A stretch of DNA of 64,000 bases, from positions 1,674,001 through 1,738,000 of the forward strand of contig OY282385.1 in NCBI GenBank assembly GCA_958295935.1. The letters are read 5' to 3'. Positions within the stretch are counted from its first letter, which is position 1. Each line of letters starts with the position of its first letter. The notes below the pieces were generated by a model that saw nothing but the letters and a program-made list of their open reading frames with translations, searched no databases and was not told where the DNA came from. Origin of the DNA: an uncultured Dehalococcoidia bacterium (GTDB taxonomy: Bacteria > Chloroflexota > Dehalococcoidia > Lucifugimonadales > Lucifugimonadaceae). Made by a program: the position numbers and the translations under genes. This document shows, piece after piece, positions 1 to 64,000 of this stretch.

Positions 1-13
1 CGGGAAGGTCGCC

Positions 14-766
14 CTAACTCGCAGATGAACCTTGCTGGCCGGTTAAGTAGAAGTAGACGAAGAGCGCAATAGTTACGATGAGAGAGGCCCAGAGCCAGTT
101 CCTCTGTACCCGGGTGAAGTGTTCGGCGCTGCGCCAGCGCTTGCTCCGCCAAGCCAGTTCGTTGCCCTTGAAACCCAGGTAGACGGTTAGCCCAAACGAG
201 ACCAGCAGCAGCAGCATTCTAAGCCACTCCAACCGCTCCGGGAAGTCTATGAGGAGGGCCAGTACCCCCACCCACGTCAACATACCGATCCATACTCTGT
301 TGAAGGCACTCCATATGACTGGCACCAGAAATGCGCCCCAGTTGAAGCCTCGCAGGGACTCTGGCAACTCAGCCTCCGGCATACCAGAGTTGTTCGCAAC
401 TTCAGAAACCGTCTGACGCCCCACGTCCGCACCTCGAAGGTCGGGACCCTCGGGCGCGGTACGCTGACGATCAGGCTTGCGAACGCTTTCCGCAGCCCGG
501 GAACTCTCAACAACCTGATCCGTCGCAGTAGCCTTCTCCGGCGACATCCTCACCGCAGACGCCATGGATCCACCGCAATCTACGCAGTAGAACGCGTGCG
601 CTTCATTGGCAGCGCTGCACTTGCCGCAAGCCGCCAGGCCCAGCGGCGGAGGCTGATCCGCACAGGGCCGGTAAACCCGCTCACCGCAGCGGTCGCACAT
701 ATAGGCGTCATGCTTATTCCGCGTACCGCAGTGCGGGCAGAAGATCGGGCGCTTTTCTTCAGGCAT
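14..766 (-). CDS. Double zinc-ribbon membrane protein of unknown function
   Basis: About 250 residues. Two zinc ribbons stand at the N-terminus, seen as CPHCG...CDRCG followed by CGKCS...CVDCG. A hydrophilic, low-complexity linker follows. The C-terminal half holds several hydrophobic segments, including WGAFLVPVIWSAFNRVWIG, two further helices, and a last helix near the C-terminus. This layout resembles DUF2628-type and zinc-ribbon-anchored membrane proteins. The role is unknown; a membrane protein with cytoplasmic metal-binding ribbons is all that can be supported. I place the start at the ATG at 766, directly before MPEEKRPIFCPHCG. The frame stays open upstream to an ATG at 841, but the added 25 residues look non-conserved. 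It is transcribed away from accDA. Confidence 0.7.
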   Translation of the reverse strand: MPEEKRPIFCPHCGTRNKHDAYMCDRCGERVYRPCADQPPPLGLAACGKCSAANEAHAFYCVDCGGSMASAVRMSPEKATATDQVVESSRAAESVRKPDRQRTAPEGPDLRGADVGRQTVSEVANNSGMPEAELPESLRGFNWGAFLVPVIWSAFNRVWIGMLTWVGVLALLIDFPERLEWLRMLLLLVSFGLTVYLGFKGNELAWRSKRWRSAEHFTRVQRNWLWASLIVTIALFVYFYLTGQQGSSAS

Positions 767-841
767 CGTTTGTGGCTCGAAAATCGTGTATACAGAAGCG
801 TATTGTCGCGCCATCGCGCGGCTTCGTGGGCAGCCTGGCAA

Positions 842-1122
842 CCGAGCCGGTCGCTCTCCTTGGCCGGAACGACGGAGCGAACAGAGGCATTTTAGAGAAG
901 GTCGCGTGATTGGTCATAAGGTTGGCCTCATGAAATCGGGGAATCTCAGGCCCCGCCGGGAGAACGTGTCAACCTTGCCCCCAGTGGCGCATTTTATGAG
1001 AAACTGGCTCCAATGGGGCGTGGAACGCGCCGCCTCGCTGCCAGCCGCTTGTATCAGGTGATATAAGCGCGATCCATTCGGCCGCGTTGCAATGCGGCTG
1101 TTCCAAAACTCAGGGTGTCAAC
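842..1122. other. Intergenic region between divergent genes
   Basis: About 280 bp between the leftward zinc-ribbon gene and rightward accDA. It should carry both promoters, but I see no convincing -35/-10 pair. The short open frames here look like chance. Confidence 0.4.
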
Positions 1123-2997
1123 ATGAGCGAAAAAGTGACTCCCCTGTTCCCGGAGGGACACTCCGGGCAAGAACTGCGAAAAGGGCCAGACCTCGACTTG
1201 GAACGACCAAGGCCGAACTGCCTTGCGTGCGGTTCCAACCTCACGCGGTCAAGGCTGTACAGACGTCTTCGCGTCTGTCCAAACTGCGAATTCCACTACA
1301 GCATCTCCGCGAGGCGGCGTATCGCAATGCTGGCAGACGAAGGCACCTTCAAGGAGACCAGCCGCTGGATACAGTCCCTCGATCCCCTGGAATTTTCGCC
1401 GAGAATTTCATACCGCGTACGCCTGCTTCAGGATCAAACGCGCACAGGACTCACCGAAGCTGCGGTCACGGGCGTCTGTCTCATAGGCGGAACACAGTCC
1501 GTAATCATCGTCCTGGACTTCGGATTCCTGGGCGGCAGCATGGGCCTCGTCGTCGGAGAGAAGGTCGCTTTGGCCCTCGAACTGGCGGCGAGGAAGAAAA
1601 TCCCCGCGGTCACGGTGGTCACAAGCGGAGGAGCGCGCATACAGGAGGGGGTGCTGTCCCTCATGCAAATGGCCAAGACCGTGGTGGCCCTCAACTCCCT
1701 GCACGGCAAAGGCATGCCCTTGATCGCCGTCCTCGGAGATCCGTGCACCGGACAGGCCCTCGCGAGCTTCGCATCTTTGGCGGACGTCATATTCGCAGAA
1801 AAGGGATCGCACGTCGGTTTCGCACCCTTTCGGGCAATGCAGGGTGTGCAGGAGCGAAAGCGATTTCAGGACCAGTACACCGCAGAATTCTTCCAGGCAA
1901 ACGGACATCTCGACCGGGTCGTAGGAAGACAGCAACTAAAGCATGAAGTGGCATCCGTCTTGGACCTCATCACGCCAGAGTTCAAGCTCACCGCGCCGCG
2001 GCGCATGAAACCCCTAGAGGTCCCATTGACGCCGAGAGAGCCGTGGGAAATGGTGCAAATTGCCAGACGCCCCGACCGGCCAAAGGCCAGAGACTACATC
2101 GAGCGAGTCTTCGCCAACTTCATCGAACTGCACGGAGACCGCCTGCGAGGAGACGACCCGACCATCATCATCGGACTGGCCAGACTCGCAGGAGAATCTG
2201 TGATGGTCATAGCACAGCAAAAGGCATCACAGACGGCGGCCCACCGAAGCGAACCAGACGACCACACCGCACACGCAGAAGACAATGGAGCCAGGCAACA
2301 GGCTACAACCCACGGATACGTCTCGGCAGAGGGTTTCCGGAAAGCCACCCGCGCTATAAAACTCGCGCAGAGATTCACACTGCCCATCATCACCATCGTG
2401 GACACACCGGGGCCCGCACTCGGACTCGAGGAGGAGCGGCGAGGTATCGCAAGCGCCATAGCCACCACCATCGACGCTATGTCAAGCGCAGAAGTCCCAA
2501 CCCTCTCCGTGCTCATCGGAGAGGGAGGCAGCGAAGCAGCCCTCGCCCTGGGCGTTGCCGACGTAGTGATGATGCAGCAGAACGCCATCTACACTCCCAT
2601 AGCTCCAGAACAGGGCGCAGAAACCGAACTCAGCGACGCCGAGAGAGCCGAAGAACTGGCCAGGGCCCTGAAACTCACCTCTACCGACTGCCTCAAGATG
2701 GGAATCGTAGACGTCGTCATACCCGAACCGGCCGGGGGCGCACGCAACTCACCCGACGAAGCAGCCCGATTGCTAAAGCGCAGCCTTATGAGAACCCTCA
2801 TCGACCTCCGGGATATGCAGCGGAGAACCCTCGTGCGCCGGAGACAGAAGAAATACCGCAGCATCGGAGAGTACGGAAGCCGATTCCGTTCAGCATTGCG
2901 TAGGGAACTGAGAGTATGGCAGGCTGCATTGACCGCCGGAGTCAAGGCGCTGCGCAGCGAGGACGAAGATACCAGGGACGCCGCCGGAGGCGGTTAG
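1123..2997 (+). CDS. accDA: Fused acetyl-CoA carboxylase carboxyltransferase, beta plus alpha (AccD-AccA)
   Basis: About 624 residues joining both carboxyltransferase subunits of acetyl-CoA carboxylase, which moves the carboxyl group from carboxybiotin to acetyl-CoA to give malonyl-CoA for fatty acid synthesis. The N-terminal half is AccD: a four-cysteine zinc ribbon (C33, C36, C52, C55) then the crotonase-like core with GFLGGSMGLVVGEK and TSGGARIQEG. The second half, from roughly residue 310, is AccA, with YIERVFANFIELHGDR near its start and GEGGSEAALALGVAD in the core. The region after VIAQQKAS is rich in charged and His residues and differs from the usual AccA GHQKGR loop. Start chosen at ATG 1123, with AGGGTG just upstream; an in-frame ATG at 1087 is less likely. 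No accB or accC lies nearby. Fused forms are known in Chloroflexota and Actinobacteria. Confidence 0.93.
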   Translation: MSEKVTPLFPEGHSGQELRKGPDLDLERPRPNCLACGSNLTRSRLYRRLRVCPNCEFHYSISARRRIAMLADEGTFKETSRWIQSLDPLEFSPRISYRVRLLQDQTRTGLTEAAVTGVCLIGGTQSVIIVLDFGFLGGSMGLVVGEKVALALELAARKKIPAVTVVTSGGARIQEGVLSLMQMAKTVVALNSLHGKGMPLIAVLGDPCTGQALASFASLADVIFAEKGSHVGFAPFRAMQGVQERKRFQDQYTAEFFQANGHLDRVVGRQQLKHEVASVLDLITPEFKLTAPRRMKPLEVPLTPREPWEMVQIARRPDRPKARDYIERVFANFIELHGDRLRGDDPTIIIGLARLAGESVMVIAQQKASQTAAHRSEPDDHTAHAEDNGARQQATTHGYVSAEGFRKATRAIKLAQRFTLPIITIVDTPGPALGLEEERRGIASAIATTIDAMSSAEVPTLSVLIGEGGSEAALALGVADVVMMQQNAIYTPIAPEQGAETELSDAERAEELARALKLTSTDCLKMGIVDVVIPEPAGGARNSPDEAARLLKRSLMRTLIDLRDMQRRTLVRRRQKKYRSIGEYGSRFRSALRRELRVWQAALTAGVKALRSEDEDTRDAAGGG

Positions 2998-3743
2998 TAG
3001 ACGAAGCGGCGGATGGCCTCCGCTACGCCGTCCTCTGCAAGGGTACCGGTCACGTAAGCAGCCTCGCTTCTCACCTCCGCGGGAGCATGCCCCATCGCGA
3101 CGCCAAGCCCTGCGACCCTGAACATCGACAGATCGTTCAACCCGTCCCCAATGGCCATTAACTCGGAAGTATCCAGACCTGCCATTTCCGCAAAGCGGCG
3201 GACGCCCACAGCCTTGTCTATCCTGTCCCGCACGAAATTCACGTACCAGTAATCCCCTGAAGGGTTGGTGGAAAGTTCAATGGTGATTCCGTCCCGGGTC
3301 AAAGCCTTTGCACAAGACCTCGCCGTTGCTTCCCCCACCCCATGTGCAACTATTATCGTCACCTTCCACGCTCTGAAAGCCTCGGCAGACTGCACCATCC
3401 GCCCATCGTCCACGGCATAGAAGCTCAATCCCAAGTCGGAAATCGCGGAAATCAACCACCGGGCAGAAGCCTCAGGCATCGGACTCTGCTCCAGCGTGCG
3501 GCCCGTAACCGGATCCACCAGACGCGCCCCGTTGTCGCACACCTGAGGCATCCATAGCCCCAATAAACGCGCAAAATGCGCTGTATCGTCGGGCTCCCGC
3601 CCGGTCGCTATGATGACAGGCACCCGGTGGGACGCCCAACTTACCGCACTTCTTACGGCCTGCGAACACCGGCCTCCAACATCCAATAAGGTGCCGTCCA
3701 GGTCTAGCACCACCCCGGAGGGCCTGAAATCAACTGCCTCCAA
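2994..3743 (-). CDS. HAD-superfamily (Cof-like) phosphatase
   Basis: 249 residues, the normal length for Cof-type HAD phosphatases. The nucleophile motif LDLDGTLLDVGG is at residues 13-24, motif II is in VPVIIATGRE, and the metal-binding motif is in MAIGDGLNDLSMFRVAG, followed by GLGVAMGHAP. A C2-type cap lies between. These cytoplasmic enzymes dephosphorylate small phosphorylated metabolites; the substrate cannot be told from sequence. Its stop codon overlaps the stop of convergent accDA by a few bases. It starts 1 bp after the stop of the 2-hydroxyacid dehydrogenase gene, so the two are very probably co-transcribed. Confidence 0.85.
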   Translation of the reverse strand: MEAVDFRPSGVVLDLDGTLLDVGGRCSQAVRSAVSWASHRVPVIIATGREPDDTAHFARLLGLWMPQVCDNGARLVDPVTGRTLEQSPMPEASARWLISAISDLGLSFYAVDDGRMVQSAEAFRAWKVTIIVAHGVGEATARSCAKALTRDGITIELSTNPSGDYWYVNFVRDRIDKAVGVRRFAEMAGLDTSELMAIGDGLNDLSMFRVAGLGVAMGHAPAEVRSEAAYVTGTLAEDGVAEAIRRFVY

Positions 3744-3744
3744 G

Positions 3745-4725
3745 TTAATCCTGAATTACGACCGGGCTAAGGGGCTTGTACCCTGAAAGAACCCGCTTGG
3801 CGTTGTCGTAGGCAAAATCGAGAGCCCTGTCCACCCGCTCCTGACTCGAACCGGCCAGGTGGGGCGTCACCACCACGTTCTCCATCTGCAACAGCCGGTT
3901 GTCCGTAGGGGTCGGCTCCAACTCCGTCACGTCCAGACCCGCGCCCCATATTTCCCCGTTCTCCAGCGCTGCAATGAGGGCCTCTTCATCGTGCACCGGC
4001 CCCCGGCAGGTGTTGATGAAAACTGCGTGGGGCTGCATCAACCTGAACTCTCTGGCTCCGAACATCCCCCTCGTCGCGGAATTCAACGGCATGTGTACCG
4101 TAACGACGTCGGACTGCTCCAGAAGCTCGTCGAAATCCGCGCGCCTTGCCTTCAAATCCTCCTCTGCCTCCAAAGAAAGAGCGCGTACGTCATGGTACAG
4201 GGTGACGGTCTCGAAGCCTTGCAGCCGACGAGCAACCAGCGAGCCTATGTGGCCCATGCCCACGATGCCCACCGTCTTTCCCGTTAGCTCGAATATACGG
4301 CCTCGAGGCCCGGACTTCGCCTTCGCCTGCCAGCTGCCGTCGCCCGCCCCCTCGATGCCCTGCCGAACCCTCTTGTAAACCGCAAGCATCAGCATGATGG
4401 CGTGCTCGGCTACTGCATTCGCGATGGCCGCCGAATTGTTGCACACCTCGATCCCCATCTCCCGCAGACCCGCGACGTCGATGAGGTCGAAGCCCGCGCT
4501 CATTATCTGAATCGCCTTTAGACCGGGCATCGCCCTCAGCGCCTCCGAATCGATCGACAGGCCGGCTACGATCAGAAATTCGCAGTCCGACAGAAGACCA
4601 TCCCGCTGACTCGGCGCCAAAGTCGGATCCACGTAACCGAGGTCCAGACCGCCCGGCGCCAGTTGGCGCGCCCGCTCCGTCCTGGGATCGTCCTCCGAGC
4701 CCCAGTAGATGACCCTGTTACCCAT
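3745..4725 (-). CDS. D-isomer-specific 2-hydroxyacid dehydrogenase
   Basis: 326 residues, typical of the NAD(P)-dependent D-2-hydroxyacid dehydrogenase family (phosphoglycerate, glyoxylate/hydroxypyruvate and phosphonate-type members). The Rossmann nucleotide-binding motif is GKTVGIVGMGHIGSLVARRL near residue 148. The catalytic residues expected for the family are visible: Arg in NTCRGPVHDEEAL, the acidic residue in GLDVTELEP, and His in VVVTPHLAGSS. The enzyme reduces 2-keto acids to D-2-hydroxyacids or the reverse; the substrate is not determined. It is the first gene of a two-gene leftward unit with the HAD phosphatase. That pairing could suit a phosphorylated-metabolite pathway but proves nothing. 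Confidence 0.88.
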   Translation of the reverse strand: MGNRVIYWGSEDDPRTERARQLAPGGLDLGYVDPTLAPSQRDGLLSDCEFLIVAGLSIDSEALRAMPGLKAIQIMSAGFDLIDVAGLREMGIEVCNNSAAIANAVAEHAIMLMLAVYKRVRQGIEGAGDGSWQAKAKSGPRGRIFELTGKTVGIVGMGHIGSLVARRLQGFETVTLYHDVRALSLEAEEDLKARRADFDELLEQSDVVTVHMPLNSATRGMFGAREFRLMQPHAVFINTCRGPVHDEEALIAALENGEIWGAGLDVTELEPTPTDNRLLQMENVVVTPHLAGSSQERVDRALDFAYDNAKRVLSGYKPLSPVVIQD

Positions 4726-4840
4726 GTATGCGCTCCTCTGTCAATACCGTTTCCGAACGAGGTCTGTACCGCCATTCTCTCACTAGAGGGAACTGCGTGT
4801 AACCGGGTGAGACTGAACCGCGCCCAATGGCCGTAGCGAA

Positions 4841-4869
4841 TTGACGGATTGCGCGCCCCCGTCTACAGT
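4841..4869 (+). promoter_or_regulatory. Sigma-70-type promoter for the thiG transcript
   Basis: TTGACG at 4841-4846 and TACAGT at 4864-4869, separated by 17 nt. The pair ends about 20 nt before the TPP riboswitch, where a transcript carrying the aptamer should begin. Confidence 0.6.
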
Positions 4870-4889
4870 AAGAACCGATTCGCCCACGT

Positions 4890-4995
4890 TAACCGCGGGG
4901 CGCGGGGGAGCTCGGGCAGCCGGGCTGAGAGGGTGGCCGTATTCGCCGCCGACTCCATCACCTGATCTGGGTAATGCCAGCGGAGGAAGTCGCAC
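4890..4995 (+). promoter_or_regulatory. TPP riboswitch (THI element)
   Basis: The two conserved blocks of the thiamin pyrophosphate aptamer are present in order: GCTGAGAGGG around 4923-4932 and CCTGATCTGGGTAATGCCAG at 4961-4980, followed by CGGAGGAAGT. The G-rich 5' strand near 4895-4910 supplies the P1/P2 side. It sits directly upstream of a terminator hairpin and thiG, so thiamin pyrophosphate binding should favour termination and shut off thiazole synthesis. The aptamer motifs are seen; the switching mode is inferred from the terminator. Confidence 0.92.
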
Positions 4996-5008
4996 TGATA
5001 ACAAAGAA

Positions 5009-5037
5009 AGACATCGCTCCCTTGGCGGTGTCTTTTT
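5009..5037 (+). terminator. Riboswitch expression-platform terminator
   Basis: Nine-base stem, AGACATCGC (5009-5017) against GCGGTGTCT (5025-5033), one G-T wobble, a 7-nt loop, then a run of T. It lies between the TPP aptamer and the thiG start, as expected for transcriptional attenuation. Confidence 0.8.
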
Positions 5038-5055
5038 GCTTTTGAGGGTCACGCA

Positions 5056-5844
5056 ATGAATGATGAACTAGTAATCGCAGGCGTCAGCTTCAAGTCCAGG
5101 CTCATTACCGGAACGGGAAAGCACCGATCCAGGGAAAGCCTGCTCGAATCCGTAGAACGCTCCGGAACGGAGATGATCACCGTAGCGATCCGACGGCTCA
5201 ACCTGGACGATCCCTCACAGGAAACCCTCCTGGACCACTTGGACTGGAACCGCTACCGGATACTGCCCAACACCGCGGGGTCAAGGACCGCGGACGAGGC
5301 GGTTTTCACCGCCCGGCTGGCTCGAGAAGTGACTGGATCCAACTGGATCAAGGTGGAAGTCATTCCGGACCCCGACTATCTGCTGCCCGACCCAGTGGAC
5401 ACCTATGAGGCCGCAAAACGTCTTATAAGCGAAGGGTTCGTGGTGCTGCCGTACATTCACGCCGACCCGGTCCTGGCCAAACGCCTGGAGGACATCGGGT
5501 GTGCGACCGTGATGCCATTGGGATCCCCGATAGGATCCGGGCGTGGAGTACTCACCGCAGAAGAAATCCAGATCATCATCGATCAGTCCAGCGTGCCGGT
5601 AGTCGTGGACGCAGGCCTTGGAGTCCCCTCTGACGCCTCCAGAGTCATGGAAATGGGCGCAGACTGCGTGCTCGTGAACACTGCGATAGCTCAGGCGGAC
5701 GACCCAGGCCTCATGGGAGAGGCGTTCAAGTTGGGCGTAGAGGCCGGAAGGCGCGCATGGCTGGCAGGGCGAATACCTGTACGAGAAAGCGCCACCCCAA
5801 GCAGTCCCGTAGAAGGGGTCGCGGTGGCACAGGTCGGCAATTAG
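5056..5844 (+). CDS. thiG: Thiazole synthase ThiG
   Basis: 262 residues, matching ThiG, the TIM-barrel enzyme that forms the thiazole phosphate ring of thiamin from deoxyxylulose-5-phosphate, dehydroglycine and sulfur carried on ThiS. The N-terminus FKSRLITGTGKHRS is the family's opening strand. IKVEVIPDPDYLLPDP, GCATVMPLGSPIGSG and VPVVVDAGLGVPSDA are characteristic, and the Schiff-base lysine is expected in WIKVEV. Regulation by the TPP riboswitch just upstream supports the call. No thiS, thiF, thiO or thiH lies beside it, so the sulfur carrier must be encoded elsewhere. The last 20 residues are non-conserved. Confidence 0.95.
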   Translation: MNDELVIAGVSFKSRLITGTGKHRSRESLLESVERSGTEMITVAIRRLNLDDPSQETLLDHLDWNRYRILPNTAGSRTADEAVFTARLAREVTGSNWIKVEVIPDPDYLLPDPVDTYEAAKRLISEGFVVLPYIHADPVLAKRLEDIGCATVMPLGSPIGSGRGVLTAEEIQIIIDQSSVPVVVDAGLGVPSDASRVMEMGADCVLVNTAIAQADDPGLMGEAFKLGVEAGRRAWLAGRIPVRESATPSSPVEGVAVAQVGN

Positions 5845-5855
5845 AAGTCAGGTAA

Positions 5856-6092
5856 CTAAACCGCGGCCAACGATGGTACGGGAGATGGCCTCGCACTCCC
5901 CCTGCTGAACTGGCGCGCCGCGCTCTCTGGTGATACCGCAGCGTCCGGGGCGCCATGCAGTATTCCACTGTCGGACGTAACCGGAGGAAAGTCGAGCGTC
6001 CTTGCCAACCCGACGAACTCCGCATCGTACGCGGCGAGGCCGCACGCCATAGCGACGTCTATCGCCTGCGCTCCCACCAAGCGGTTGCTCAA
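5856..6092 (-). pseudogene. Remnant of a VapC-like PIN-domain toxin
   Basis: A 78-residue open frame whose first 60 residues look like the C-terminal part of a PIN toxin: AIDVAMACGLAAYDAEFVGLA is the usual helix-D-x-x-x-x-L-A pattern, then FPPVTSDSGIL matches the terminal acidic strand, and APDAAVSPE resembles the end of VapC proteins. The N-terminal half with the first catalytic Asp is missing. No antitoxin partner is visible. I read it as a decayed toxin gene next to a tRNA gene, a common landing place for mobile DNA. The call rests on pattern only. Confidence 0.45.
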
Positions 6093-6180
6093 TGCTTTCT
6101 GATGGAAGGAAGCGTCTCTAGACGCCTCTCAGGTTTCGCGAATAGCCGAATCTACGATCCTGATAAAAACTAAATGCTAA

Positions 6181-6257
6181 TGGCGACCCCGAGCAGATTC
6201 GAACTGCCGATCTCCGCCTTGACAGGGCGGCGTGTTAGGCCGCTACACCACGGGGCC
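6181..6257 (-). tRNA. tRNA-Asp (GTC)
   Basis: On the minus strand a 77-nt gene begins GGCCCCG and ends CGGGGTC-G-CCA. The acceptor stem pairs fully with one G-T wobble, the discriminator is G as in tRNA-Asp, the anticodon stem CCGCC/GGCGG holds the loop CTGTCAA (anticodon GTC), and the T-loop is TTCGAAT. CCA is encoded. Confidence 0.95.
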
Positions 6258-6477
6258 GCTGCGCCATCCTCATCATAGATGAGAAATGTACTCTCTCCAA
6301 TTTAAGGCCCACTATAACTGCGCGTCAAACCCGACGCGATACGCATATCCCTGAAACTCGCCCAATGGAGGACTCAATCCGCGCCCAGCCAAGGCCGATG
6401 GACCGTCCGAGTTCGGCGGTTGCCCAAGGGTCTCCGGCAAAGAAACCTTCGATGAACAGGCAACGATCTCTGACCGA
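6258..6477. other. Intergenic region, nothing recognised
   Basis: About 220 bp between tRNA-Asp and the terminator of the glutaredoxin-like gene. I see no gene or motif I can support. Confidence 0.4.
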
Positions 6478-6501
6478 AAGAGGCGTTTTCGAGCGCCTCC
6501 T
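6478..6501 (-). terminator. Putative terminator after the glutaredoxin-like gene
   Basis: On the minus strand AGGAGGCG pairs with CGCCTCTT across an 8-nt loop, followed by a short T-run only. It starts at the stop codon of the glutaredoxin-like gene. Confidence 0.45.
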
Positions 6502-6748
6502 AGGAAAAATTGCAGCCGATGCCGTTGTACCCGACCTCGACCTCGCCCTCCGCAGTGATCGTAACGGGCGTTATACGGTCGCCCCCGGTCAGCCGTTCCA
6601 CCTCAGGCCAGAGATCAGGCTGTTTGCTGAGGTCTATCTCGTCGTACTCGATGCCCTTGGAATCGAAGTCCTCGGTCAGGAGCTTGCAGTAACCGCACTC
6701 CGGATGCGAGTACACAATCGCTCTTCCACTCTCAGGTTTTGGTTCCAT
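6500..6748 (-). CDS. Glutaredoxin-like thiol-disulfide protein
   Basis: 82 residues from the ATG at 6748 (AGAAGAGACG just upstream on the minus strand). The redox site is SHPECGYCKLL with C18 and C21, and a TPVTI segment supplies the cis-proline loop of the thioredoxin fold. Short single-domain glutaredoxins of this size reduce mixed disulfides in the cytoplasm. The gene lies 115 nt after copA on the same strand, so it could share its transcript and help with copper-thiol stress; that link is inferred from position. The frame remains open upstream to 6844 with a Cys-rich stretch, but that extension looks spurious. Confidence 0.75.
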   Translation of the reverse strand: MEPKPESGRAIVYSHPECGYCKLLTEDFDSKGIEYDEIDLSKQPDLWPEVERLTGGDRITPVTITAEGEVEVGYNGIGCNFS

Positions 6749-6863
6749 CGTCTCTTCTGCCTTTGTCCTTCTGACACACTCGCCGCATCGCGTGCTTCCG
6801 CACCTCCCACAACTGAATTGTACGCGAGCAGCCGGGCCTCTCACGCGTCAAACTCTCAGGAGG

Positions 6864-9209
6864 CTATCTTCCCAGGCGAAGTGAGTTGGCGACCACACTC
6901 AACGAACTGAAAGCCATCGCTCCGGCGGCTACGACCGGGTCCAGAAATCCATACTCGCCAAGAAGCGGCTGAAGAGGGCCAGGCACGTCGCCTCCAGCAA
7001 AAAGCGGATAGAGCGCGCCCGCGGCGACCGGTATCAGCAAGACGTTGTAGAAGAACGCCCAGAAAAGGTTTTGGCGGATTACCCGCATCGCGGCGCGGCT
7101 CAGTGAAATCGTCTCCGCCGCGCCGCGCGGGTCGCTCGAGGCCAGAGTCACCCCGGCGGCTTCGATAGCCACGTCCGTCCCGCTTCCGATGGCGATACCA
7201 AGATCCGCCTCAGCAAGGGCCGGAGCGTCGTTTATACCATCGCCAACCATCGCCACTGCACGCCCGTCCCGCTTCAGCGAGCCAACCCGTGCAGCCTTCT
7301 CCGCTGGTGAGACCCCCGCTGCTACCTCTGCAATGCCGATCTGACGAGCCACGGCTCCCGCAGTGGCGGGGTTGTCGCCGGTCAGCATCACGGTATGAAC
7401 GTCCATCGCGTGAAGAGTCTGAACGGCCTCCCGCGCCGTTGGCCTGATCGTATCCTCGACTCCAATAAGCCCGATAGTCGCGCCGTCCCGTGTAACGGCG
7501 AGCATGGTTTGGCCGTCAGAGGAAAGTCTGGCAGCCTCACGGGCGAGCTCTTCCCCCAGGCGAACGGCCGCAAAACTTCCAACAACCACGCTATGCCCGG
7601 CCACCTCACCTTGTGCGCTCTGTCCGGGCAGCGCCTGAAACCGCTTCACTTCAAGCGGTTCAATACGCCGCTCACGGGCCGCCCGCCGTACAGCCCCCCC
7701 CAAAGGATGCTCGGACGGACCTTCCACTGAAGCGGCTAGTTGAAGCAGCTCTCGCTCTGAGACGCCGACCGGCAGCAGGCTGGACACTCGAGGACGGCCC
7801 ATCGTAAGCGTGCCGGTCTTGTCGAATACCACGGTATCGACCTTGTGAGCGGTCTCCAAGGCTTCTGCGTCCCTTATGAGGATTCCCCTCCTTGCGCCTC
7901 GCCCCATGCCCACGACCACCGCGGTAGGCGTGGCGAGACCAAGAGCGCAGGGGCAGGCGATGACCAGCACGGCGACTGTCATCAGCAGGGCGTTTGCGAA
8001 CCTAGGCTCCGGCGCCAGGAATACCCATACCACTAGGGTTATAGAGGCAGCGACCAACACCGCAGGTACGAATCTGGCCGCAACCAGGTCGACCACCTTT
8101 TCGACCGGCGCGCGAGAGGACTGCGCTTGCTGTACCACGCGCACGATCTCGCCGAGCGCTGTTTCGCGGCCCACTTTGGTGGCGACAAACGTGAGAGCCC
8201 CGTTGCCGTTAACCGTACCCGCATACACCGCGTCCCCGGCAGACTTCTCCACCGGTACGCTTTCCCCGGTCAGTATCGACTCATCGACAGCTGAGCTTCC
8301 CTCCCTGACGGTTCCATCCACCGCCATCCTCTCACCCGGCCTGGTCTGAACAACGTCGCCTGGTACCACCTCTTCAATAGGCGTTTCCAAAACCTTCCCC
8401 GCGCGCACGACGCGCGCGGTGCGCGGCTGCAGACCGATGAGAAAGCGGATGGCGCTTGTAGTATGTCCTCTTGCCCTTGCCTCAAGGTAGCGTCCAAAGA
8501 ACACCAGCCCGATGATGGCTGTGGATACGTCGAAATAGGTGCCGGCAGCGTGGCCTGGTACGCCTGAGCCCTCTACTGGAAAAAGGAAAGACCCCTGGAA
8601 GAAGGGCCGGAACGCCGTGATTGCCGCACTGTAGAAAAACGCCGTGGAAGTACCTATGACTATGAGGGTACTCATGTTCGAGGTACCGAGCCTGGCCGCG
8701 CTCCACGCTGACCTATAGAAGACTGACCCAGCCCAGAACTGGACCGGCGCCGCAAGCGCCAGGAAGAACACGTTCGCGGCGGTTGGGGAGACGTTTTCCA
8801 ACCACGGAACGGAGCGGTAGTACATCGCCGCCATGAGGAACGCTGCAACGGCCAGACTGACAAACGCGCGTTTCCGCAGCTTGCTCAGTTCGCTGTCTCG
8901 CTGCGCATCCTGAGCCTCCGCTGACGCGATCGGGTCTATCACTTTCCGCGCCGAGTAGCCCGCCCCGGCCACCGCCTCGGTAAGATCCCGAAGCGCGATT
9001 CCACCGGAACCGACCAACACGTCAGCGCTCTCTGTGGCCAGGTTTACTTGGGCAGCCTCTACGCCCGACACCCCAAGCAACGCCTTCTCCACGTGCCCCA
9101 CGCACGCGGCGCATGACATGCCTGAAATCTGTAGCGTGACCCGACCGCCGCGGTCCAGCGCACTCAGACGAGGTGAGGTAGGTTGCGCTTCAACGTTTGC
9201 CGAAGTCAT
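6864..9209 (-). CDS. copA: Copper-translocating P1B-type ATPase
   Basis: 781 residues, normal for CopA-type exporters. One N-terminal heavy-metal domain carries GMSCAAC with C33 and C36. Then come transmembrane helices, the actuator GESVPVEKSAGD region, the CPCALGLATP metal site in the membrane (the CPC signature of Cu(+) pumps), the phosphorylation motif DKTGTLTMG, the ATP-binding HP residues in EGPSEHPLGGAV, and the hinge MVGDGINDAPALAEADLG. It exports Cu(+) from the cytoplasm using ATP. The glutaredoxin-like gene follows it. No CsoR or CueR regulator gene is adjacent. Confidence 0.95.
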   Translation of the reverse strand: MTSANVEAQPTSPRLSALDRGGRVTLQISGMSCAACVGHVEKALLGVSGVEAAQVNLATESADVLVGSGGIALRDLTEAVAGAGYSARKVIDPIASAEAQDAQRDSELSKLRKRAFVSLAVAAFLMAAMYYRSVPWLENVSPTAANVFFLALAAPVQFWAGSVFYRSAWSAARLGTSNMSTLIVIGTSTAFFYSAAITAFRPFFQGSFLFPVEGSGVPGHAAGTYFDVSTAIIGLVFFGRYLEARARGHTTSAIRFLIGLQPRTARVVRAGKVLETPIEEVVPGDVVQTRPGERMAVDGTVREGSSAVDESILTGESVPVEKSAGDAVYAGTVNGNGALTFVATKVGRETALGEIVRVVQQAQSSRAPVEKVVDLVAARFVPAVLVAASITLVVWVFLAPEPRFANALLMTVAVLVIACPCALGLATPTAVVVGMGRGARRGILIRDAEALETAHKVDTVVFDKTGTLTMGRPRVSSLLPVGVSERELLQLAASVEGPSEHPLGGAVRRAARERRIEPLEVKRFQALPGQSAQGEVAGHSVVVGSFAAVRLGEELAREAARLSSDGQTMLAVTRDGATIGLIGVEDTIRPTAREAVQTLHAMDVHTVMLTGDNPATAGAVARQIGIAEVAAGVSPAEKAARVGSLKRDGRAVAMVGDGINDAPALAEADLGIAIGSGTDVAIEAAGVTLASSDPRGAAETISLSRAAMRVIRQNLFWAFFYNVLLIPVAAGALYPLFAGGDVPGPLQPLLGEYGFLDPVVAAGAMAFSSLSVVANSLRLGR

Positions 9210-9332
9210 GACTTCACATCGCGATCACAGATACGGAGTGAATGGACAGTCTCAACTCAATCCTACTCTTTTTGTAGGTCTTACTCGGTACGCCTGTACG
9301 GGCCTCTCTACCACTCATGGGGGCTGACGGTA

Positions 9333-9362
9333 TTGACATCCGCGTCACGCTTCGCATATACT
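9333..9362 (+). promoter_or_regulatory. Sigma-70-type promoter of rpoBC
   Basis: A perfect TTGACA at 9333-9338 and TATACT at 9357-9362 with an 18-nt spacer, pointing at rpoB. The expected transcript would have an untranslated leader of about 145 nt. Confidence 0.75.
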
Positions 9363-9428
9363 GCTACCTTGCCGCATTGTGCCCTTCTTTTCCACCAGAG
9401 ACCTGGTTTCTAATCTTCTAACCATCCG

Positions 9429-9473
9429 ACCGGTGCCGTAACGCGCTTCACGTGCAAAGACTACGGTACCGGT
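9429..9473 (+). promoter_or_regulatory. Long hairpin in the rpoB leader
   Basis: ACCGGTGCCGTA (9429-9440) faces TACGGTACCGGT (9462-9473): 11 of 12 positions pair around a 21-nt loop. There is no T-run after it, so it is unlikely to be a simple terminator. It ends about 40 nt before the rpoB start, and an AGGAGT ribosome-binding site follows. A regulatory leader or a protein-binding palindrome is possible. Confidence 0.55.
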
Positions 9474-9513
9474 TTGGCGCGCCGCGAATCACCGCATCCG
9501 TTCAGGAGTAAAT

Positions 9514-13431
<3,918 letters not shown>

Positions 13432-13537
13432 ACTACTCGTACCGGGACTGTCGGGACCGGCGGTCATGACGCCGCCAAGCTCCCGAAAAGCTTGAACGCC
13501 GAGGCCCCTAGGGCACAGCGAGAGGACAAGAAGCCAC

Positions 13538-16500
13538 ATGGCGCAAGCTGGCGCAGACTTCAACGCAATCCGCATCTCATTGGCATCGCCGGAGCAGATA
13601 AGGGCGTGGTCATACGGAGAGGTCACAAAACCCGAGACTATCAACTACCGCACGCTGAGGCCCGAGAAGGACGGCCTCTTCTGCGAGCGCATCTTCGGTC
13701 CCACCAAGGATTGGGAGTGCTACTGCGGTAAGTACAAGAAGATCCGCTACAAGGGCGTTATATGTGACCGCTGCGGCGTGGAGGTTGCCAGAGCCAAAGT
13801 GCGCCGCGAGCGCATGGGCCACATCAAGCTGGCCGCGCCGGTGGCCCACATCTGGTTCTCGAAAGGCATCCCTTCTCGCTTGGGCCTGCTGCTTGACCTG
13901 TCTCCGCGCAACCTCGAGCGCATCCTCTACTTCGCGCAGTACATCGTCACTGAAATTGACGAGGACGCAAGGCAGCAGGTGCTCGAGAGCTACAAGAAAT
14001 ATCGGAAAGCGGAGGTGCTGCGGCTTTGCCAGGAACTGGAGGACGGACTTAAAGGGGCCGAGGGAACATCTGCCGCCGTTTCCGACGAATCCCTCGAAAC
14101 CGACGGGGATCTTGCACCAGGAGAAGAGGGTGAACCCTCCGACTCCGAACGGGAACTCAGGGAGCAGGTCAAGGCGGACCTCTTCAGAGAGATCGAATCG
14201 CTCAGGGCGAAGACCGAAATCTTTGACGGACTGGACGTGAGGAAGATCCTCGATAAAGGCAAGAGCAAAGATCTTGAAGCCGTTCTGAGGAACGTCCCTG
14301 ATGACGTGGTGAAGAGCATCCGGGACAAGGGCAAGACCAAAAGCCCTGAGGTTGTTCTGAAGGACATCATTGAAGAGATCGTGCAGGAAGCCCTCACGCT
14401 GAGCGGCACGTGCGCCAAAATGGTCAAGGCGATCGCGGACGCCGCGGCAGTACAGGGTATTCTCGACAGGATCGGAGGCGCTGAGGGCAATATCAAAGAC
14501 CTCACCGTCAAGATCGAGGACCTTGAGGCTATCGCGGTGATGGACCTTCTGACCGAGGCCCGATACCGAGAATTGCGCGACCGCTACGGCGAGGCCTTCA
14601 AGGCCAGCATGGGCGCCGAAGCGGTGCAGGACATTCTCAAGAAGACATCCCTTGACGAGCTTCGCGAGGAATTGGCCGACCAGGTGAAGAACACTTCAGG
14701 CCAGCGGCGCAAGAAGGCGATCAAGCGCCTCAGGGTCGTCGAGGCCTTCCGAAAGAGCGGGAACAAGCAGGAATGGATGATTTTGACCATACTGCCGGTA
14801 CTGCCGCCTGAACTGCACCCCATGGTCCAGCTCGACGGAGGACGCTTCGCCACAAGCGACCTCAACGACCTATACCGCCGCGTAATCAACCGCAACAACC
14901 GACTCCGACACTTGATTGACCTTCAGGCGCCGGACATCATCGTGCGAAACGAAAAGCGCATGTTGCAGGAAGCCGTCGATGCATTGATCGACAACGGCCG
15001 ACGCGGGCGGCCCATACAGGGCAGCCACAGCCACAAGCTAAAGTCTCTTACAGACCTCCTGCGCGGCAAACAGGGGAGGTTCAGGCAGAACCTTCTCGGC
15101 AAGCGCGTGGACTACAGCGGACGCTCGGTGATCATCGCAGGCCCGGAGCTACAGTTGCACGAGTGCGGGCTGCCCAAACGAATGGCCTTGGAGCTGTTCA
15201 AGCCCTTCGTTATGAACGCGCTCGTGGTAAAGGGATACGCGCACAACATCAAGAGCGCAAAGCGCATGGCGGAGCAGGCGCGCCCCGTGATATGGGACAT
15301 CCTGCAAGAGGTGATCGAGAACCACCCAGTCCTGCTCAATCGAGCCCCAACCTTGCACAGGCTGGGCATCCAGGCCTTTCAACCCGTTTTGGTAGACGGC
15401 AGCGCCATCCAGATTCACCCGCTGGTTTGCACCGCTTTCAATGCCGACTTCGACGGAGACCAAATGGCAGTCCACGTGCCCCTCTCCCGAGAAGCCGTCT
15501 TGGAGGCCCAACGGCTCATGCTGAGCACCTACAACATGCTGGCGCCCAGCTCAGGAGACCCGATCGTGGCGCCCACGCTTGACATGGTGCTGGGAGTCTA
15601 TTACCTGACGGGTGTGGACGCCGCGACCAACGGTGTTGAGCCGCCCAGTTTCTCGGACTTTGACGACGCACGCCTCGCCCACGAGATAGGGCTGGTGGGT
15701 CTGAGAGAGTCGATAAAGATCAGGGACGCCTCGACCGACGGCGGGTGGATCGAAACCACCGTGGGGCGGATCATCTTCAATGAGGCCCTGCCGGATGAAC
15801 TGGGCTTCATGAACGTCACCGTTGCCCGGAGCGAAGTCAAAGACATCGTGACCAGGAGCTTCGAGCAACTCGGCACGGAGCTCACCGCTCGGGTGTTGGA
15901 CAGTCTCAAGGACCTCGGCTTCCAATATGCCACCAGGTCAGGGACGACGATCGCAATCAAGGACATCATCACGCCGCCTCAAAAGCAGCGTGAACTGAAC
16001 GAGGCGGACAAGAAAGTGGCGCGGCTGAAGGAACTGCATGAGGACGGTCTCATCACGGAAGACGAGCGTTACCAGGCCGCGGTGGACATCTGGACGGACG
16101 TTTCAGACAGAATGACTGCGGCCGTGGAGGAGATGCTGCCAAAGTATGGCGGCATCTACGCCATGGCAGATTCCGGCGCAAAGGGAAACCTGGCCCAGAT
16201 CAAGCAGATGGCCGGGATGCGCGGCCTCATGTCCGATCCCAAAGGTCGAATCATAGAGATGCCTATTCGGTCCAGCTTTGCCGAGGGTCTCTCCGTGAGC
16301 GAGTACTTCATTTCCACTCACGGCGCACGAAAAGGCTTGGCCGACACTGCTCTGCGCACCGCCGACTCCGGATATCTGACCAGGCGCCTCGCGGACGTGG
16401 CTCAGGAAGTGATCATCTTGATGGAGGATTGCGGCACGCGCAACGGCCTTGAAGTGGACATGCCTCGGGACCAACTCGATACTACGATCGAGTACAGCAT

Positions 16501-18502
16501 CCTCAGCAGGTTCCCATCGGAGCCGGTGCCGCACCCCGAGACGGGGGAAGTGATCGCTGACGTGGCCGCCCCGGTGGACGCAAGAACCGCTGAAAAGATC
16601 GAGAACGCCGGCCTGCCCAGCATTTGGGTGCGTTCGCCCCTCACCTGTGAGGCCCCGCGCGGACTTTGCCAGAAGTGCTACGGGGTTACCCTGGCTAGTG
16701 GAGGAGCGGCCCTCATCGGCGAGGCGGTGGGCATCATCGCGGCTCAGTCGATCGGGGAACCCGGCACCCAGTTGACTATGCGGACCTTTCACACCGGCGG
16801 CATCGCCAGCGCGGCTGACATCACGCACGGTCTGCCGCGCGTGATCGAACTCTTCGAGGCGCGCGCGCCCAAGGGCCAGGCGGTGCTTTCGGAAATTGGC
16901 GGAAAAGCCGAGTTGGTAGAACTACCCGAAGGCCGCGTTATAAAGGTGGTGAGCACGGAGGAATTCAGCGAAGAGTTGCCGATGCCTCAAACGCACAGGC
17001 AGTTGGTGAAGACAGGAGAATGGGTGGACGCCGGTCAGCCCGTGCTCAGACTCAAGAAAGCCACGCGGAGCCGGAAGCCTAAGGCGAAATTCCCTGACGA
17101 GATATGTGCATCCGTCTCCGGAACGGTAAAAGTCTCCCGCGGCCGGGTATGCATCGGCAGAGAGAAATCCGGAGAAGAGTTGGCCATACCCTCTACTCAC
17201 AAGCAGCTGGTCAAGACCGGTGACAAGGTGAAAGCCGGCTCCCCGATTGTCGGCGTCAAGAAAACCGTAAAGGAAAAAGCCGTCAAAGAGGGCAGAGAGC
17301 TGGAGCATCCGGACGAGATACTCGCTGCCGTCTCCGGGACAGTGAAGGTTTCCGCGGGCAAGGTTTACATCGGCAATGAGAAGTTCCAGGAAGAGCTGGA
17401 GATACCGTCAACGCACAAGCAGTTGGTAAAAACCGGCGACAGCGTGAAACCCGGCGACGCCGTTATCAGAATCAAGAAGACGGTGAAGGAGAAGGCCGCC
17501 AAAGAGAGCGCCGAATTGGCGTACAAAGACGACATATGCGCCCCGGTGGCCGGCAAGGTCAAGGTCTCCGGAGGCATGATCTCCTTGTCCTGGGAGGAGG
17601 AGGACGAGCTCGAGTATCCGATCCCCGCAGCAGCGGCGATCGTAGTGGATGATGGCGAGGAAGTGTTCCCGGGTCAGGCTCTCACTTCCGGCCCGAAAAA
17701 CCCCCAGGACATGCTCCGCATCGAGGGCCAGGCGGCTGTGCAGCGCTACATGGTGGATGAGGTGCAGACGGTGTACCGCTCGCAAGGCGTTGCGATACAC
17801 GACAAACACATCGAGACGATCATTCGCCAGATGATGGGCAAGGTGCAGGTCGACATACCTGGAGATACCGAGCTGCTGCCCGGAGAACTCGTGGACCGGC
17901 AAGAGTACGAGCGGATCAACAGCAAAATCTTGGCCGGCGGAGGCGAGCCTGCCACCGCTAGCTCGGTGCTCTTGGGCGTCACAAGAGCCTCGCTCAACAC
18001 GGACAGCTTCCTCGCAGCAGCCTCCTTCCAGGAGACTGCCAAGGTGCTTACAGCGGCAGCGGTGGATGGCAGCGTGGACAGACTGACCGGCCTCAAGGAG
18101 AACGTTATCATCGGGCGTCTGATTCCGGCTCGGCTGGACGGAACCCCGGAAGGTCGAGAGAAGCTTGGCATCGGCGAGCTTGGGGATCGGGCCGCTGGGC
18201 AGTTGACGGGATCCACGCAAGCCCCGGCCACTTTCGAGGAGGCATTGGCCGCGATTGGCGGAGCCGATTTCGTAGACCCCGCTCTGGACAGCGACGGATT
18301 TACGGGCGTTGGGGACAACGGTCTCGCCGCATCGAACTCCACGGGTTCGGACGGACCTCCTTCGTCCGAGGAGCCCGCGCGCCTTGCTAAAGTGTTTATG
18401 GAATCGACCTCGGGAGACACCGACAAAGAGGGCCCCGCATATCTTGATCCCGATGAATTGCGGGCGAAACAGGACGCAGAAAGAGATGCTGCGGGCGGTT
18501 AG
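13538..18502 (+). CDS. rpoC: RNA polymerase beta-prime subunit with two large insertions
   Basis: 1654 residues, well above the roughly 1400 of E. coli RpoC. The N-terminal zinc motif is [20 protein letters not shown], the active-site aspartates lie in [12 protein letters not shown] near residue 635, and the second zinc cluster is [14 protein letters not shown] charged, partly coiled-coil insertion spans roughly residues 165-370. A second insertion, roughly residues 1125-1370, consists of tandem units each holding TH(R/K)QLVKTG and a Val/Gly-rich sandwich strand such as SGTVKVS, consistent with repeated sandwich-barrel hybrid motifs. The C-terminal region after [20 protein letters not shown] adds a non-conserved acidic tail. 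The last codons overlap the tRNA-Val gene. Confidence 0.98.
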
Positions 18503-18569
18503 CTCAGCTGGTTAGAGCGCAGCGTTGACATCGCTGAGGTCGGAGGTTCGAGTCCTCCACCGCCCACCA
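18493..18569 (+). tRNA. tRNA-Val (GAC), overlapping the end of rpoC
   Basis: A 77-nt gene beginning GGGCGGT and ending ACCGCCC-A-CCA. The acceptor stem pairs fully, the D-arm is GCTCAGCTGGTTAGAGC, the anticodon loop TTGACAT gives GAC, and the T-loop is TTCGAGT. CCA is encoded. Its first 10 bases are the last two codons, stop codon and adjacent bases of rpoC, so it is probably excised from an rpoBC read-through transcript. Confidence 0.95.
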
Positions 18570-18836
18570 ACCCAAGTTTCGCGGGATCCAAAACTTCATG
18601 GACTGCTTCCTGGCGGTTCTAGTCCCCTTTGCCCTTCGCCCAATGGAAGCGCTCGACGGCCAGCCTTCCATTGCCTCCGCTCGTGCCCTGGATGATCTGC
18701 GGCAGGAGGTCTAAGTAGACTTACGGACCCATCGAATATAGCCCTGACTCCAGTCAACTATGGCCCCACCAAGATTCGACTCTCGGTGTTCCCTATCAAT
18801 TTAACCGCGCGGGAAGCACGGATTGGAGTGAACGCA
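18570..18836. other. Intergenic region with a possible short gene remnant
   Basis: About 270 bp. A 38-codon frame (18598-18714, plus strand) ends in SIASARALDDLRQEV and has gene-like composition, but no ribosome-binding site or family match is visible. I do not claim it as a gene. Confidence 0.25.
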
Positions 18837-19289
18837 ATGGCCCGCAAAACGCCCAGGAAGTCAACGAAGGCTGGCGCTAAGCCGGTACTCCTCTCTGGCG
18901 GCAACCCTCAGATTCCGAAGGGAGACGGCGACGCCCCGGTGCAGACCTACATCGCGGCTATGCCGGGCTGGAAGGGCGCCGTCGGGCGCCGCCTCGATGA
19001 CCTTATCGTGCGCAACGTGCCCGGGGTTCGCAAAGCCGTTAGGTGGAACTCGCCCTGGTATGGAATCGAGGGCCAAGGGTGGTTCGTGAGTTACCACGTA
19101 TTCACTCACTACGTAAAGGTGACTTTCCTCAATGGGGCGTCGCTGCGTCCCGTCCCGCCCGGCTCAGGCAGGGACCCGGACGCGCGCTGGGTCGACGTCT
19201 ACGAGCACAGACTCGATGATGAGCAGATGGCGGCGTGGATCCGGCAGGCTGCCGCCATCCCCGGCTGGCATGGATTTGACAAGCTGTGA
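18837..19289 (+). CDS. DUF1801-family protein
   Basis: 150 residues. The basic Lys/Arg-rich N-terminus precedes a DUF1801-like domain: WKGAVGRRLDDLIVRNVPGV and VRKAVRWNSPWYGIEGQGWF are the family's characteristic segments, followed by FTHYVKVTFLNGASLRP and the C-terminal QAAAIPGWHGFDKL. The family is small, cytoplasmic and of unproven function. I choose the ATG at 18837 because GGAGTG lies at a suitable distance upstream; an in-frame ATG at 18786 would add 17 residues without a clear binding site. It stands alone between tRNA-Val and the CRISPR locus. Confidence 0.75.
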   Translation: MARKTPRKSTKAGAKPVLLSGGNPQIPKGDGDAPVQTYIAAMPGWKGAVGRRLDDLIVRNVPGVRKAVRWNSPWYGIEGQGWFVSYHVFTHYVKVTFLNGASLRPVPPGSGRDPDARWVDVYEHRLDDEQMAAWIRQAAAIPGWHGFDKL

Positions 19290-19683
19290 GGTTCGATTCA
19301 TCACCGTTCACAAGTCCGGGTCAGGGGATCCCTTGATCTCTTCATTGGCTAGGAGGTGCATGATTGTCCGCCGCAGTAGGCGGATAGGATTCCTTGCCTG
19401 GTCGGTAGAGATTCGGAGGAAACGAGCCTGCCAATCCTCCAGTCCGACGTGCCTGTGACCCTTTGGAGGCTTGCAAGGCTATCCTCAACCGACTCGCCAT
19501 ATTGGAGCATCCCGAAAAGTTCATAGTACAGTCCCAGCGGGGCCACCAACCTGTTTTGTACTCATAACTCCGTCGTTGCGGGGCGACCTCTGCGGCGTCC
19601 GCTCCGCCTGTGGGACTGTCGTCATGTATGAGCGGAATAGTGCGCGTGGTCTATCCTCGCGCGTGCGGGAGAGCCGGTCGTGG
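19290..19683. other. Gap before the CRISPR locus
   Basis: About 390 bp. It contains a degenerate stray CRISPR repeat (listed separately). A 66-codon minus-strand frame (19349-19549) looks coherent but matches nothing I know and has no clear start signal. No other element is seen. Confidence 0.3.
19648..19675 (-). repeat. Orphan degenerate CRISPR repeat
   Basis: 28 nt matching the array consensus at 26 positions: TATCCTCGCGCGTGCGGGAG differs from the consensus by one C to T and one G to A. It stands alone 548 bp before the array, with no recognisable repeat one period away on either side. It is on the side predicted to be the old end of the array. Confidence 0.75.
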
Positions 19684-20070
19684 TCATGGTGTGACTCCTT
19701 TCAGGCAGTTCTCGCGGTCTGCCCGATCTTTGCGGTGCACGTTCTCCGGCACGTTGTGCGGTTGTGCGAAGAAGCCCCCAAAGGCAGGCTCGCACAAGGT
19801 TTCGCTGCTATGGGTAGGCGCTTCGTCGTTCGTCAAGTGAATCGCCATCCCCCTCTTTGACTCACAGAACAACATGCACTCGTGTTCTTCCATCGTGCGG
19901 TAGTCAGGGATTTCGGGGTATTCCTCTTCCTCGTCCGGAATCAGTTCCAGCGGCTTGAGCAGGTAGTTCAAGCCTGGAACCAGACTGAAGAAGAATCCGA
20001 GTACGAACAGGGCAAGTTGCGGCAGTTCTTTGACGATCAAGATCGCCCAGTTAGTTTTCTTCGTGGTCAT
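19684..20070 (-). CDS. Small membrane-anchored protein of unknown function
   Basis: 128 residues. A strong GGAGGG ribosome-binding site lies 8 nt before the ATG, which is the main reason to accept it. The N-terminus MTTKKTNWAILIVKELPQL leads into a hydrophobic segment (LALFVLGFFFSLVPGLNYLL), predicting one or two membrane passes. The rest is hydrophilic with scattered Cys and His residues and an acidic EEEEYPE stretch. I recognise no family. It lies between the stray repeat and the old end of the CRISPR array, transcribed leftward like the cas genes. A role in the locus cannot be claimed. Confidence 0.55.
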   Translation of the reverse strand: MTTKKTNWAILIVKELPQLALFVLGFFFSLVPGLNYLLKPLELIPDEEEEYPEIPDYRTMEEHECMLFCESKRGMAIHLTNDEAPTHSSETLCEPAFGGFFAQPHNVPENVHRKDRADRENCLKGVTP

Positions 20071-20195
20071 GGCGTTGTCCCTCCGTAGCGGTGCGGGTCC
20101 TAAAACTCCCCGTGCTCTGCGCCAGCGTTGTCCGTAGTGATCGGAATTTCAGGGCGTTCCCACATCGCGTCCGCCAACTGTCGCTTCCTGCGCCG

Positions 20196-23100
20196 GGTCT
20201 ATCCCCGCGCGTGCGGGGGAGCCACCGGCGTGGGAATCATCCAGACGCCACCGTGCGGTCTATCCCCGCGCGTGCGGGGGAGCCGTGGGCCCAGGTGCAG
20301 ATCACGCAGCACGTAGGGTCTATCCCCGCGCGTGCGGGGGAGCCGTCTGCGGCCTTCTCAGCCTGCGTCCCCTTGCGGGTCTATCCCCGCGCGTGCGGGG
20401 GAGCCTCGGGCTGTCTACTAGGCCCTGCCGGTTTGTGGGGTCTATCCCCGCGCGTGCGGGGGAGCCCTTCCCGCTGGATTGCTACGTATGCGGCAAGACG
20501 GTCTATCCCCGCGCGTGCGGGGGAGCCAACGGCTTTCATGTATCCGTTGGCGTAGTATTCGGTCTATCCCCGCGCGTGCGGGGGAGCCCGCAGCGGTTGC
20601 AATGCCATCTTGTGCGAGTTGCCTCTATCCCCGCGCGTGCGGGGGAGCCCCCTCCGATCTACGTGATGCCGGAACCGCGTTGGGTCTATCCCCGCGCGTG
20701 CGGGGGAGCCTTGTCCTTACCTTGCCCGCAGTTATAGCAATACGGTCTATCCCCGCGCGTGCGGGGGAGCCCCCGCGATGCTGGGATAATCCCCCCCCGT
20801 CCGGGGTCTATCCCCGCGCGTGCGGGGGAGCCCGCCGCCGGCCCTGTACCTGCACGCCCTGCACCGGTCTATCCCCGCGCGTGCGGGGGAGCCTAGCGCG
20901 AGAGTTGGGCGTGGCAGACATGACTGGGTCTATCCCCGCGCGTGCGGGGGAGCCCCCATCGTCATCAATCGTCAAAAACCGCTCACAGGTCTATCCCCGC
21001 GCGTGCGGGGGAGCCTGGTGCAACGCGCCGCGCGGGGGGGGCGCAAAGGGTCTATCCCCGCGCGTGCGGGGGAGCCGGGAAGGTCATTGACGACGACGGG
21101 CAGTTGAACGGTCTATCCCCGCGCGTGCGGGGGAGCCCCAACGTTATTTGGCGTATGGGGCGGATGCCACGGTCTATCCCCGCGCGTGCGGGGGAGCCTC
21201 CCCCGAAGTGGACGCGCTCGTATGTCAAGCAGGTCTATCCCCGCGCGTGCGGGGGAGCCTAGAACGAGACGAACTGCTGCATGACGTGATCGGGTCTATC
21301 CCCGCGCGTGCGGGGGAGCCTTCTTCCGTCTGCCGCCGGTCGATCTGTATCGGGGTCTATCCCCGCGCGTGCGGGGGAGCCCGCCCATGCCCCTATGTAA
21401 GTGGGAAAATGGCGGGTCTATCCCCGCGCGTGCGGGGGAGCCCTCGTAGCGCACCCGCCGAAAGGTGAAGCCGAATGTCTATCCCCGCGCGTGCGGGGGA
21501 GCCCAACGTTCAAGGTGTAGGCGATAGTAGTGGGAATGTCTATCCCCGCGCGTGCGGGGGAGCCCGTGTAAGGAGGATAGAGTTCGTAGCGTATCGGGGT
21601 CTATCCCCGCGCGTGCGGGGGAGCCGGTTGTGTGCGAATCACTGCCAGCAAGTCAACCGGTCTATCCCCGCGCGTGCGGGGGAGCCCAATGGAACGCCGC
21701 AACCGGGCTTGTAACGGAGGGTCTATCCCCGCGCGTGCGGGGGAGCCGCGGACGGAGGCCATTGAGTTACGTCATTACAGGTCTATCCCCGCGCGTGCGG
21801 GGGAGCCAACTTGCCGGCGTGCGCTGTCACTGACAACAACGGTCTATCCCCGCGCGTGCGGGGGAGCCCCTCTGACCTCCGACAAGGCGGAGTCGGCGAG
21901 GGGTCTATCCCCGCGCGTGCGGGGGAGCCGGTCATCATCGCATCGACCTCCGACGTGCCTGCGGTCTATCCCCGCGCGTGCGGGGGAGCCACGGCGCCGG
22001 GTCCTGCGCGTCGGTATTGAACGGGTCTATCCCCGCGCGTGCGGGGGAGCCAGAAGAGTCTGGGTCGCTTTGCGTACAAGGCAGGGTCTATCCCCGCGCG
22101 TGCGGGGGAGCCGCGGTGCAACGTATCGCCACCAATGGAACGATGGGTCTATCCCCGCGCGTGCGGGGGAGCCCGGGGCGGATTGCCCGTGTCACGCTGA
22201 CTATGAGGTCTATCCCCGCGCGTGCGGGGGAGCCTGGGGCATCGGCGCCCATATCTAGGGCGCGGCAGGTCTATCCCCGCGCGTGCGGGGGAGCCGCGTT
22301 CCAGCATAGGGCGGGTCACAGTAAATAAGGTCTATCCCCGCGCGTGCGGGGGAGCCTCCGCCGATGCGAGCAGCTCCGCGGTCCGGTCAGGTCTATCCCC
22401 GCGCGTGCGGGGGAGCCTGGTGGCGCGCCGTCAGGGATACGCCGGACGAGGGTCTATCCCCGCGCGTGCGGGGGAGCCGTAACCTGTGACATATCCCGCT
22501 TTGCGCCCGTGGGTCTATCCCCGCGCGTGCGGGGGAGCCCGTAGATCGTCCGTATAGGGCCGTTCACCAGGCGGTCTATCCCCGCGCGTGCGGGGGAGCC
22601 TGCGCCCTGTGATCACTACGTTGTCCAACCTGGGGTCTATCCCCGCGCGTGCGGGGGAGCCGTTTGAACGTCGCGGCCAAGCCGTCGAAGTGTGGGTCTA
22701 TCCCCGCGCGTGCGGGGGAGCCGCGGTGGTGTAAGCCTTACGTCACCTCGTCGGCGGTCTATCCCCGCGCGTGCGGGGGAGCCCGCCGCCGTACTGGTAG
22801 ACGCTCAAAGCGAGCGGGTCTATCCCCGCGCGTGCGGGGGAGCCGATTGCCAAGTCTGAACGCATCGCCAAGCAGGGGGTCTATCCCCGCGCGTGCGGGG
22901 GAGCCGCCCGTTGTATGAGCGGGAACGTGTATACCACTGGTCTATCCCCGCGCGTGCGGGGGAGCCTCGTGCCACTTCCCATCATCGGGTCAAGCACACG
23001 GTCTATCCCCGCGCGTGCGGGGGAGCCAGCGTCAAAGAGCGCTGTATTTCTGGTTCCGACGGTCTATCCCCGCGCGTGCGGGGGAGCCTTGCGGACATAC

Positions 23101-26100
23101 GTCCGGGGGTTCACGTTCGAGGGTCTATCCCCGCGCGTGCGGGGGAGCCTTTGAAATTGGCCTCGAGATTGCCCGAAAAGTGGGTCTATCCCCGCGCGTG
23201 CGGGGGAGCCTTTTACCCGAAGGGTTCGCCGCACGGCGCCAACGGTCTATCCCCGCGCGTGCGGGGGAGCCGTTCCCATAACCGCTGACCGCAACGTTCC
23301 CCACGGTCTATCCCCGCGCGTGCGGGGGAGCCGACGTATCGCTACGTCATACGGAACCCGCGTGCGGTCTATCCCCGCGCGTGCGGGGGAGCCCGGACAA
23401 GTCGGCAGTCAACGAGCCGGTTCCACGGTCTATCCCCGCGCGTGCGGGGGAGCCCGTTGTCAGCGTGCGGGCGGAAGATTCCACCGGGTCTATCCCCGCG
23501 CGTGCGGGGGAGCCTGATTGAATCAACCTATCCACGCGTTCGCGCAAGTCTATCCCCGCGCGTGCGGGGGAGCCCCACCGCGACAGGGTGCGCTCGTACA
23601 TAGTCGAAGTCTATCCCCGCGCGTGCGGGGGAGCCCGATGGTCGGATCCTCGGAGCGCTTCCCCCTGGAGTCTATCCCCGCGCGTGCGGGGGAGCCCCAG
23701 TGGTGACGGCCTCTGCCAACGCAGCCGGAAGTCTATCCCCGCGCGTGCGGGGGAGCCCTTCTCGTAGCGGTTCCAACCCAACGAGTCCCAAGTCTATCCC
23801 CGCGCGTGCGGGGGAGCCCTCAACGAAATGTGGCGATGGATTACCAGAGAAAGTCTATCCCCGCGCGTGCGGGGGAGCCCCTATTCGTTGCGGGTTCCAC
23901 ACCCCTGTAGGCGGTAACCGCTGACCGCAACGTTCCCCACGGTCTATCCCCGCGCGTGCGGGGGAGCCGCGGACGGAGGCCATTGAGTTACGGCATTACA
24001 GGGTCTATCCCCGCGCGTGCGGGGGAGCCGGAGGGCATCATGACCGAGAACAACTGCGAACGGGTCTATCCCCGCGCGTGCGGGGGAGCCGCAAATCGTC
24101 ATCTTCGCATTCTGGTGTGAACGGGTCTATCCCCGCGCGTGCGGGGGAGCCCCCGTTTGTGAGTAGCACGATGGAATCCAGCGGGGTCTATCCCCGCGCG
24201 TGCGGGGGAGCCGCTATCGACGTTCTGCGGGTTCGCGTTAGCCGGGGTCTATCCCCGCGCGTGCGGGGGAGCCGCGCCCCGTAGCGTCTGGCCCGCTCGG
24301 TCGTCGGGTCTATCCCCGCGCGTGCGGGGGAGCCCCCGAAGCCAGGAATGAGCAGCTGCCCCCCCGGGGTCTATCCCCGCGCGTGCGGGGGAGCCACCTC
24401 GACCGGAGCGACGTGGGCTACGTTGACCGGTCTATCCCCGCGCGTGCGGGGGAGCCGGAACTGTGGAGCGGCGGTGGGCTTCAGCGGCGGGTCTATCCCC
24501 GCGCGTGCGGGGGAGCCCGTCCCGCGTGAGTTCCACAGACTGGGAACATCGGTCTATCCCCGCGCGTGCGGGGGAGCCACCGTCACTCTGCTAATCGGAA
24601 GTCTGCGTTTCGGTCTATCCCCGCGCGTGCGGGGGAGCCTATAGGAATCCTGCCCTACCCCCCGCGTATACGGTCTATCCCCGCGCGTGCGGGGGAGCCC
24701 ATCCCATTCGTTCCCGTATCCGCTTATGGCAGGGTCTATCCCCGCGCGTGCGGGGGAGCCTCAGCGGGACGGACATATCAGGATTCACCGCCAGGTCTAT
24801 CCCCGCGCGTGCGGGGGAGCCTAACGGAGGATGCCCGACAGACGTCTTTGCAACGGTCTATCCCCGCGCGTGCGGGGGAGCCCCTATTCGTTGCGGGTTC
24901 CACACCCCTGTAGGCGGTCTATCCCCGCGCGTGCGGGGGAGCCATGCCTACGGCAGTTCCAGCGCCGCGTGGGATGGGTCTATCCCCGCGCGTGCGGGGG
25001 AGCCTGAGATGCCCAAAGCGGGCGTTCAGCGTGCCGGGGTCTATCCCCGCGCGTGCGGGGGAGCCGTACTGAACCCGCGACACCGCGAAGATCGACGCGG
25101 TCTATCCCCGCGCGTGCGGGGGAGCCGGTTTATCCCCACCCCCCACACTAACCCCCTAAGGTCTATCCCCGCGCGTGCGGGGGAGCCACGCGCCCGCGCT
25201 TAGGGTCGTCAAGAAAGTCAGGTCTATCCCCGCGCGTGCGGGGGAGCCCTATAGGCGCAGCAACCGCCGCAGCAACCCTATTCTCTATCCCCGCGCGTGC
25301 GGGGGAGCCATTGCCGCCGTCCAAGCCGCCGCTCCCGGGTGGGGTCTATCCCCGCGCGTGCGGGGGAGCCTTCGCGGCTTTCACGCTAATATATGCGTTC
25401 CGAGGTCTATCCCCGCGCGTGCGGGGGAGCCGAGCGTACATGTGCAAAGTGTAAATAGGAATACGGTCTATCCCCGCGCGTGCGGGGGAGCCCATTTGGG
25501 TTTGATTGCAAGTTTCCCAATGGCGGGTCTATCCCCGCGCGTGCGGGGGAGCCCGCAGCGGGGCCTTTACTTTTGAGCATAGCGGCGGTCTATCCCCGCG
25601 CGTGCGGGGGAGCCAGCGTTGTCCAACGTTGTCCATACTTCGTCCATGGTCTATCCCCGCGCGTGCGGGGGAGCCGCGCGGTTGCCCCCCAGCGGATGCT
25701 TCTAACAGGGTCTATCCCCGCGCGTGCGGGGGAGCCGCTTGTGGGTGATGCTTCCTGGCATGATAGGCGGGTCTATCCCCGCGCGTGCGGGGGAGCCGAG
25801 TTGCCGGATCACCGCGTAGTTCACGAGCGAGGTCTATCCCCGCGCGTGCGGGGGAGCCAGAACATTTGTAGCAATCGGGACGTATCCGCCGGGTCTATCC
25901 CCGCGCGTGCGGGGGAGCCGTTGATGACGTTCCCGTTGACGTGGAAGAAGCGGGTCTATCCCCGCGCGTGCGGGGGAGCCGCTTTGGGTTGTTGGTATCC
26001 GCAGAGTCTCGAAGGTCTATCCCCGCGCGTGCGGGGGAGCCTCTGCGAATAGTCTCGTCCGACCCGCTTATAAGGGTCTATCCCCGCGCGTGCGGGGGAG

Positions 26101-29100
26101 CCGGGTCAACTTCCTGTGCGGAAGTGTCTTGCCGGGGTCTATCCCCGCGCGTGCGGGGGAGCCGTCGAGCTGTGTTGAGTGAGCGGCAACGTCAAAGGTC
26201 TATCCCCGCGCGTGCGGGGGAGCCGGCAGGGCGCGTCCTCCGCGAATGACCGACGAAGGTCTATCCCCGCGCGTGCGGGGGAGCCCCATCAGGGGTGTGC
26301 ATCTCAAGCATATGTACCGGTCTATCCCCGCGCGTGCGGGGGAGCCTCGACCAATCTGAGAATTGCTTTGAACCTTGCCGGTCTATCCCCGCGCGTGCGG
26401 GGGAGCCTTCCTGTCGGTAAGTGAGACCGTAGTTAACCGGGGTCTATCCCCGCGCGTGCGGGGGAGCCTACCGGACGATCTACGCATTGGCGCGCGCTGA
26501 CGGTCTATCCCCGCGCGTGCGGGGGAGCCGGCGTGACAGGGCTAGGCGCTCGATAAACGTTGGGTCTATCCCCGCGCGTGCGGGGGAGCCGAGTCTCGCA
26601 CCTGGCGTGGTTGCATCCATCCAGGTCTATCCCCGCGCGTGCGGGGGAGCCGGTATTCCCGATGCCGTTCTGTCATGATGCTGAGGTCTATCCCCGCGCG
26701 TGCGGGGGAGCCAGCACGCGGGGAGCGGCAGACGGAGACGGGTTCGGTCTATCCCCGCGCGTGCGGGGGAGCCTTGTGCTTACTAACCGCTCGAACTCAT
26801 CCGGCGTGGGTCTATCCCCGCGCGTGCGGGGGAGCCTCCCGCCCCGTGCGAGCGTTCCACCGCGTCCACGGTCTATCCCCGCGCGTGCGGGGGAGCCCTA
26901 AGCTGACTGCATCGCGTCAGAGTAGCAAATGTCTATCCCCGCGCGTGCGGGGGAGCCTGCGAGATATGCCGGAAGAACTCGAACGGCAGGTGTCTATCCC
27001 CGCGCGTGCGGGGGAGCCTCACACCAGAATGCGAAGATGACGATTTGCTACTGTCTATCCCCGCGCGTGCGGGGGAGCCCGCGCTATGTCCTTCTCGTAG
27101 GCAGCCGCGACAAGGGTCTATCCCCGCGCGTGCGGGGGAGCCGCGAGAGAGCGGGCCGCCATGCTCCGTGGAGGAGGTCTATCCCCGCGCGTGCGGGGGA
27201 GCCTGCTTCGGCAGGCGGTGATATGCGGCAGGAAACGGTCTATCCCCGCGCGTGCGGGGGAGCCGGCGCCGTCCTCAAACTGAATTGGCATTCCTTCGGT
27301 CTATCCCCGCGCGTGCGGGGGAGCCCTTTCCGCCAACCTATCCGCCCATCAAGGCAACGGTCTATCCCCGCGCGTGCGGGGGAGCCGGGTTGACCAGCAC
27401 GATGGCGGAACCGCCGGAGGGTCTATCCCCGCGCGTGCGGGGGAGCCGTTCTGCCCAACGTGCGGGAAGAACGAGCTCAAGTCTATCCCCGCGCGTGCGG
27501 GGGAGCCACAATCAACCGCTTGTCAGCGTGAACCTTGTAGAGTCTATCCCCGCGCGTGCGGGGGAGCCCCGTCCGGCCCTCGACGATGCCCCCCCCGTCC
27601 GGGGTCTATCCCCGCGCGTGCGGGGGAGCCGAGGTGGAGTCCACTGACAACGCTATAACGGCGGGTCTATCCCCGCGCGTGCGGGGGAGCCAGGAAGGCG
27701 CCGGTGTTGCCGTCGGAACTGGAGGGTCTATCCCCGCGCGTGCGGGGGAGCCCGGACGTTGAAAGACAGGGCAAATCAAGCGGAGGGTCTATCCCCGCGC
27801 GTGCGGGGGAGCCCGTTGCATCCGTAGGTTCTTCGGGTTCGGGTTGGGTCTATCCCCGCGCGTGCGGGGGAGCCGGGCGCGGCGCGTGCGCTATTTCAAC
27901 GCGCTCAGGTCTATCCCCGCGCGTGCGGGGGAGCCCCATCAAGATAACGCAGGGCTTCAACCGGTGATCGGTCTATCCCCGCGCGTGCGGGGGAGCCTGG
28001 GCGCTGTGAACGTTGGAACCTGTGGACGTGGGTCTATCCCCGCGCGTGCGGGGGAGCCCCCAACGCGGGCGTTCCAGCAAGCGGGTGGTACGGTCTATCC
28101 CCGCGCGTGCGGGGGAGCCATGCCCGCCATATTGCTCATCCATAAGCAAACAGGTCTATCCCCGCGCGTGCGGGGGAGCCCGGGGATGTACGAGCCTAAT
28201 CGTCCGGGGCCTAGGTCTATCCCCGCGCGTGCGGGGGAGCCCGTTCTTCCTTTGCGTTCCTTGCGGCGTATCGCGGTCTATCCCCGCGCGTGCGGGGGAG
28301 CCTATGATTTGCCCCGTTCCGTAGGGGATTGTTGTGGTCTATCCCCGCGCGTGCGGGGGAGCCGATTAGGAGGTGGGGGAGTTACTGCGCACGCGCGGTC
28401 TATCCCCGCGCGTGCGGGGGAGCCCAGGCAGGTCGTCGCGGCGTTGGCGCACTCACAGGTCTATCCCCGCGCGTGCGGGGGAGCCACGATGACGTTATCA
28501 GGAAGCAAATCGAGGCAAGGTCTATCCCCGCGCGTGCGGGGGAGCCTCATCACATGGTGCGCCAATTCGTGAAGCAACAGGTCTATCCCCGCGCGTGCGG
28601 GGGAGCCTTGTACAATGCGGCGTGAGTAGGTCACCGCGTTGGTCTATCCCCGCGCGTGCGGGGGAGCCCGGGCCTGCACGTGTACGCCGGCGGCGGCCCA
28701 CGGTCTATCCCCGCGCGTGCGGGGGAGCCTGTACGGCGTAGCAACTGCTGGCCTCGCAGCCGGGTCTATCCCCGCGCGTGCGGGGGAGCCTTAGGGATTC
28801 GCGCTCATTCCAAACAACGAGCGGGTCTATCCCCGCGCGTGCGGGGGAGCCGCTTCTTCTTCACGCAACGCAAGAAGGAAGATGGGTCTATCCCCGCGCG
28901 TGCGGGGGAGCCAATACGCCGGCGGCGCCGCGTCCAGGCGCGCGGGGTCTATCCCCGCGCGTGCGGGGGAGCCCCGCTGGGAGCTCGTCCGCCGACGAAA
29001 CTTCCGGGTCTATCCCCGCGCGTGCGGGGGAGCCAATCTTCCGCACTGTGGGGGCTACGCTCAAGACGGTCTATCCCCGCGCGTGCGGGGGAGCCCGATT

Positions 29101-32100
29101 GCCCGCCTACCGACTCGCACGGCGGCGAGGTCTATCCCCGCGCGTGCGGGGGAGCCCTCGAACAAGATGGAGTATGCCCATGACTGAGAGGTCTATCCCC
29201 GCGCGTGCGGGGGAGCCACAGCCGTAGGCCGGGGCGTAGGAAGATTCGTCGGTCTATCCCCGCGCGTGCGGGGGAGCCCCGGTGACAACCGCGTGAGCAT
29301 TCAGAACATCGGGTCTATCCCCGCGCGTGCGGGGGAGCCCGCAGCGGTTGCAACCCCCTCTTGTGCGAGTTGGGTCTATCCCCGCGCGTGCGGGGGAGCC
29401 CACCGCGGCTATCTGTGTGATCTCTGAATCGAGGGTCTATCCCCGCGCGTGCGGGGGAGCCCCGCAACGTGCGGTATGTGGGCCAAAAATCTGGGGTCTA
29501 TCCCCGCGCGTGCGGGGGAGCCTCGATAGGCCAAGACTTGCCCCCGCCGACGCGGGGTCTATCCCCGCGCGTGCGGGGGAGCCCCGCTATGACGACCGAC
29601 CGACCCGACCCGCAGTGGTCTATCCCCGCGCGTGCGGGGGAGCCACCATCGGCCGCGTGCGAATGTCCACCCCACTGGGTCTATCCCCGCGCGTGCGGGG
29701 GAGCCAGGTTCTTGCGAAGCCCCACAACGGCAGCCCAGGGTCTATCCCCGCGCGTGCGGGGGAGCCCTGATGATGCAGGATATGGGAACGGTGGCGCGGG
29801 GTCTATCCCCGCGCGTGCGGGGGAGCCCGGTATACGGCTTCGATGATTTCGAGCAGCGCGGGTCTATCCCCGCGCGTGCGGGGGAGCCGGCGGGGTCACG
29901 CTGAGCGCCTCCGACGCTTACGGTCTATCCCCGCGCGTGCGGGGGAGCCTACACGGAATGGGCTGATTTGGACCGAGATGCAGGTCTATCCCCGCGCGTG
30001 CGGGGGAGCCCGCTATCCTCAAGGGCGGATTGCGAAATAAACGGGTCTATCCCCGCGCGTGCGGGGGAGCCCGGGGCATCCAAGCCCCACCGTCACTCTG
30101 CTAGGGTCTATCCCCGCGCGTGCGGGGGAGCCTAGCGCGGGGATGCCCAACAAAGGAAAGTATAGGGTCTATCCCCGCGCGTGCGGGGGAGCCCTGTGGG
30201 TGCAGGAGCAGGTCGCCTGCCCGCACGGGTCTATCCCCGCGCGTGCGGGGGAGCCTGGAGTGTGGTGGGCATGGGCCGGATGCGCTCCGGTCTATCCCCG
30301 CGCGTGCGGGGGAGCCTCGAACCGCGCAGCCGCCGCCATCGCATCGCGCGGTCTATCCCCGCGCGTGCGGGGGAGCCTCATCGAGGCATCGTCCAATCCG
30401 GACGACTTGGGGTCTATCCCCGCGCGTGCGGGGGAGCCCTGAACTAACCACAGTTGTCACCGCTTGCCAATGGTCTATCCCCGCGCGTGCGGGGGAGCCT
30501 TGCAAGCGCGTTGTCACAGTTCCCGAGCGACCGGTCTATCCCCGCGCGTGCGGGGGAGCCTGGACGAAGTATGGATAACGTTGGATAAAGCGCGGTCTAT
30601 CCCCGCGCGTGCGGGGGAGCCGAGCCCGCGTGGACGAACTCCACGCCGAGATCAGGTCTATCCCCGCGCGTGCGGGGGAGCCTTGATCGTTATCTACGAG
30701 TGCTACTGTGCGAAGGGTCTATCCCCGCGCGTGCGGGGGAGCCAAACCCAAATGCCTTGTCAACCTTGCGGGCGTAGGTCTATCCCCGCGCGTGCGGGGG
30801 AGCCCCGTAAGCACGCCCGCCCGTTCAATCCCCGCCGGGTCTATCCCCGCGCGTGCGGGGGAGCCGGCACGATGGACAGGTCCCTCGTCACCGCGTACGG
30901 TCTATCCCCGCGCGTGCGGGGGAGCCTGCTGAAGAAGAACGCCAAGCATCCCCGCGAAAGGGGTCTATCCCCGCGCGTGCGGGGGAGCCTTGCCCTGTGG
31001 TGGGGCAACCAGCCCGTTCCGGGGTCTATCCCCGCGCGTGCGGGGGAGCCGCCACGATGACTTCGGGAACTGCATATACGTTGGGTCTATCCCCGCGCGT
31101 GCGGGGGAGCCCCATACGCGGGGAGATTCAACAACTCACCCGCCGGTCTATCCCCGCGCGTGCGGGGGAGCCTTATATTGAAATGTCATGTCGGTTGTAT
31201 TCGAAGGTCTATCCCCGCGCGTGCGGGGGAGCCCCTGGAATCAATGTCAACCCGCGTGACTTCACGGGTCTATCCCCGCGCGTGCGGGGGAGCCAGATTC
31301 AAGCCCTTGCCGCCCGTATGGTAGACGGGTCTATCCCCGCGCGTGCGGGGGAGCCCGATAGCGCCCCCATCGGGATCAGAGATGTAGCGGTCTATCCCCG
31401 CGCGTGCGGGGGAGCCCCGACGGACGACCCGGACGCGGTGACCTGCGCCGGTCTATCCCCGCGCGTGCGGGGGAGCCGACGAGGCGGCGTACAAGCGGGT
31501 CAAGGGAACGGGTCTATCCCCGCGCGTGCGGGGGAGCCGGAGATCGAGGGGAACGACCATGACTAAGACAAGGTCTATCCCCGCGCGTGCGGGGGAGCCC
31601 TCAGCAGAGTCATCTCGCGTCTTGCTACGGAGGGTCTATCCCCGCGCGTGCGGGGGAGCCTTGGATCCGGTCCAGACTACGACGGGGAGCGCCGGTCTAT
31701 CCCCGCGCGTGCGGGGGAGCCGCAAGGTGTAGGGTTACCTTAACGGCTCACCCGGGTCTATCCCCGCGCGTGCGGGGGAGCCAGAGATCCATTACACCGC
31801 TCATTGTGTTCCTCCGGTCTATCCCCGCGCGTGCGGGGGAGCCGGGGACGTACTCGGAAACACGCTTCTGGGCACCGGTCTATCCCCGCGCGTGCGGGGG
31901 AGCCGGCCGGAACGCGGCGATGACGACATGTGTGACGGGTCTATCCCCGCGCGTGCGGGGGAGCCGCGTCGAAGGTTCCCGCATACCGCTCCGTCCGGGG
32001 TCTATCCCCGCGCGTGCGGGGGAGCCCGCAGTATCTACATGACGGGATTCGTACTCGGAGGTCTATCCCCGCGCGTGCGGGGGAGCCTGCGTTCCATCTT

Positions 32101-35100
32101 CATAGCGTTCGGGTCGAGCGGGTCTATCCCCGCGCGTGCGGGGGAGCCTGACCGGCACAGCGTGGATCCGGGGCAGCGCGGGGTCTATCCCCGCGCGTGC
32201 GGGGGAGCCTTAAACAGGGCGCTGAACGCGGCGAGAGCGGCAGGTCTATCCCCGCGCGTGCGGGGGAGCCCCCGGCCGGGTGCGCTGTATGGACGACTGA
32301 CAGGGGTCTATCCCCGCGCGTGCGGGGGAGCCGTTTTCAAGTTGATTCACAGAACGCACGTTTACGGTCTATCCCCGCGCGTGCGGGGGAGCCTACGCCA
32401 CGTTGAAACTCGTAACAACATGGCGGGGTCTATCCCCGCGCGTGCGGGGGAGCCCACTGACACACAAACCCGCGCTGCAACTCGTGCGGTCTATCCCCGC
32501 GCGTGCGGGGGAGCCTGCTCGCATTGCTGGAACACGCCCCAATCGTGAGGTCTATCCCCGCGCGTGCGGGGGAGCCGTGACCACCACCGGGGAGCCTATC
32601 GACGTGTGCGGTCTATCCCCGCGCGTGCGGGGGAGCCTGCTGCGTGTATTGCGATCGTTCATAACCACCCGGTCTATCCCCGCGCGTGCGGGGGAGCCAC
32701 CACTAGCCGCCGACCCGAGCAGCAGCCCGGGGGTCTATCCCCGCGCGTGCGGGGGAGCCATTCCACCGCGGTGTTGATCCCGTCAAGACCAAGGTCTATC
32801 CCCGCGCGTGCGGGGGAGCCTACGCGGTTTCAGAGGTTGCGCTAGAATACTAAGGTCTATCCCCGCGCGTGCGGGGGAGCCGAACTCTTCCCGTATGCTT
32901 CTGATGCTGTCGGGGGTCTATCCCCGCGCGTGCGGGGGAGCCCAGTCGCTATGTGGCGGGCGAGTCAGATAGTCGGGTCTATCCCCGCGCGTGCGGGGGA
33001 GCCCGCCGCGTCCAATCGTTCCGTCCGTATGCACGCGGTCTATCCCCGCGCGTGCGGGGGAGCCTCGTTGTGGGCCAGTTGGGTGTCGTCGCAGCCCGGT
33101 CTATCCCCGCGCGTGCGGGGGAGCCTACTTAGGCGCCCTGTTGGGCGTGAAGCGTCTAGGTCTATCCCCGCGCGTGCGGGGGAGCCACGTTGACGCTATC
33201 ACCGGCGGCCCCACAGCTGGGTCTATCCCCGCGCGTGCGGGGGAGCCGAAGTATCGTCTGAAACAACTCACTGTGCTGGAGGTCTATCCCCGCGCGTGCG
33301 GGGGAGCCTCTACGGCGTTGCCGTTGTCGCCGGGTCTATCCCCGCGCGTGCGGGGGAGCCGCAGCTCGTTCTTGTAACTGCGCGTTCGTCCGGGGTCTAT
33401 CCCCGCGCGTGCGGGGGAGCCCGCGTCCGGGCGTGGGCATTCCACCATCGCCGGGGTCTATCCCCGCGCGTGCGGGGGAGCCGCAGCCGTCACGACTGTA
33501 GGGTACGCCATCAAAGGTCTATCCCCGCGCGTGCGGGGGAGCCACCCCCGTTTTGGGAACGTTCAGACAATTGACGGGTCTATCCCCGCGCGTGCGGGGG
33601 AGCCAGATGACGGCGGCTGAGGTTCAGGCCCATCTGCGGTCTATCCCCGCGCGTGCGGGGGAGCCGTGCGCGGCATGGTGGTGCTGAACGAATGGCAGGG
33701 TCTATCCCCGCGCGTGCGGGGGAGCCTCGCAGCCGGCGAAGCAGTGCACGAGAAGGCCGGGTCTATCCCCGCGCGTGCGGGGGAGCCCGCCGCCTGGTCG
33801 AGGGCGATCTCCCTACGCAGGGTCTATCCCCGCGCGTGCGGGGGAGCCGCTACGCGGGATTCTCGATGACCAGCAACGCGGGGTCTATCCCCGCGCGTGC
33901 GGGGGAGCCTTCAGACCCTCGTTTACTAAGTTGCCCTACCAGGGTCTATCCCCGCGCGTGCGGGGGAGCCCGCAACCGGCGCCATCGGCGAACCAGCCAC
34001 CTGGGTCTATCCCCGCGCGTGCGGGGGAGCCCTTTCCCTCATCGAATCCCGTCCTGCGCCCAAAGGTCTATCCCCGCGCGTGCGGGGGAGCCTGCGGACA
34101 AGATGCTTTGGTAGATATGCCAATGGGTCTATCCCCGCGCGTGCGGGGGAGCCGATGTATCGCTCATTGGGAACGATAGGCACCGGGGTCTATCCCCGCG
34201 CGTGCGGGGGAGCCGTGTGGCAGCATGGAATACGTCCAACTTCACATGGTCTATCCCCGCGCGTGCGGGGGAGCCCTGCGCAGCGTCTCAACGTCAATCG
34301 GGTAATCCGGTCTATCCCCGCGCGTGCGGGGGAGCCTGACCGCCCTTCTCTCCCAACCAGTCCGTCCAGGGTCTATCCCCGCGCGTGCGGGGGAGCCTAG
34401 CGGGTCGTCGTGCTGCCCGTAGGGATGCCGGGTCTATCCCCGCGCGTGCGGGGGAGCCGGTACTCATCCCGTTTCTCGCTCCAGCGGTTAGGGTCTATCC
34501 CCGCGCGTGCGGGGGAGCCACGTGAGCACCGGCAGGTTGTGGACGTGGTAAGGGTCTATCCCCGCGCGTGCGGGGGAGCCGTCAGATGTACAGCCTATCG
34601 GCCCACTGGGAGGGGTCTATCCCCGCGCGTGCGGGGGAGCCGTCTCTCTCAGGATTACCTCGGCCTCCCCTGCAGGTCTATCCCCGCGCGTGCGGGGGAG
34701 CCGGCTGGTTGTGTGCGCTGTGTGGCGAAGGGCGGGGTCTATCCCCGCGCGTGCGGGGGAGCCGACTTCCCTCCTTCGGCATATGCATGATCATCGAGGT
34801 CTATCCCCGCGCGTGCGGGGGAGCCCATATCAGCGAGGACGATTACTCGTTAATCCCGGGTCTATCCCCGCGCGTGCGGGGGAGCCATACTCCAACGTAT
34901 TGACTCCCAGTTGCGCCCGGGTCTATCCCCGCGCGTGCGGGGGAGCCCGTTTCTTGCACGCTGCGGCTTGCGATGAAACCGGTCTATCCCCGCGCGTGCG
35001 GGGGAGCCCCCACCTATGGGAACCGGACAATCCGAATCAGAGGTCTATCCCCGCGCGTGCGGGGGAGCCGCCCCGCGATGCGCCAACCCTTCGTTCCGAC

Positions 35101-38100
35101 AGGGTCTATCCCCGCGCGTGCGGGGGAGCCCCCACCTATGGGAACCGGACAATCCGAATCAGAGGTCTATCCCCGCGCGTGCGGGGGAGCCTACCGGACG
35201 ATACGCCGTACTGTGAGGCCGTACGGTCTATCCCCGCGCGTGCGGGGGAGCCCGATCTGCCCCAGCAGTCCTGCGTCGCGCCCAGGGTCTATCCCCGCGC
35301 GTGCGGGGGAGCCATGGTCGCTGTGGTCGCGGGTCATGGTGACTAGGGTCTATCCCCGCGCGTGCGGGGGAGCCGTGTAGGGAACGAATGTCCCATTGCC
35401 CTTGTTCGGTCTATCCCCGCGCGTGCGGGGGAGCCGCGGCGGACATATCCCCAGCCGCCAACGCGGTGGGTCTATCCCCGCGCGTGCGGGGGAGCCTAAC
35501 TGTGGACGTGTGGGACGGCGAAAGCCAGAGGTCTATCCCCGCGCGTGCGGGGGAGCCGCTTGATCCGCTTGGTCTTGCCCAATAGGAAACGGTCTATCCC
35601 CGCGCGTGCGGGGGAGCCACCTATCTGATAACGGGGCTTGATTACAGCGACGGTCTATCCCCGCGCGTGCGGGGGAGCCGGACTTCGAGATCAACTTCGG
35701 CTTGTCGAGTCGGGTCTATCCCCGCGCGTGCGGGGGAGCCTATGCCGCGATGGTCATCGGCTGTCGGAACAGCGGTCTATCCCCGCGCGTGCGGGGGAGC
35801 CTGGTTCCGGTTGGATGCGAGGATCGCGCTTTCGGGTCTATCCCCGCGCGTGCGGGGGAGCCCCGCGACGAGGTGATTGAGTTTCCAGGTGATACGGTCT
35901 ATCCCCGCGCGTGCGGGGGAGCCTCGGTCAACGTCAACTTGTTACCCTTCGCCTGGGGTCTATCCCCGCGCGTGCGGGGGAGCCAGTTTCGGCGGTCTAT
36001 GCAGGAGATTCGTCAACGGTCTATCCCCGCGCGTGCGGGGGAGCCCCTTGTCTCCCTTGTCTCCCTTGTCTCCGTCCCGGTCTATCCCCGCGCGTGCGGG
36101 GGAGCCCGTTTCCTCCCTCAGCCCCTTCATGGCGATCTGGGTCTATCCCCGCGCGTGCGGGGGAGCCTGTTTGGCGTTCTTGGACACTGAAAGTGAATAG
36201 GGTCTATCCCCGCGCGTGCGGGGGAGCCCTCACTCCAGACAGCACCTTCAACAACATTAGAGGTCTATCCCCGCGCGTGCGGGGGAGCCCGTCACGAGTT
36301 GCGTGCGAAAACGTACAGGGCGGGTCTATCCCCGCGCGTGCGGGGGAGCCGTTGAGTTGAGTCGTAGGGAACCGCTGCCGTCAGGTCTATCCCCGCGCGT
36401 GCGGGGGAGCCTTGAAGAGTACAGCGTCAAGCGCGGCGAACTGGGGTCTATCCCCGCGCGTGCGGGGGAGCCTGACGGCGCCCGTCTACAGAGTTGCGTT
36501 GTACGGGTCTATCCCCGCGCGTGCGGGGGAGCCTCCACGTCGGCCATCGGGTACTCGAACGCCAGGGGTCTATCCCCGCGCGTGCGGGGGAGCCCGGGTG
36601 CAACGTCACCTTCCCGCCATGTATCCCGGTCTATCCCCGCGCGTGCGGGGGAGCCTCTCCTGACAGAGCTTCCACACGTCGGCCAGACGGTCTATCCCCG
36701 CGCGTGCGGGGGAGCCTGACGTATGACTTCCCGAATCACAAAGCCGTACGGTCTATCCCCGCGCGTGCGGGGGAGCCGCCTCTTCCCACTTGATCTGCCT
36801 GCCCGCTCCGGGTCTATCCCCGCGCGTGCGGGGGAGCCGCCATATGCTCACTAACATGTCCTCGGATTCTAGGTCTATCCCCGCGCGTGCGGGGGAGCCC
36901 ATTTGGCGTCCTCGAAGGTGGCGCTGGTAAACGGTCTATCCCCGCGCGTGCGGGGGAGCCGACGTCCGGGGAAGATCGCCCGTCCTGGCCACGGGTCTAT
37001 CCCCGCGCGTGCGGGGGAGCCACTAGTGCGATTATCCACACAATGGCCCGTCCGGGTCTATCCCCGCGCGTGCGGGGGAGCCTCACCCGCCGCCGCGTTA
37101 GCCGCCTCGATGACCGGTCTATCCCCGCGCGTGCGGGGGAGCCCGGCGGGCGCCATATGCGAACACCGGCACAGCGGGTCTATCCCCGCGCGTGCGGGGG
37201 AGCCAGTTTGACAGAGAGGCGTTAAAATCAACGTTGCGGTCTATCCCCGCGCGTGCGGGGGAGCCTGCTTTGCGGTCTTGCCGGCTTCGGCGGCGCGGGG
37301 TCTATCCCCGCGCGTGCGGGGGAGCCCCATCATTCTTCACTCTGTGCGCTAAAGCATCAGGTCTATCCCCGCGCGTGCGGGGGAGCCCCTCCGCCTCTGA
37401 TACCGGACGACCCGGTTGACGGTCTATCCCCGCGCGTGCGGGGGAGCCTACCGGATGCCATAGCGTGCGGCAAGGATATGGGGTCTATCCCCGCGCGTGC
37501 GGGGGAGCCGTGGACGGAAACCGGACGATGACGGGGCGGGTGGGTCTATCCCCGCGCGTGCGGGGGAGCCAGGATCGCCAACACTTCGCCCTCGGCGGTC
37601 AACGGTCTATCCCCGCGCGTGCGGGGGAGCCTCTAACGGGTTTATCGTGACACGCGATGCATCCGGTCTATCCCCGCGCGTGCGGGGGAGCCTGTACCTT
37701 TGCGTTCTTCAATGCCGCAGCGTTGGGTCTATCCCCGCGCGTGCGGGGGAGCCGAGGTATCCACCAGATGGATGCCCTCGTAAGGAGGTCTATCCCCGCG
37801 CGTGCGGGGGAGCCGCGAGGACGCGCTCGCGGTGGACCTCCGCGAGGGGTCTATCCCCGCGCGTGCGGGGGAGCCTACGTGACCTGGACGCGCGTCCGGC
37901 CCGAATACGGTCTATCCCCGCGCGTGCGGGGGAGCCGCCAGAATGTGCGCTGTTGCGTTGAGCAGCACGGGTCTATCCCCGCGCGTGCGGGGGAGCCGCC
38001 AGGATATGGCATCATGCCCTCGATGGTAACGGTCTATCCCCGCGCGTGCGGGGGAGCCCGATGTAACGGATCACCCTGCCCGCAAGTGTGAGGTCTATCC

Positions 38101-41053
38101 CCGCGCGTGCGGGGGAGCCGATGGCCTGCTTGCGCTGCGCCGACTGGCGGAGGGTCTATCCCCGCGCGTGCGGGGGAGCCTGAGAACGCTTGCAAGACTT
38201 GCGGACATCCAAAGGTCTATCCCCGCGCGTGCGGGGGAGCCGTCCTAAAGTAAAGGTGAATCTTTGCCCTCAACGGTCTATCCCCGCGCGTGCGGGGGAG
38301 CCTCTCGGAAGCCGAGCACGACCGCGGTAGAACGAGGTCTATCCCCGCGCGTGCGGGGGAGCCGGGGAGCGCCGTATGTACGAGATAGACCCGAACGGTC
38401 TATCCCCGCGCGTGCGGGGGAGCCTTCATCATCGCTAGCCGGTCAATAACAGCCTGCGTCTATCCCCGCGCGTGCGGGGGAGCCTCTGGTTCGTTCGTTC
38501 GTATGGGACTGGGACACGGTCTATCCCCGCGCGTGCGGGGGAGCCACCTGTATCGATTGCATCTCTCTCTGGCGGCTGGGTCTATCCCCGCGCGTGCGGG
38601 GGAGCCAGTCATACGTCAACCGGAAGCGCTCCCCGATGCGGTCTATCCCCGCGCGTGCGGGGGAGCCCCAGCCGTCCATACCAATGACGCGTTTCCACAG
38701 GGTCTATCCCCGCGCGTGCGGGGGAGCCCGATTTCTGAAGTACGCGTCGGGGAAAGCGTTTGGTCTATCCCCGCGCGTGCGGGGGAGCCGGTCTGCTTGA
38801 GCGTCTAGCGGTTGCCAGTACGGGTCTATCCCCGCGCGTGCGGGGGAGCCGGGTTGGGAACTAACGACTCGTCATCTACCGACGGTCTATCCCCGCGCGT
38901 GCGGGGGAGCCTTTGCGCCTTGCGTTCCTGATCTTCCCGTAGTGGGTCTATCCCCGCGCGTGCGGGGGAGCCTCGCGGTCGTCACTTCCAGCCCTGACTA
39001 CTCTGGGTCTATCCCCGCGCGTGCGGGGGAGCCGATCGGGGCCGCCCACCCTGCCCTAGTCCATAAGGTCTATCCCCGCGCGTGCGGGGGAGCCTGAAAG
39101 ACTGTCACCTTTACGGTATCGCCGCGCGGTCTATCCCCGCGCGTGCGGGGGAGCCGGGCCTGTGTGCGGGCTGCCGGACATAGGAACGGGTCTATCCCCG
39201 CGCGTGCGGGGGAGCCTTGAATTACATTTAACGCCTCTTCCCCGCCTTCGGTCTATCCCCGCGCGTGCGGGGGAGCCCAGTTGCATACGTCCGCAAGTGT
39301 CTCGGGAAACGGTCTATCCCCGCGCGTGCGGGGGAGCCGGCACGCCGCGTACTGGATGCAGCTGCTAGGCGGGTCTATCCCCGCGCGTGCGGGGGAGCCG
39401 ATAGACCGCATTGCCCACACAGAGCCGTTTCGGGTCTATCCCCGCGCGTGCGGGGGAGCCCGTCTCTGTCATCATCCATGAATCTGTCCATCCGGTCTAT
39501 CCCCGCGCGTGCGGGGGAGCCCTGTGCTGTGAGCCGCCTATCTGGCGGTCTCGGGGTCTATCCCCGCGCGTGCGGGGGAGCCTTGACAAGCCGCGCGTCC
39601 CAGACCACAGGGTAGGGTCTATCCCCGCGCGTGCGGGGGAGCCCGGATATGGCGCTAGCGTTCTCCACGATGAACGGGTCTATCCCCGCGCGTGCGGGGG
39701 AGCCTGACGCGGACGCCATCGAGGCCGAGCGGCGGGAGGTCTATCCCCGCGCGTGCGGGGGAGCCGAATTCATGGACGTTTATCCGGGCGCAAAGGTGGG
39801 TCTATCCCCGCGCGTGCGGGGGAGCCCGCTGTTGAGGTCGTTCAGCATCCTCTGTTCACGGTCTATCCCCGCGCGTGCGGGGGAGCCCATTGGGGATTTG
39901 CATTGCCGGATCGCAGGTCGGGTCTATCCCCGCGCGTGCGGGGGAGCCTCCCCCCGATATCGCGCAGCCGCTCGCTCCCGGGGTCTATCCCCGCGCGTGC
40001 GGGGGAGCCGCGGTGAGATTCGCCCGCTCGGTTGCCGCTTCGGGTCTATCCCCGCGCGTGCGGGGGAGCCGCGCGGTCGGTAGCCCCGCCTACAAGGAAC
40101 AGCGGTCTATCCCCGCGCGTGCGGGGGAGCCCTGCGATTCTGGCGGGCGCGGCGGCGATTGCGAGGTCTATCCCCGCGCGTGCGGGGGAGCCGGGCTGGC
40201 AGACGGCGGGCATGGTCGGACCGCAGGTCTATCCCCGCGCGTGCGGGGGAGCCAAAAACTCATCCTCCGCGTACGCGCGCGGCAACGGTCTATCCCCGCG
40301 CGTGCGGGGGAGCCTCCAGGAACGTCTCACCGCGCCAATGGGCGCGAGGTCTATCCCCGCGCGTGCGGGGGAGCCCGTCCTGCCCTGCCCGCCTGCCCTG
40401 CCCAGCCCCTCAACCGGTCTATCCCCGCGCGTGCGGGGGAGCCAACGCTCAGCAATCGACTATCCAACACCATCGCGGTCTATCCCCGCGCGTGCGGGGG
40501 AGCCGCGTTCGGCTTTGGCGGTTACTTCCCTGACGGCGGTCTATCCCCGCGCGTGCGGGGGAGCCGCGTTCACCTGTCGGGTGTAGTGTGAAACCATGGG
40601 TCTATCCCCGCGCGTGCGGGGGAGCCTCGCAGATTACAATACGGCCAACCACGTGAGCAGGTCTATCCCCGCGCGTGCGGGGGAGCCCAAGTGGGAAGAG
40701 GCGCAACGCGTGGTGGACGCGGTCTATCCCCGCGCGTGCGGGGGAGCCTCGGGGCCGCTCGCGAGTCCGCATTGCTGGCAGGGTCTATCCCCGCGCGTGC
40801 GGGGGAGCCTCTATCAACATGAGTGTCGCCATGCTCGACCTGGGTCTATCCCCGCGCGTGCGGGGGAGCCGATCGCAGGGCTGGAAATCTTCTGGGGGGA
40901 GAAGGTCTATCCCCGCGCGTGCGGGGGAGCCCCCCTTCCCACTACGCCGCTGCAGCTCAATCACGGTCTATCCCCGCGCGTGCGGGGGAGCCCGCCCTAT
41001 AGAACACTGCCAGAAGGTCGGGTGGGGTCTATCCCCGCGCGTGCGGGGGAGCC
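20196..41053 (-). CRISPR. Type I-E CRISPR array, 342 repeats and 341 spacers
   Basis: I followed every repeat start through the array: 342 repeats of 28 nt and 341 spacers. Of the repeat-to-repeat distances 322 are exactly 61 nt; eight are 60, five are 62, three are 63, and single ones are 52, 68 and 89, which sums exactly to the observed span. The plus-strand core is TATCCCCGCGCGTGCGGGGG flanked by GGTC and AGCC. The reverse complement, ending GGGGATAGACC, is the crRNA sense form by comparison with known I-E repeats, so transcription is leftward and the young end is at 41053 beside cas2. Repeats are essentially identical at both ends; variation is confined to the first one or two plus-strand bases. 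The stem is CCCCGC/GCGGGG. Long open frames across the array are period artefacts. Confidence 0.99.
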
Positions 41054-41093
41054 CCTTGGGACTTTACACTATTTGTCGCCGCTTTTGAGGTGG
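41054..41093. promoter_or_regulatory. Forty-base gap between cas2 and the first repeat
   Basis: This is all the non-coding sequence available for a leader. On the minus strand it contains a moderately AT-rich stretch, ACAAATAGTGTAAAG, where TAGTGT could act as a -10 box; any -35 would lie inside cas2. The leader function must therefore extend into cas2, or the array is transcribed with the operon. Confidence 0.4.
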
Positions 41094-41381
41094 TCAGCGG
41101 TACTTTACGAGGTACACGCCGTCGGCATCTACGATGTCTTTTGGGGCTTCTCCCAGGGTGAGGATTCGCTGCTCGCCTACGGCTTCAGAGTCCCGCCAGG
41201 TCATCACTATCGAGCCTTGGCGGAGTTCGTAATACCACCGGGCCAGAACATCCCAGATTCTTTCTCGTATCCCATCGGTCATTTGCGGTGCGGTGTACAC
41301 TCCGGGCGCTATTTCCAGCATCGTCGAGGTCAGGAATCCCCGATAGCGGGCGGCCACGTTGACGGTAACGACCACGGTCAT
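41094..41381 (-). CDS. cas2: CRISPR-associated endoribonuclease-fold protein Cas2 (type I-E)
   Basis: 95 residues, the usual size of the I-E branch of Cas2 (CT1978/E. coli type). The N-terminus MTVVVTVNVAARYRGFLTS and the following LEIAPGVYTAP are diagnostic. The centre GIRERIWDVLARWY and the GSIVMTWRD strand follow the family pattern. As the dimer between two Cas1 dimers it forms the spacer-integration complex. No DnaQ domain is fused to it, unlike some I-E Cas2 proteins; a separate DnaQ-like gene is present beyond cas3. It follows cas1 after 21 nt and ends 40 nt before the array. Confidence 0.95.
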   Translation of the reverse strand: MTVVVTVNVAARYRGFLTSTMLEIAPGVYTAPQMTDGIRERIWDVLARWYYELRQGSIVMTWRDSEAVGEQRILTLGEAPKDIVDADGVYLVKYR

Positions 41382-41402
41382 GTCCTGTTCCTCATCTTCG
41401 CC

Positions 41403-42320
41403 TTACTCTCGGGGAGGGGCTTTCCGCCCATCATCGGGGATAACCACATCGGCGAAGAGGGTCTTGATGCGGTCGATCATCCTGGGAATCACGTGCTTGG
41501 TGCGTAGCAATTCCCCGGTGGTGCGCCTGGTGTGCCGCTCGACGTTCAGCGCGGGGTTGTCCATCACGGCCCTGGCCGACTGGAAGGCTGCGGGCAGCAG
41601 GATGGTGTCCCGGAACAGGTCGGCCACGTCGAGGGGAAAAGCCTCTCCGCTGATTTCGTGTATGAAGCCCAGCTGTGGGATTGCGCCGACCGCGGTGACG
41701 GCAATTACAGCGGCCGAAGTGACGGCCACCGAGGCGTGGTTGATGGCCTGATTTGGGATGTCCGCCCACGTCGGGTCGTTTCGGTCGTATCGGCGCCCCT
41801 TCCATGGAATGCCGTAGCGTTGGGCCAGAGTCTTGTAGGTCCGCTTCATGCGTGCGCCTTCGACGCCGCGCAGCGCCGGGAGATTCTGCTGGGGCAGCAC
41901 TTCGCCCAACCTCATGGCATACATCTTCCTGGCTATGGTGATATGGCTTCCATCGGCATCGGCCCATGCCTGCATCTGCTTCCGTGCAATTTCCGACGCG
42001 TCAGGCATCAACGGGGGTGCGGTGTAGCACCTCACGCCGTCCTCGCCTACGGCGACGAGCGCGGTACCGTGGCGCGCCATTAACCGCAAGGCGTCGTGGC
42101 TCACCGTCGATCCCGGTCCTAGCAGGATCATGGACAAGGATTGGAACGGGATGCCGTACTCGCCTGCTTCCAACGAGCTGCCGGCGTCCGGTTTTCCATT
42201 TCGTTCGAAGCGCAGCGTACCGTCTCGCACGGTAAGCGCGCCTCTGGACAGCCACAGGAGCCCGTGCCGATCGGCATGGGGTATCCTGGCGGTCTCCAGT
42301 CCTAAGCGCCCTCTCAGCAT
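41403..42320 (-). CDS. cas1: CRISPR integrase Cas1 (type I-E)
   Basis: 305 residues, typical of I-E Cas1. The metal-binding residues are in view: Glu in ALRGVEGARMKR, His in LGFIHEISGEAF and Asp in FPLDVADLFRD. It catalyses integration of prespacers at the leader-repeat junction together with Cas2. GGGAGA lies 8 nt before the ATG at 42320, supporting this start and independent translation after the mini-array region. The C-terminal tail (VVIPDDGRKAPPRE) is variable, as in other members. Completeness suggests that adaptation is functional, in line with the size of the array. Confidence 0.97.
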   Translation of the reverse strand: MLRGRLGLETARIPHADRHGLLWLSRGALTVRDGTLRFERNGKPDAGSSLEAGEYGIPFQSLSMILLGPGSTVSHDALRLMARHGTALVAVGEDGVRCYTAPPLMPDASEIARKQMQAWADADGSHITIARKMYAMRLGEVLPQQNLPALRGVEGARMKRTYKTLAQRYGIPWKGRRYDRNDPTWADIPNQAINHASVAVTSAAVIAVTAVGAIPQLGFIHEISGEAFPLDVADLFRDTILLPAAFQSARAVMDNPALNVERHTRRTTGELLRTKHVIPRMIDRIKTLFADVVIPDDGRKAPPRE

Positions 42321-42387
42321 CGGACGATCTCCCTTCCCGGTGTATGCAAGGGAATGTATTTTCGAGTTTCGGGGAGCATCCCATCCT

Positions 42388-42475
42388 AACCATACCCCGC
42401 GCGTGCGGGGAACCTCTGCAATCCTGTCCGCTGTAGCTTCTGTGTGCGGTCTGTCCCCGCGTTTGCGGGGAATCG
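42388..42475 (-). CRISPR. Two-repeat mini-array between cas6e and cas1
   Basis: Two degenerate repeats lie 60 nt apart. The left one (42388-42414) holds CCCCGCGCGTGCGGGG, identical to the array stem; the right one (42448-42475) holds GGTCTGTCCCCGCGTTTGCG followed by GGGAAT. The 33 nt between them (42415-42447) is spacer-like. Both are in the same orientation as the main array, so the cas mRNA carries two crRNA-sense hairpins between cas6e and cas1. The flanks read GGTTCC rather than GGCTCC, as in other I-E repeat subtypes. Confidence 0.8.
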
Positions 42476-42512
42476 GGATGAATTATTCAGTTGTTAAGGT
42501 GCAGGAGAGACC

Positions 42513-43271
42513 TCACGCGCGTGCCGGACGCAAGAGCAGCATCCCGTAGCCGTAGGCTCGGTGGCGGCCGATGCCCTGGGCGAGCAGGCCATCGAATGCT
42601 GCGGAGTCCGTGATGGTCAGGACACCCCGCATCACTGCGTCGGGGCCTTGGCTGTGGCGGAGGGCGTGCAGCTTGCGGAAAGCGCGTGTGCGCTGGAAGG
42701 ACACCAGCGTGGTCTTCTCGAAATCAAGTATTGCTGCGCCCTTGCGGTCAAGCCGCCCGGATAGCCACTTGGCGTATACCTCTTCCCGGCTCCGTTTCAT
42801 ACCGCCCTTTTCCGGGTATTGGATGGCCTCGTAGAGGAAGGCGTCACACTCTTTCCTGGGTCGGTCTTTGGCGTTGCGGGTACGGCGCACGATGGGCCGG
42901 ATGCGTACCTCGAATCCGAGGCGTTTACCCGCCGCCAACTGGCGGGGCATCACCTTGCTGTCGATGGTCGAGCCGGGGATGATTCGGGCTTGGAGCGGGT
43001 CGGCGCAGATGGCGACAGACTCTCGCAGGGCGTCGGCATCCGCCTGCCCATACCCGTAGAGGCATCCGGTCGACGCGCCGCGGGGGGTTATCAAGCGGAA
43101 CGGCTTAGGCGCCAGGTTCCCGAAGCACTCGGTCAACAAGCAGTGCATCGCGTGGTCGGGGTCTTGCAGACGTCTCATCCCCATCCAACGTTGAAACTGG
43201 CGCACGTCGACCTCGGCGCGGACCATTTGCAGGGCGGCCGTTTCCGGGGCGGCGTCGGTTGCCATGGTCAT
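42513..43271 (-). CDS. cas6e: CRISPR RNA endonuclease Cas6e (CasE/Cse3)
   Basis: 252 residues. The N-terminal region contains RRLQDPDHAMHCLLTECFG, the D-x-H-x-x-H motif around the catalytic His of Cas6e. The C-terminal glycine-rich loop is GIGRHRAYGYGMLLL, the family signature. It cuts the repeat hairpin to release crRNAs and stays bound as the head of Cascade. Its start overlaps the end of cas5e by 4 nt, indicating translational coupling. Downstream lie two repeat hairpins that it could in principle cut in its own mRNA. Confidence 0.95.
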   Translation of the reverse strand: MTMATDAAPETAALQMVRAEVDVRQFQRWMGMRRLQDPDHAMHCLLTECFGNLAPKPFRLITPRGASTGCLYGYGQADADALRESVAICADPLQARIIPGSTIDSKVMPRQLAAGKRLGFEVRIRPIVRRTRNAKDRPRKECDAFLYEAIQYPEKGGMKRSREEVYAKWLSGRLDRKGAAILDFEKTTLVSFQRTRAFRKLHALRHSQGPDAVMRGVLTITDSAAFDGLLAQGIGRHRAYGYGMLLLRPARA

Positions 43272-44044
43272 GTCTGCTCTTCCTTCTCCGGAGATGCGGC
43301 TTCTACGTCGGAGGCGAACTTATCCCGGTCGATAGCGCCTTGGCATACCCACCGGCCGCCTCCATGAAGACCGGAGATCCAGTTGCGCTGGTCGGTGAGC
43401 ATGTAGGTGCGGCTGGCTTCAATCTCCGGTGAGCCTTCCTCGGCGGGCCATAGGGTCCTCACTGGGTCGCGACTGGGCTTCTCATCCCGCAGGGGATGCG
43501 CCAGGAGCGCGGCCAGCGACGTATCTCCATCCCTGAACCTGGCGAACAGCCGGCTGGAGGGCAGACAAGGCTTGCGTCCGATGAACAGGGGACGCGCCGG
43601 TTCTTGCAGGGCTTCGGCCAGCCTGTCCAGTGTTAGCCCCCCGTCTATCGGCTCCAGTCGGAGGGCGACGGTCACGCGCATGTCGGCGTAGTAGTCGCGG
43701 TAACGCAGGTGTGGGGCATTATAGGTGTTGGCTCCTCCTGCCCGTTCCTCTGGCGCGCCTCTGGTGGTCCAACCCTTGTCCTTGGCGGCCAGTTGTGCGG
43801 TCTGGAAGTCTCGCGTGCTGAGGCCCCCGTGGGGTTCCCGGTCGATGCGGGCGGCGAAGACCATCTGGTCCTGCAGGTCTTGGTGGCGTTGCCGGTCGAC
43901 ACGCCGCCATCCCAGCGCATTTGCGAGCAGTCCGGTGATCATCGACGCCGCGGGAAAGGGTCGTATGACGCCCAGATTGTCGATGGTCTCTCCGCCGAAG
44001 GCCATGAACGGAGATTCCAGATTGATTATCAAGTGCCTGGCCAT
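43268..44044 (-). CDS. cas5: Cascade subunit Cas5e (CasD)
   Basis: 258 residues. The opening MARHLIINLESPFMAFGGET leads into DNLGVIRPFPAASMITGLLA, typical for Cas5e, with LGWRR shortly after. FIGRKPCLPSSRLF is the expected central motif. It binds the 5' handle of the crRNA at the base of Cascade, next to Cse1. It starts 2 nt after cas7e and overlaps cas6e by 4 nt. Confidence 0.95.
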   Translation of the reverse strand: MARHLIINLESPFMAFGGETIDNLGVIRPFPAASMITGLLANALGWRRVDRQRHQDLQDQMVFAARIDREPHGGLSTRDFQTAQLAAKDKGWTTRGAPEERAGGANTYNAPHLRYRDYYADMRVTVALRLEPIDGGLTLDRLAEALQEPARPLFIGRKPCLPSSRLFARFRDGDTSLAALLAHPLRDEKPSRDPVRTLWPAEEGSPEIEASRTYMLTDQRNWISGLHGGGRWVCQGAIDRDKFASDVEAASPEKEEQT

Positions 44045-44046
44045 GG

Positions 44047-45225
44047 TTACACCTTGGCGTTGCGGATGGCGTCAGCCGCCCATACTGCGAGGTCGTCGAG
44101 GCAGAGGCGTTCCGCGTTGGGGATTTCGCAGTCTTCCACGGACATCACCCGTCGGGACCCTTTCATCCCGTAACAGGCGTCTTGATTCCCCATCTCTTTG
44201 CCCAGCGCATCGAGGGCATCCTCAATCTGCGCCGGGACTGGCCTGCGAAAGGCGTCGGCAAGGCTGTACGGCTGGCTGGAACCGGCTTCAATCAGCATGA
44301 ACCTAGCCCGCCCGTAGGGCGCGGTGGAGCCGAGCTTGGCGCCGGGGGACACGGTGGCGATGAGGTGTGTCAGGTGTTCGACGACCTTGGCGGCGAGTTC
44401 CCGGTCCGTGTTCTCCCCGTCCCATTCCTCGGCCTTGCAGCCCTCTAGGTTGGAGACCAGCCCCGGAACGTCGACCACCACGTATCCGTAGAACAGTCCT
44501 GCGGTCAGCTCCATGTCGCCTATGTGTGCGGCCCCGGCGTCTTCTTCGTCGCCTTGCAGGTCATCCACGACGGAGAAGTAGTCGCTTTCGCTCTCCTCGC
44601 GGTGCACTGTGAAGGCGTGGGCGACGTGTATGGCGGCCTCGATGTTTGCGCCGGGGTCTGACGTGATCATGCGCCCGAACAGGGCGCCCTCCAGTCCGGC
44701 GGGCAGGCGGGCCGAATCGAGCAGGGCCCGGAAGTTGTTGCCCTCGCCGCGCCGGGTTTTGAACAGAGCATCCGCGGCCTCGCCGGCGGCCTTGGCGTCG
44801 TTGGGATGGGCGGCGCAGATTTCTGCGGCTCGCTGCTGCAAGTGCTCCACTTCAGGCAAACCCAGGAGCAGGGGCTGCCGTCCGCTCTTGCTCTCACCGC
44901 TGCTTCCGTAGACACCTACGTTGAAGGCTTTTTCCACCGCGTCCAGCACGTCGTCGCTAGTGCCGTTCTTGTCGTTGAGCGGCTGCATTACCATCCGATC
45001 AACGATGTTGCGCGACCTGATGGCCTTCGTGCTGCCCTTGATGCTGTGGATGGCGAAGTCATCCTGGGCGGTGCGCCAGTGCCGCTTGAGGCACTGGGAC
45101 GAGATGCGGGTTCGGACCGCGTCGCCGAATGGCATCCTCTTGGCCAGGCCGCTGTCGTCGCGGTTCAGCAGCGCGGCAGGGTAGGAGTGCAGGGTGTGGA
45201 TTTGCAGGAATCTTGGGGTTGTCAT
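44047..45225 (-). CDS. cas7: Cascade backbone subunit Cas7e (CasC/Cse4)
   Basis: 392 residues. The N-terminus FLQIHTLHSYPAALLNRDDS and the segment GLAKRMPFGDAVRTRISSQC, then LKRHWR, are diagnostic. Six copies of this RRM-fold protein form the Cascade backbone along the crRNA. AYGRARFMLIEAGSSQPYSL near residue 300 is the conserved C-terminal region. Spacing is 2 nt to both the upstream and the downstream gene, so the operon is tightly packed. Confidence 0.96.
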   Translation of the reverse strand: MTTPRFLQIHTLHSYPAALLNRDDSGLAKRMPFGDAVRTRISSQCLKRHWRTAQDDFAIHSIKGSTKAIRSRNIVDRMVMQPLNDKNGTSDDVLDAVEKAFNVGVYGSSGESKSGRQPLLLGLPEVEHLQQRAAEICAAHPNDAKAAGEAADALFKTRRGEGNNFRALLDSARLPAGLEGALFGRMITSDPGANIEAAIHVAHAFTVHREESESDYFSVVDDLQGDEEDAGAAHIGDMELTAGLFYGYVVVDVPGLVSNLEGCKAEEWDGENTDRELAAKVVEHLTHLIATVSPGAKLGSTAPYGRARFMLIEAGSSQPYSLADAFRRPVPAQIEDALDALGKEMGNQDACYGMKGSRRVMSVEDCEIPNAERLCLDDLAVWAADAIRNAKV

Positions 45226-45227
45226 GG

Positions 45228-45851
45228 TTATTCTCCTTGAGCTTCCGATTGTTGTGAGCTGCGCCGCTTCGCTTCGTAATATTTACGGGCGATGTGGCGG
45301 CGGCCCTGTTCGGCCGCGTCTTCGTTGTAACCCTCGTTCAAAATGTATTGGGCCATCTCGCGCCAGTTGAAAGACGCCCCGGATGCGGCGAGCATCCTGA
45401 ACATGCGGGCCAGCAGGGTTCTCAGCATCGGACCCCGGGCGGTCAACAGCCGGTTGAGCCGCGACTCGCTGTAGAAGCCTCTTTCGCCCCGTTGTTGCTC
45501 ACCGCCCAGGAACAGCGCCTGTCCCACAGGAACAGAACCATCGTGGGCGGTAGGCCTATCGCCGTCTCCGCCGGTTGTCGGCGTCATCAGCGCGATGCCG
45601 TGTAGGATGAGTGCCCACTTGTTTTCGATGACGGGGTTGCCCAGCAGTTTGTAGTGCGCCAACAGCCGCCAGAAGGCCGCCGCGTCTGGCTCGTCGGGGT
45701 CCATCCGCCGCAACTCGGCCAAGTCGCCGCGGCCATGGTCGGCAAGCCGAGCTATGCTACGAGCCAAGCTCACCGTTGTATCACCCCAAGATTGCGGCCG
45801 CCCGCGCTGTTCCTGAGCGTCGGGCGATTGTGCAAATTCCGTAGTGGTCAC
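45228..45851 (-). CDS. cse2: Cascade small subunit Cse2 (CasB)
   Basis: 207 residues, mostly alpha-helical, as expected for the Cse2 dimer that stabilises the displaced strand in Cascade. ELRRMDPDEPDAAAFWRLLA and the later LNRLLTARGPMLRTLLARM segments are recognisable, and the C-terminal half carries WREMAQYILN. Its start overlaps the cse1 stop by 4 nt. Residues 1-30 are variable. Confidence 0.92.
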   Translation of the reverse strand: MTTTEFAQSPDAQEQRGRPQSWGDTTVSLARSIARLADHGRGDLAELRRMDPDEPDAAAFWRLLAHYKLLGNPVIENKWALILHGIALMTPTTGGDGDRPTAHDGSVPVGQALFLGGEQQRGERGFYSESRLNRLLTARGPMLRTLLARMFRMLAASGASFNWREMAQYILNEGYNEDAAEQGRRHIARKYYEAKRRSSQQSEAQGE

Positions 45852-47458
45852 TCTTTGACCTCCTCATTACTTTCTGGAAACAGATCCGGCAAACCCTTCG
45901 GCCCGCGCAACCGCCCACCGAACAGCCCTTCGGCATTGACTCGCGCCTTGTACCGGTATATGGCCGGACAGGGCAGCGAGTCCGTGGCATCACGAAGCAA
46001 GGCGCGGGCGTGGTTCACTACGCCGCTTTTGTCCTTATCGTCAAGCAGCCATCGGTCGCGGATGCCCTGCCGCTGACTCTCCGGGGCCTCGAATTCGTCC
46101 TGAAGGTTGTCGAAAAAGGTGTTGTCCACGATTTCGTCCAGCCGATTCAGCCATTTGCGGGCGCGCTCCCGGTGTTCGGGGCTGGTGTTCTCGGCGTCGC
46201 CCCGGGCGGCGAAAACCTGAATGGCATGGCTTAATATGCGCTGGACTATACCGACGTCACCTATTCTTGCCTTGGCGATGGCGCCCAAGTCGTCCAAGTC
46301 ACTGGAATTGCGCCCCAGCATCGCTAATTTCAGTTTGTTTCTGACCGGTATGGTGCGCTCGTAGTAGCCTTCCGTCTTGCCCTGTCCGCGCACCATCGCT
46401 CGGGCCACCAGTCGCATAGGTTCGGTGTCACCCTGCTCGGTCTTGGTTGGCTTGAGCAAGGCGGGATGAATCCAATCGGCCGAGGTCAGGTAATCGGCAA
46501 TCCGCTTGTACGTGAAACCGCCGGCGCTCAGGGTTAACGGCAAGCCATCTCTTTTACCGTTGGTGGGCGTCCAAGGGTCTCCGGTGCGGCCTTTAAGGTG
46601 CTTTCCGTCCATCCGGGCCGCTTTGGAACTGGTGCGGATTCCGTAGAGTGTTCGGTTGTCTCCGGTACGCAGTCGTATGCGGCGGCAGACCTCGACGTAT
46701 AGGGGGTCGAGATTATTCGGCTGCAGGAACTCGTTCTTTGTTCCATCCCACGGCAACGTCCATAGCAGAGTTGCGCCGCCGTTGTCCGGGTAGTGTGGGT
46801 TTTCGTCCAGGATTTTCGGTCGGAGTTCCAGCAGCGCCTTGATATCGCGCTGGACGTGGGCACCGGTACCTCCACGGGAGGGCGCAAGAGAAAACGCGGG
46901 GCGGTTGCCGAGGCCGCCGTTCATGCGGGAGACGCCGTAATTCCCGGCTCCACCGAACCCTTCCATGGTTTGCAGGGTAATCAGGGCGAACATCCAGTCG
47001 TCGTTGTGGGACTGGGCGGCCACTGCCGATTTAAGGTCGTGGTTCTTGGACGTGACCAGCATATCCAGTTCGTCGGGGGTTTCTACCCTGTTTTTGTAGT
47101 CCTTCTTGCGGTCCTTGGAGGAGGCGGGCGGCTGCATGAAGGCGGGCCTCGTGATGTCGTCCACCACCAACTCCCACGGCTCGTCGCCAGGGAAATCCTT
47201 TATGGTGAGGCCGCGGAGGAGGTCGGCCCATTCCCTGGAGGTCGTGGGCGGTTCCTCGAGGCCGGCCCGGTGGATGGCCATCGTGCCCATAAGGGCCAGA
47301 CAGGCGTGCCAGGCGTGTCGCTGGTGGGGGCGCAGGGCAGGAAACGCTTCAACCTCGTCGGCCATCAGCGCGGCGTAAACTTCGGGCAGGGACGCATCAA
47401 CGCGCCTGCCCTCGGACTGGTCGAATCGTATCAGGGGATCTGTGAGGAGATTATGCAC
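45848..47458 (-). CDS. cse1: Cascade large subunit Cse1 (CasA)
   Basis: 536 residues, typical of Cse1. The N-terminus NLLTDPLIRFDQSEGRRV and the following LPEVYAALMADEVEAFPALR are family signatures, as is RPHQRHAWHACL. The middle holds the expected KSAVAAQSHNDDW and GYGVSRMNGG-like segment (here NYGVSRMNGGLGNRP). Cse1 recognises the PAM and recruits Cas3. It is the first gene of the tight Cascade cluster; an approximately 420-bp region separates it from cas3. Confidence 0.95.
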   Translation of the reverse strand: MHNLLTDPLIRFDQSEGRRVDASLPEVYAALMADEVEAFPALRPHQRHAWHACLALMGTMAIHRAGLEEPPTTSREWADLLRGLTIKDFPGDEPWELVVDDITRPAFMQPPASSKDRKKDYKNRVETPDELDMLVTSKNHDLKSAVAAQSHNDDWMFALITLQTMEGFGGAGNYGVSRMNGGLGNRPAFSLAPSRGGTGAHVQRDIKALLELRPKILDENPHYPDNGGATLLWTLPWDGTKNEFLQPNNLDPLYVEVCRRIRLRTGDNRTLYGIRTSSKAARMDGKHLKGRTGDPWTPTNGKRDGLPLTLSAGGFTYKRIADYLTSADWIHPALLKPTKTEQGDTEPMRLVARAMVRGQGKTEGYYERTIPVRNKLKLAMLGRNSSDLDDLGAIAKARIGDVGIVQRILSHAIQVFAARGDAENTSPEHRERARKWLNRLDEIVDNTFFDNLQDEFEAPESQRQGIRDRWLLDDKDKSGVVNHARALLRDATDSLPCPAIYRYKARVNAEGLFGGRLRGPKGLPDLFPESNEEVKE

Positions 47459-47549
47459 TGGAGTCTCGTCTCCACCAGTGATGGATGGGTTAGGAAGAAC
47501 CGAGCTTTGTGACTGTATCTTTTTCTCTGAGGTAGGGCCAAGCCGGTTG

Positions 47550-47748
<199 letters not shown>

Positions 47749-47846
47749 GTTTTTTTGGTCTTGCTCGGCTGATATTAGCATAACACTTATGTATGGTACA
47801 GGGAAACCCCTTCCTTAATCAAGTCTCTGGGTCGGATCGTTCTAAG

Positions 47847-47936
47847 GATTCCCCCACTACCGTGGGGATAGGCCCTGTTACGCTAACATGCCATGCGCGC
47901 GAGCGCGAGGTTCCCCCGCACACGCGGGGATAGACG
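47847..47936 (+). CRISPR. Two-repeat mini-array at the 3' end of cas3
   Basis: Repeat 1 (47847-47874) and repeat 2 (47909-47936) lie 62 nt apart with a 34-nt spacer. Repeat 2 matches the crRNA-sense consensus at 25 of 28 positions (TTCCCCCGCACACGCGGGGA core). Repeat 1 matches at about 20, and its stem change CCCCA/TGGGG is compensatory. Both are in crRNA-sense orientation on the plus strand, opposite to the main array. The cas3 stop codon (47878-47880) falls inside the spacer. Confidence 0.8.
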
Positions 47937-50628
47937 ACGGGCCTACGCCGGGAGGAGTAAGCCGGCGTAGGCCATGGCGGTCGTATAGGAAGGCGCGGTC
48001 GCTGACTGTGAAGGTGAAACCGTTTTTGATGGGATCCGTCGTGACCGTGTCTTCGGCAGCGACTCCCCGAAGCAGATGTGCGGGTATCGTCATAGCCTCG
48101 ATGAATGGCGACAGGCCGAAGGGGCTGGGGCGCGGCGAGTCGAACTTGACCTCGATGCCCTCTTCGCCCAGGCGGGTGCGGATGCGCTCCTCGTCGGAGG
48201 GGAACAGTATGTCGTCGTTGTCGGTGAAGAAGGACTTGTCGCGGCGGATAACGGCGCTAGCGGCGGTCAGTCCATCGGCCAGATCCTCGCCCGTGACGTC
48301 GTTTGCGTGGCCTTGCCAGTCTTCGCCCATTTCCTGAACGATGGCCTCCAGTCTGTCGGGGTGAGTGGCCTCTTCCACTAGCTTCCGGTTCATTCCTGGG
48401 ATGTCCCACTGTGGGAATTTGGCTATCAGCCGCCGTGTGGCTTGGAGGACGCGCAGATCCTTGTAGACGTGGCCTTTGGGGCCGAGGCCGGTGGCGCGGC
48501 TGCTTTGCAGCAGGGGCGAGAGGTCTTGAGAGTTCGGCGTGAGCACGATGCAGGCGGGGGTCTCGTAGCCCGCGGGCCTGCTGTCTCTTTGGTGTCGGTG
48601 CAGTCGTCCGATGCGTTGCAGCAGCACGTCCACGGGGCAGAGGTCGGTTATCAGCAGGTCGGCGTCTATGTCCAGGGACTGTTCCAGTGTCTGGGTTCCC
48701 ACCACTATGAGGGCCCCGGGTGGGGCGTCCTTGCCGAGCCGTTTTTCCACCTCGTCGTCGAGTGCGCGGCGGTCGTCTGCGGCGAACCGGCTGTGATGCG
48801 GCGCGGCCATTCCGTTGAGCGAGAACAACAGGCGATTGTCATCTCCGGCGGCCTGTTCGAGGGACTTCTGCGTACTGATGGCGTTGCTGACGGTGTTGCG
48901 GATGACCAGGGTCCTGGCCCCGGCCCGGGCTGCCTGCAGCGCCAGAGCCGCGATCCTGTCGGAGTCGTGGATAATCGGCTGGGCGGAGATGTTTACGTTC
49001 TTCCGCTGTCGGTTTTCGCCCGCGGCGGAGACGCTCTCTCCGTTTGTGGCTCTGACGCTGACGGCCGGGTATGGGGATTGGATGGCTTCGTCTAGCTGCG
49101 GTGCATCGTTGGGATTCAAACGTGCGGCGGCCAGCCACTGCCGCCGTGCTACCGAGCCGAGGGTGGCGGACATGAGCAGGGCGTAGCCGCCTGCGCCGAG
49201 GTGGGCATCCAGCAGGGCCTTGATGATGCGGCGCATGTGGGCGTCGGATGCGTGTACTTCGTCGACCACCAGCAGGTTGCGGGACAGGCAGGCGGCGCGC
49301 ATGTGGGCGTGTTTCACTTTGAGGGCTGCCATCATTGCCTGGTCGACGGTTCCGACGGCTATTTGCGCTGCGAGGTAGCGCTTCGAGCTTTCGGCGGCCC
49401 AGCGGCGGCTGCAGGTGGCGTCGTCGGGACCGTCGTCCCACCCGACCTCGTAGTCTTGCAGGTGACGTCCGCTGATGTCCCCGGCCTTGACGTAGCCCGG
49501 CACGGCCAGCACAGGCTCGGGCCGCTGGTCAGCAGGGAACATGCGCTTCACGAAGCTAGTTACCCTTGTGTGGAGTTGGCTGGCGGCGGCGCGGGTAGGT
49601 AGGGCGAAGTAGAGGCCGTCCACCAGTCTTGCGTCGTACATGCGGGCGAACCGCGACAGGGCGGCCTCGGTCTTGCCGGAGCCGGTTTCGGACTCGATGA
49701 TGACCAGCGGTTCATGGAGGGGGGTTTCGGTCGCGGCCTGCTGGATGGCGTTGGGGGTGAAACCGAAGAGGGCGGGAAAGTCTGGCAACCCGTTGGCCAA
49801 TACGTCTCGCTGTTTTTCCAGGTTCAGGCCGATTTTGGCGACCGCGTCCCTGGCCCGTTGCCGCGCCTCGGCTATGTAGTCGTCGCGAGGCTCATCGCAG
49901 AAGGGGAACCATTTTTCGTTCGAGCCGATCCAGTCTGCCAGGGTGCACAGGCCGAGGAAGTGGTGCTGAAACTCCGGAGACGACGGCAGGGGCGGCGCGC
50001 GGTCGGTGAAAGCTCTTGGGAACCACTGGCGGGCGAGTTCTCCGATGCGGCGGACGTGTTCTCGAGGTCGCAAGTTGCGGTAGTTGCTCCAGAGCCTTGA
50101 ATTGGAGGATAGCCCCCCTTCCAACTGCAAGGGCTGACCGTGGTGCGAAAGCGTAGCGATGAACAAGGCGCATATGGTCTCGCCCTGACGGTCGTCCCAT
50201 GAGTCGGTAGCGTCCCACCACCATCCCAGGCTTTCAAGAAACCATTCCGTGGTCGCGCGGTCGTGGCCCGTCAACACCGGGGTCAGTTCTCGGTAGTGTC
50301 CGGCGGGGCCCGGGCCGCGCATTCCGTCTGGAAAGTCGTCGTTTAGCCATACTTGGGTCTGGAAGCCTATGTTGACTTTGCCGACGTCGTGCATGGCGGC
50401 GAAGAGGGCGAGGCGCGCGGCCGTGGCGTCGTGCAGGTCGTCGCGGCCGCCGGAGCGCGCCAGCCGCTGGCGGATTGTGGGCTGGTTCAGCAGGGCCTCG
50501 AAGCAGGCGCCTACGTCGGCCAGGTGACACTCCAGCAGGTGGATGCGCTCAGGCCCCCGCTGGCGGTATGGCTGAGCCTTGGCCCAGAATTTGCGGGTGT
50601 AGTCGGCTCTGACCGTGTTACCTGACAT
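47878..50628 (-). CDS. cas3: CRISPR nuclease-helicase Cas3 with a repeat-encoded C-terminus
   Basis: 916 residues. The N-terminal HD nuclease has LECHLADVG and FAAMHDVGKVNIGFQ. The superfamily 2 helicase has Walker A ESETGSGKTEAAL, the DEVH box in LLVVDEVHASDAHM, motif III LLMSATLGS, and motifs V-VI in GTQTLEQSLDIDADLL and LLQRIGRLHRH. It unwinds and degrades the DNA strand exposed by Cascade. GGAGGA precedes the ATG at 50628. The last 20 or so codons (PSSIPACAGEPRARAHGMLA) translate the antisense of a CRISPR repeat and part of its spacer, so the natural end was probably near GLRRLTPPGV. Whether the tail matters is unknown. Confidence 0.96.
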   Translation of the reverse strand: MSGNTVRADYTRKFWAKAQPYRQRGPERIHLLECHLADVGACFEALLNQPTIRQRLARSGGRDDLHDATAARLALFAAMHDVGKVNIGFQTQVWLNDDFPDGMRGPGPAGHYRELTPVLTGHDRATTEWFLESLGWWWDATDSWDDRQGETICALFIATLSHHGQPLQLEGGLSSNSRLWSNYRNLRPREHVRRIGELARQWFPRAFTDRAPPLPSSPEFQHHFLGLCTLADWIGSNEKWFPFCDEPRDDYIAEARQRARDAVAKIGLNLEKQRDVLANGLPDFPALFGFTPNAIQQAATETPLHEPLVIIESETGSGKTEAALSRFARMYDARLVDGLYFALPTRAAASQLHTRVTSFVKRMFPADQRPEPVLAVPGYVKAGDISGRHLQDYEVGWDDGPDDATCSRRWAAESSKRYLAAQIAVGTVDQAMMAALKVKHAHMRAACLSRNLLVVDEVHASDAHMRRIIKALLDAHLGAGGYALLMSATLGSVARRQWLAAARLNPNDAPQLDEAIQSPYPAVSVRATNGESVSAAGENRQRKNVNISAQPIIHDSDRIAALALQAARAGARTLVIRNTVSNAISTQKSLEQAAGDDNRLLFSLNGMAAPHHSRFAADDRRALDDEVEKRLGKDAPPGALIVVGTQTLEQSLDIDADLLITDLCPVDVLLQRIGRLHRHQRDSRPAGYETPACIVLTPNSQDLSPLLQSSRATGLGPKGHVYKDLRVLQATRRLIAKFPQWDIPGMNRKLVEEATHPDRLEAIVQEMGEDWQGHANDVTGEDLADGLTAASAVIRRDKSFFTDNDDILFPSDEERIRTRLGEEGIEVKFDSPRPSPFGLSPFIEAMTIPAHLLRGVAAEDTVTTDPIKNGFTFTVSDRAFLYDRHGLRRLTPPGVGPSSIPACAGEPRARAHGMLA

Positions 50629-51294
<666 letters not shown>

Positions 51295-51649
51295 CGCTCA
51301 TAGAAGTTCTGTCGGTCGAAAAGGGGGTTCCGTCTGCTGGCTCGAACGCCCATTGGGGCATCGCTGCCGGGGCGGATGAGGTTGGAGGACAAAGCCAATG
51401 GTTGCCCGTTCGTCTTTCCGATAATCGTTGGCGCGGGCCTTTTGAAACCCAACAGGAAGCCATAGACTGTGGTCGGAGAACTGGCCGCCCGGATGCCAGC
51501 GGATGCCCCTTCCGCCTGCCGCGTGCGGGAAGTCTCCGGCCTTCAGTAGAAGATGATAGTTTGGTCACAGAAACGGGTTGCGCTTGCCTCTACGGGGGGC
51601 GCAGCGGCGACGTGAGGGCGAGGATAGGGGCGGTGGAGGAGGACCCGCG
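51295..51649. other. Intergenic region before the lactate permease
   Basis: About 355 bp with frames open by chance in this GC-rich DNA, but no recognisable product. It ends in the strong ribosome-binding site of the next gene. Confidence 0.35.
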
Positions 51650-53296
51650 GTGACAGACGGACCGGAACTCAGCTTGGTCAACGTCGGACTGGCATTTCTG
51701 CCGATCCTGGCGTTGATGGCGGCTATCCTGGCGCTCAAGTGGAGCGCTCCGAAGGCCGGAGCGGTGGCCTGGCTGATCGCCGCGTCGGCAGCCTTCCTCT
51801 TCTTTGGAGCAGACACGGCCCTGCTGGGAATCGGAAGCGCCAAGGGCCTCAGCCTCAGCCTGTTCGTCCTGTCCATCGTTTGGACGTCAGTGCTGTTGTA
51901 CAACGTCATCGACCAACTCGGGGGGATCACGATCATCGGGTCGACGATGACGCGCCTGGCGCGGGAGCCGCTGGTGCTCGCGCTCATGGTCGGCTGGGCG
52001 TTCTCCGGCTTCATGCAGGGAGTGTCGGGCTTCGGCGTTCCGGTGGCCGTGGCGGCTCCTCTCCTGGTCTTCGCGGGCTTCAAGCCGGCCAGGGCTGCGG
52101 CCATCGTTCTCGTGGGACACGCCTGGGCGGTGTCCTTCGGCTCTTTGGGGTCGTCGTACTACACCATCCAGCTGGTTACCGGCATCCCGGGGGAACAGAT
52201 AGGCCCGCACATGGCCTTGCTCTTCATCCTGCCCATCGTGGCTTCGGGCTTCGCCGTGGCCCACATCCAGGGAGGCATGTCTTCTGTACGGCGGGGCGCG
52301 CCGCTCATCCTGACGGTCGGCGCGGCCATGGGATTTTGCACGTGGCTCATGGCGGTCATAGGCGCTCCTCAGATCGCCTCCATCGTATCGGGGCTTGTGG
52401 GCTGCGCCGCGGTGTGGCTGCTTGGCCGGACGCTGGCCCTTTACAGAAGCGCGGCGCAGCAGCCGGATCCGGAGGCCGCCGCGGCCCTGGACGCGTCCGA
52501 AGAGAAGGCCGAAGGCCCGACGTCGGCGCGGCGGCAGGAGCGAGCGGGCGCGGGCCCCGGCTTCCACCTCGCGTTTCTCCCTTACTACCTGATTCTGCTC
52601 CTCAGCGTGCTGACGCAGATACCGGGCATAAGGGAACTCGGCGCGGGCCTGCAATGGGGGCTGGACTACCCGGCTGCGGAGACGGCCCTGGGCTTCCAGG
52701 TCGAGGGCCGCGAGGATTACGCCAGAATATCGCTTCTGAGGCACCCGGCCCCGCTCATCCTGATCTCCCTGATCGTCGCGTATCTGGTGAACGTGTTTGC
52801 CGGTCGGTGGAGGTCCGGAACCGGAATGAGCGCCGCGAGGCTGACGTACAATCAGTGCGCGCCGGCAACGATGGGAATCGCCATGATGCTCATGATGGCC
52901 CTCGTAATGACGGACACGGGCATGACCGTCCTGCTGGGCAGGACCATAGCCAGCGGCGCGGGCTGGAGCTTCCCCCTGTTCTCTCCGTACATTGGGGTGC
53001 TCGGCTCTTTCATGACGGGCAGCAACACCAACTCGAACGTCATGTTCGGCGCGCTCCAGATCGAAGCGGCCGCGGCCCTGGGGGTCAACGCCGTTACCGT
53101 AGCCAGTGTACAATCCATCGGCGGCTCCTTGGGGTCGGCCATCGCGCCTGCCAAGGTGCTCGTGGGCACGGCCGTCGTCGGACTGTCCGGCCAGGAGGGC
53201 AGCGTCATGCGGCGCGCGATTCCGTACTGCCTGGGCATCGCGTTCCTGGTGGGCGTACAGGCTCTGCTCCTGACCAGGCCCTGGGAGGCGAAGTGA
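51650..53296 (+). CDS. L-lactate permease family transporter
   Basis: 548 residues from the GTG at 51650, chosen because GGAGGAGG sits 7 nt upstream; an ATG further upstream would add a hydrophilic, Gly-rich stretch unlike a membrane protein. About a dozen hydrophobic helices are visible. FSGFMQGVSGFGVPVAVAAP and GHAWAVSFGSLGSSYY match the LldP/GlcA family, as do FMTGSNTNSNVMFGALQ and QSIGGSLGSAIAPAKVLVGT near the C-terminus. The family imports L-lactate or glycolate with protons. A hydrophilic loop of about 40 residues rich in Glu and Arg lies in the middle. The next small frame overlaps its stop. Confidence 0.92.
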   Translation: MTDGPELSLVNVGLAFLPILALMAAILALKWSAPKAGAVAWLIAASAAFLFFGADTALLGIGSAKGLSLSLFVLSIVWTSVLLYNVIDQLGGITIIGSTMTRLAREPLVLALMVGWAFSGFMQGVSGFGVPVAVAAPLLVFAGFKPARAAAIVLVGHAWAVSFGSLGSSYYTIQLVTGIPGEQIGPHMALLFILPIVASGFAVAHIQGGMSSVRRGAPLILTVGAAMGFCTWLMAVIGAPQIASIVSGLVGCAAVWLLGRTLALYRSAAQQPDPEAAAALDASEEKAEGPTSARRQERAGAGPGFHLAFLPYYLILLLSVLTQIPGIRELGAGLQWGLDYPAAETALGFQVEGREDYARISLLRHPAPLILISLIVAYLVNVFAGRWRSGTGMSAARLTYNQCAPATMGIAMMLMMALVMTDTGMTVLLGRTIASGAGWSFPLFSPYIGVLGSFMTGSNTNSNVMFGALQIEAAAALGVNAVTVASVQSIGGSLGSAIAPAKVLVGTAVVGLSGQEGSVMRRAIPYCLGIAFLVGVQALLLTRPWEAK

Positions 53297-53460
53297 AGCG
53301 CATTGACAGAGCCGTTTTGCGCCAGGCGGCGCTGGCGGCCGTGGCGGTCGACTTCCCGCTTCTATACGTCGCAGCGGTGGGGATCGAGAGCGCCGCCCTG
53401 ACGGCCGCGGCCCTGGCCGTAATGGCGGCGACGGCCGTTGCGGTCGCGATAGTCTACTGA
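53293..53460 (+). CDS. Small hydrophobic protein coupled to the permease
   Basis: 55 residues starting at the GTG of a GTGA overlap with the permease stop, so translation is probably coupled. The opening MKRIDRAVLRQAALAAVAVD is followed by a nearly continuous Ala/Val-rich hydrophobic stretch, enough for two short helices. The overlap, the basic N-terminus and the membrane-like composition favour a real gene. Ala-rich frames do occur by chance in GC-rich DNA. No family recognised; it could be an accessory subunit of the transporter. Confidence 0.5.
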   Translation: MKRIDRAVLRQAALAAVAVDFPLLYVAAVGIESAALTAAALAVMAATAVAVAIVY

Positions 53461-53585
53461 CCGGATCGCAGCGGTGAAGGCGGACGCTTTCCAATGCTAA
53501 ACGCATGGGTTAAAGTGAACTGCGGAATCAGGGAACCCATCGGAAGCGGCCCGGCCCGCGCGGTAACTAATAAAGAGAGCCGAAC

Positions 53586-55460
53586 ATGAAGCGAACTGGT
53601 CTCATATTCTTGGTCGCGGCGTTGGCAATGCTGGCCTCTTTGGCGGGCGTGGGCTGCGCCGGCACAGAGTCGCTCGATTACGACGTGGACGACGACGGGC
53701 TTATCGAGATGTCCAGGCTGGGACAGCTGAACGCTATCCGCTGGGACCTGGACGGCGACGGCGAGGCGGACGACTCCGAAAACGCCGACGACTACGCCGC
53801 GGCGTTCCCGGACGCGGCCGAGGGAATGGGCTGCCCCGCCGGCGGCTGCGCGGGCTACGAGCTGACCCGCAGCCTGGACTTCGCCGCCGGCGCAAGTTAC
53901 GCATTAGGCGCGGTCAACTCCGAGTGGACTCAGGGAAGCGGCTGGATACCCATCGGCAGCCACGCCGAGCCGTTCCTTGGGACGTTCGACGGCGGCGGCA
54001 ACACCATAGCCAACCTGTTCATAGACCGCCCCGAGGACAACCACGTCGGGCTGTTCGGTGAGAGTAACGGCGAGATTCGCGGCCTCGGCGTAGTGAATGC
54101 GAACATAAAGGGATCGAACACTCTGGGCGTGATGGCCGGAACGAACAACGGCGCCATAGTAGACAGCTACGTCACCGGTGAGGTCGAAGGCAGGGTCAGG
54201 GACGCGGGCGGAATGGTCTCGATTAACGCGGGTTCAATCAGCGGCAGCTACGCCGATGCGGTCGTGAGCGGTGTGGTCAACATTGCCGGCGGTCTGGTCG
54301 CCGTCAACTATGGGGAGATACGGGACAGCTACGCCACGGGCAACGTGTCCTGCTCGGGCAGGGTCGCCGGCGGGCTGGCGGCCCTCAGCTTCGGTGAAGT
54401 CAGCGGCAGCTACGCCACGGGCGACGTAGCCGGCAACGACCTGGTTGGCGGGCTGGTGGGCCTCAACCAGGGTCCCATCACGGGAAGTTACGCCACGGGC
54501 GTCGTAGCCGGTCAGGGAGACGACATTGGCGGGCTGGCTGGCGTCAACTACAGGCCGATAACCAACAGCTACAGCGAGGCCAAGGTAACCGGCCGACATC
54601 GTATCGGCGGGCTGGTTGGGATCAACCGCAACAACGGCGAAATTGTTGCGAGTTACGCCGAGGGCATGGTGTCCGGAGACATCGGCGCGGGCGGACTGGC
54701 TGGCTGGAACGACGGCAAGATCAACGGGAGTTACGCCAACAGCCCCGTGACCGGAGAGGACGATATTGGCGGCCTCGTCGGGAAGAACAACGGGCCGGTC
54801 ACCGTGAGCTACGCCACTGGCAGAGTGTCCGCAGCCCATCGAGTTGGCGGTCTGGTTGGAGACAACAACAATGCCGGGACCATTAGTTCGAGCTACTCAT
54901 CGAGCGAGGTCTTGGGCTCGGACGACGTTGGCGGGCTGGTGGGCGAGAATCAGGGCAAGATCAGCGGCAGCTACGCTCAGGGCGACGTGTCGGGCGAGAG
55001 GGATACCGGCGGGCTTGTGGGCGAGAACCTGTTGAGCGAGGACGCCGGGTCTATAGTGGCAAGTTACGCCACGGGCAACGTGCGCGGCATGATCCGGGTT
55101 GGCGGCCTCGTGGGCTGGAACAACGGCCCGGTCAGCACGAGCTATGCCGTGGGCGGGGTGTTCGGTGAGATCAGCGGCGGACTGATAGGCGAGAACGAGA
55201 ACACCGACACGATCAACGCGGTCTACTGGGACACCCAGACCACGGGGCAGGCGGAGGCTGTGGGCTTTGGGCCGTCCGCCGGGACCGAGGGCAAGACCAC
55301 GGCCGAACTGCAGTCGCCGATAGGCTACACCGGCATTTACGCCACCTGGAACGGGGGCGCGGACTTTTGGAACTTCATCTCCCCAGGCCATTACCCGGCG
55401 CTGAAAGCGGACTTCGACGGCGACGGAACGGCGACCTCGCAGGAGTTCGGCGGCCAGTAG
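53586..55460 (+). CDS. GLUG-repeat surface lipoprotein
   Basis: 624 residues. The signal peptide (MKRTGLIFLVAALAMLASLA) ends near Cys24 in GVGC, an approximate lipobox whose -3 position is Gly rather than Leu. Acidic DxDxDG-like segments follow (DYDVDDDGLIEM, WDLDGDGEADD), suggesting calcium binding. From about residue 150 to 560 there are more than a dozen GLUG-type repeats of the form GGLVG-x-N...SYATG-x-V. Such repeats form beta-helices on secreted or surface-bound proteins. The last 60 residues are the domain that commonly closes these proteins (YWDTQTTGQ, FWNFISPGHYPALK), ending with another DxDGDG. Probably an exported adhesin-like protein. Confidence 0.85.
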   Translation: MKRTGLIFLVAALAMLASLAGVGCAGTESLDYDVDDDGLIEMSRLGQLNAIRWDLDGDGEADDSENADDYAAAFPDAAEGMGCPAGGCAGYELTRSLDFAAGASYALGAVNSEWTQGSGWIPIGSHAEPFLGTFDGGGNTIANLFIDRPEDNHVGLFGESNGEIRGLGVVNANIKGSNTLGVMAGTNNGAIVDSYVTGEVEGRVRDAGGMVSINAGSISGSYADAVVSGVVNIAGGLVAVNYGEIRDSYATGNVSCSGRVAGGLAALSFGEVSGSYATGDVAGNDLVGGLVGLNQGPITGSYATGVVAGQGDDIGGLAGVNYRPITNSYSEAKVTGRHRIGGLVGINRNNGEIVASYAEGMVSGDIGAGGLAGWNDGKINGSYANSPVTGEDDIGGLVGKNNGPVTVSYATGRVSAAHRVGGLVGDNNNAGTISSSYSSSEVLGSDDVGGLVGENQGKISGSYAQGDVSGERDTGGLVGENLLSEDAGSIVASYATGNVRGMIRVGGLVGWNNGPVSTSYAVGGVFGEISGGLIGENENTDTINAVYWDTQTTGQAEAVGFGPSAGTEGKTTAELQSPIGYTGIYATWNGGADFWNFISPGHYPALKADFDGDGTATSQEFGGQ

Positions 55461-55618
55461 AGCAGGCGGGGTGCGCGGCTTGGGCTCGGCCGTAGCTTGC
55501 TGACGTAAGATCCGCTTCGGTAAGGGGGAGCGGTCAGGGTGGTGGGCAGCCGTCAGAGCATCCAAGTTGGTTTGGGGGCCGTTACGCCCTGCTGGTTATC
55601 GTTCGCCTACCAGACGGC

Positions 55619-58600
55619 CTACCCGGTGAGAACTAACTTGCTAACGCTTCCAAGGTATCCTTTAAATCTGATGTAGAGGTCCACTGTTTGTAGAATCCGA
55701 GTACAGTGAAAAGGTGCGAGCCTCAATCTCATCGCAATCTCATTCTTGAACTTCAATAAGACTCGGTTGGTGTCTCTGCCGCGCCGAATTTCTGCTACCA
55801 CCGAAGACAGAAGAAGATCTAACTGTTGCTGAATTACCGGTCCCTTTGCTAGAGAGGCGACAACCTCTGCGCCGACAGCAGCAGCTGCGTCTTCAGTGCA
55901 GTCCGGTCCCCCGAGCGTCCTGAGCATTGCCTGCATCCCCGGGGTTGTCTGATATCCGTTCGTTTCAAGACTTTGCAGGATATCCTGCGGACTAATCCTT
56001 ACGAGCCAATAGTTCAAAAGCACAAGTTCTTCAATTTTTGAAGAATACTCTCTATCCTTGATGACATCCGAACGAAGCAACTCGATCAGTAGTGCTTGGG
56101 AGTTAACGACCCCCAGGCCTAAGGAGCGGGCCATATCAGATTGGAGAAGGTCGTCCGATGCGAGAACTGGTCTAACTTCGGATTGTTCGTCACCGGCGTA
56201 GAGTGCCCCGGCTACGGCTAGGGGCAGAAAGCCTATAGTTTTCTCGGGTTCGTTGACTGCAAGCATGGGATATGAGGGGATTCGCTCAAAGGATTCTGCC
56301 AACTCCAGCACGGACAATGCGTATTCCTGCCTTTTCTTCCAGACATTCTCTGTTATCTCGGTTAGCACGTACTGCCCCTCATCGTCCTTTCCCACGTAGC
56401 TAGATGGAGCGCCATCCATCTTCATCGTATAAACGATGCGCTGGATCTCGTCAAACACCTGCTGCGGGATAGCGACACGTGAGAACCGGGTTTGCAGGTA
56501 TTTCGCAAGTTCCAATCTGTGGACGGTCAGTAGTGCCGTTATGTCCAACACAATACCGTTAGCATCGCGCAATAATGCGCTAGCTTCATTAGTCTCTTGT
56601 TCAGAACCGGTTCCGAAATGGAGACGCCCGGAAGGTTGCGCCGTGTATTCTGCCCAGACCTCTAGCGTGGAACGTCCGATGAGGTCGCAGAAGGAAACGA
56701 ATGGCACCTTCCCAGACTGATACAGCTTCCCAGCATTGCGAAAATGCTGATCCCGCAACTCAATGCTCTGGAAGATTTGAGTGAAGTCGCTGTCTAGCTC
56801 GATGCGCGACAGCGACAGGTTGTCGGGAAATCGTGTCCCGAATTCCCCGAGGATTTCTTGGTATGCGCGGACATACTTGCTCTGTAAATCCGTGATCTCA
56901 TACGAGAGGCCCCCAAGACCCTGACGCAGCTCGACAACGTATCCAACACTTTGTCCCAAGAGACGTTGCGCGAGATCGTGCTCTGAGGACAGGTCCCGGG
57001 GTCCGTATGATTCCTCTCCATCTTCAAGGATTTGCCACCATTGCTCCTCGCCGCCGCTTTTGATGCGAACTGCACAGCCCGGTCCGACGACTATAGGTTC
57101 CTCCCATTCCTCGTTCCTGCCCAAACCCAGAAACAGTCTGAAGTATCCCAGATAGGCGTCTGGGTCATTGAGTCCATAGCGGAGGGATAGGTAAGCGTCG
57201 TGAATGTAATCGGTAGATCCAAGGAAGCGTTTCATATATGCCAGTTTCATAAGAATTTGCGAGTCGCGGCCGAGTTGTGAAACGTCGATTTCACGGATGG
57301 TTTCCAGGGCTGCATCGCGTTCGCCGCACCGGAACTGAGCCAATGCCAGTCGGACCAGGTCGTCCGGGGTTGAGTCTTCTTGAGAGCACAGTTCACGATA
57401 TAGCAAGGCAGCGCGCCCGGCGTCCCCGACGTGTCCAAGTATTTCAGCCTCAACCTCAATGACGACCCTGGGAGTCGAATCATCGACCTCTCGGATCTTC
57501 CGTGCCAAGTCGAGCGCATTACGATACTGTCTGCTGTTGAACAGAGACAAGAGCATCGGGACCGCAGCTGGATGGGAAGCGTCGTTGTCGCAGGCCTTAG
57601 CGAATTGTTTGGCAGCATCCGCAAATCGTCTCATACTCTCATAGAGGTAACCGAGTTGTGTTTGAATGGCCCGACGGTGAGGTTCACCGGCGAGCTCAAT
57701 TGCTTTGGTCAGAGCTGCCGCGGAGGCTTCGGTATCTCCTTCTAGATCGCTGCGTACGGCATCCAGGATGAAGAGTCCCGGGTCGTTTGGGTATCGCTCT
57801 ATGGCAGCTTCGAGTACGGGGCCTACAGAATCATCATTCCCGGTCGCAGCCTCCGCTCGCAGCAGCGATTCAGCCCTTCCTAGATCTTCCGTTCCGGGTG
57901 GATCGAGTTTGAAACTGCCCTTTAACAGAGTTATCGCGGCTGTCGCATCGCCGGACTCCCGACAAGCATCTGCAAGAGGAAGCAACGAATCGGCTCGCAC
58001 TTCAGGGTCTTGGATGCTCTCAAGGCATTTGCGGGCTTCTCCGGGGAGACCTTTCTTCAGAAGAATCAGTCCCTTATTTAGCGTTGCGACCGGATGCTTG
58101 GGCGTTTCGCCTAACACCGCGTCTACATCACGCATCGCCTCGTCTACTTTCTCCAGCAACGCGCGAGCTACAGCTCGTAGTACGAGAGCCTCGTGACGCC
58201 GGGCATAGAATTGAGTGGGTTTAAGGAGTTCTATTGCTCGGTCTGCTTCAATCTCAGCCTCACGGATTTTCGTTAGCGCTTCGTTTGAGTGCACATCCGG
58301 AAGGCGGTCTACTTGAGCGTGGGTGAGTAGACATTGACTCAGACCAAGGTGTGCCTGAGCGTCATCAGGGTCAGTGTCGATGAGAGACCGGTAGATGATT
58401 ATCGCATTGTCGTAACGCGCCTGTAATGCACGGACTCTGGCAAGTGCCGAAGCACTAGCGGACTCCTGCGTTATCCACTCCTCCGAGGCCACGAACCCCT
58501 CAAGCTGTTCACTCTCCCCCATATCCCACAAAGCCCAAATGAGTTTGGCCGCCGCATTTGAGTCGCGTGTGTCGATAGCGAGTGCCTTCTGCGCCAGTTC

Positions 58601-59545
58601 CGCCGCACGCTTGGGATTCTGCTGTAGTTGAGCAGCTAGAGCGGCATTTGTGATGGCCACTGGGTTTTCCGGCTGGATTATGTGTGCTTCCTCGATGAGA
58701 GAGCTTGCTTCATCAAATTTGCCTTCGCCCAGTGCACAGACCGCCAGATTCGTGGCGAGGCGGAATCTAAGGGTGTCTGGCAATTCCTCTACCTCATCCT
58801 CAATCCGTTGTAGCAGTGTCCGGGCCGAGACTATCAGCCCTTGCTGAATTAAATCCCTGGCGGCGTCTATCCTCTCGGATAATCTCTGCTGTTCCAAGTC
58901 CTGAATAGGTTCCGGATCAGTCGTCTGTACTTTGGCTGCTATGGAGTCCAAAGTCCGCTTCATATTGGCCACGTCTGCGAAGCCGACTGACATCATATTT
59001 TTCGTTTCGATCTGGTGCTCTTCTATTCTGTTCATAGCTTCGTAGTCGAAAAACTGCCCGTCGATCACGCTGCGAAACCACCGCGCGACCACAGAGGCCT
59101 GTTCGTGTTCTAGCCACGCTACCAGGTCTTCGGCGTCGTAGGCTCGCACCTTAGCCCACTTGCCTTCCGCACGGCGTTCCCTCACCCATTTCCTCTTGGC
59201 AGTCCATCTGCGGGGAGTGACGAATACGAAAGTGGTGGTAGACATATCCACACCCTGAGGGTCTGCCGTCCGCTTCTCGTAGTCTTCGTTGGCTTTGTTT
59301 GTCACCCTCTTGTCAGTACTCAACTCCCAGGCTGAGGCGTCGTCGGGAACCCAGGCATTTCCCTTCTTGACTTCAATCAAGCCGTCCCAACCCGGCAGCC
59401 ATACCGAGCTGCCGCTTGGCATGTCGAGGAGCGATAGTGTAGGGACAGTAGCCATCACTAGCCGCCGAATGAGCTCCGGCAGCTTATAGGTTGCTTCGGG
59501 TTTGTCCGCCCATTTGTCAATCTCGGAAGCGTCGAATAAGCTCAT
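55619..59545 (-). CDS. Large TPR protein with N-terminal nuclease-like and C-terminal PIN-like regions
   Basis: 1308 residues; I do not recognise the full architecture. The first 165 residues hold PGWDGLIEVKKGNAWVP, then AWELSTDK, KANEDYEKRT and TTFVFVTPRRW. The Asp54, Glu74 and Lys pattern with flanking strands is reminiscent of a PD-(D/E)XK-type restriction fold, which is an inference. A possible coiled region follows to about residue 215. Residues 215-800 are helical repeats with TPR spacing (for example NPVAITNAALAAQLQQNPKR). The C-terminal part, about residues 1000-1150, looks like a PIN nuclease: VLDITALLTVHRLELAKYL, then IPQQVFDEIQ, then LASDDLLQSDMARSLGLGVV supply three acidic positions. 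It lies on the strand of the hsd genes and 69 nt after hicB, so it may belong to the same defence transcript. Confidence 0.8.
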   Translation of the reverse strand: MSLFDASEIDKWADKPEATYKLPELIRRLVMATVPTLSLLDMPSGSSVWLPGWDGLIEVKKGNAWVPDDASAWELSTDKRVTNKANEDYEKRTADPQGVDMSTTTFVFVTPRRWTAKRKWVRERRAEGKWAKVRAYDAEDLVAWLEHEQASVVARWFRSVIDGQFFDYEAMNRIEEHQIETKNMMSVGFADVANMKRTLDSIAAKVQTTDPEPIQDLEQQRLSERIDAARDLIQQGLIVSARTLLQRIEDEVEELPDTLRFRLATNLAVCALGEGKFDEASSLIEEAHIIQPENPVAITNAALAAQLQQNPKRAAELAQKALAIDTRDSNAAAKLIWALWDMGESEQLEGFVASEEWITQESASASALARVRALQARYDNAIIIYRSLIDTDPDDAQAHLGLSQCLLTHAQVDRLPDVHSNEALTKIREAEIEADRAIELLKPTQFYARRHEALVLRAVARALLEKVDEAMRDVDAVLGETPKHPVATLNKGLILLKKGLPGEARKCLESIQDPEVRADSLLPLADACRESGDATAAITLLKGSFKLDPPGTEDLGRAESLLRAEAATGNDDSVGPVLEAAIERYPNDPGLFILDAVRSDLEGDTEASAAALTKAIELAGEPHRRAIQTQLGYLYESMRRFADAAKQFAKACDNDASHPAAVPMLLSLFNSRQYRNALDLARKIREVDDSTPRVVIEVEAEILGHVGDAGRAALLYRELCSQEDSTPDDLVRLALAQFRCGERDAALETIREIDVSQLGRDSQILMKLAYMKRFLGSTDYIHDAYLSLRYGLNDPDAYLGYFRLFLGLGRNEEWEEPIVVGPGCAVRIKSGGEEQWWQILEDGEESYGPRDLSSEHDLAQRLLGQSVGYVVELRQGLGGLSYEITDLQSKYVRAYQEILGEFGTRFPDNLSLSRIELDSDFTQIFQSIELRDQHFRNAGKLYQSGKVPFVSFCDLIGRSTLEVWAEYTAQPSGRLHFGTGSEQETNEASALLRDANGIVLDITALLTVHRLELAKYLQTRFSRVAIPQQVFDEIQRIVYTMKMDGAPSSYVGKDDEGQYVLTEITENVWKKRQEYALSVLELAESFERIPSYPMLAVNEPEKTIGFLPLAVAGALYAGDEQSEVRPVLASDDLLQSDMARSLGLGVVNSQALLIELLRSDVIKDREYSSKIEELVLLNYWLVRISPQDILQSLETNGYQTTPGMQAMLRTLGGPDCTEDAAAAVGAEVVASLAKGPVIQQQLDLLLSSVVAEIRRGRDTNRVLLKFKNEIAMRLRLAPFHCTRILQTVDLYIRFKGYLGSVSKLVLTG

Positions 59546-59614
59546 CGCTCAGTTAGATCCAAACCGTGCCTAGTCAATATCGCGCAGACTTCTCTAATCT
59601 ATTATATGCCTAAC

Positions 59615-59836
59615 CTAGCCAACCGACACCTCTACTCGGGTTACGTACACCTCGTCGTGGAGGCGTTCCTGAATCTCGGTGGCCGAAGCCGTCTCGAAGA
59701 ACAGTTCGAGGGCTTCCTTGAGATTGCTGCGGGCCTCGTCCACCGACGGGCCTTGGCTGGCGACGTCCAGTTCAGGGCATAGGGCTACGTAGCCCTGCCC
59801 TTCCCGCTCGATGATTGCCGTCAACTGTCTGGTCAT
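59615..59836 (-). CDS. HicB-like protein without HicA
   Basis: 73 residues from the ATG at 59836 (GGGAGA a few bases upstream). TAIIEREGQGYVALCPELDV and ASQGPSVDEARSNLKEALEL are the HicB partial RNase-H fold pattern, and the C-terminus is short with no added DNA-binding domain. HicB proteins usually neutralise a HicA mRNA interferase, but no HicA-sized frame is adjacent. It could be an orphan antitoxin. It sits 122 nt after the hsdM-hsdS gene. Confidence 0.8.
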   Translation of the reverse strand: MTRQLTAIIEREGQGYVALCPELDVASQGPSVDEARSNLKEALELFFETASATEIQERLHDEVYVTRVEVSVG

Positions 59837-59958
59837 TGCTGTCTCCCGATCTCTGGTTTGATTCGACGGACCCTGACGGGCCGGCTTCAATGTCATCGAA
59901 CTGTCGTCCCTCACGCCCAAACCACTATTTTAGGATTGATTCTGGGCGTTGTTGACAT

Positions 59959-61875
59959 TCATTTGGGATTTTCTCCCCACACTCGGCTCACCGTGGAGCG
60001 AATCTTGTCCTCAAGGTCCCTCACTTGCTGCCGGTGGCCATCTATCGCTTGTTGATACCCCTCTATCTCCGCCATGATCTCCCGCTGCACCTCCAACGGC
60101 GGCAGAGGGATTTGGATATTCTCAATCTGGGCTTTGTTGATTGATGCGAACGCTGCCCCTGCATCGCCTTTGATGTCTGGTTCCATTGCGCGGAGGACAT
60201 GAAAGGCATACATAGTGTCTAGGCGTTCCATAGACGGTCGGATAGCCGCAAGCCCCCGGCCTATGCAGATTCGCTCACCGACAAGGTTTATAGGGCCAAC
60301 AGGGGCGCGAACTGACATAAGGATGTCACCATGCTCTGCGAATCTCCGAGGATCGGTCGTCCACTTTACGGGTCCACCAATAAAAGTTTGGCCGAATTCT
60401 GTTTTGCCTTGATAGAACGGCGTGCCAATTCCAGCGTCGTTATAGGACTTTCCAGGCGGCGACTGTCCCGCGACGACCTGTGCTATTTGCCCCAAAGGTA
60501 CAAGTGGAAAGTGTGAGGACTGTATATTGTTTTCCCGATACCGCTCCCCGCTCAGGTTGTAGTCATCAGCGGCAGCGACCCTCTCCTTCTCGACTACCAG
60601 CCCCAACGTTGGCTCGAAGTCGTCCAGCGGCTCACCGGCCCGCAGGCGGCGCAGGTATTCGACAAGCTCGGCCTGAACCTGGGGCAGGTCGTTCTCTTGG
60701 ATGGGCCGGCGCTGGGCGCCGAGGTCGAATCCGTCGCTCTCCGCCTTGAAGAAGGCGATGCGGCCGGTCCGCTTCGCCAGCGGCCTGTCGAGGATGAGTA
60801 CCGAGGTCTTGACGCCGGAGTAGGGGTTGAACACCCCGGCCGGGAGGGATACCACGGCTACGAGGTAGTCCTCCACCAGCATCTTGCGGAGCTGCCGGTG
60901 GGCGTTCTGGCTCTGGAAGATGATGCCCTCGGGCACGATGATTCCGGCCCTGCCTGCCGGCGTCAGGTGTTCGGCCATGTAGTCCACGAACAGCACCTCG
61001 CTGCGCTTGGACCGAACTCCGAAGCGGTTGTGGGGCCGTATGCCGCCTTTGGGCGACATGAACGGCGGGTTGGCCAGGATGACGTCGGCGTACTCGTTCC
61101 AGCGGTCCTCGCTGGTCAGGGTGTCGTACTCGAAGATGTGGGGCGCGGGGAATCCGTGCAGGTACATGTTCACGAGGGACAGGCGCACCATGTCCGGCGA
61201 GATGTCGTAACCCCTGAAGTTGTCTGCGAGCCGGCCCCGCTCGTCGGGGGTCAGCGTGTTTTGTCCGTCCTCGCCGGTGTTGGCCGCGAGTATGTGCTTG
61301 TAGGACGATATGAGGAAACCGGCGGTGCCGCAGGCCGGGTCCAGCACCACGTCGCTTTTCTTGGGGTCGAGGACGGCGACGATGAAGTCGATGACGTGGC
61401 GAGGGGTGCGGAACTGCCCGGCGTCGCCCTGGGAGCCGAGGACGGAGAGCAGGTACTCGAATGCGTCGCCCAAGCGCTCCGAGTGGTCGTAGCTGAACTC
61501 GTCGATGACCTTCAGGAAGGCGCGGAGGGTCTCCGGGTCCCGGTACGGGAGGTAGGCGTTGTTGAAAATGTCCCTGAAGAGCGGCGGGATGCCGGGGTTC
61601 TCGGGCATCCTGGTGATGGCCTCTGCGTACAGGTTCAAGGTTTGGTGCCCGCCGAGGCCGGGGCGCAGCAGCTTCGTCCAGCCGTATCGTGCGAAGTCCC
61701 CGGCGAAGAACTCGCGCTCGCCGCCCCACTCCTCGCTCTCGGCGTCCATGTCGTCCATGAACTTGTAGATGAGGGCGATGGTGATCTGCTCGACCTGGCT
61801 CTTCGGGTCGGGCACCTTGCCCACGAGGATGTCTCGGGCGGTGTCTATGCGGCGTTTGGTATCAGCGTCGAGCAT
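59959..61875 (-). CDS. Type I restriction-modification fused HsdM-HsdS with one recognition domain
   Basis: 638 residues. Residues 1-450 are an N6-adenine methyltransferase of the HsdM type: SAM-binding motif I VLDPACGTAGFL at 177-188 and catalytic NPPF at 269-272. From about residue 465 (FPLVPLGQIAQVVAGQSPPG) to the end is one HsdS target-recognition domain followed by the conserved helix IPLPPLEVQREIMAEIEGYQ. A standard HsdS has two such domains; here there is only one, fused to the methylase. Dimerisation would then give a palindromic recognition site. It follows hsdR after 22 nt. Confidence 0.93.
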   Translation of the reverse strand: MLDADTKRRIDTARDILVGKVPDPKSQVEQITIALIYKFMDDMDAESEEWGGEREFFAGDFARYGWTKLLRPGLGGHQTLNLYAEAITRMPENPGIPPLFRDIFNNAYLPYRDPETLRAFLKVIDEFSYDHSERLGDAFEYLLSVLGSQGDAGQFRTPRHVIDFIVAVLDPKKSDVVLDPACGTAGFLISSYKHILAANTGEDGQNTLTPDERGRLADNFRGYDISPDMVRLSLVNMYLHGFPAPHIFEYDTLTSEDRWNEYADVILANPPFMSPKGGIRPHNRFGVRSKRSEVLFVDYMAEHLTPAGRAGIIVPEGIIFQSQNAHRQLRKMLVEDYLVAVVSLPAGVFNPYSGVKTSVLILDRPLAKRTGRIAFFKAESDGFDLGAQRRPIQENDLPQVQAELVEYLRRLRAGEPLDDFEPTLGLVVEKERVAAADDYNLSGERYRENNIQSSHFPLVPLGQIAQVVAGQSPPGKSYNDAGIGTPFYQGKTEFGQTFIGGPVKWTTDPRRFAEHGDILMSVRAPVGPINLVGERICIGRGLAAIRPSMERLDTMYAFHVLRAMEPDIKGDAGAAFASINKAQIENIQIPLPPLEVQREIMAEIEGYQQAIDGHRQQVRDLEDKIRSTVSRVWGENPK

Positions 61876-61897
61876 GTCTGAACTTTGATTTGTGGTA

Positions 61898-64000
61898 TCA
61901 AGCGGCGAACTGGTTCAGGGACACGTAGTCCTTGATGTACTCCGGCACCAGCTTCCGGTATCTCACCGGCACTTTTCGGAAGTCGTCGCGGCTGAAGGCG
62001 GGGTTGGTGGCGAGTTGGGCGAAGCGGCGTCCGTCGATTGTGTCCCGGAAATGTCCGTTGGTGGCATAGGCCTTGAAGTAGGTCTTGATGACGCCGACGG
62101 AGCTCGCCCTCGGGGGCCTATGTTGCGCTACGAACTTGGCGAACTCCTCCTCCAGCAGCTCATCCTTGGACTTGAAGCCAGGTATGAGGTTGAAGACCCG
62201 TTCCAGGATCTCCCGGAGGGTCAGCCTGCGGTCCACGGCAGCGGCCTTACGCAGTTTCTCGAGGTTGTAGTACTCCTCGGGTTTGTCGAAGACCTCCCGG
62301 TTCACGTAGTCGATGACCTGGTCCCACTGTCCGGCCTCCACGGCCTTCTTTACGGTCGCGTCCTCGCGTACCGTGTCGGCGAACCGGTCGAACATTACCC
62401 GGTCGATCTTCATGCCCTGTGGTCCGACGGTCTCTACTATGATGCTTGAGAGTATGTCGCGGCCAAGGTGCTCGTAGCCGCCTAAGGCCGTTGGGCCGTT
62501 GCCGCTTCCCTCGATCCCACCCTTGCCCTTGGCGGATTGGAGTCGCGGCAGGTGCAGCGCTTCGTCATAGTTGAACTCAGTCTCGAAGTACTCGCAGTTG
62601 GCGAAGAAGTCGAAGAGCTTGAACTTGCTCTTCTCCGGCTCCGCCACCTCGTCCGCAATACTGGAATTGAATAGCTGGTCCAGGAAGTCGTGCTTGCGTG
62701 TGCCCCGTCCCTTGATCTGTATGAAGTCCGTGGGAGAGAAGATGGGCCGGAACAGGCCAATGTTCAGGACGTCGGTGCAGTCGTATCCGGTGGTCATCAT
62801 GCCGACGGTCACGCACACCCGCGCCTTGCTCGTCCGGTAGGCTGGCAGGAAGTTGGCTGATCCCATCAGGTTGTTATTGGCGAAGTTGATGCTGAACTGC
62901 TGAGCATCCGGTATCTGGGACGTAACCTGCAAGGCGAAGTCCGACCGGTACTTGCCGGGGAACATGGCGTCTGCCATTTCATTGAGGGTCTGCGCCAGCC
63001 GGGCGGCGTGATTCTGGCTTACGCCGAAGACGATGGACTTGCCGACCTCGCCGCTGACTGGGTCGCGCAGCGCGTTCTCCAGGAAGGTCTTGCAAAAGAC
63101 CCGGTTGGTGTCGTCGGAGAAGAAGCGCTTCTCGAACTCGCGCTGATAGAAGGTCTCTCTATGCTCTTCCCCGGTGTCGTCGGTTGAGGATACGACGAAT
63201 CCATCGTCGGCGAGCAATTGAGTGGTTACGTCGGTGCGGGCGTCAACCACGGTGGGATTGACCAGGTAGCCGTCCTTCACTCCGTCGAGAAGCGAGTACC
63301 TGAAGGTGGGTTCCCTGCTCTCGCAGCCGAAGGTGCGGTAGGTGTCGAGCATCAACCGGCGCTCCGCCTCACGGGGATCGTGGAGGTTGGGGTCGGTACT
63401 GCTGAAGCCATGGAGGTAGTTGCGCGGCGTGGCGGTAAGGCCGAGCTTGTACCCGACGAAGTAGTCGAACACCGCCCGGGCGTTGCCGCTGATGGAGCGG
63501 TGCGCCTCGTCGGAGATCACGAGGTCGAAGTCGGTCGGCGAGAAGAGGGCTTGGTACTTGTTGTTGAACAGCAGCGACTGGACAGTCGTGACGACTATTT
63601 CAGCGCTTCGCCAGTCGTTGCGCTTCTCTTTGTATACAACCGTACTGAAGTCCGCCGAGAGCAGAGCGTCGAAGACCTTCCTGGCCTGCTCCTCGAGTTC
63701 GAGGCGGTCCACGAGGAACAGCACGCGGGAGGCGTTGTCGGAGCGTAGGAAGAGCTTTATGACAGCCGCGGCGGTGAGGGTCTTGCCGGTGCCCGTGGCC
63801 ATCTCGAACAGGAAGCGGTCGTTGCCGTCTCTTACGGCCTGCTGGAGTGCATGGGCGGCCCTGAGTTGATAGGGGCGCAGGAAGCGCAGGTTGTTGGCCT
63901 TGATGAAGCCAGGCCGCTCGGCGTCGTTCTTCCACGCCGCTTCCGAGGCGTAGTTGGGCCGCTGGCTGAGGACGATGTAATCATCGCCGACCCTCTCATC
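61898..64000 (-). CDS. hsdR: Type I restriction endonuclease subunit HsdR (5' end beyond the window)
   Basis: The frame is open to the right edge of the window, so the N-terminal nuclease domain lies outside. Visible are NLRFLRPYQLRAAHALQQAV, Walker A MATGTGKTLTAAAV, the DEAH box in DLVISDEAHRS, motif III LGLTATPRNYL, and the later helicase motifs VTVGMMTTGYDCTDVLN and QIKGRGTRKHD. The C-terminal region is the EcoEI/EcoAI-type HsdR C-terminus (LREILERVFNLIPGFKSKD). It translocates and cuts unmethylated DNA with HsdM-HsdS. The ATG at 63802 is internal and not the true start. Confidence 0.95.
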   Translation of the reverse strand, partial: DERVGDDYIVLSQRPNYASEAAWKNDAERPGFIKANNLRFLRPYQLRAAHALQQAVRDGNDRFLFEMATGTGKTLTAAAVIKLFLRSDNASRVLFLVDRLELEEQARKVFDALLSADFSTVVYKEKRNDWRSAEIVVTTVQSLLFNNKYQALFSPTDFDLVISDEAHRSISGNARAVFDYFVGYKLGLTATPRNYLHGFSSTDPNLHDPREAERRLMLDTYRTFGCESREPTFRYSLLDGVKDGYLVNPTVVDARTDVTTQLLADDGFVVSSTDDTGEEHRETFYQREFEKRFFSDDTNRVFCKTFLENALRDPVSGEVGKSIVFGVSQNHAARLAQTLNEMADAMFPGKYRSDFALQVTSQIPDAQQFSINFANNNLMGSANFLPAYRTSKARVCVTVGMMTTGYDCTDVLNIGLFRPIFSPTDFIQIKGRGTRKHDFLDQLFNSSIADEVAEPEKSKFKLFDFFANCEYFETEFNYDEALHLPRLQSAKGKGGIEGSGNGPTALGGYEHLGRDILSSIIVETVGPQGMKIDRVMFDRFADTVREDATVKKAVEAGQWDQVIDYVNREVFDKPEEYYNLEKLRKAAAVDRRLTLREILERVFNLIPGFKSKDELLEEEFAKFVAQHRPPRASSVGVIKTYFKAYATNGHFRDTIDGRRFAQLATNPAFSRDDFRKVPVRYRKLVPEYIKDYVSLNQFAA

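What the first reader, a model, noticed from the sequence alone, without database searches (positions are those of the whole stretch)
20196..41053. A type I-E array of 342 repeats in one unbroken run
Repeat starts were followed one by one and the distances sum exactly to the array span. Such a length is far above the tens of repeats usual for I-E loci. All repeats, including those at the old end, keep the core intact, whereas old ends normally decay. This suggests very active adaptation, strong selection on repeats, or homogenising recombination. Complete cas1, cas2 and Cascade genes fit a working system.
Basis: seen in the sequence. Interest (0 to 1): 0.85.

Follow-up and report, generated by a model that had tools for sequence, protein, structure and literature searches.

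The report
Giant CRISPR array with self-regulating guide RNA
A probably sponge-associated Chloroflexota bacterium carries a genuine 342-repeat CRISPR virus memory bank, very large but of a known kind, and beside it a conserved crRNA-like element that appears to guide the bacterium's own CRISPR complex to switch down its own cas genes, which would give a natural way to test how such large memories are kept supplied with Cas protein.

Summary
The array is real. There are 342 repeats in one run at 20196-41053, and positions 3-28 are identical in all 342. There are 341 spacers, 340 of them distinct. It is next to a complete type I-E cas operon in a 2.75-Mb single-contig Dehalococcoidia/SAR202-type genome. 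Unique spacers and recurrent sampling of the same targets argue against assembly expansion. The size is extreme but not unprecedented: relatives carry about 310, 212, 140 and 127 repeats, and Haliangium has 587 spacers. No homogenising process is needed. Repeat variants occur only at the two PAM-side bases, often start at off-length spacers and are inherited in runs, as integration slippage would give. Core identity still exceeds that of relatives (P about 0.002), suggesting a young or trimmed array.

The more interesting find is outside the coordinates. At 47847-47936 (+) lies a degenerate two-repeat mini-array between cas3 and cas8e. Its guide matches the cas8e-upstream promoter region with PAM AAG at positions 1-5, 7-11 and 13-14. 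It mismatches at 6 and 12, the bases Cascade flips out. Twelve of 13 loci show such a species-specific match. This is a CreR-type cas autorepressor by sequence evidence. That CreR helps sustain giant arrays is untested.

The parts
20196..41053 (-). main CRISPR array, 342 repeats / 341 spacers; crRNA sense on minus strand; leader end at 41053, old end at 20196
41054..41093 (-). short leader (40 bp) between cas2 stop and first repeat; ends in CCAAGG, with a similar AAGG or TAGG ending in most relatives
19648..19675 (-). solitary degenerate repeat (2 mismatches) 548 bp beyond the old end
23880..23940 (-). 61-nt composite spacer: head of spacer 291 + CC (repeat end) + spacer 265; reads as a 33-nt deletion after a rearrangement
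41094..41381 (-). cas2e
   Evidence: TIGR01873
41403..42320 (-). cas1e, E/H/D catalytic motifs present in alignment
   Evidence: TIGR03638
42388..42475 (-). second degenerate mini-array in cas6-cas1 gap (repeat keeping handle - 32-nt spacer - repeat without handle); no target found in own genome
42513..43271 (-). cas6e
   Evidence: TIGR01907
43268..44044 (-). cas5e
   Evidence: TIGR01868
44047..45225 (-). cas7e
   Evidence: TIGR01869
45228..45851 (-). cas11 (cse2)
   Evidence: TIGR02548
45848..47458 (-). cas8e (cse1)
   Evidence: TIGR02547
47847..47874 (+). psi-R1 of CreR-like mini-array; keeps a six-pair hairpin, one pair changed from G-C to A-U, and the 5' handle
47875..47908 (+). psi-spacer of CreR-like RNA; guide TGTTACGCTAACAT... 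begins at 47876
47909..47936 (+). psi-R2 of CreR-like mini-array; keeps 3' hairpin; overlaps the 3' end of cas3
47754..47785 (-). predicted CreR target (32-nt protospacer; matched stretch 47785-47772), PAM AAG at 47788-47786
47793..47822 (-). putative cas8e-direction promoter: TTGATT (47822-47817), 18 bp, TACCAT (47798-47793); weak on its own (8/12), better promoters at the like place in several relatives
47878..50628 (-). cas3 (HD + helicase)

Best explanation
[quoted passage not shown] Integration occurs at the cas2 side, with a PAM of AA followed by a base other than A. Repeat variants are inherited ruler slips, and a few recombination events are visible. A second, divergently oriented two-repeat mini-array between cas3 and cas8e encodes a crRNA-like RNA of the CreR type. 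Cas6 would cut it into a guide, Cascade would load the guide, and the partial match (12 matched bases within the first 14, plus PAM) would let Cascade sit on the cas8e promoter and repress it without triggering destruction. When canonical crRNAs take up Cascade, repression would ease, so Cas supply would follow crRNA load. Shown by sequence: array, cas genes, mini-array anatomy, and species-specific target matches. Inferred: transcription, processing, repression and the feedback.
For: The array was verified repeat by repeat, with a complete cas set and motif residues. The position-29 base is depleted of A in the window and in nine relatives, as expected for PAM AAB. Twelve spacer pairs share at least 13-mers against 0.8 expected, including versions with point changes. 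Repeat-variant transitions coincide with off-length spacers (7 of 14 against 12 of 327, P = 1e-6). CreR: in 11 of 13 loci the guide pairs with its own cas8e-upstream site (mean own score 11.8, cross-species 3.0, shuffled 95th percentile 5.0), and in a twelfth after correcting L015. Positions 1, 2, 4, 5, 7, 8 and 11 match in 11/11, position 6 in 2/11 and position 12 in 1/11. All 12 PAMs are AAB. The target is the only full match in the 2.75-Mb genome. psi-R1 keeps the handle (92%) but not the stem-loop sequence (61%); psi-R2 keeps the stem-loop (96%) but not the handle (60%), the pattern described for CreA genes (PMC8501985).
Against: No RNA or expression data exist. The window's own promoter match is weak (8/12) and the strict scan finds none. 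The target is 328 bp upstream of the annotated cas8e start, with a 56-aa ORF between; in L009 it is 36 bp. Three of 12 loci show no promoter-like pair near the target. No protospacer was found for four recurrent spacers in IMG/VR, and only weak hits (E 0.06) for 8 kb of the array in phages. The second mini-array at 42388-42475 has no target.
Confidence: 0.82

Rival explanations
1. The mini-array is a CreA-type antitoxin: the repressed promoter drives a toxin (RNA or small protein) between the target and cas8e, making the cas genes addictive, rather than tuning cas expression.
For: Most relatives carry a gap of about 300-630 bp between target and cas8e, and eight of them encode there a small Cys-rich, zinc-finger-like ORF.
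Against: In L009 the target is only 36 bp from cas8e, leaving little room for a toxin gene. In the window the space holds only a 56-aa ORF matching no Pfam family. L025 and L028 have unrelated ORFs there.
Confidence: 0.15
2. The mini-array is a decaying relic of an ordinary second array, and its match to the promoter is chance.
For: L012 has an ordinary 12-repeat array at this site with no promoter match. The second mini-array in the window also has no target.
Against: Species-specific matches in 12 loci, with mismatches pooled at positions 6 and 12 and consistent PAMs; shuffled guides reached at most 9 in 2000 trials against own scores of 10-15. Handle and hairpin are kept on complementary repeats.
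Confidence: 0.03
3. The 342-repeat length is an assembly expansion.
For: The genome is very probably a metagenome assembly, like its named relatives, and reads were not available.
Against: 340 of 341 spacers are distinct, so duplication of units is excluded as the source of the length. Relatives from other assemblies carry about 310 and 212 repeats. The array lies in one 2.75-Mb contig.
Confidence: 0.03
4. Homogenising recombination or selection keeps all repeats identical.
For: 0 core-variant events against 6.3 expected from ten relatives, P = 0.0018.
Against: Spacers are all different on each side of the repeats, and variants at positions 1-2 persist in runs. Copying from the leader-end repeat plus a young or trimmed array gives the same result.
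Confidence: 0.08

Closest known systems
CreR, cas-regulating mini-CRISPR RNAs of types I-B, I-E and V-A (Liu et al. 2023 Cell Host Microbe; read here only through reviews PMC12737573, PMC12948488, PMC13131331)
   Same: mini-CRISPR beside the cas genes, partial complementarity to a cas promoter region with PAM
   Different: found here in Dehalococcoidia/SAR202-type Chloroflexota, next to an array of 342 repeats; function not tested
CreA of CreTA/CrePA modules (PMC8501985; PMC12737573)
   Same: two divergently degenerated repeats, seed pairing at positions 1-5 and 7-11, PAM
   Different: no toxin gene identified in the window; target region leads into cas8e
Haliangium ochraceum 587-spacer array (PMC8047081, PMC10076291)
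   Same: single giant array
   Different: longer; different phylum; its subtype not checked here
CRISPR arrays of marine sponge metagenomes (PMC5099237: longest 169 spacers)
   Same: probable habitat type, long arrays
   Different: about twice that maximum; that study's assemblies were fragmented by its own account

Membership tests
Type I-E CRISPR-Cas | cas3, cas8e, cas11, cas7, cas5, cas6e, cas1e, cas2e set | tested here: met
   all named by NCBIfam; seven I-E models pass their cut-offs, cas3 passes the core and HD domain models (PRK09694 below its own cut-off)
Type I-E CRISPR-Cas | 28/29-nt palindromic repeat, 32-33-nt spacers, PAM-derived base at position 29 | tested here: met
Type I-E CRISPR-Cas | interference against matching DNA | not testable with these tools
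   no expression or infection data; no confident protospacers found
CreR | mini-CRISPR with degenerate repeats that keep handle and hairpin, near cas genes | tested here: met
CreR | PAM plus partial complementarity to the cas promoter region | tested here: met
   complementarity and PAM met in the window and 11 relatives; the promoter itself is weak in the window (8/12)
CreR | RNA made, processed by Cas6, represses cas with Cascade | not testable with these tools
   needs small-RNA sequencing and a reporter assay
CreTA/CrePA | repressed toxin gene or RNA under the targeted promoter | tested here: inconclusive
   no known toxin in the window gap; small Cys-rich ORF in eight relatives untested; no search for toxin RNAs was made

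The most novel reading that the evidence does not exclude
CreR feedback ties Cascade supply to crRNA load and so removes the dilution penalty that is thought to limit array length, allowing giant arrays in this clade. The CreR-controlled promoter also drives a new small zinc-finger-like protein in several relatives.
Probability: 0.2. Interest if true: 0.82.

Novelty: new member of a known kind. Interest (0 to 1): 0.55.

Why it matters
Theory holds that very long arrays should be penalised because each crRNA gets a smaller share of Cascade (PMC5749868; PMC8047081). This clade combines arrays of 65-342 repeats with a conserved sequence signature of RNA-guided cas autorepression, and it also includes relatives without that element. 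In the loci compared, those with a mini-array at this site have longer arrays (n = 7 against 5, P = 0.018 two-sided, not corrected for descent or assembly type). It is a natural system in which the dilution question can be tested. The 12-locus covariation, with mismatches falling at Cascade's flipped bases, is also sequence evidence that CreR-type control is under selection in uncultured bacteria.

Tried and rejected
Assembly expansion: rejected, because spacers are unique. Decayed array between 19648 and 20196: the distance is close to nine units, but no repeats lie in register. Target for the second mini-array (42388-42475): none in the window or genome above control counts. CreR function for L012's 12-repeat array: no match, so it is an ordinary second array and serves as a negative control. 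Protospacers: four recurrent spacer patterns in IMG/VR gave nothing, and 8 kb of the array against phages gave only weak hits, E 0.06. Rfam: no match at the mini-array. Correlation of the mini-array with array length: suggestive only. It is confounded with long-read assemblies and descent, and the group with the element counts G429 (L012), whose antisense array shows no target. The scoring scheme was written after matches had been seen by eye, so its controls (cross-species, shuffled) carry the weight, not the raw scores.

Full report
Observation. The window holds 342 copies of GGTCTATCCCCGCGCGTGCGGGGGAGCC (+ strand) from 20196 to 41053 with 341 spacers. Positions 3-28 are the same in every copy; 16 copies differ at position 1 or 2. 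Spacing is 61 bp in 322 of 341 intervals. One spacer occurs twice, two units apart; all the others are unique.

Setting. The window lies in a single-contig genome of 2,750,180 bases, 95% complete. Nearest Cas1 relatives are uncultured Dehalococcoidia and SAR202 genomes, 92% identical at best. That the host is a sponge symbiont is inferred from the kinds of records matched, not shown here. The cas genes are all on the minus strand in the order cas3, cas8e, cas11, cas7, cas5, cas6, cas1, cas2, array. Cas1 aligns with E. coli-type Cas1 through the E, H and D motifs, and Cas3 keeps HD, Walker and DExH motifs. rpoB and rpoC lie beyond the old end.

Polarity and age. The repeat resembles the reverse complement of the usual I-E crRNA-sense repeat (own knowledge), so the RNA sense is minus and the leader is the 40 bp between cas2 and the array. 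In relatives, core variants cluster at the far end (for example copies 193-312 of G429 and 137-140 of L018), as expected for an old end. The window has none: 0 events against 6.3 expected from relatives, P = 0.0018. One degenerate copy survives alone at 19648. A young or trimmed array is the simplest reading.

How variants arise. Of 14 places where positions 1-2 change between neighbours, 7 fall at off-length spacers, against 12 of the other 327 intervals (P = 1.4e-6). Four of the seven variant runs or singles begin exactly at a 32-nt spacer. That is what a 27-bp instead of 28-bp duplication would give: the last repeat base is then the first base of the new spacer, and later repeats inherit it. 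This mechanism is inferred; the other three begin at normal spacers, and the return to the consensus base is not fully explained.

Adaptation history. Twelve spacer pairs share 13 or more bases (0.8 expected). Spacers 192 and 335 are the same protospacer with four changes; 280 and 316 differ by one change and one base of offset; 230 and 278 are the same site on opposite strands. Such repeated sampling of changing targets speaks for real adaptation. Spacer 281 (61 nt) is composite, evidence of at least one rearrangement. The position-29 base avoids A in the window and in nine relatives, which suggests PAM AAB.

Not unique. Relatives have about 310 (G429), 212 (G431), 140, 127, 98 and 98 repeats; the longest two are interrupted once (262 bp and 1427 bp). 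Published: 587 spacers in Haliangium ochraceum and typically under 50 in bacteria (PMC8047081; PMC10076291), and at most 169 in sponge metagenomes (PMC5099237). The array is extreme, not new in kind.

A CreR-type element. On the + strand, between cas8e and cas3, lies psi-R1 (47847-47874), a 34-nt psi-spacer and psi-R2 (47909-47936). The guide TGTTACGCTAACAT matches TGTTATGCTAATAT at 47785-47772 (minus) with PAM AAG; the two mismatches are at positions 6 and 12. No other place in the 64 kb scores near it (12 against 7.5), and no other place in the genome matches fully. Thirteen loci carry a mini-array or array at this site and could be tested. With each guide tested only against its own cas8e-upstream region, 11 match and a twelfth after correcting the unit boundary in L015. 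The exception, L012, has an ordinary 12-repeat array. The guides differ among most species, so guide and target have changed together. Own scores average 11.8, against 3.0 across species and at most 9 in 2000 shuffles. The highest cross-species score (11) joins L027 and L018, which share related guides and targets. Mismatches pool at positions 6 and 12, the bases that do not take part in Cascade pairing (PMC8501985 describes seed 1-5 and 7-11 for CreA). psi-R1 keeps the 5' handle and psi-R2 the 3' hairpin, each losing the part a mature crRNA does not need. RNAfold still predicts a hairpin in most psi-R1 copies although their sequence has changed; it is weak in L026 and L027.

What it probably does. 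In seven loci a promoter-like pair in the cas8e direction can be named whose -10 box ends 0-13 bp before the target or which the target follows closely (for example TTGACA-18-TATAAT in L028, 0 bp; L009, 7 bp; window, 7 bp but only 8/12); in three others the best pair lies downstream of the target start, and three loci show none. Binding there would block cas8e-operon transcription; pairing over about 14 positions is expected to be too short for Cas3 action. Reviews describe CreR as loosening when crRNAs compete for Cascade (PMC12737573). Under that model a 341-crRNA array would raise Cas supply. This step is inference. In the loci compared, those with a mini-array or array at this site have longer main arrays (P = 0.018, n = 12), but descent and assembly type are confounded, and one of the seven (G429) has no target match, so this is only a lead.

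Open points. Eight relatives carry a small Cys-rich ORF between target and cas8e, which keeps a toxin-guard reading alive for them. The second mini-array at 42388-42475 has the same anatomy but no target. No viral protospacers were found. The original CreR paper was not in the library, so it is cited through reviews.

Noticed in passing
42388-42475 (-): Second degenerate mini-array in the cas6-cas1 gap with the same handle/hairpin division, but no target in the genome; single degenerate repeats at about the same place in L009, L010, L019 and L024.
   Followed up: partly
47550-47720 (-): 56-aa ORF between the CreR target and cas8e whose start ([21 protein letters not shown]) resembles a DnaQ-like exonuclease N-terminus by eye; no Pfam match; perhaps a truncated gene.
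   Followed up: partly
L011, L014, L015, L016, L018, L024, L026, L027 between mini-array and cas8e: Small Cys-rich, zinc-finger-like ORF downstream of the CreR target; only a sub-threshold B-box hit for L027 in Pfam (L016 and L027 tested).
   Followed up: partly
L012 3736-4433: Ordinary 12-repeat array, antisense to cas genes, at the site of the mini-array, with a small possible regulator ORF before cas8e.
   Followed up: partly
23880-23940: 61-nt composite spacer joining parts of two other spacers of the same array.
   Followed up: yes
L009 (before 11234), window 41054-41093: Very short leaders (about 8 bp in L009, 40 bp in the window) ending in AAGG next to the first repeat.
   Followed up: partly
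59959-61875 (-): Type I restriction-modification N6 methylase fused to a specificity domain.
   Followed up: no
55619-59545 (-): 1308-aa TPR protein with GreA/B C-terminal-like and PIN-TPR-GreABC-associated domains.
   Followed up: no

Follow-up and report, generated by a model that had tools for sequence, protein, structure and literature searches.

Shmakov et al. 2023 are said to have described standalone repeats and mini-arrays that are conserved among related CRISPR-cas loci and to have read them as guides, and so far standalone repeats in cas loci have been interpreted mainly as guide RNAs. Liu et al. 2023 reportedly found that CreR RNAs, or modulatory mini-CRISPRs, act in autorepression of type I-B, I-E and V-A systems, and according to what is reported of Stringer et al. 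2020, boxA guards CRISPR arrays against early termination. CreR behaviour and modulatory mini-CRISPRs are reviewed in PMC12737573 and PMC13131331, which describe two degenerate repeats flanking one spacer within the cas locus. The CreA antitoxin genes of CreTA (PMC8501985) have two divergent repeats in which the Cas6-critical positions are kept, and a seed comprising guide positions 1-5 and 7-11. Antitermination of CRISPR arrays by boxA is described in PMC7862264. Each of these three elements is already known by itself, CreR and standalone repeats as well as the boxA of arrays; what is new at the locus described here is their combination, together with conservation of the repeat stem only. Cutting of cas mRNA by Cas6 at an internal repeat was not found in the open literature, as judged by titles and the beginnings of abstracts, with subscription papers mostly outside this search.

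The window, that is, the whole stretch of 64,000 nucleotides that was analysed, carries on its minus strand a complete type I-E locus comprising cas3, cse1, cse2, cas7, cas5, cas6e, cas1 and cas2 (NCBIfam gene calls), in a genome assembly of 2.75 Mb. The nearest public relatives of the locus are metagenome-assembled genomes of Dehalococcoidia/SAR202 and other Chloroflexota, and Cas6e is present in one of 76 family-level relative genomes. The repeat of the main array is GGCTCCCCCGCACGCGCGGGGATAGACC, 28 nt long, with a period of 61; almost all of the 342 repeats are identical, and merely about 40 nt separate cas2 from the first of them. Two degenerate copies of this repeat, psiR1 and psiR2, lie in the 192-bp gap between cas6e and cas1, in crRNA sense and in the same orientation as the cas genes and the array:

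43268 to 50628, minus strand: the rest of the cas operon (cas3, cse1, cse2, cas7, cas5; NCBIfam)
42513 to 43271, minus strand: cas6e (TIGR01907), with its stop at 42513
42484 to 42502, minus strand: predicted boxA-type antitermination element GCACCTTAACAACTGAATA, immediately upstream of psiR1
42448 to 42475, minus strand: psiR1, degenerate repeat with 6/28 mismatches, intact stem, loop AAAC and handle ACAGACC
42416 to 42447, minus strand: spacer-like stretch of 32 nt between psiR1 and psiR2; with a handle of 8 nt, the predicted guide spans 42416-42446
42388 to 42415, minus strand: psiR2, degenerate repeat with 9/28 mismatches, both stem and loop preserved, handle gone
41403 to 42320, minus strand: cas1 (TIGR03638), with its start at 42320
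41094 to 41381, minus strand: cas2 (TIGR01873)
20196 to 41053, minus strand: main CRISPR array of 342 repeats, about 40 nt past cas2 and without a boxA of its own

Alignment and shuffling confirm the core of the original prediction, two degenerate repeats 60 nt apart, in crRNA sense on the operon strand, between cas6e and cas1. The start-to-start distance of 60 nt corresponds to one repeat-spacer unit (the array period being 61). In 5000 dinucleotide shuffles of the gap, a match with at most six mismatches never arose and one with at most nine arose 12 times, and because none of the 5000 reproduced a repeat pair 58-64 apart, the pair is not due to chance. The 6-bp stem of the array, CCCCGC/GCGGGG in transcript sense, is identical in psiR1 and psiR2, so stem pairing is kept in both, as predicted; the claim that the loop had diverged holds for psiR1 (AAAC versus the ACGC of the array) but not for psiR2, which has the same loop as the array. 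The handle of psiR1 differs from that of the array by one change. Structure prediction for the gap RNA yields both hairpins, although overall this RNA is not unusually structured (z -1.23), and a scan of the cas6e-cas1 gap for sigma-70 promoters found none. The hairpins thus present the array stem-loop in transcript sense, and cutting by the cognate Cas6e is predicted. That Cas6e is full length and profile-matched; its His43, which we take to be catalytic, is invariant in 17/17 homologues, and a profile search of the PDB found a match where a single-sequence search of the PDB gave none.

Aligning the gap with those of relatives revealed a 19-nt motif, GCACCTTAACAAYYGAATA, just 5' of psiR1. In this genome its 16-nt core has an exact copy before 16S rRNA and a one-mismatch copy before 23S (rRNA recognised by eye), and since the core recurs directly before these rRNA genes we identify the motif as boxA, here predicted to be a Nus-dependent antitermination signal. 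A reading of the motif as a cas1 promoter with TTAACA as its -35 was dropped once it had been found before 16S and 23S rRNA. A weight matrix built from 25 of the 27 gaps finds boxA again in the array leaders (the cas2-array interval) of more distant I-E loci, and a boxA-like motif was also seen by eye in L017 and, about 153 bp ahead of the first repeat, at the second array in L060. The strict core occurs in 18/26 cas6e-cas1 gaps of the clade versus 0/48 of the outgroup, and in 1/20 readable array leaders of the clade versus 28/43 of the outgroup; shuffled sequences give it in 1-2%. These counts refer to a clade of 26 loci, to which the sets of 27 gaps add L115, with a cas1 of another kind and a gap of 10 nt. 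Therefore, boxA in the clade lies upstream of cas1-cas2, and scant leader (median 48 nt) is left between cas2 and the array. As in the arrays treated in PMC7862264, boxA is found upstream of the array, and the motif is the boxA of the genome's own rRNA; unlike there, it precedes cas1-cas2 rather than lying between cas2 and array, and repeat hairpins follow it.

Between cas3 and cse1 the operon harbours a second mini-CRISPR, which, like the boxA, the original prediction had overlooked; from its sequence it is a textbook CreR candidate and appears to behave like CreR:

47847 to 47936, plus strand: second mini-CRISPR, CreR candidate, antisense to the cas operon; repeats at 47847-47874 and 47909-47936, guide from 47876
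47775 to 47788, minus strand: predicted CreR target, AAG followed by TGTTATGCTAA, upstream of cse1

The distal repeat overlaps the cas3 end. After an 8-nt handle the guide reads TGTTACGCTAA, and at 47785 the operon strand has a site beside AAG that matches 10/10 seed positions, the seed being defined by the rule in PMC8501985. In relatives, too, targets co-evolve with the element. Seven of the 18 clade loci with a cas3-cse1 repeat have an operon-strand target that, at the 8-nt handle, lies next to an AAN PAM and matches the seed at 9/10 positions or more, and the same scan gave 0 at 20 other offsets and on the other strand. The repeat stems of 11 loci covary, with 5/6 pairs changed on both sides (0/500 shuffles), and the handle is kept (6/77 changes); this alignment, A3, takes the first repeats of 11 of the 18 loci and leaves out L058, L060, L066, L067, L076, L077 and L078, where there are arrays or single distal repeats. 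Scans of the cas3-cse1 gap for intrinsic terminators and sigma-70 promoters found none, and because of the latter the promoter under the CreR target is placed by position alone. In every respect that could be tested, the cas3-cse1 element fits CreR as PMC12737573 and PMC13131331 describe it. The gap pair, in contrast, is on the operon strand, lacks a promoter-like target, and in relatives keeps the stem and not the handle. It resembles the CreA genes in its two divergent repeats with Cas6-critical positions kept, and differs from them in that neither a toxin gene nor a seed target was identified.

Is the hairpin between cas6e and cas1 conserved in relatives, as the original prediction would have it? 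In part it is. An operon-sense repeat hairpin, intact or nearly so, is found in the gap of 10/27 loci (12 hairpins), including all four loci of the nearest subclade (the window, L055, L056 and L057), and is missing in the other 17/27, the counts ranging from none to two. On the Cas1 tree its presence requires 4 changes, a number as low in only 1/500 label shuffles. Compared with the clade repeat, the nearest subclade shows 0/60 stem changes and 18/35 handle changes, and the handle is lost in L055, L056 and L057. At the four-fold-degenerate sites of six cas genes, the window shows an identity of 0.69 with L055 but only 0.46 with L056 and 0.47 with L057; provided that these sites measure neutral change fairly, the probability that 12 stem bases stay unchanged is about 1e-4 in either of the two distant comparisons. 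Beyond the nearest subclade the stem counts are biased because the gap hairpins there were detected by their stem, while the four-locus count is free of this bias. The same detection bias enters the comparison of A3 with alignment A4 (Fisher p 9.5e-7), which holds 11 of the 12 gap hairpins, that of L063 being left out as identical to that of L062. No covariation was found among the gap hairpins. The loop AAAC is common to psiR1, L055 and L057 yet unlike the array loops of both the window (ACGC) and L055 (ACAC), which argues for inheritance and against recent copying or re-seeding from the array. The 3' end of the hairpin lies 14-34 nt upstream of the cas1 start in six loci. As L055 has a single hairpin, the two-repeat layout is not conserved; by alignment its 5' flank is psiR1-like and its 3' flank psiR2-like, a point on which ungapped flank counts are not clear. 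Other operon-sense degenerate repeats between cas genes occur in L064 (cas7-cas5) and in L088, an added comparison locus (cas3-cse1).

Taken together, these results suggest that the decayed repeats are kept as Cas6e cutting or binding sites rather than as guides. We tentatively favour, at somewhat less than an even chance, the explanation that the hairpins are maintained Cas6e sites in the operon mRNA, placed after boxA and before cas1 and separating Cascade from cas1-cas2 and the array. A Cas6e site fits better than a guide because the stem is kept and the handle lost, the hairpin is in transcript sense, and it follows boxA and precedes cas1 by 14-34 nt, a spacing that would be expected of a cut site ahead of the cas1 ribosome site. 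Here too the elements recall the standalone repeats attributed to Shmakov et al. 2023, reportedly also repeat-like and conserved in related CRISPR-cas loci, with the difference that at this locus the guide part decays while the Cas6e hairpin stays. They probably derive from an earlier array with a boxA leader, of which they would have been the first repeats.

This origin is shared with the main rival, a decaying relic, already an alternative in the original prediction: a boxA-leader array would once have stood between cas6e and cas1, its boxA surviving because cas1-cas2 and the array still have to be transcribed, its repeats now disappearing. The relic explains the origin well, and it owes its standing as main rival to the 17/27 gaps that have no hairpin and to the variation among the rest; it also accounts for boxA in the array leaders of outgroup loci, for repeat counts from none to two across gaps, for the two good repeats that L064 retains around an insertion, and for L055, which resembles a recombination product between psiR1 and psiR2. 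On the other hand, the stems are unchanged in 4/4 subclade loci at near-saturated silent divergence, whereas handles and flanks are scrambled, and on balance we regard the relic as a serious though unlikely account. Gene conversion from the array could alternatively have kept the stems alike. It is quite improbable that Cas6e makes a crRNA-like RNA from the gap pair, which Cascade then takes to a promoter in the manner of CreR. The two repeats, the 32-nt spacer, the psiR1 handle with its one change and the presence of a true CreR candidate in the same operon speak for such a guide. Against it, the best AAN-flanked target in the window reaches 8/10 seed positions and none reaches 9/10, searching the window with any PAM, and likewise the genome, gives chance-like matches only, and exact AANCACACNGAAGC has 0 matches in the genome; moreover, when the 10 loci with a hairpin were scanned for guide targets, a handle length of 8 gave one match, which several other lengths equalled or exceeded. 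The gap pair was accordingly rejected as a CreR guide, there being no cas promoter target with seed and PAM in window or genome and no conservation of the handle in relatives. A search for a phage or viral origin of the gap spacer gave no match.

There are two further alternatives. In the lambda nut site, boxB works with the Nus complex just after boxA, and by analogy the hairpin might be a structural part of the antitermination signal, independent of Cas6e. In the window, L055, L056, L057 and L090 it does come 6-13 nt after boxA, but it is farther off in L062-L064, L072 and L076 and missing in 17/27 gaps, and the boxA copies before 16S and 23S are not followed by this hairpin, which leaves this explanation very improbable. 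The original prediction had also offered partial terminators, as GC-rich hairpins between two functional operon halves might invite. This alternative is disfavoured, its chance being close to negligible: a T tract is absent, and the gap has 0 terminator-like sites versus a shuffled mean of 0.2. The proposal of a Cas6e site, to which it had been an alternative, is supported in part, by the hairpins in relatives, by stems kept where handles are lost, and by their place before cas1.

If the hairpins are indeed Cas6e sites, transcription from upstream of cse1 would pass through cas6e, the Nus complex would load at boxA, and a single transcript would go on via cas1-cas2 into the array. Cas6e would cut at the 3' base of the hairpin, leaving a Cascade mRNA that ends in a hairpin capped by Cas6e and releasing a cas1-cas2 RNA closed at its other end by the first array repeat; the level of cas1-cas2 may change in consequence, giving the feedback on adaptation that had been envisaged. 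That 17/27 gaps lack a hairpin shows that an operon of this layout can do without it. A bolder version, which we consider rather improbable, holds that with the shift of boxA to a place ahead of cas1 a single antiterminated transcript came to span cas1-cas2 and the array, with repeats on either side; a Cas6e cut just after boxA would then release the cas1-cas2 mRNA as if it were a giant spacer, sever the boxA tether from RNA polymerase and set how far transcription reaches into the 342-repeat array. If this were true, free Cas6e would tune adaptation and pre-crRNA supply post-transcriptionally, alongside a CreR loop on the cse1 promoter. More generally, if a repeat is maintained solely for its Cas6e hairpin, the enzyme that processes crRNA would itself control spacer acquisition at the post-transcriptional level, from a site between interference and adaptation genes and beside boxA. 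Relatives with no, one or two hairpins are natural variants that make the idea of a Cas6e site directly testable.

Several further features of these loci were seen. L139 has a second array (10058-12770; G000:C1 about 2105057-2107769) with 25 matching, somewhat degenerate repeats, and boxA is absent from the 300 bp upstream of it. Ectopic arrays occur in L058 (3736-4433; 12 repeats, antisense, in the cas3-cse1 interval) and in L064 (7313-7584; 5 repeats, operon sense, in the cas7-cas5 interval). A DEDDh exonuclease gene (PF00929) lies beside cas3 at 50755-51294 on the plus strand, and a fragment that by eye resembles the start of this same gene lies upstream of cse1 at 47560-47740 on the minus strand. 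After the distal CreR repeat, at 47937-47975 on the plus strand, comes a strong, GC-rich inverted repeat that may terminate transcription in both directions, from cas3 and from the CreR unit, and the like is seen at the same place in L061, L067, L070, L078 and L090.

Follow-up and report, generated by a model that had tools for sequence, protein, structure and literature searches.

Why does the cas3 gene of a type I-E CRISPR-Cas locus end inside a pair of CRISPR repeats that read in the opposite direction? The question is raised by a 64,000-nucleotide stretch of DNA from an uncultured Dehalococcoidia bacterium, which was analysed at its full length (the window). Its minus strand carries cas3, cas8e, cas11e, cas7e, cas5e, cas6e, cas1 and cas2, followed by a main array of about 368 repeats (GGCTCCCCCGCACGCGCGGGGATAGACC). 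All cas genes and the main array are thus on the minus strand, while the mini-array at the end of cas3 is on the plus strand. The original prediction had placed a two-repeat mini-array at the 3' end of cas3, inverted relative to the main array; its position (47847-47936) and its plus-strand orientation were confirmed, and the locus is built up as follows:

47878..50628, minus strand: cas3 (Cas3e), its frame extended through ψR2 into the spacer.
45848..47458, minus strand: cas8e (Cse1), the first cas gene downstream of the guide target.
41094..45851, minus strand: cas11e, cas7e, cas5e, cas6e, cas1 and cas2, the remainder of the type I-E operon.
47847..47874, plus strand: ψR1, the degenerate first repeat, with mismatches to the array repeat at 8 of 28 positions and 6 of 6 stem pairs, one of them compensated.
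47875..47908, plus strand: the spacer of 34 nt, consisting of the 29th nucleotide (47875) and the 33-nt guide TGTTACGCTAACATGCCATGCGCGCGAGCGCGA.
47909..47936, plus strand: ψR2, the second repeat, which matches the array repeat at 25 of 28 positions (3 mismatches), as had been predicted.

CreRs are crRNA-like RNAs from mini-CRISPRs that direct Cascade to repress its own cas operon (reviews PMC12737573, PMC13131331); they have been listed for types I-B, I-E and V-A (PMC13131331). From the sequence comparisons presented below it is very likely that the mini-array is a CreR-type element repressing its own cas operon, and that the Cas3 extension is a separate by-product of a hairpin inversion. In every feature that could be compared at the sequence level, the element agrees with CreRs. 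The CreR type is already known, and the main additions made here are the unusual placement of the element and the comparative evidence.

With its pair of diverged repeats enclosing a single guide next to the cas operon, the mini-array has the arrangement of a CreR. The stem and the 5' handle are kept at the sequence level for processing by Cas6, the processing itself being predicted. The 6-bp stem of ψR1 (CCCCAC/GUGGGG) is intact and contains a G-C to A-U compensatory change, a feature that the original prediction had recognized, and ψR1 supplies the 5' handle ATAGGCC(C) (AUAGGCCC). When the part of the window beyond 41053, to the right of the main array, was searched for repeats with up to nine mismatches, only ψR1/ψR2 and a pair at 42388-42475 were found, which excludes a chance origin of the mini-array repeats.

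The latter pair constitutes a second degenerate two-repeat mini-array (42388-42475, minus strand), located between cas6e and cas1 in the cas-sense orientation. No convincing target with PAM and seed was found for its guide (GCACACAGAAGCTACAGCGGACAGGATTGCAG), either in the genome or in the operon, and this mini-array was rejected as a further CreR. The relatives G107, G148 and G170 (L045) retain one or two repeats near the same site. In G148 (L041, oriented 2545-3215), about 640 bp have been inserted between cas6e and cas1, flanked by two CRISPR repeats of the same orientation.

The origin of the spacer at the cas3 end was sought, as had been suggested, among phage and chromosomal sequences. 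Neither the phage records nor an exact search of the guide start against viral contigs gave a match, and a phage origin of the spacer was rejected on these grounds. The chromosome did contain a match, unique in the genome and located in the host's own cas8e promoter region, whereas the spacer of an immune array would be of foreign origin. The elements of this region are listed below.

47817..47822, minus strand: proposed -35 (TTGATT) of the cas8e-operon promoter, with a spacing of 18 to the -10.
47793..47798, minus strand: proposed -10 (TACCAT) of the cas8e-operon promoter, weak in the window and stronger in relatives.
47786..47788, minus strand: PAM AAG (AAN in 20 of 20 loci).
47753..47785, minus strand: partial protospacer, guide positions 1-14 being paired except 6 and 12 (47785-47772).

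The guide, read as TGTTACGCTAACAT, lies opposite AAG-TGTTATGCTAATAT (47785-47772, minus strand). Within guide positions 1-17, 12 of the 15 scored positions are paired, which is among the weakest results in the 20 loci discussed below. The seed-plus-PAM pattern occurs once in the 2.75-Mb genome, and a search of the whole genome at up to one mismatch revealed no further chromosomal target with seed and PAM. The target starts at 47785, directly past the TTGATT-18-TACCAT pair that reads toward cas8e. Partial complementarity to the cognate cas promoter, combined with a PAM, is as described for CreRs; the promoter of the window is assigned by its position and by weak hexamers, with a score of 8.75 versus a shuffle mean of 8.37.

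Relatives were gathered via Cas3 within the same order and, with the Cas3 alignment as the query, from named assemblies. Those with Cas3 relatives belong to uncultured Dehalococcoidia, other Chloroflexota including Caldilineaceae, and Candidatus Binatia. A repeat-guide-repeat unit was found in the cas8e-cas3 gap of at least 20 type I-E loci including the window, mostly from Chloroflexota. In the automatic scans the seed threshold was strict and the handle pattern fixed; L044, L048 and L063 were missed by them and were recovered by reading the sequence. No mini-array could be recognised in more than a dozen related loci, in which the gap is often compact, and the mini-array is therefore not essential to the system. 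The unit is antisense to the cas genes in 18 of the 20 loci, while in L047 and L048 the element and its target are inverted together, making it cas-sense. ψR1 is more diverged than ψR2 in most of the mini-array loci; in 13 of 20 its stem keeps the canonical register with five or six pairs, and in the remainder there are fewer pairs or the stem is shifted.

The spacers differ from locus to locus, and each pairs with the cas8e-side promoter region of its own locus, beside an AAN PAM. The target is located on the opposite strand and upstream of the mini-array in all 20 loci, in 19 of them at 35-106 nt upstream of the first base of the guide. For the first 11 loci the best own-locus match of the guide (the guide itself excluded) was taken, without a PAM requirement or selection by score, and in 11 of 11 it lay in the cas8e-cas3 gap with an AAN PAM. 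An identical pairing picture was obtained for the nine later loci, the PAM of which is no independent evidence, as AA was required in the scan for eight of them and L063 was found by eye. Judged by these comparisons, the mini-array has long been established in the cas3-cas8e gap, and its guides co-vary with the local cas promoter.

The pairing itself has a distinctive pattern. Over the 20 loci, guide positions 1-5 match 20, 20, 17, 20 and 20 times, positions 7-11 match 20, 17, 15, 20 and 20 times, and positions 13-17 match 19, 19, 12, 16 and 16 times. Positions 6, 12 and 18 match 4, 4 and 5 times, the 25 % chance level. Scoring was done on 15 positions within 1-17; since positions 6 and 12 were omitted and 18 was unscored, the chance-level matching at these three is no selection artefact. 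Type I-E Cascade flips out every sixth guide base (PMC5904413), and the pattern is therefore the footprint expected of Cascade. It would not be expected from an ordinary inverted repeat or operator.

Guides scored 12-15 out of 15 against their own locus in 19 loci. Upon swapping guides and regions between loci, 338 of 342 combinations did not exceed 11; of the four that did, two came from the related pair L046/L071. The combination of an AA PAM and a 10/10 seed did not arise in any of 1000 shuffles of the window region that preserved dinucleotides. None of 318 main-array spacers reached 10/10 in the gap; seven reached 9/10, all without an AA PAM. G107, whose Cas3 is 81 % identical, differs from the window at guide positions 8, 13 and 14, and the target has changed along with the guide at all three. 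Complementarity has thus been maintained by co-variation, both in these co-changes and among the 20 loci with their different guides.

Clearer promoters than that of the window are present in L068 (TTGACT-17-TATAAT) and L077 (TTGACA-18-TATAAT), in both of which the AAT of the -10 doubles as PAM. In about a dozen loci, 0-9 nt separate the end of the best -10 from target position 1. A better promoter is found on the mini-array strand in L047 and L048, where it runs through the mini-array toward cas8e and is overlapped by the target. In G107, G177 and L060, cas8e starts 35-84 nt past the target; as no ORF intervenes, the regulated gene in these three would be cas8e itself. In eight other loci (L040, L041, L044, L045, L046, L054, L059 and L071), a conserved Cys-rich protein (about 60 aa) is encoded between target and cas8e, by the probable first gene of the putatively repressed operon there. 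The only similarity detected for this protein is a weak B-box-like zinc-finger match.

The extension of Cas3 requires an explanation of its own, for which two further features are needed.

47940..47973, without strand: perfect hairpin with a 12-bp stem, GGCCTACGCCGG-GAGGAGTAAG-CCGGCGTAGGCC, its 10-nt loop inverted relative to G107.
47550..47720, minus strand: small chimeric ORF of 56 aa, made of a truncated copy of a DEDDh exonuclease N-terminus and a copy of the ancestral Cas3 end (GLCREE-stop).

The stop of the Cas3 frame, at 47878, lies within the spacer. About 19 C-terminal residues of Cas3 (tail SSIPACAGEPRARAHGMLA) are translated from antisense ψR2 and spacer, in agreement with the roughly 20 residues of the original prediction. 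Comparison of Cas3 C-termini, which had been put forward as a check, revealed that 11 relatives with a readable Cas3 end have '...Y(D/E)RxGLxR...' and a stop ahead of the mini-array; the window-type tail was present in none of these 11 and appears peculiar to this genome. The hairpin (34 nt), the arms of which form a perfect palindrome, sits between ψR2 and the body of cas3. In G107, the closest relative, the loop is CTTACTCCTC and encodes, on the cas3 strand, the normal end ...LGLRREE-stop. The window loop is the exact reverse complement of it, with an identity of 0/10 as is and 10/10 when inverted; over the whole 34-nt hairpin, 20 positions are identical as is and 30 with the loop inverted. 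The cas3 stop was lost because of the inversion of the loop, and translation then runs through antisense ψR2 to the stop in the spacer. An inverted loop between palindromic arms is as expected of a template switch or inversion at a hairpin, and the Cas3 tail is very probably incidental and lineage-specific.

The chimeric ORF is located in the leader between the guide target and cas8e and is a rearranged fragment in which the ancestral Cas3 end is preserved once more. A 175-nt inverted duplication (82 %) links 47574-47748 with 50727-50901: the DEDDh exonuclease gene, which diverges from cas3, has its 5' part duplicated in the cas8e leader, joined to the copy of the old Cas3 end. Elsewhere in the window, positions 53586-55460 (plus strand) encode a probable secreted protein of 624 aa with repeats of about 27 residues (GGLVGxNxGxIxxSYAxGxV).

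The original prediction took the arrangement to suggest insertion of a repeat-spacer unit into the end of cas3, or array DNA moving by recombination. On this reading, a main-array fragment would have landed in cas3 by chance. The repeats do clearly belong to the main-array repeat family, and the tail is read from repeat DNA. However, the unit recurs at this position in many genomes, where the guides differ and each matches its own promoter, and the tail arose from the loop inversion: G107 shares the mini-array and keeps a normal cas3 stop. On the evidence of G107 and other relatives, an insertion or recombination of array DNA into cas3 was rejected, and a chance landing is extremely improbable. 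Very little probability is also left for an ordinary immune mini-array, inverted and decaying, that would have retained a phage spacer. That such sites can hold immune spacers is seen in G089 (L043, oriented 9868-10640), where the unit opens an array whose near-perfect repeats, at least nine in number, run antisense to the cas genes. Yet there too the first guide targets the cas promoter region, and a putative regulatory guide thus stands at the head of an apparently normal array, while the window spacer matches nothing but its own promoter.

The predicted transcript would be complementary to 59 nt at the 3' end of the extended cas3 frame and might control cas3 by pairing with its mRNA. The strands bear out the antisense orientation given in the original prediction, and nothing indicates an antisense role as the function of the putative transcript. 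The overlap with the frame is specific to the window genome, the cas3 stops of 11 relatives being at least 65 nt beyond the guide start, and antisense action is impossible in L047 and L048, since the element is cas-sense there; control of cas3 by this route is highly unlikely. An addiction module of the CreTA/CrePA kind shares the anatomy of the mini-array, which is that of creA. The guide would in that case repress a toxin, a small RNA or a protein, at the targeted promoter, and loss of Cascade would kill or arrest the cell. Candidates for a protein toxin would be the Cys-rich protein of several relatives and the 56-aa ORF at the same place in the window. This ORF is, however, a disrupted DEDDh copy, and the corresponding ORFs of other loci do not form a single family. 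A search for creT between target and cas8e yielded no ORF in G107, G177 and L060 and small ORFs elsewhere, RNA toxins being invisible to sequence. An addiction module is considered unlikely.

For a CreR-type element acting on its own cas operon, the following course of events is proposed. The mini-array would be transcribed on the plus strand, Cas6e would cut at both degenerate repeats, and the RNA would be loaded into type I-E Cascade. Using the AAG PAM and positions 1-5, 7-11 and 13-14, a pairing seen at the sequence level, guide-loaded Cascade would bind the start of the cas8e-cas11-cas7-cas5-cas6-cas1-cas2 operon. Bound there, it would occlude the -10/start-site region, block initiation and lower cas transcription. 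About 12-15 productive pairs would be sufficient to occupy the DNA and too few for cleavage by Cas3. A note of caution on repression comes from E. coli, in which seed-only binding of Cascade is often transcriptionally inert (PMC5904413). In the model for published CreRs, relief occurs when array crRNAs or anti-CRISPR proteins take Cascade (reviews PMC12737573, PMC13131331); by extension, the element would provide negative feedback, with repression being eased once either of these occupies Cascade.

The guides past the 29th repeat nucleotide are 32-33 nt long in 10 of the 20 loci and exactly 21 nt in six (L044, L046, L063, L068, L071 and L077). The 21-nt guides pair with the promoter region at 16-18 of 21 positions. 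In the type I-B system of Haloarcula hispanica, spacers shortened to 24 bp keep repression and lose interference and priming (PMC10989794), and by analogy a short guide may be how repression alone is achieved in nature. A tentative proposal, on balance doubtful, is that a shortened Cascade with a 21-nt guide represses and cannot license Cas3 and, independently of this, that the Cys-rich protein is a co-regulator or a CreP-like toxin. If true, natural guide shortening would separate repression from cleavage.

In conclusion, RNA-guided self-repression of CRISPR-Cas is predicted for uncultured, mostly Chloroflexota type I-E systems. Natural co-variation exposes the pairing rules of Cascade, namely a seed of five bases, freedom at every sixth base and an AA PAM, and the 20 natural guide-promoter pairs offer a test set for the minimal pairing that gives repression without self-cleavage. 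The locus also illustrates how an odd protein tail can arise as a by-product of hairpin-loop inversion next to a probable regulatory RNA gene.

Compared with the type I-E array of the same genome, the mini-array has the same repeat stem, handle and spacer length (33-34 nt), whereas it differs in having two degenerate repeats, in lying on the opposite strand and in carrying a guide that matches a host promoter. With CreA of the CreTA modules of types I-B and I-F it shares the ψR1-guide-ψR2 order, partial complementarity and repression by Cascade, which is predicted here (PMC8501985, PMC9458426). The more-diverged ψR1 is likewise a character of CreA (PMC9458426). Unlike in CreTA, the targeted promoter leads into cas genes, directly so in three relatives, and no creT was identified. 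Like the CreRs described in the reviews, the mini-array combines a pair of diverged repeats with a single guide next to the cas operon, has limited complementarity to the cas promoter beside a PAM, and shows no evident dedicated toxin at its locus. The element described here differs from them in that it is antisense and tail-to-tail with cas3, overlapping the cas3 frame in the window genome; in several relatives the guides are 21 nt long, and in one the unit runs on into a normal array.
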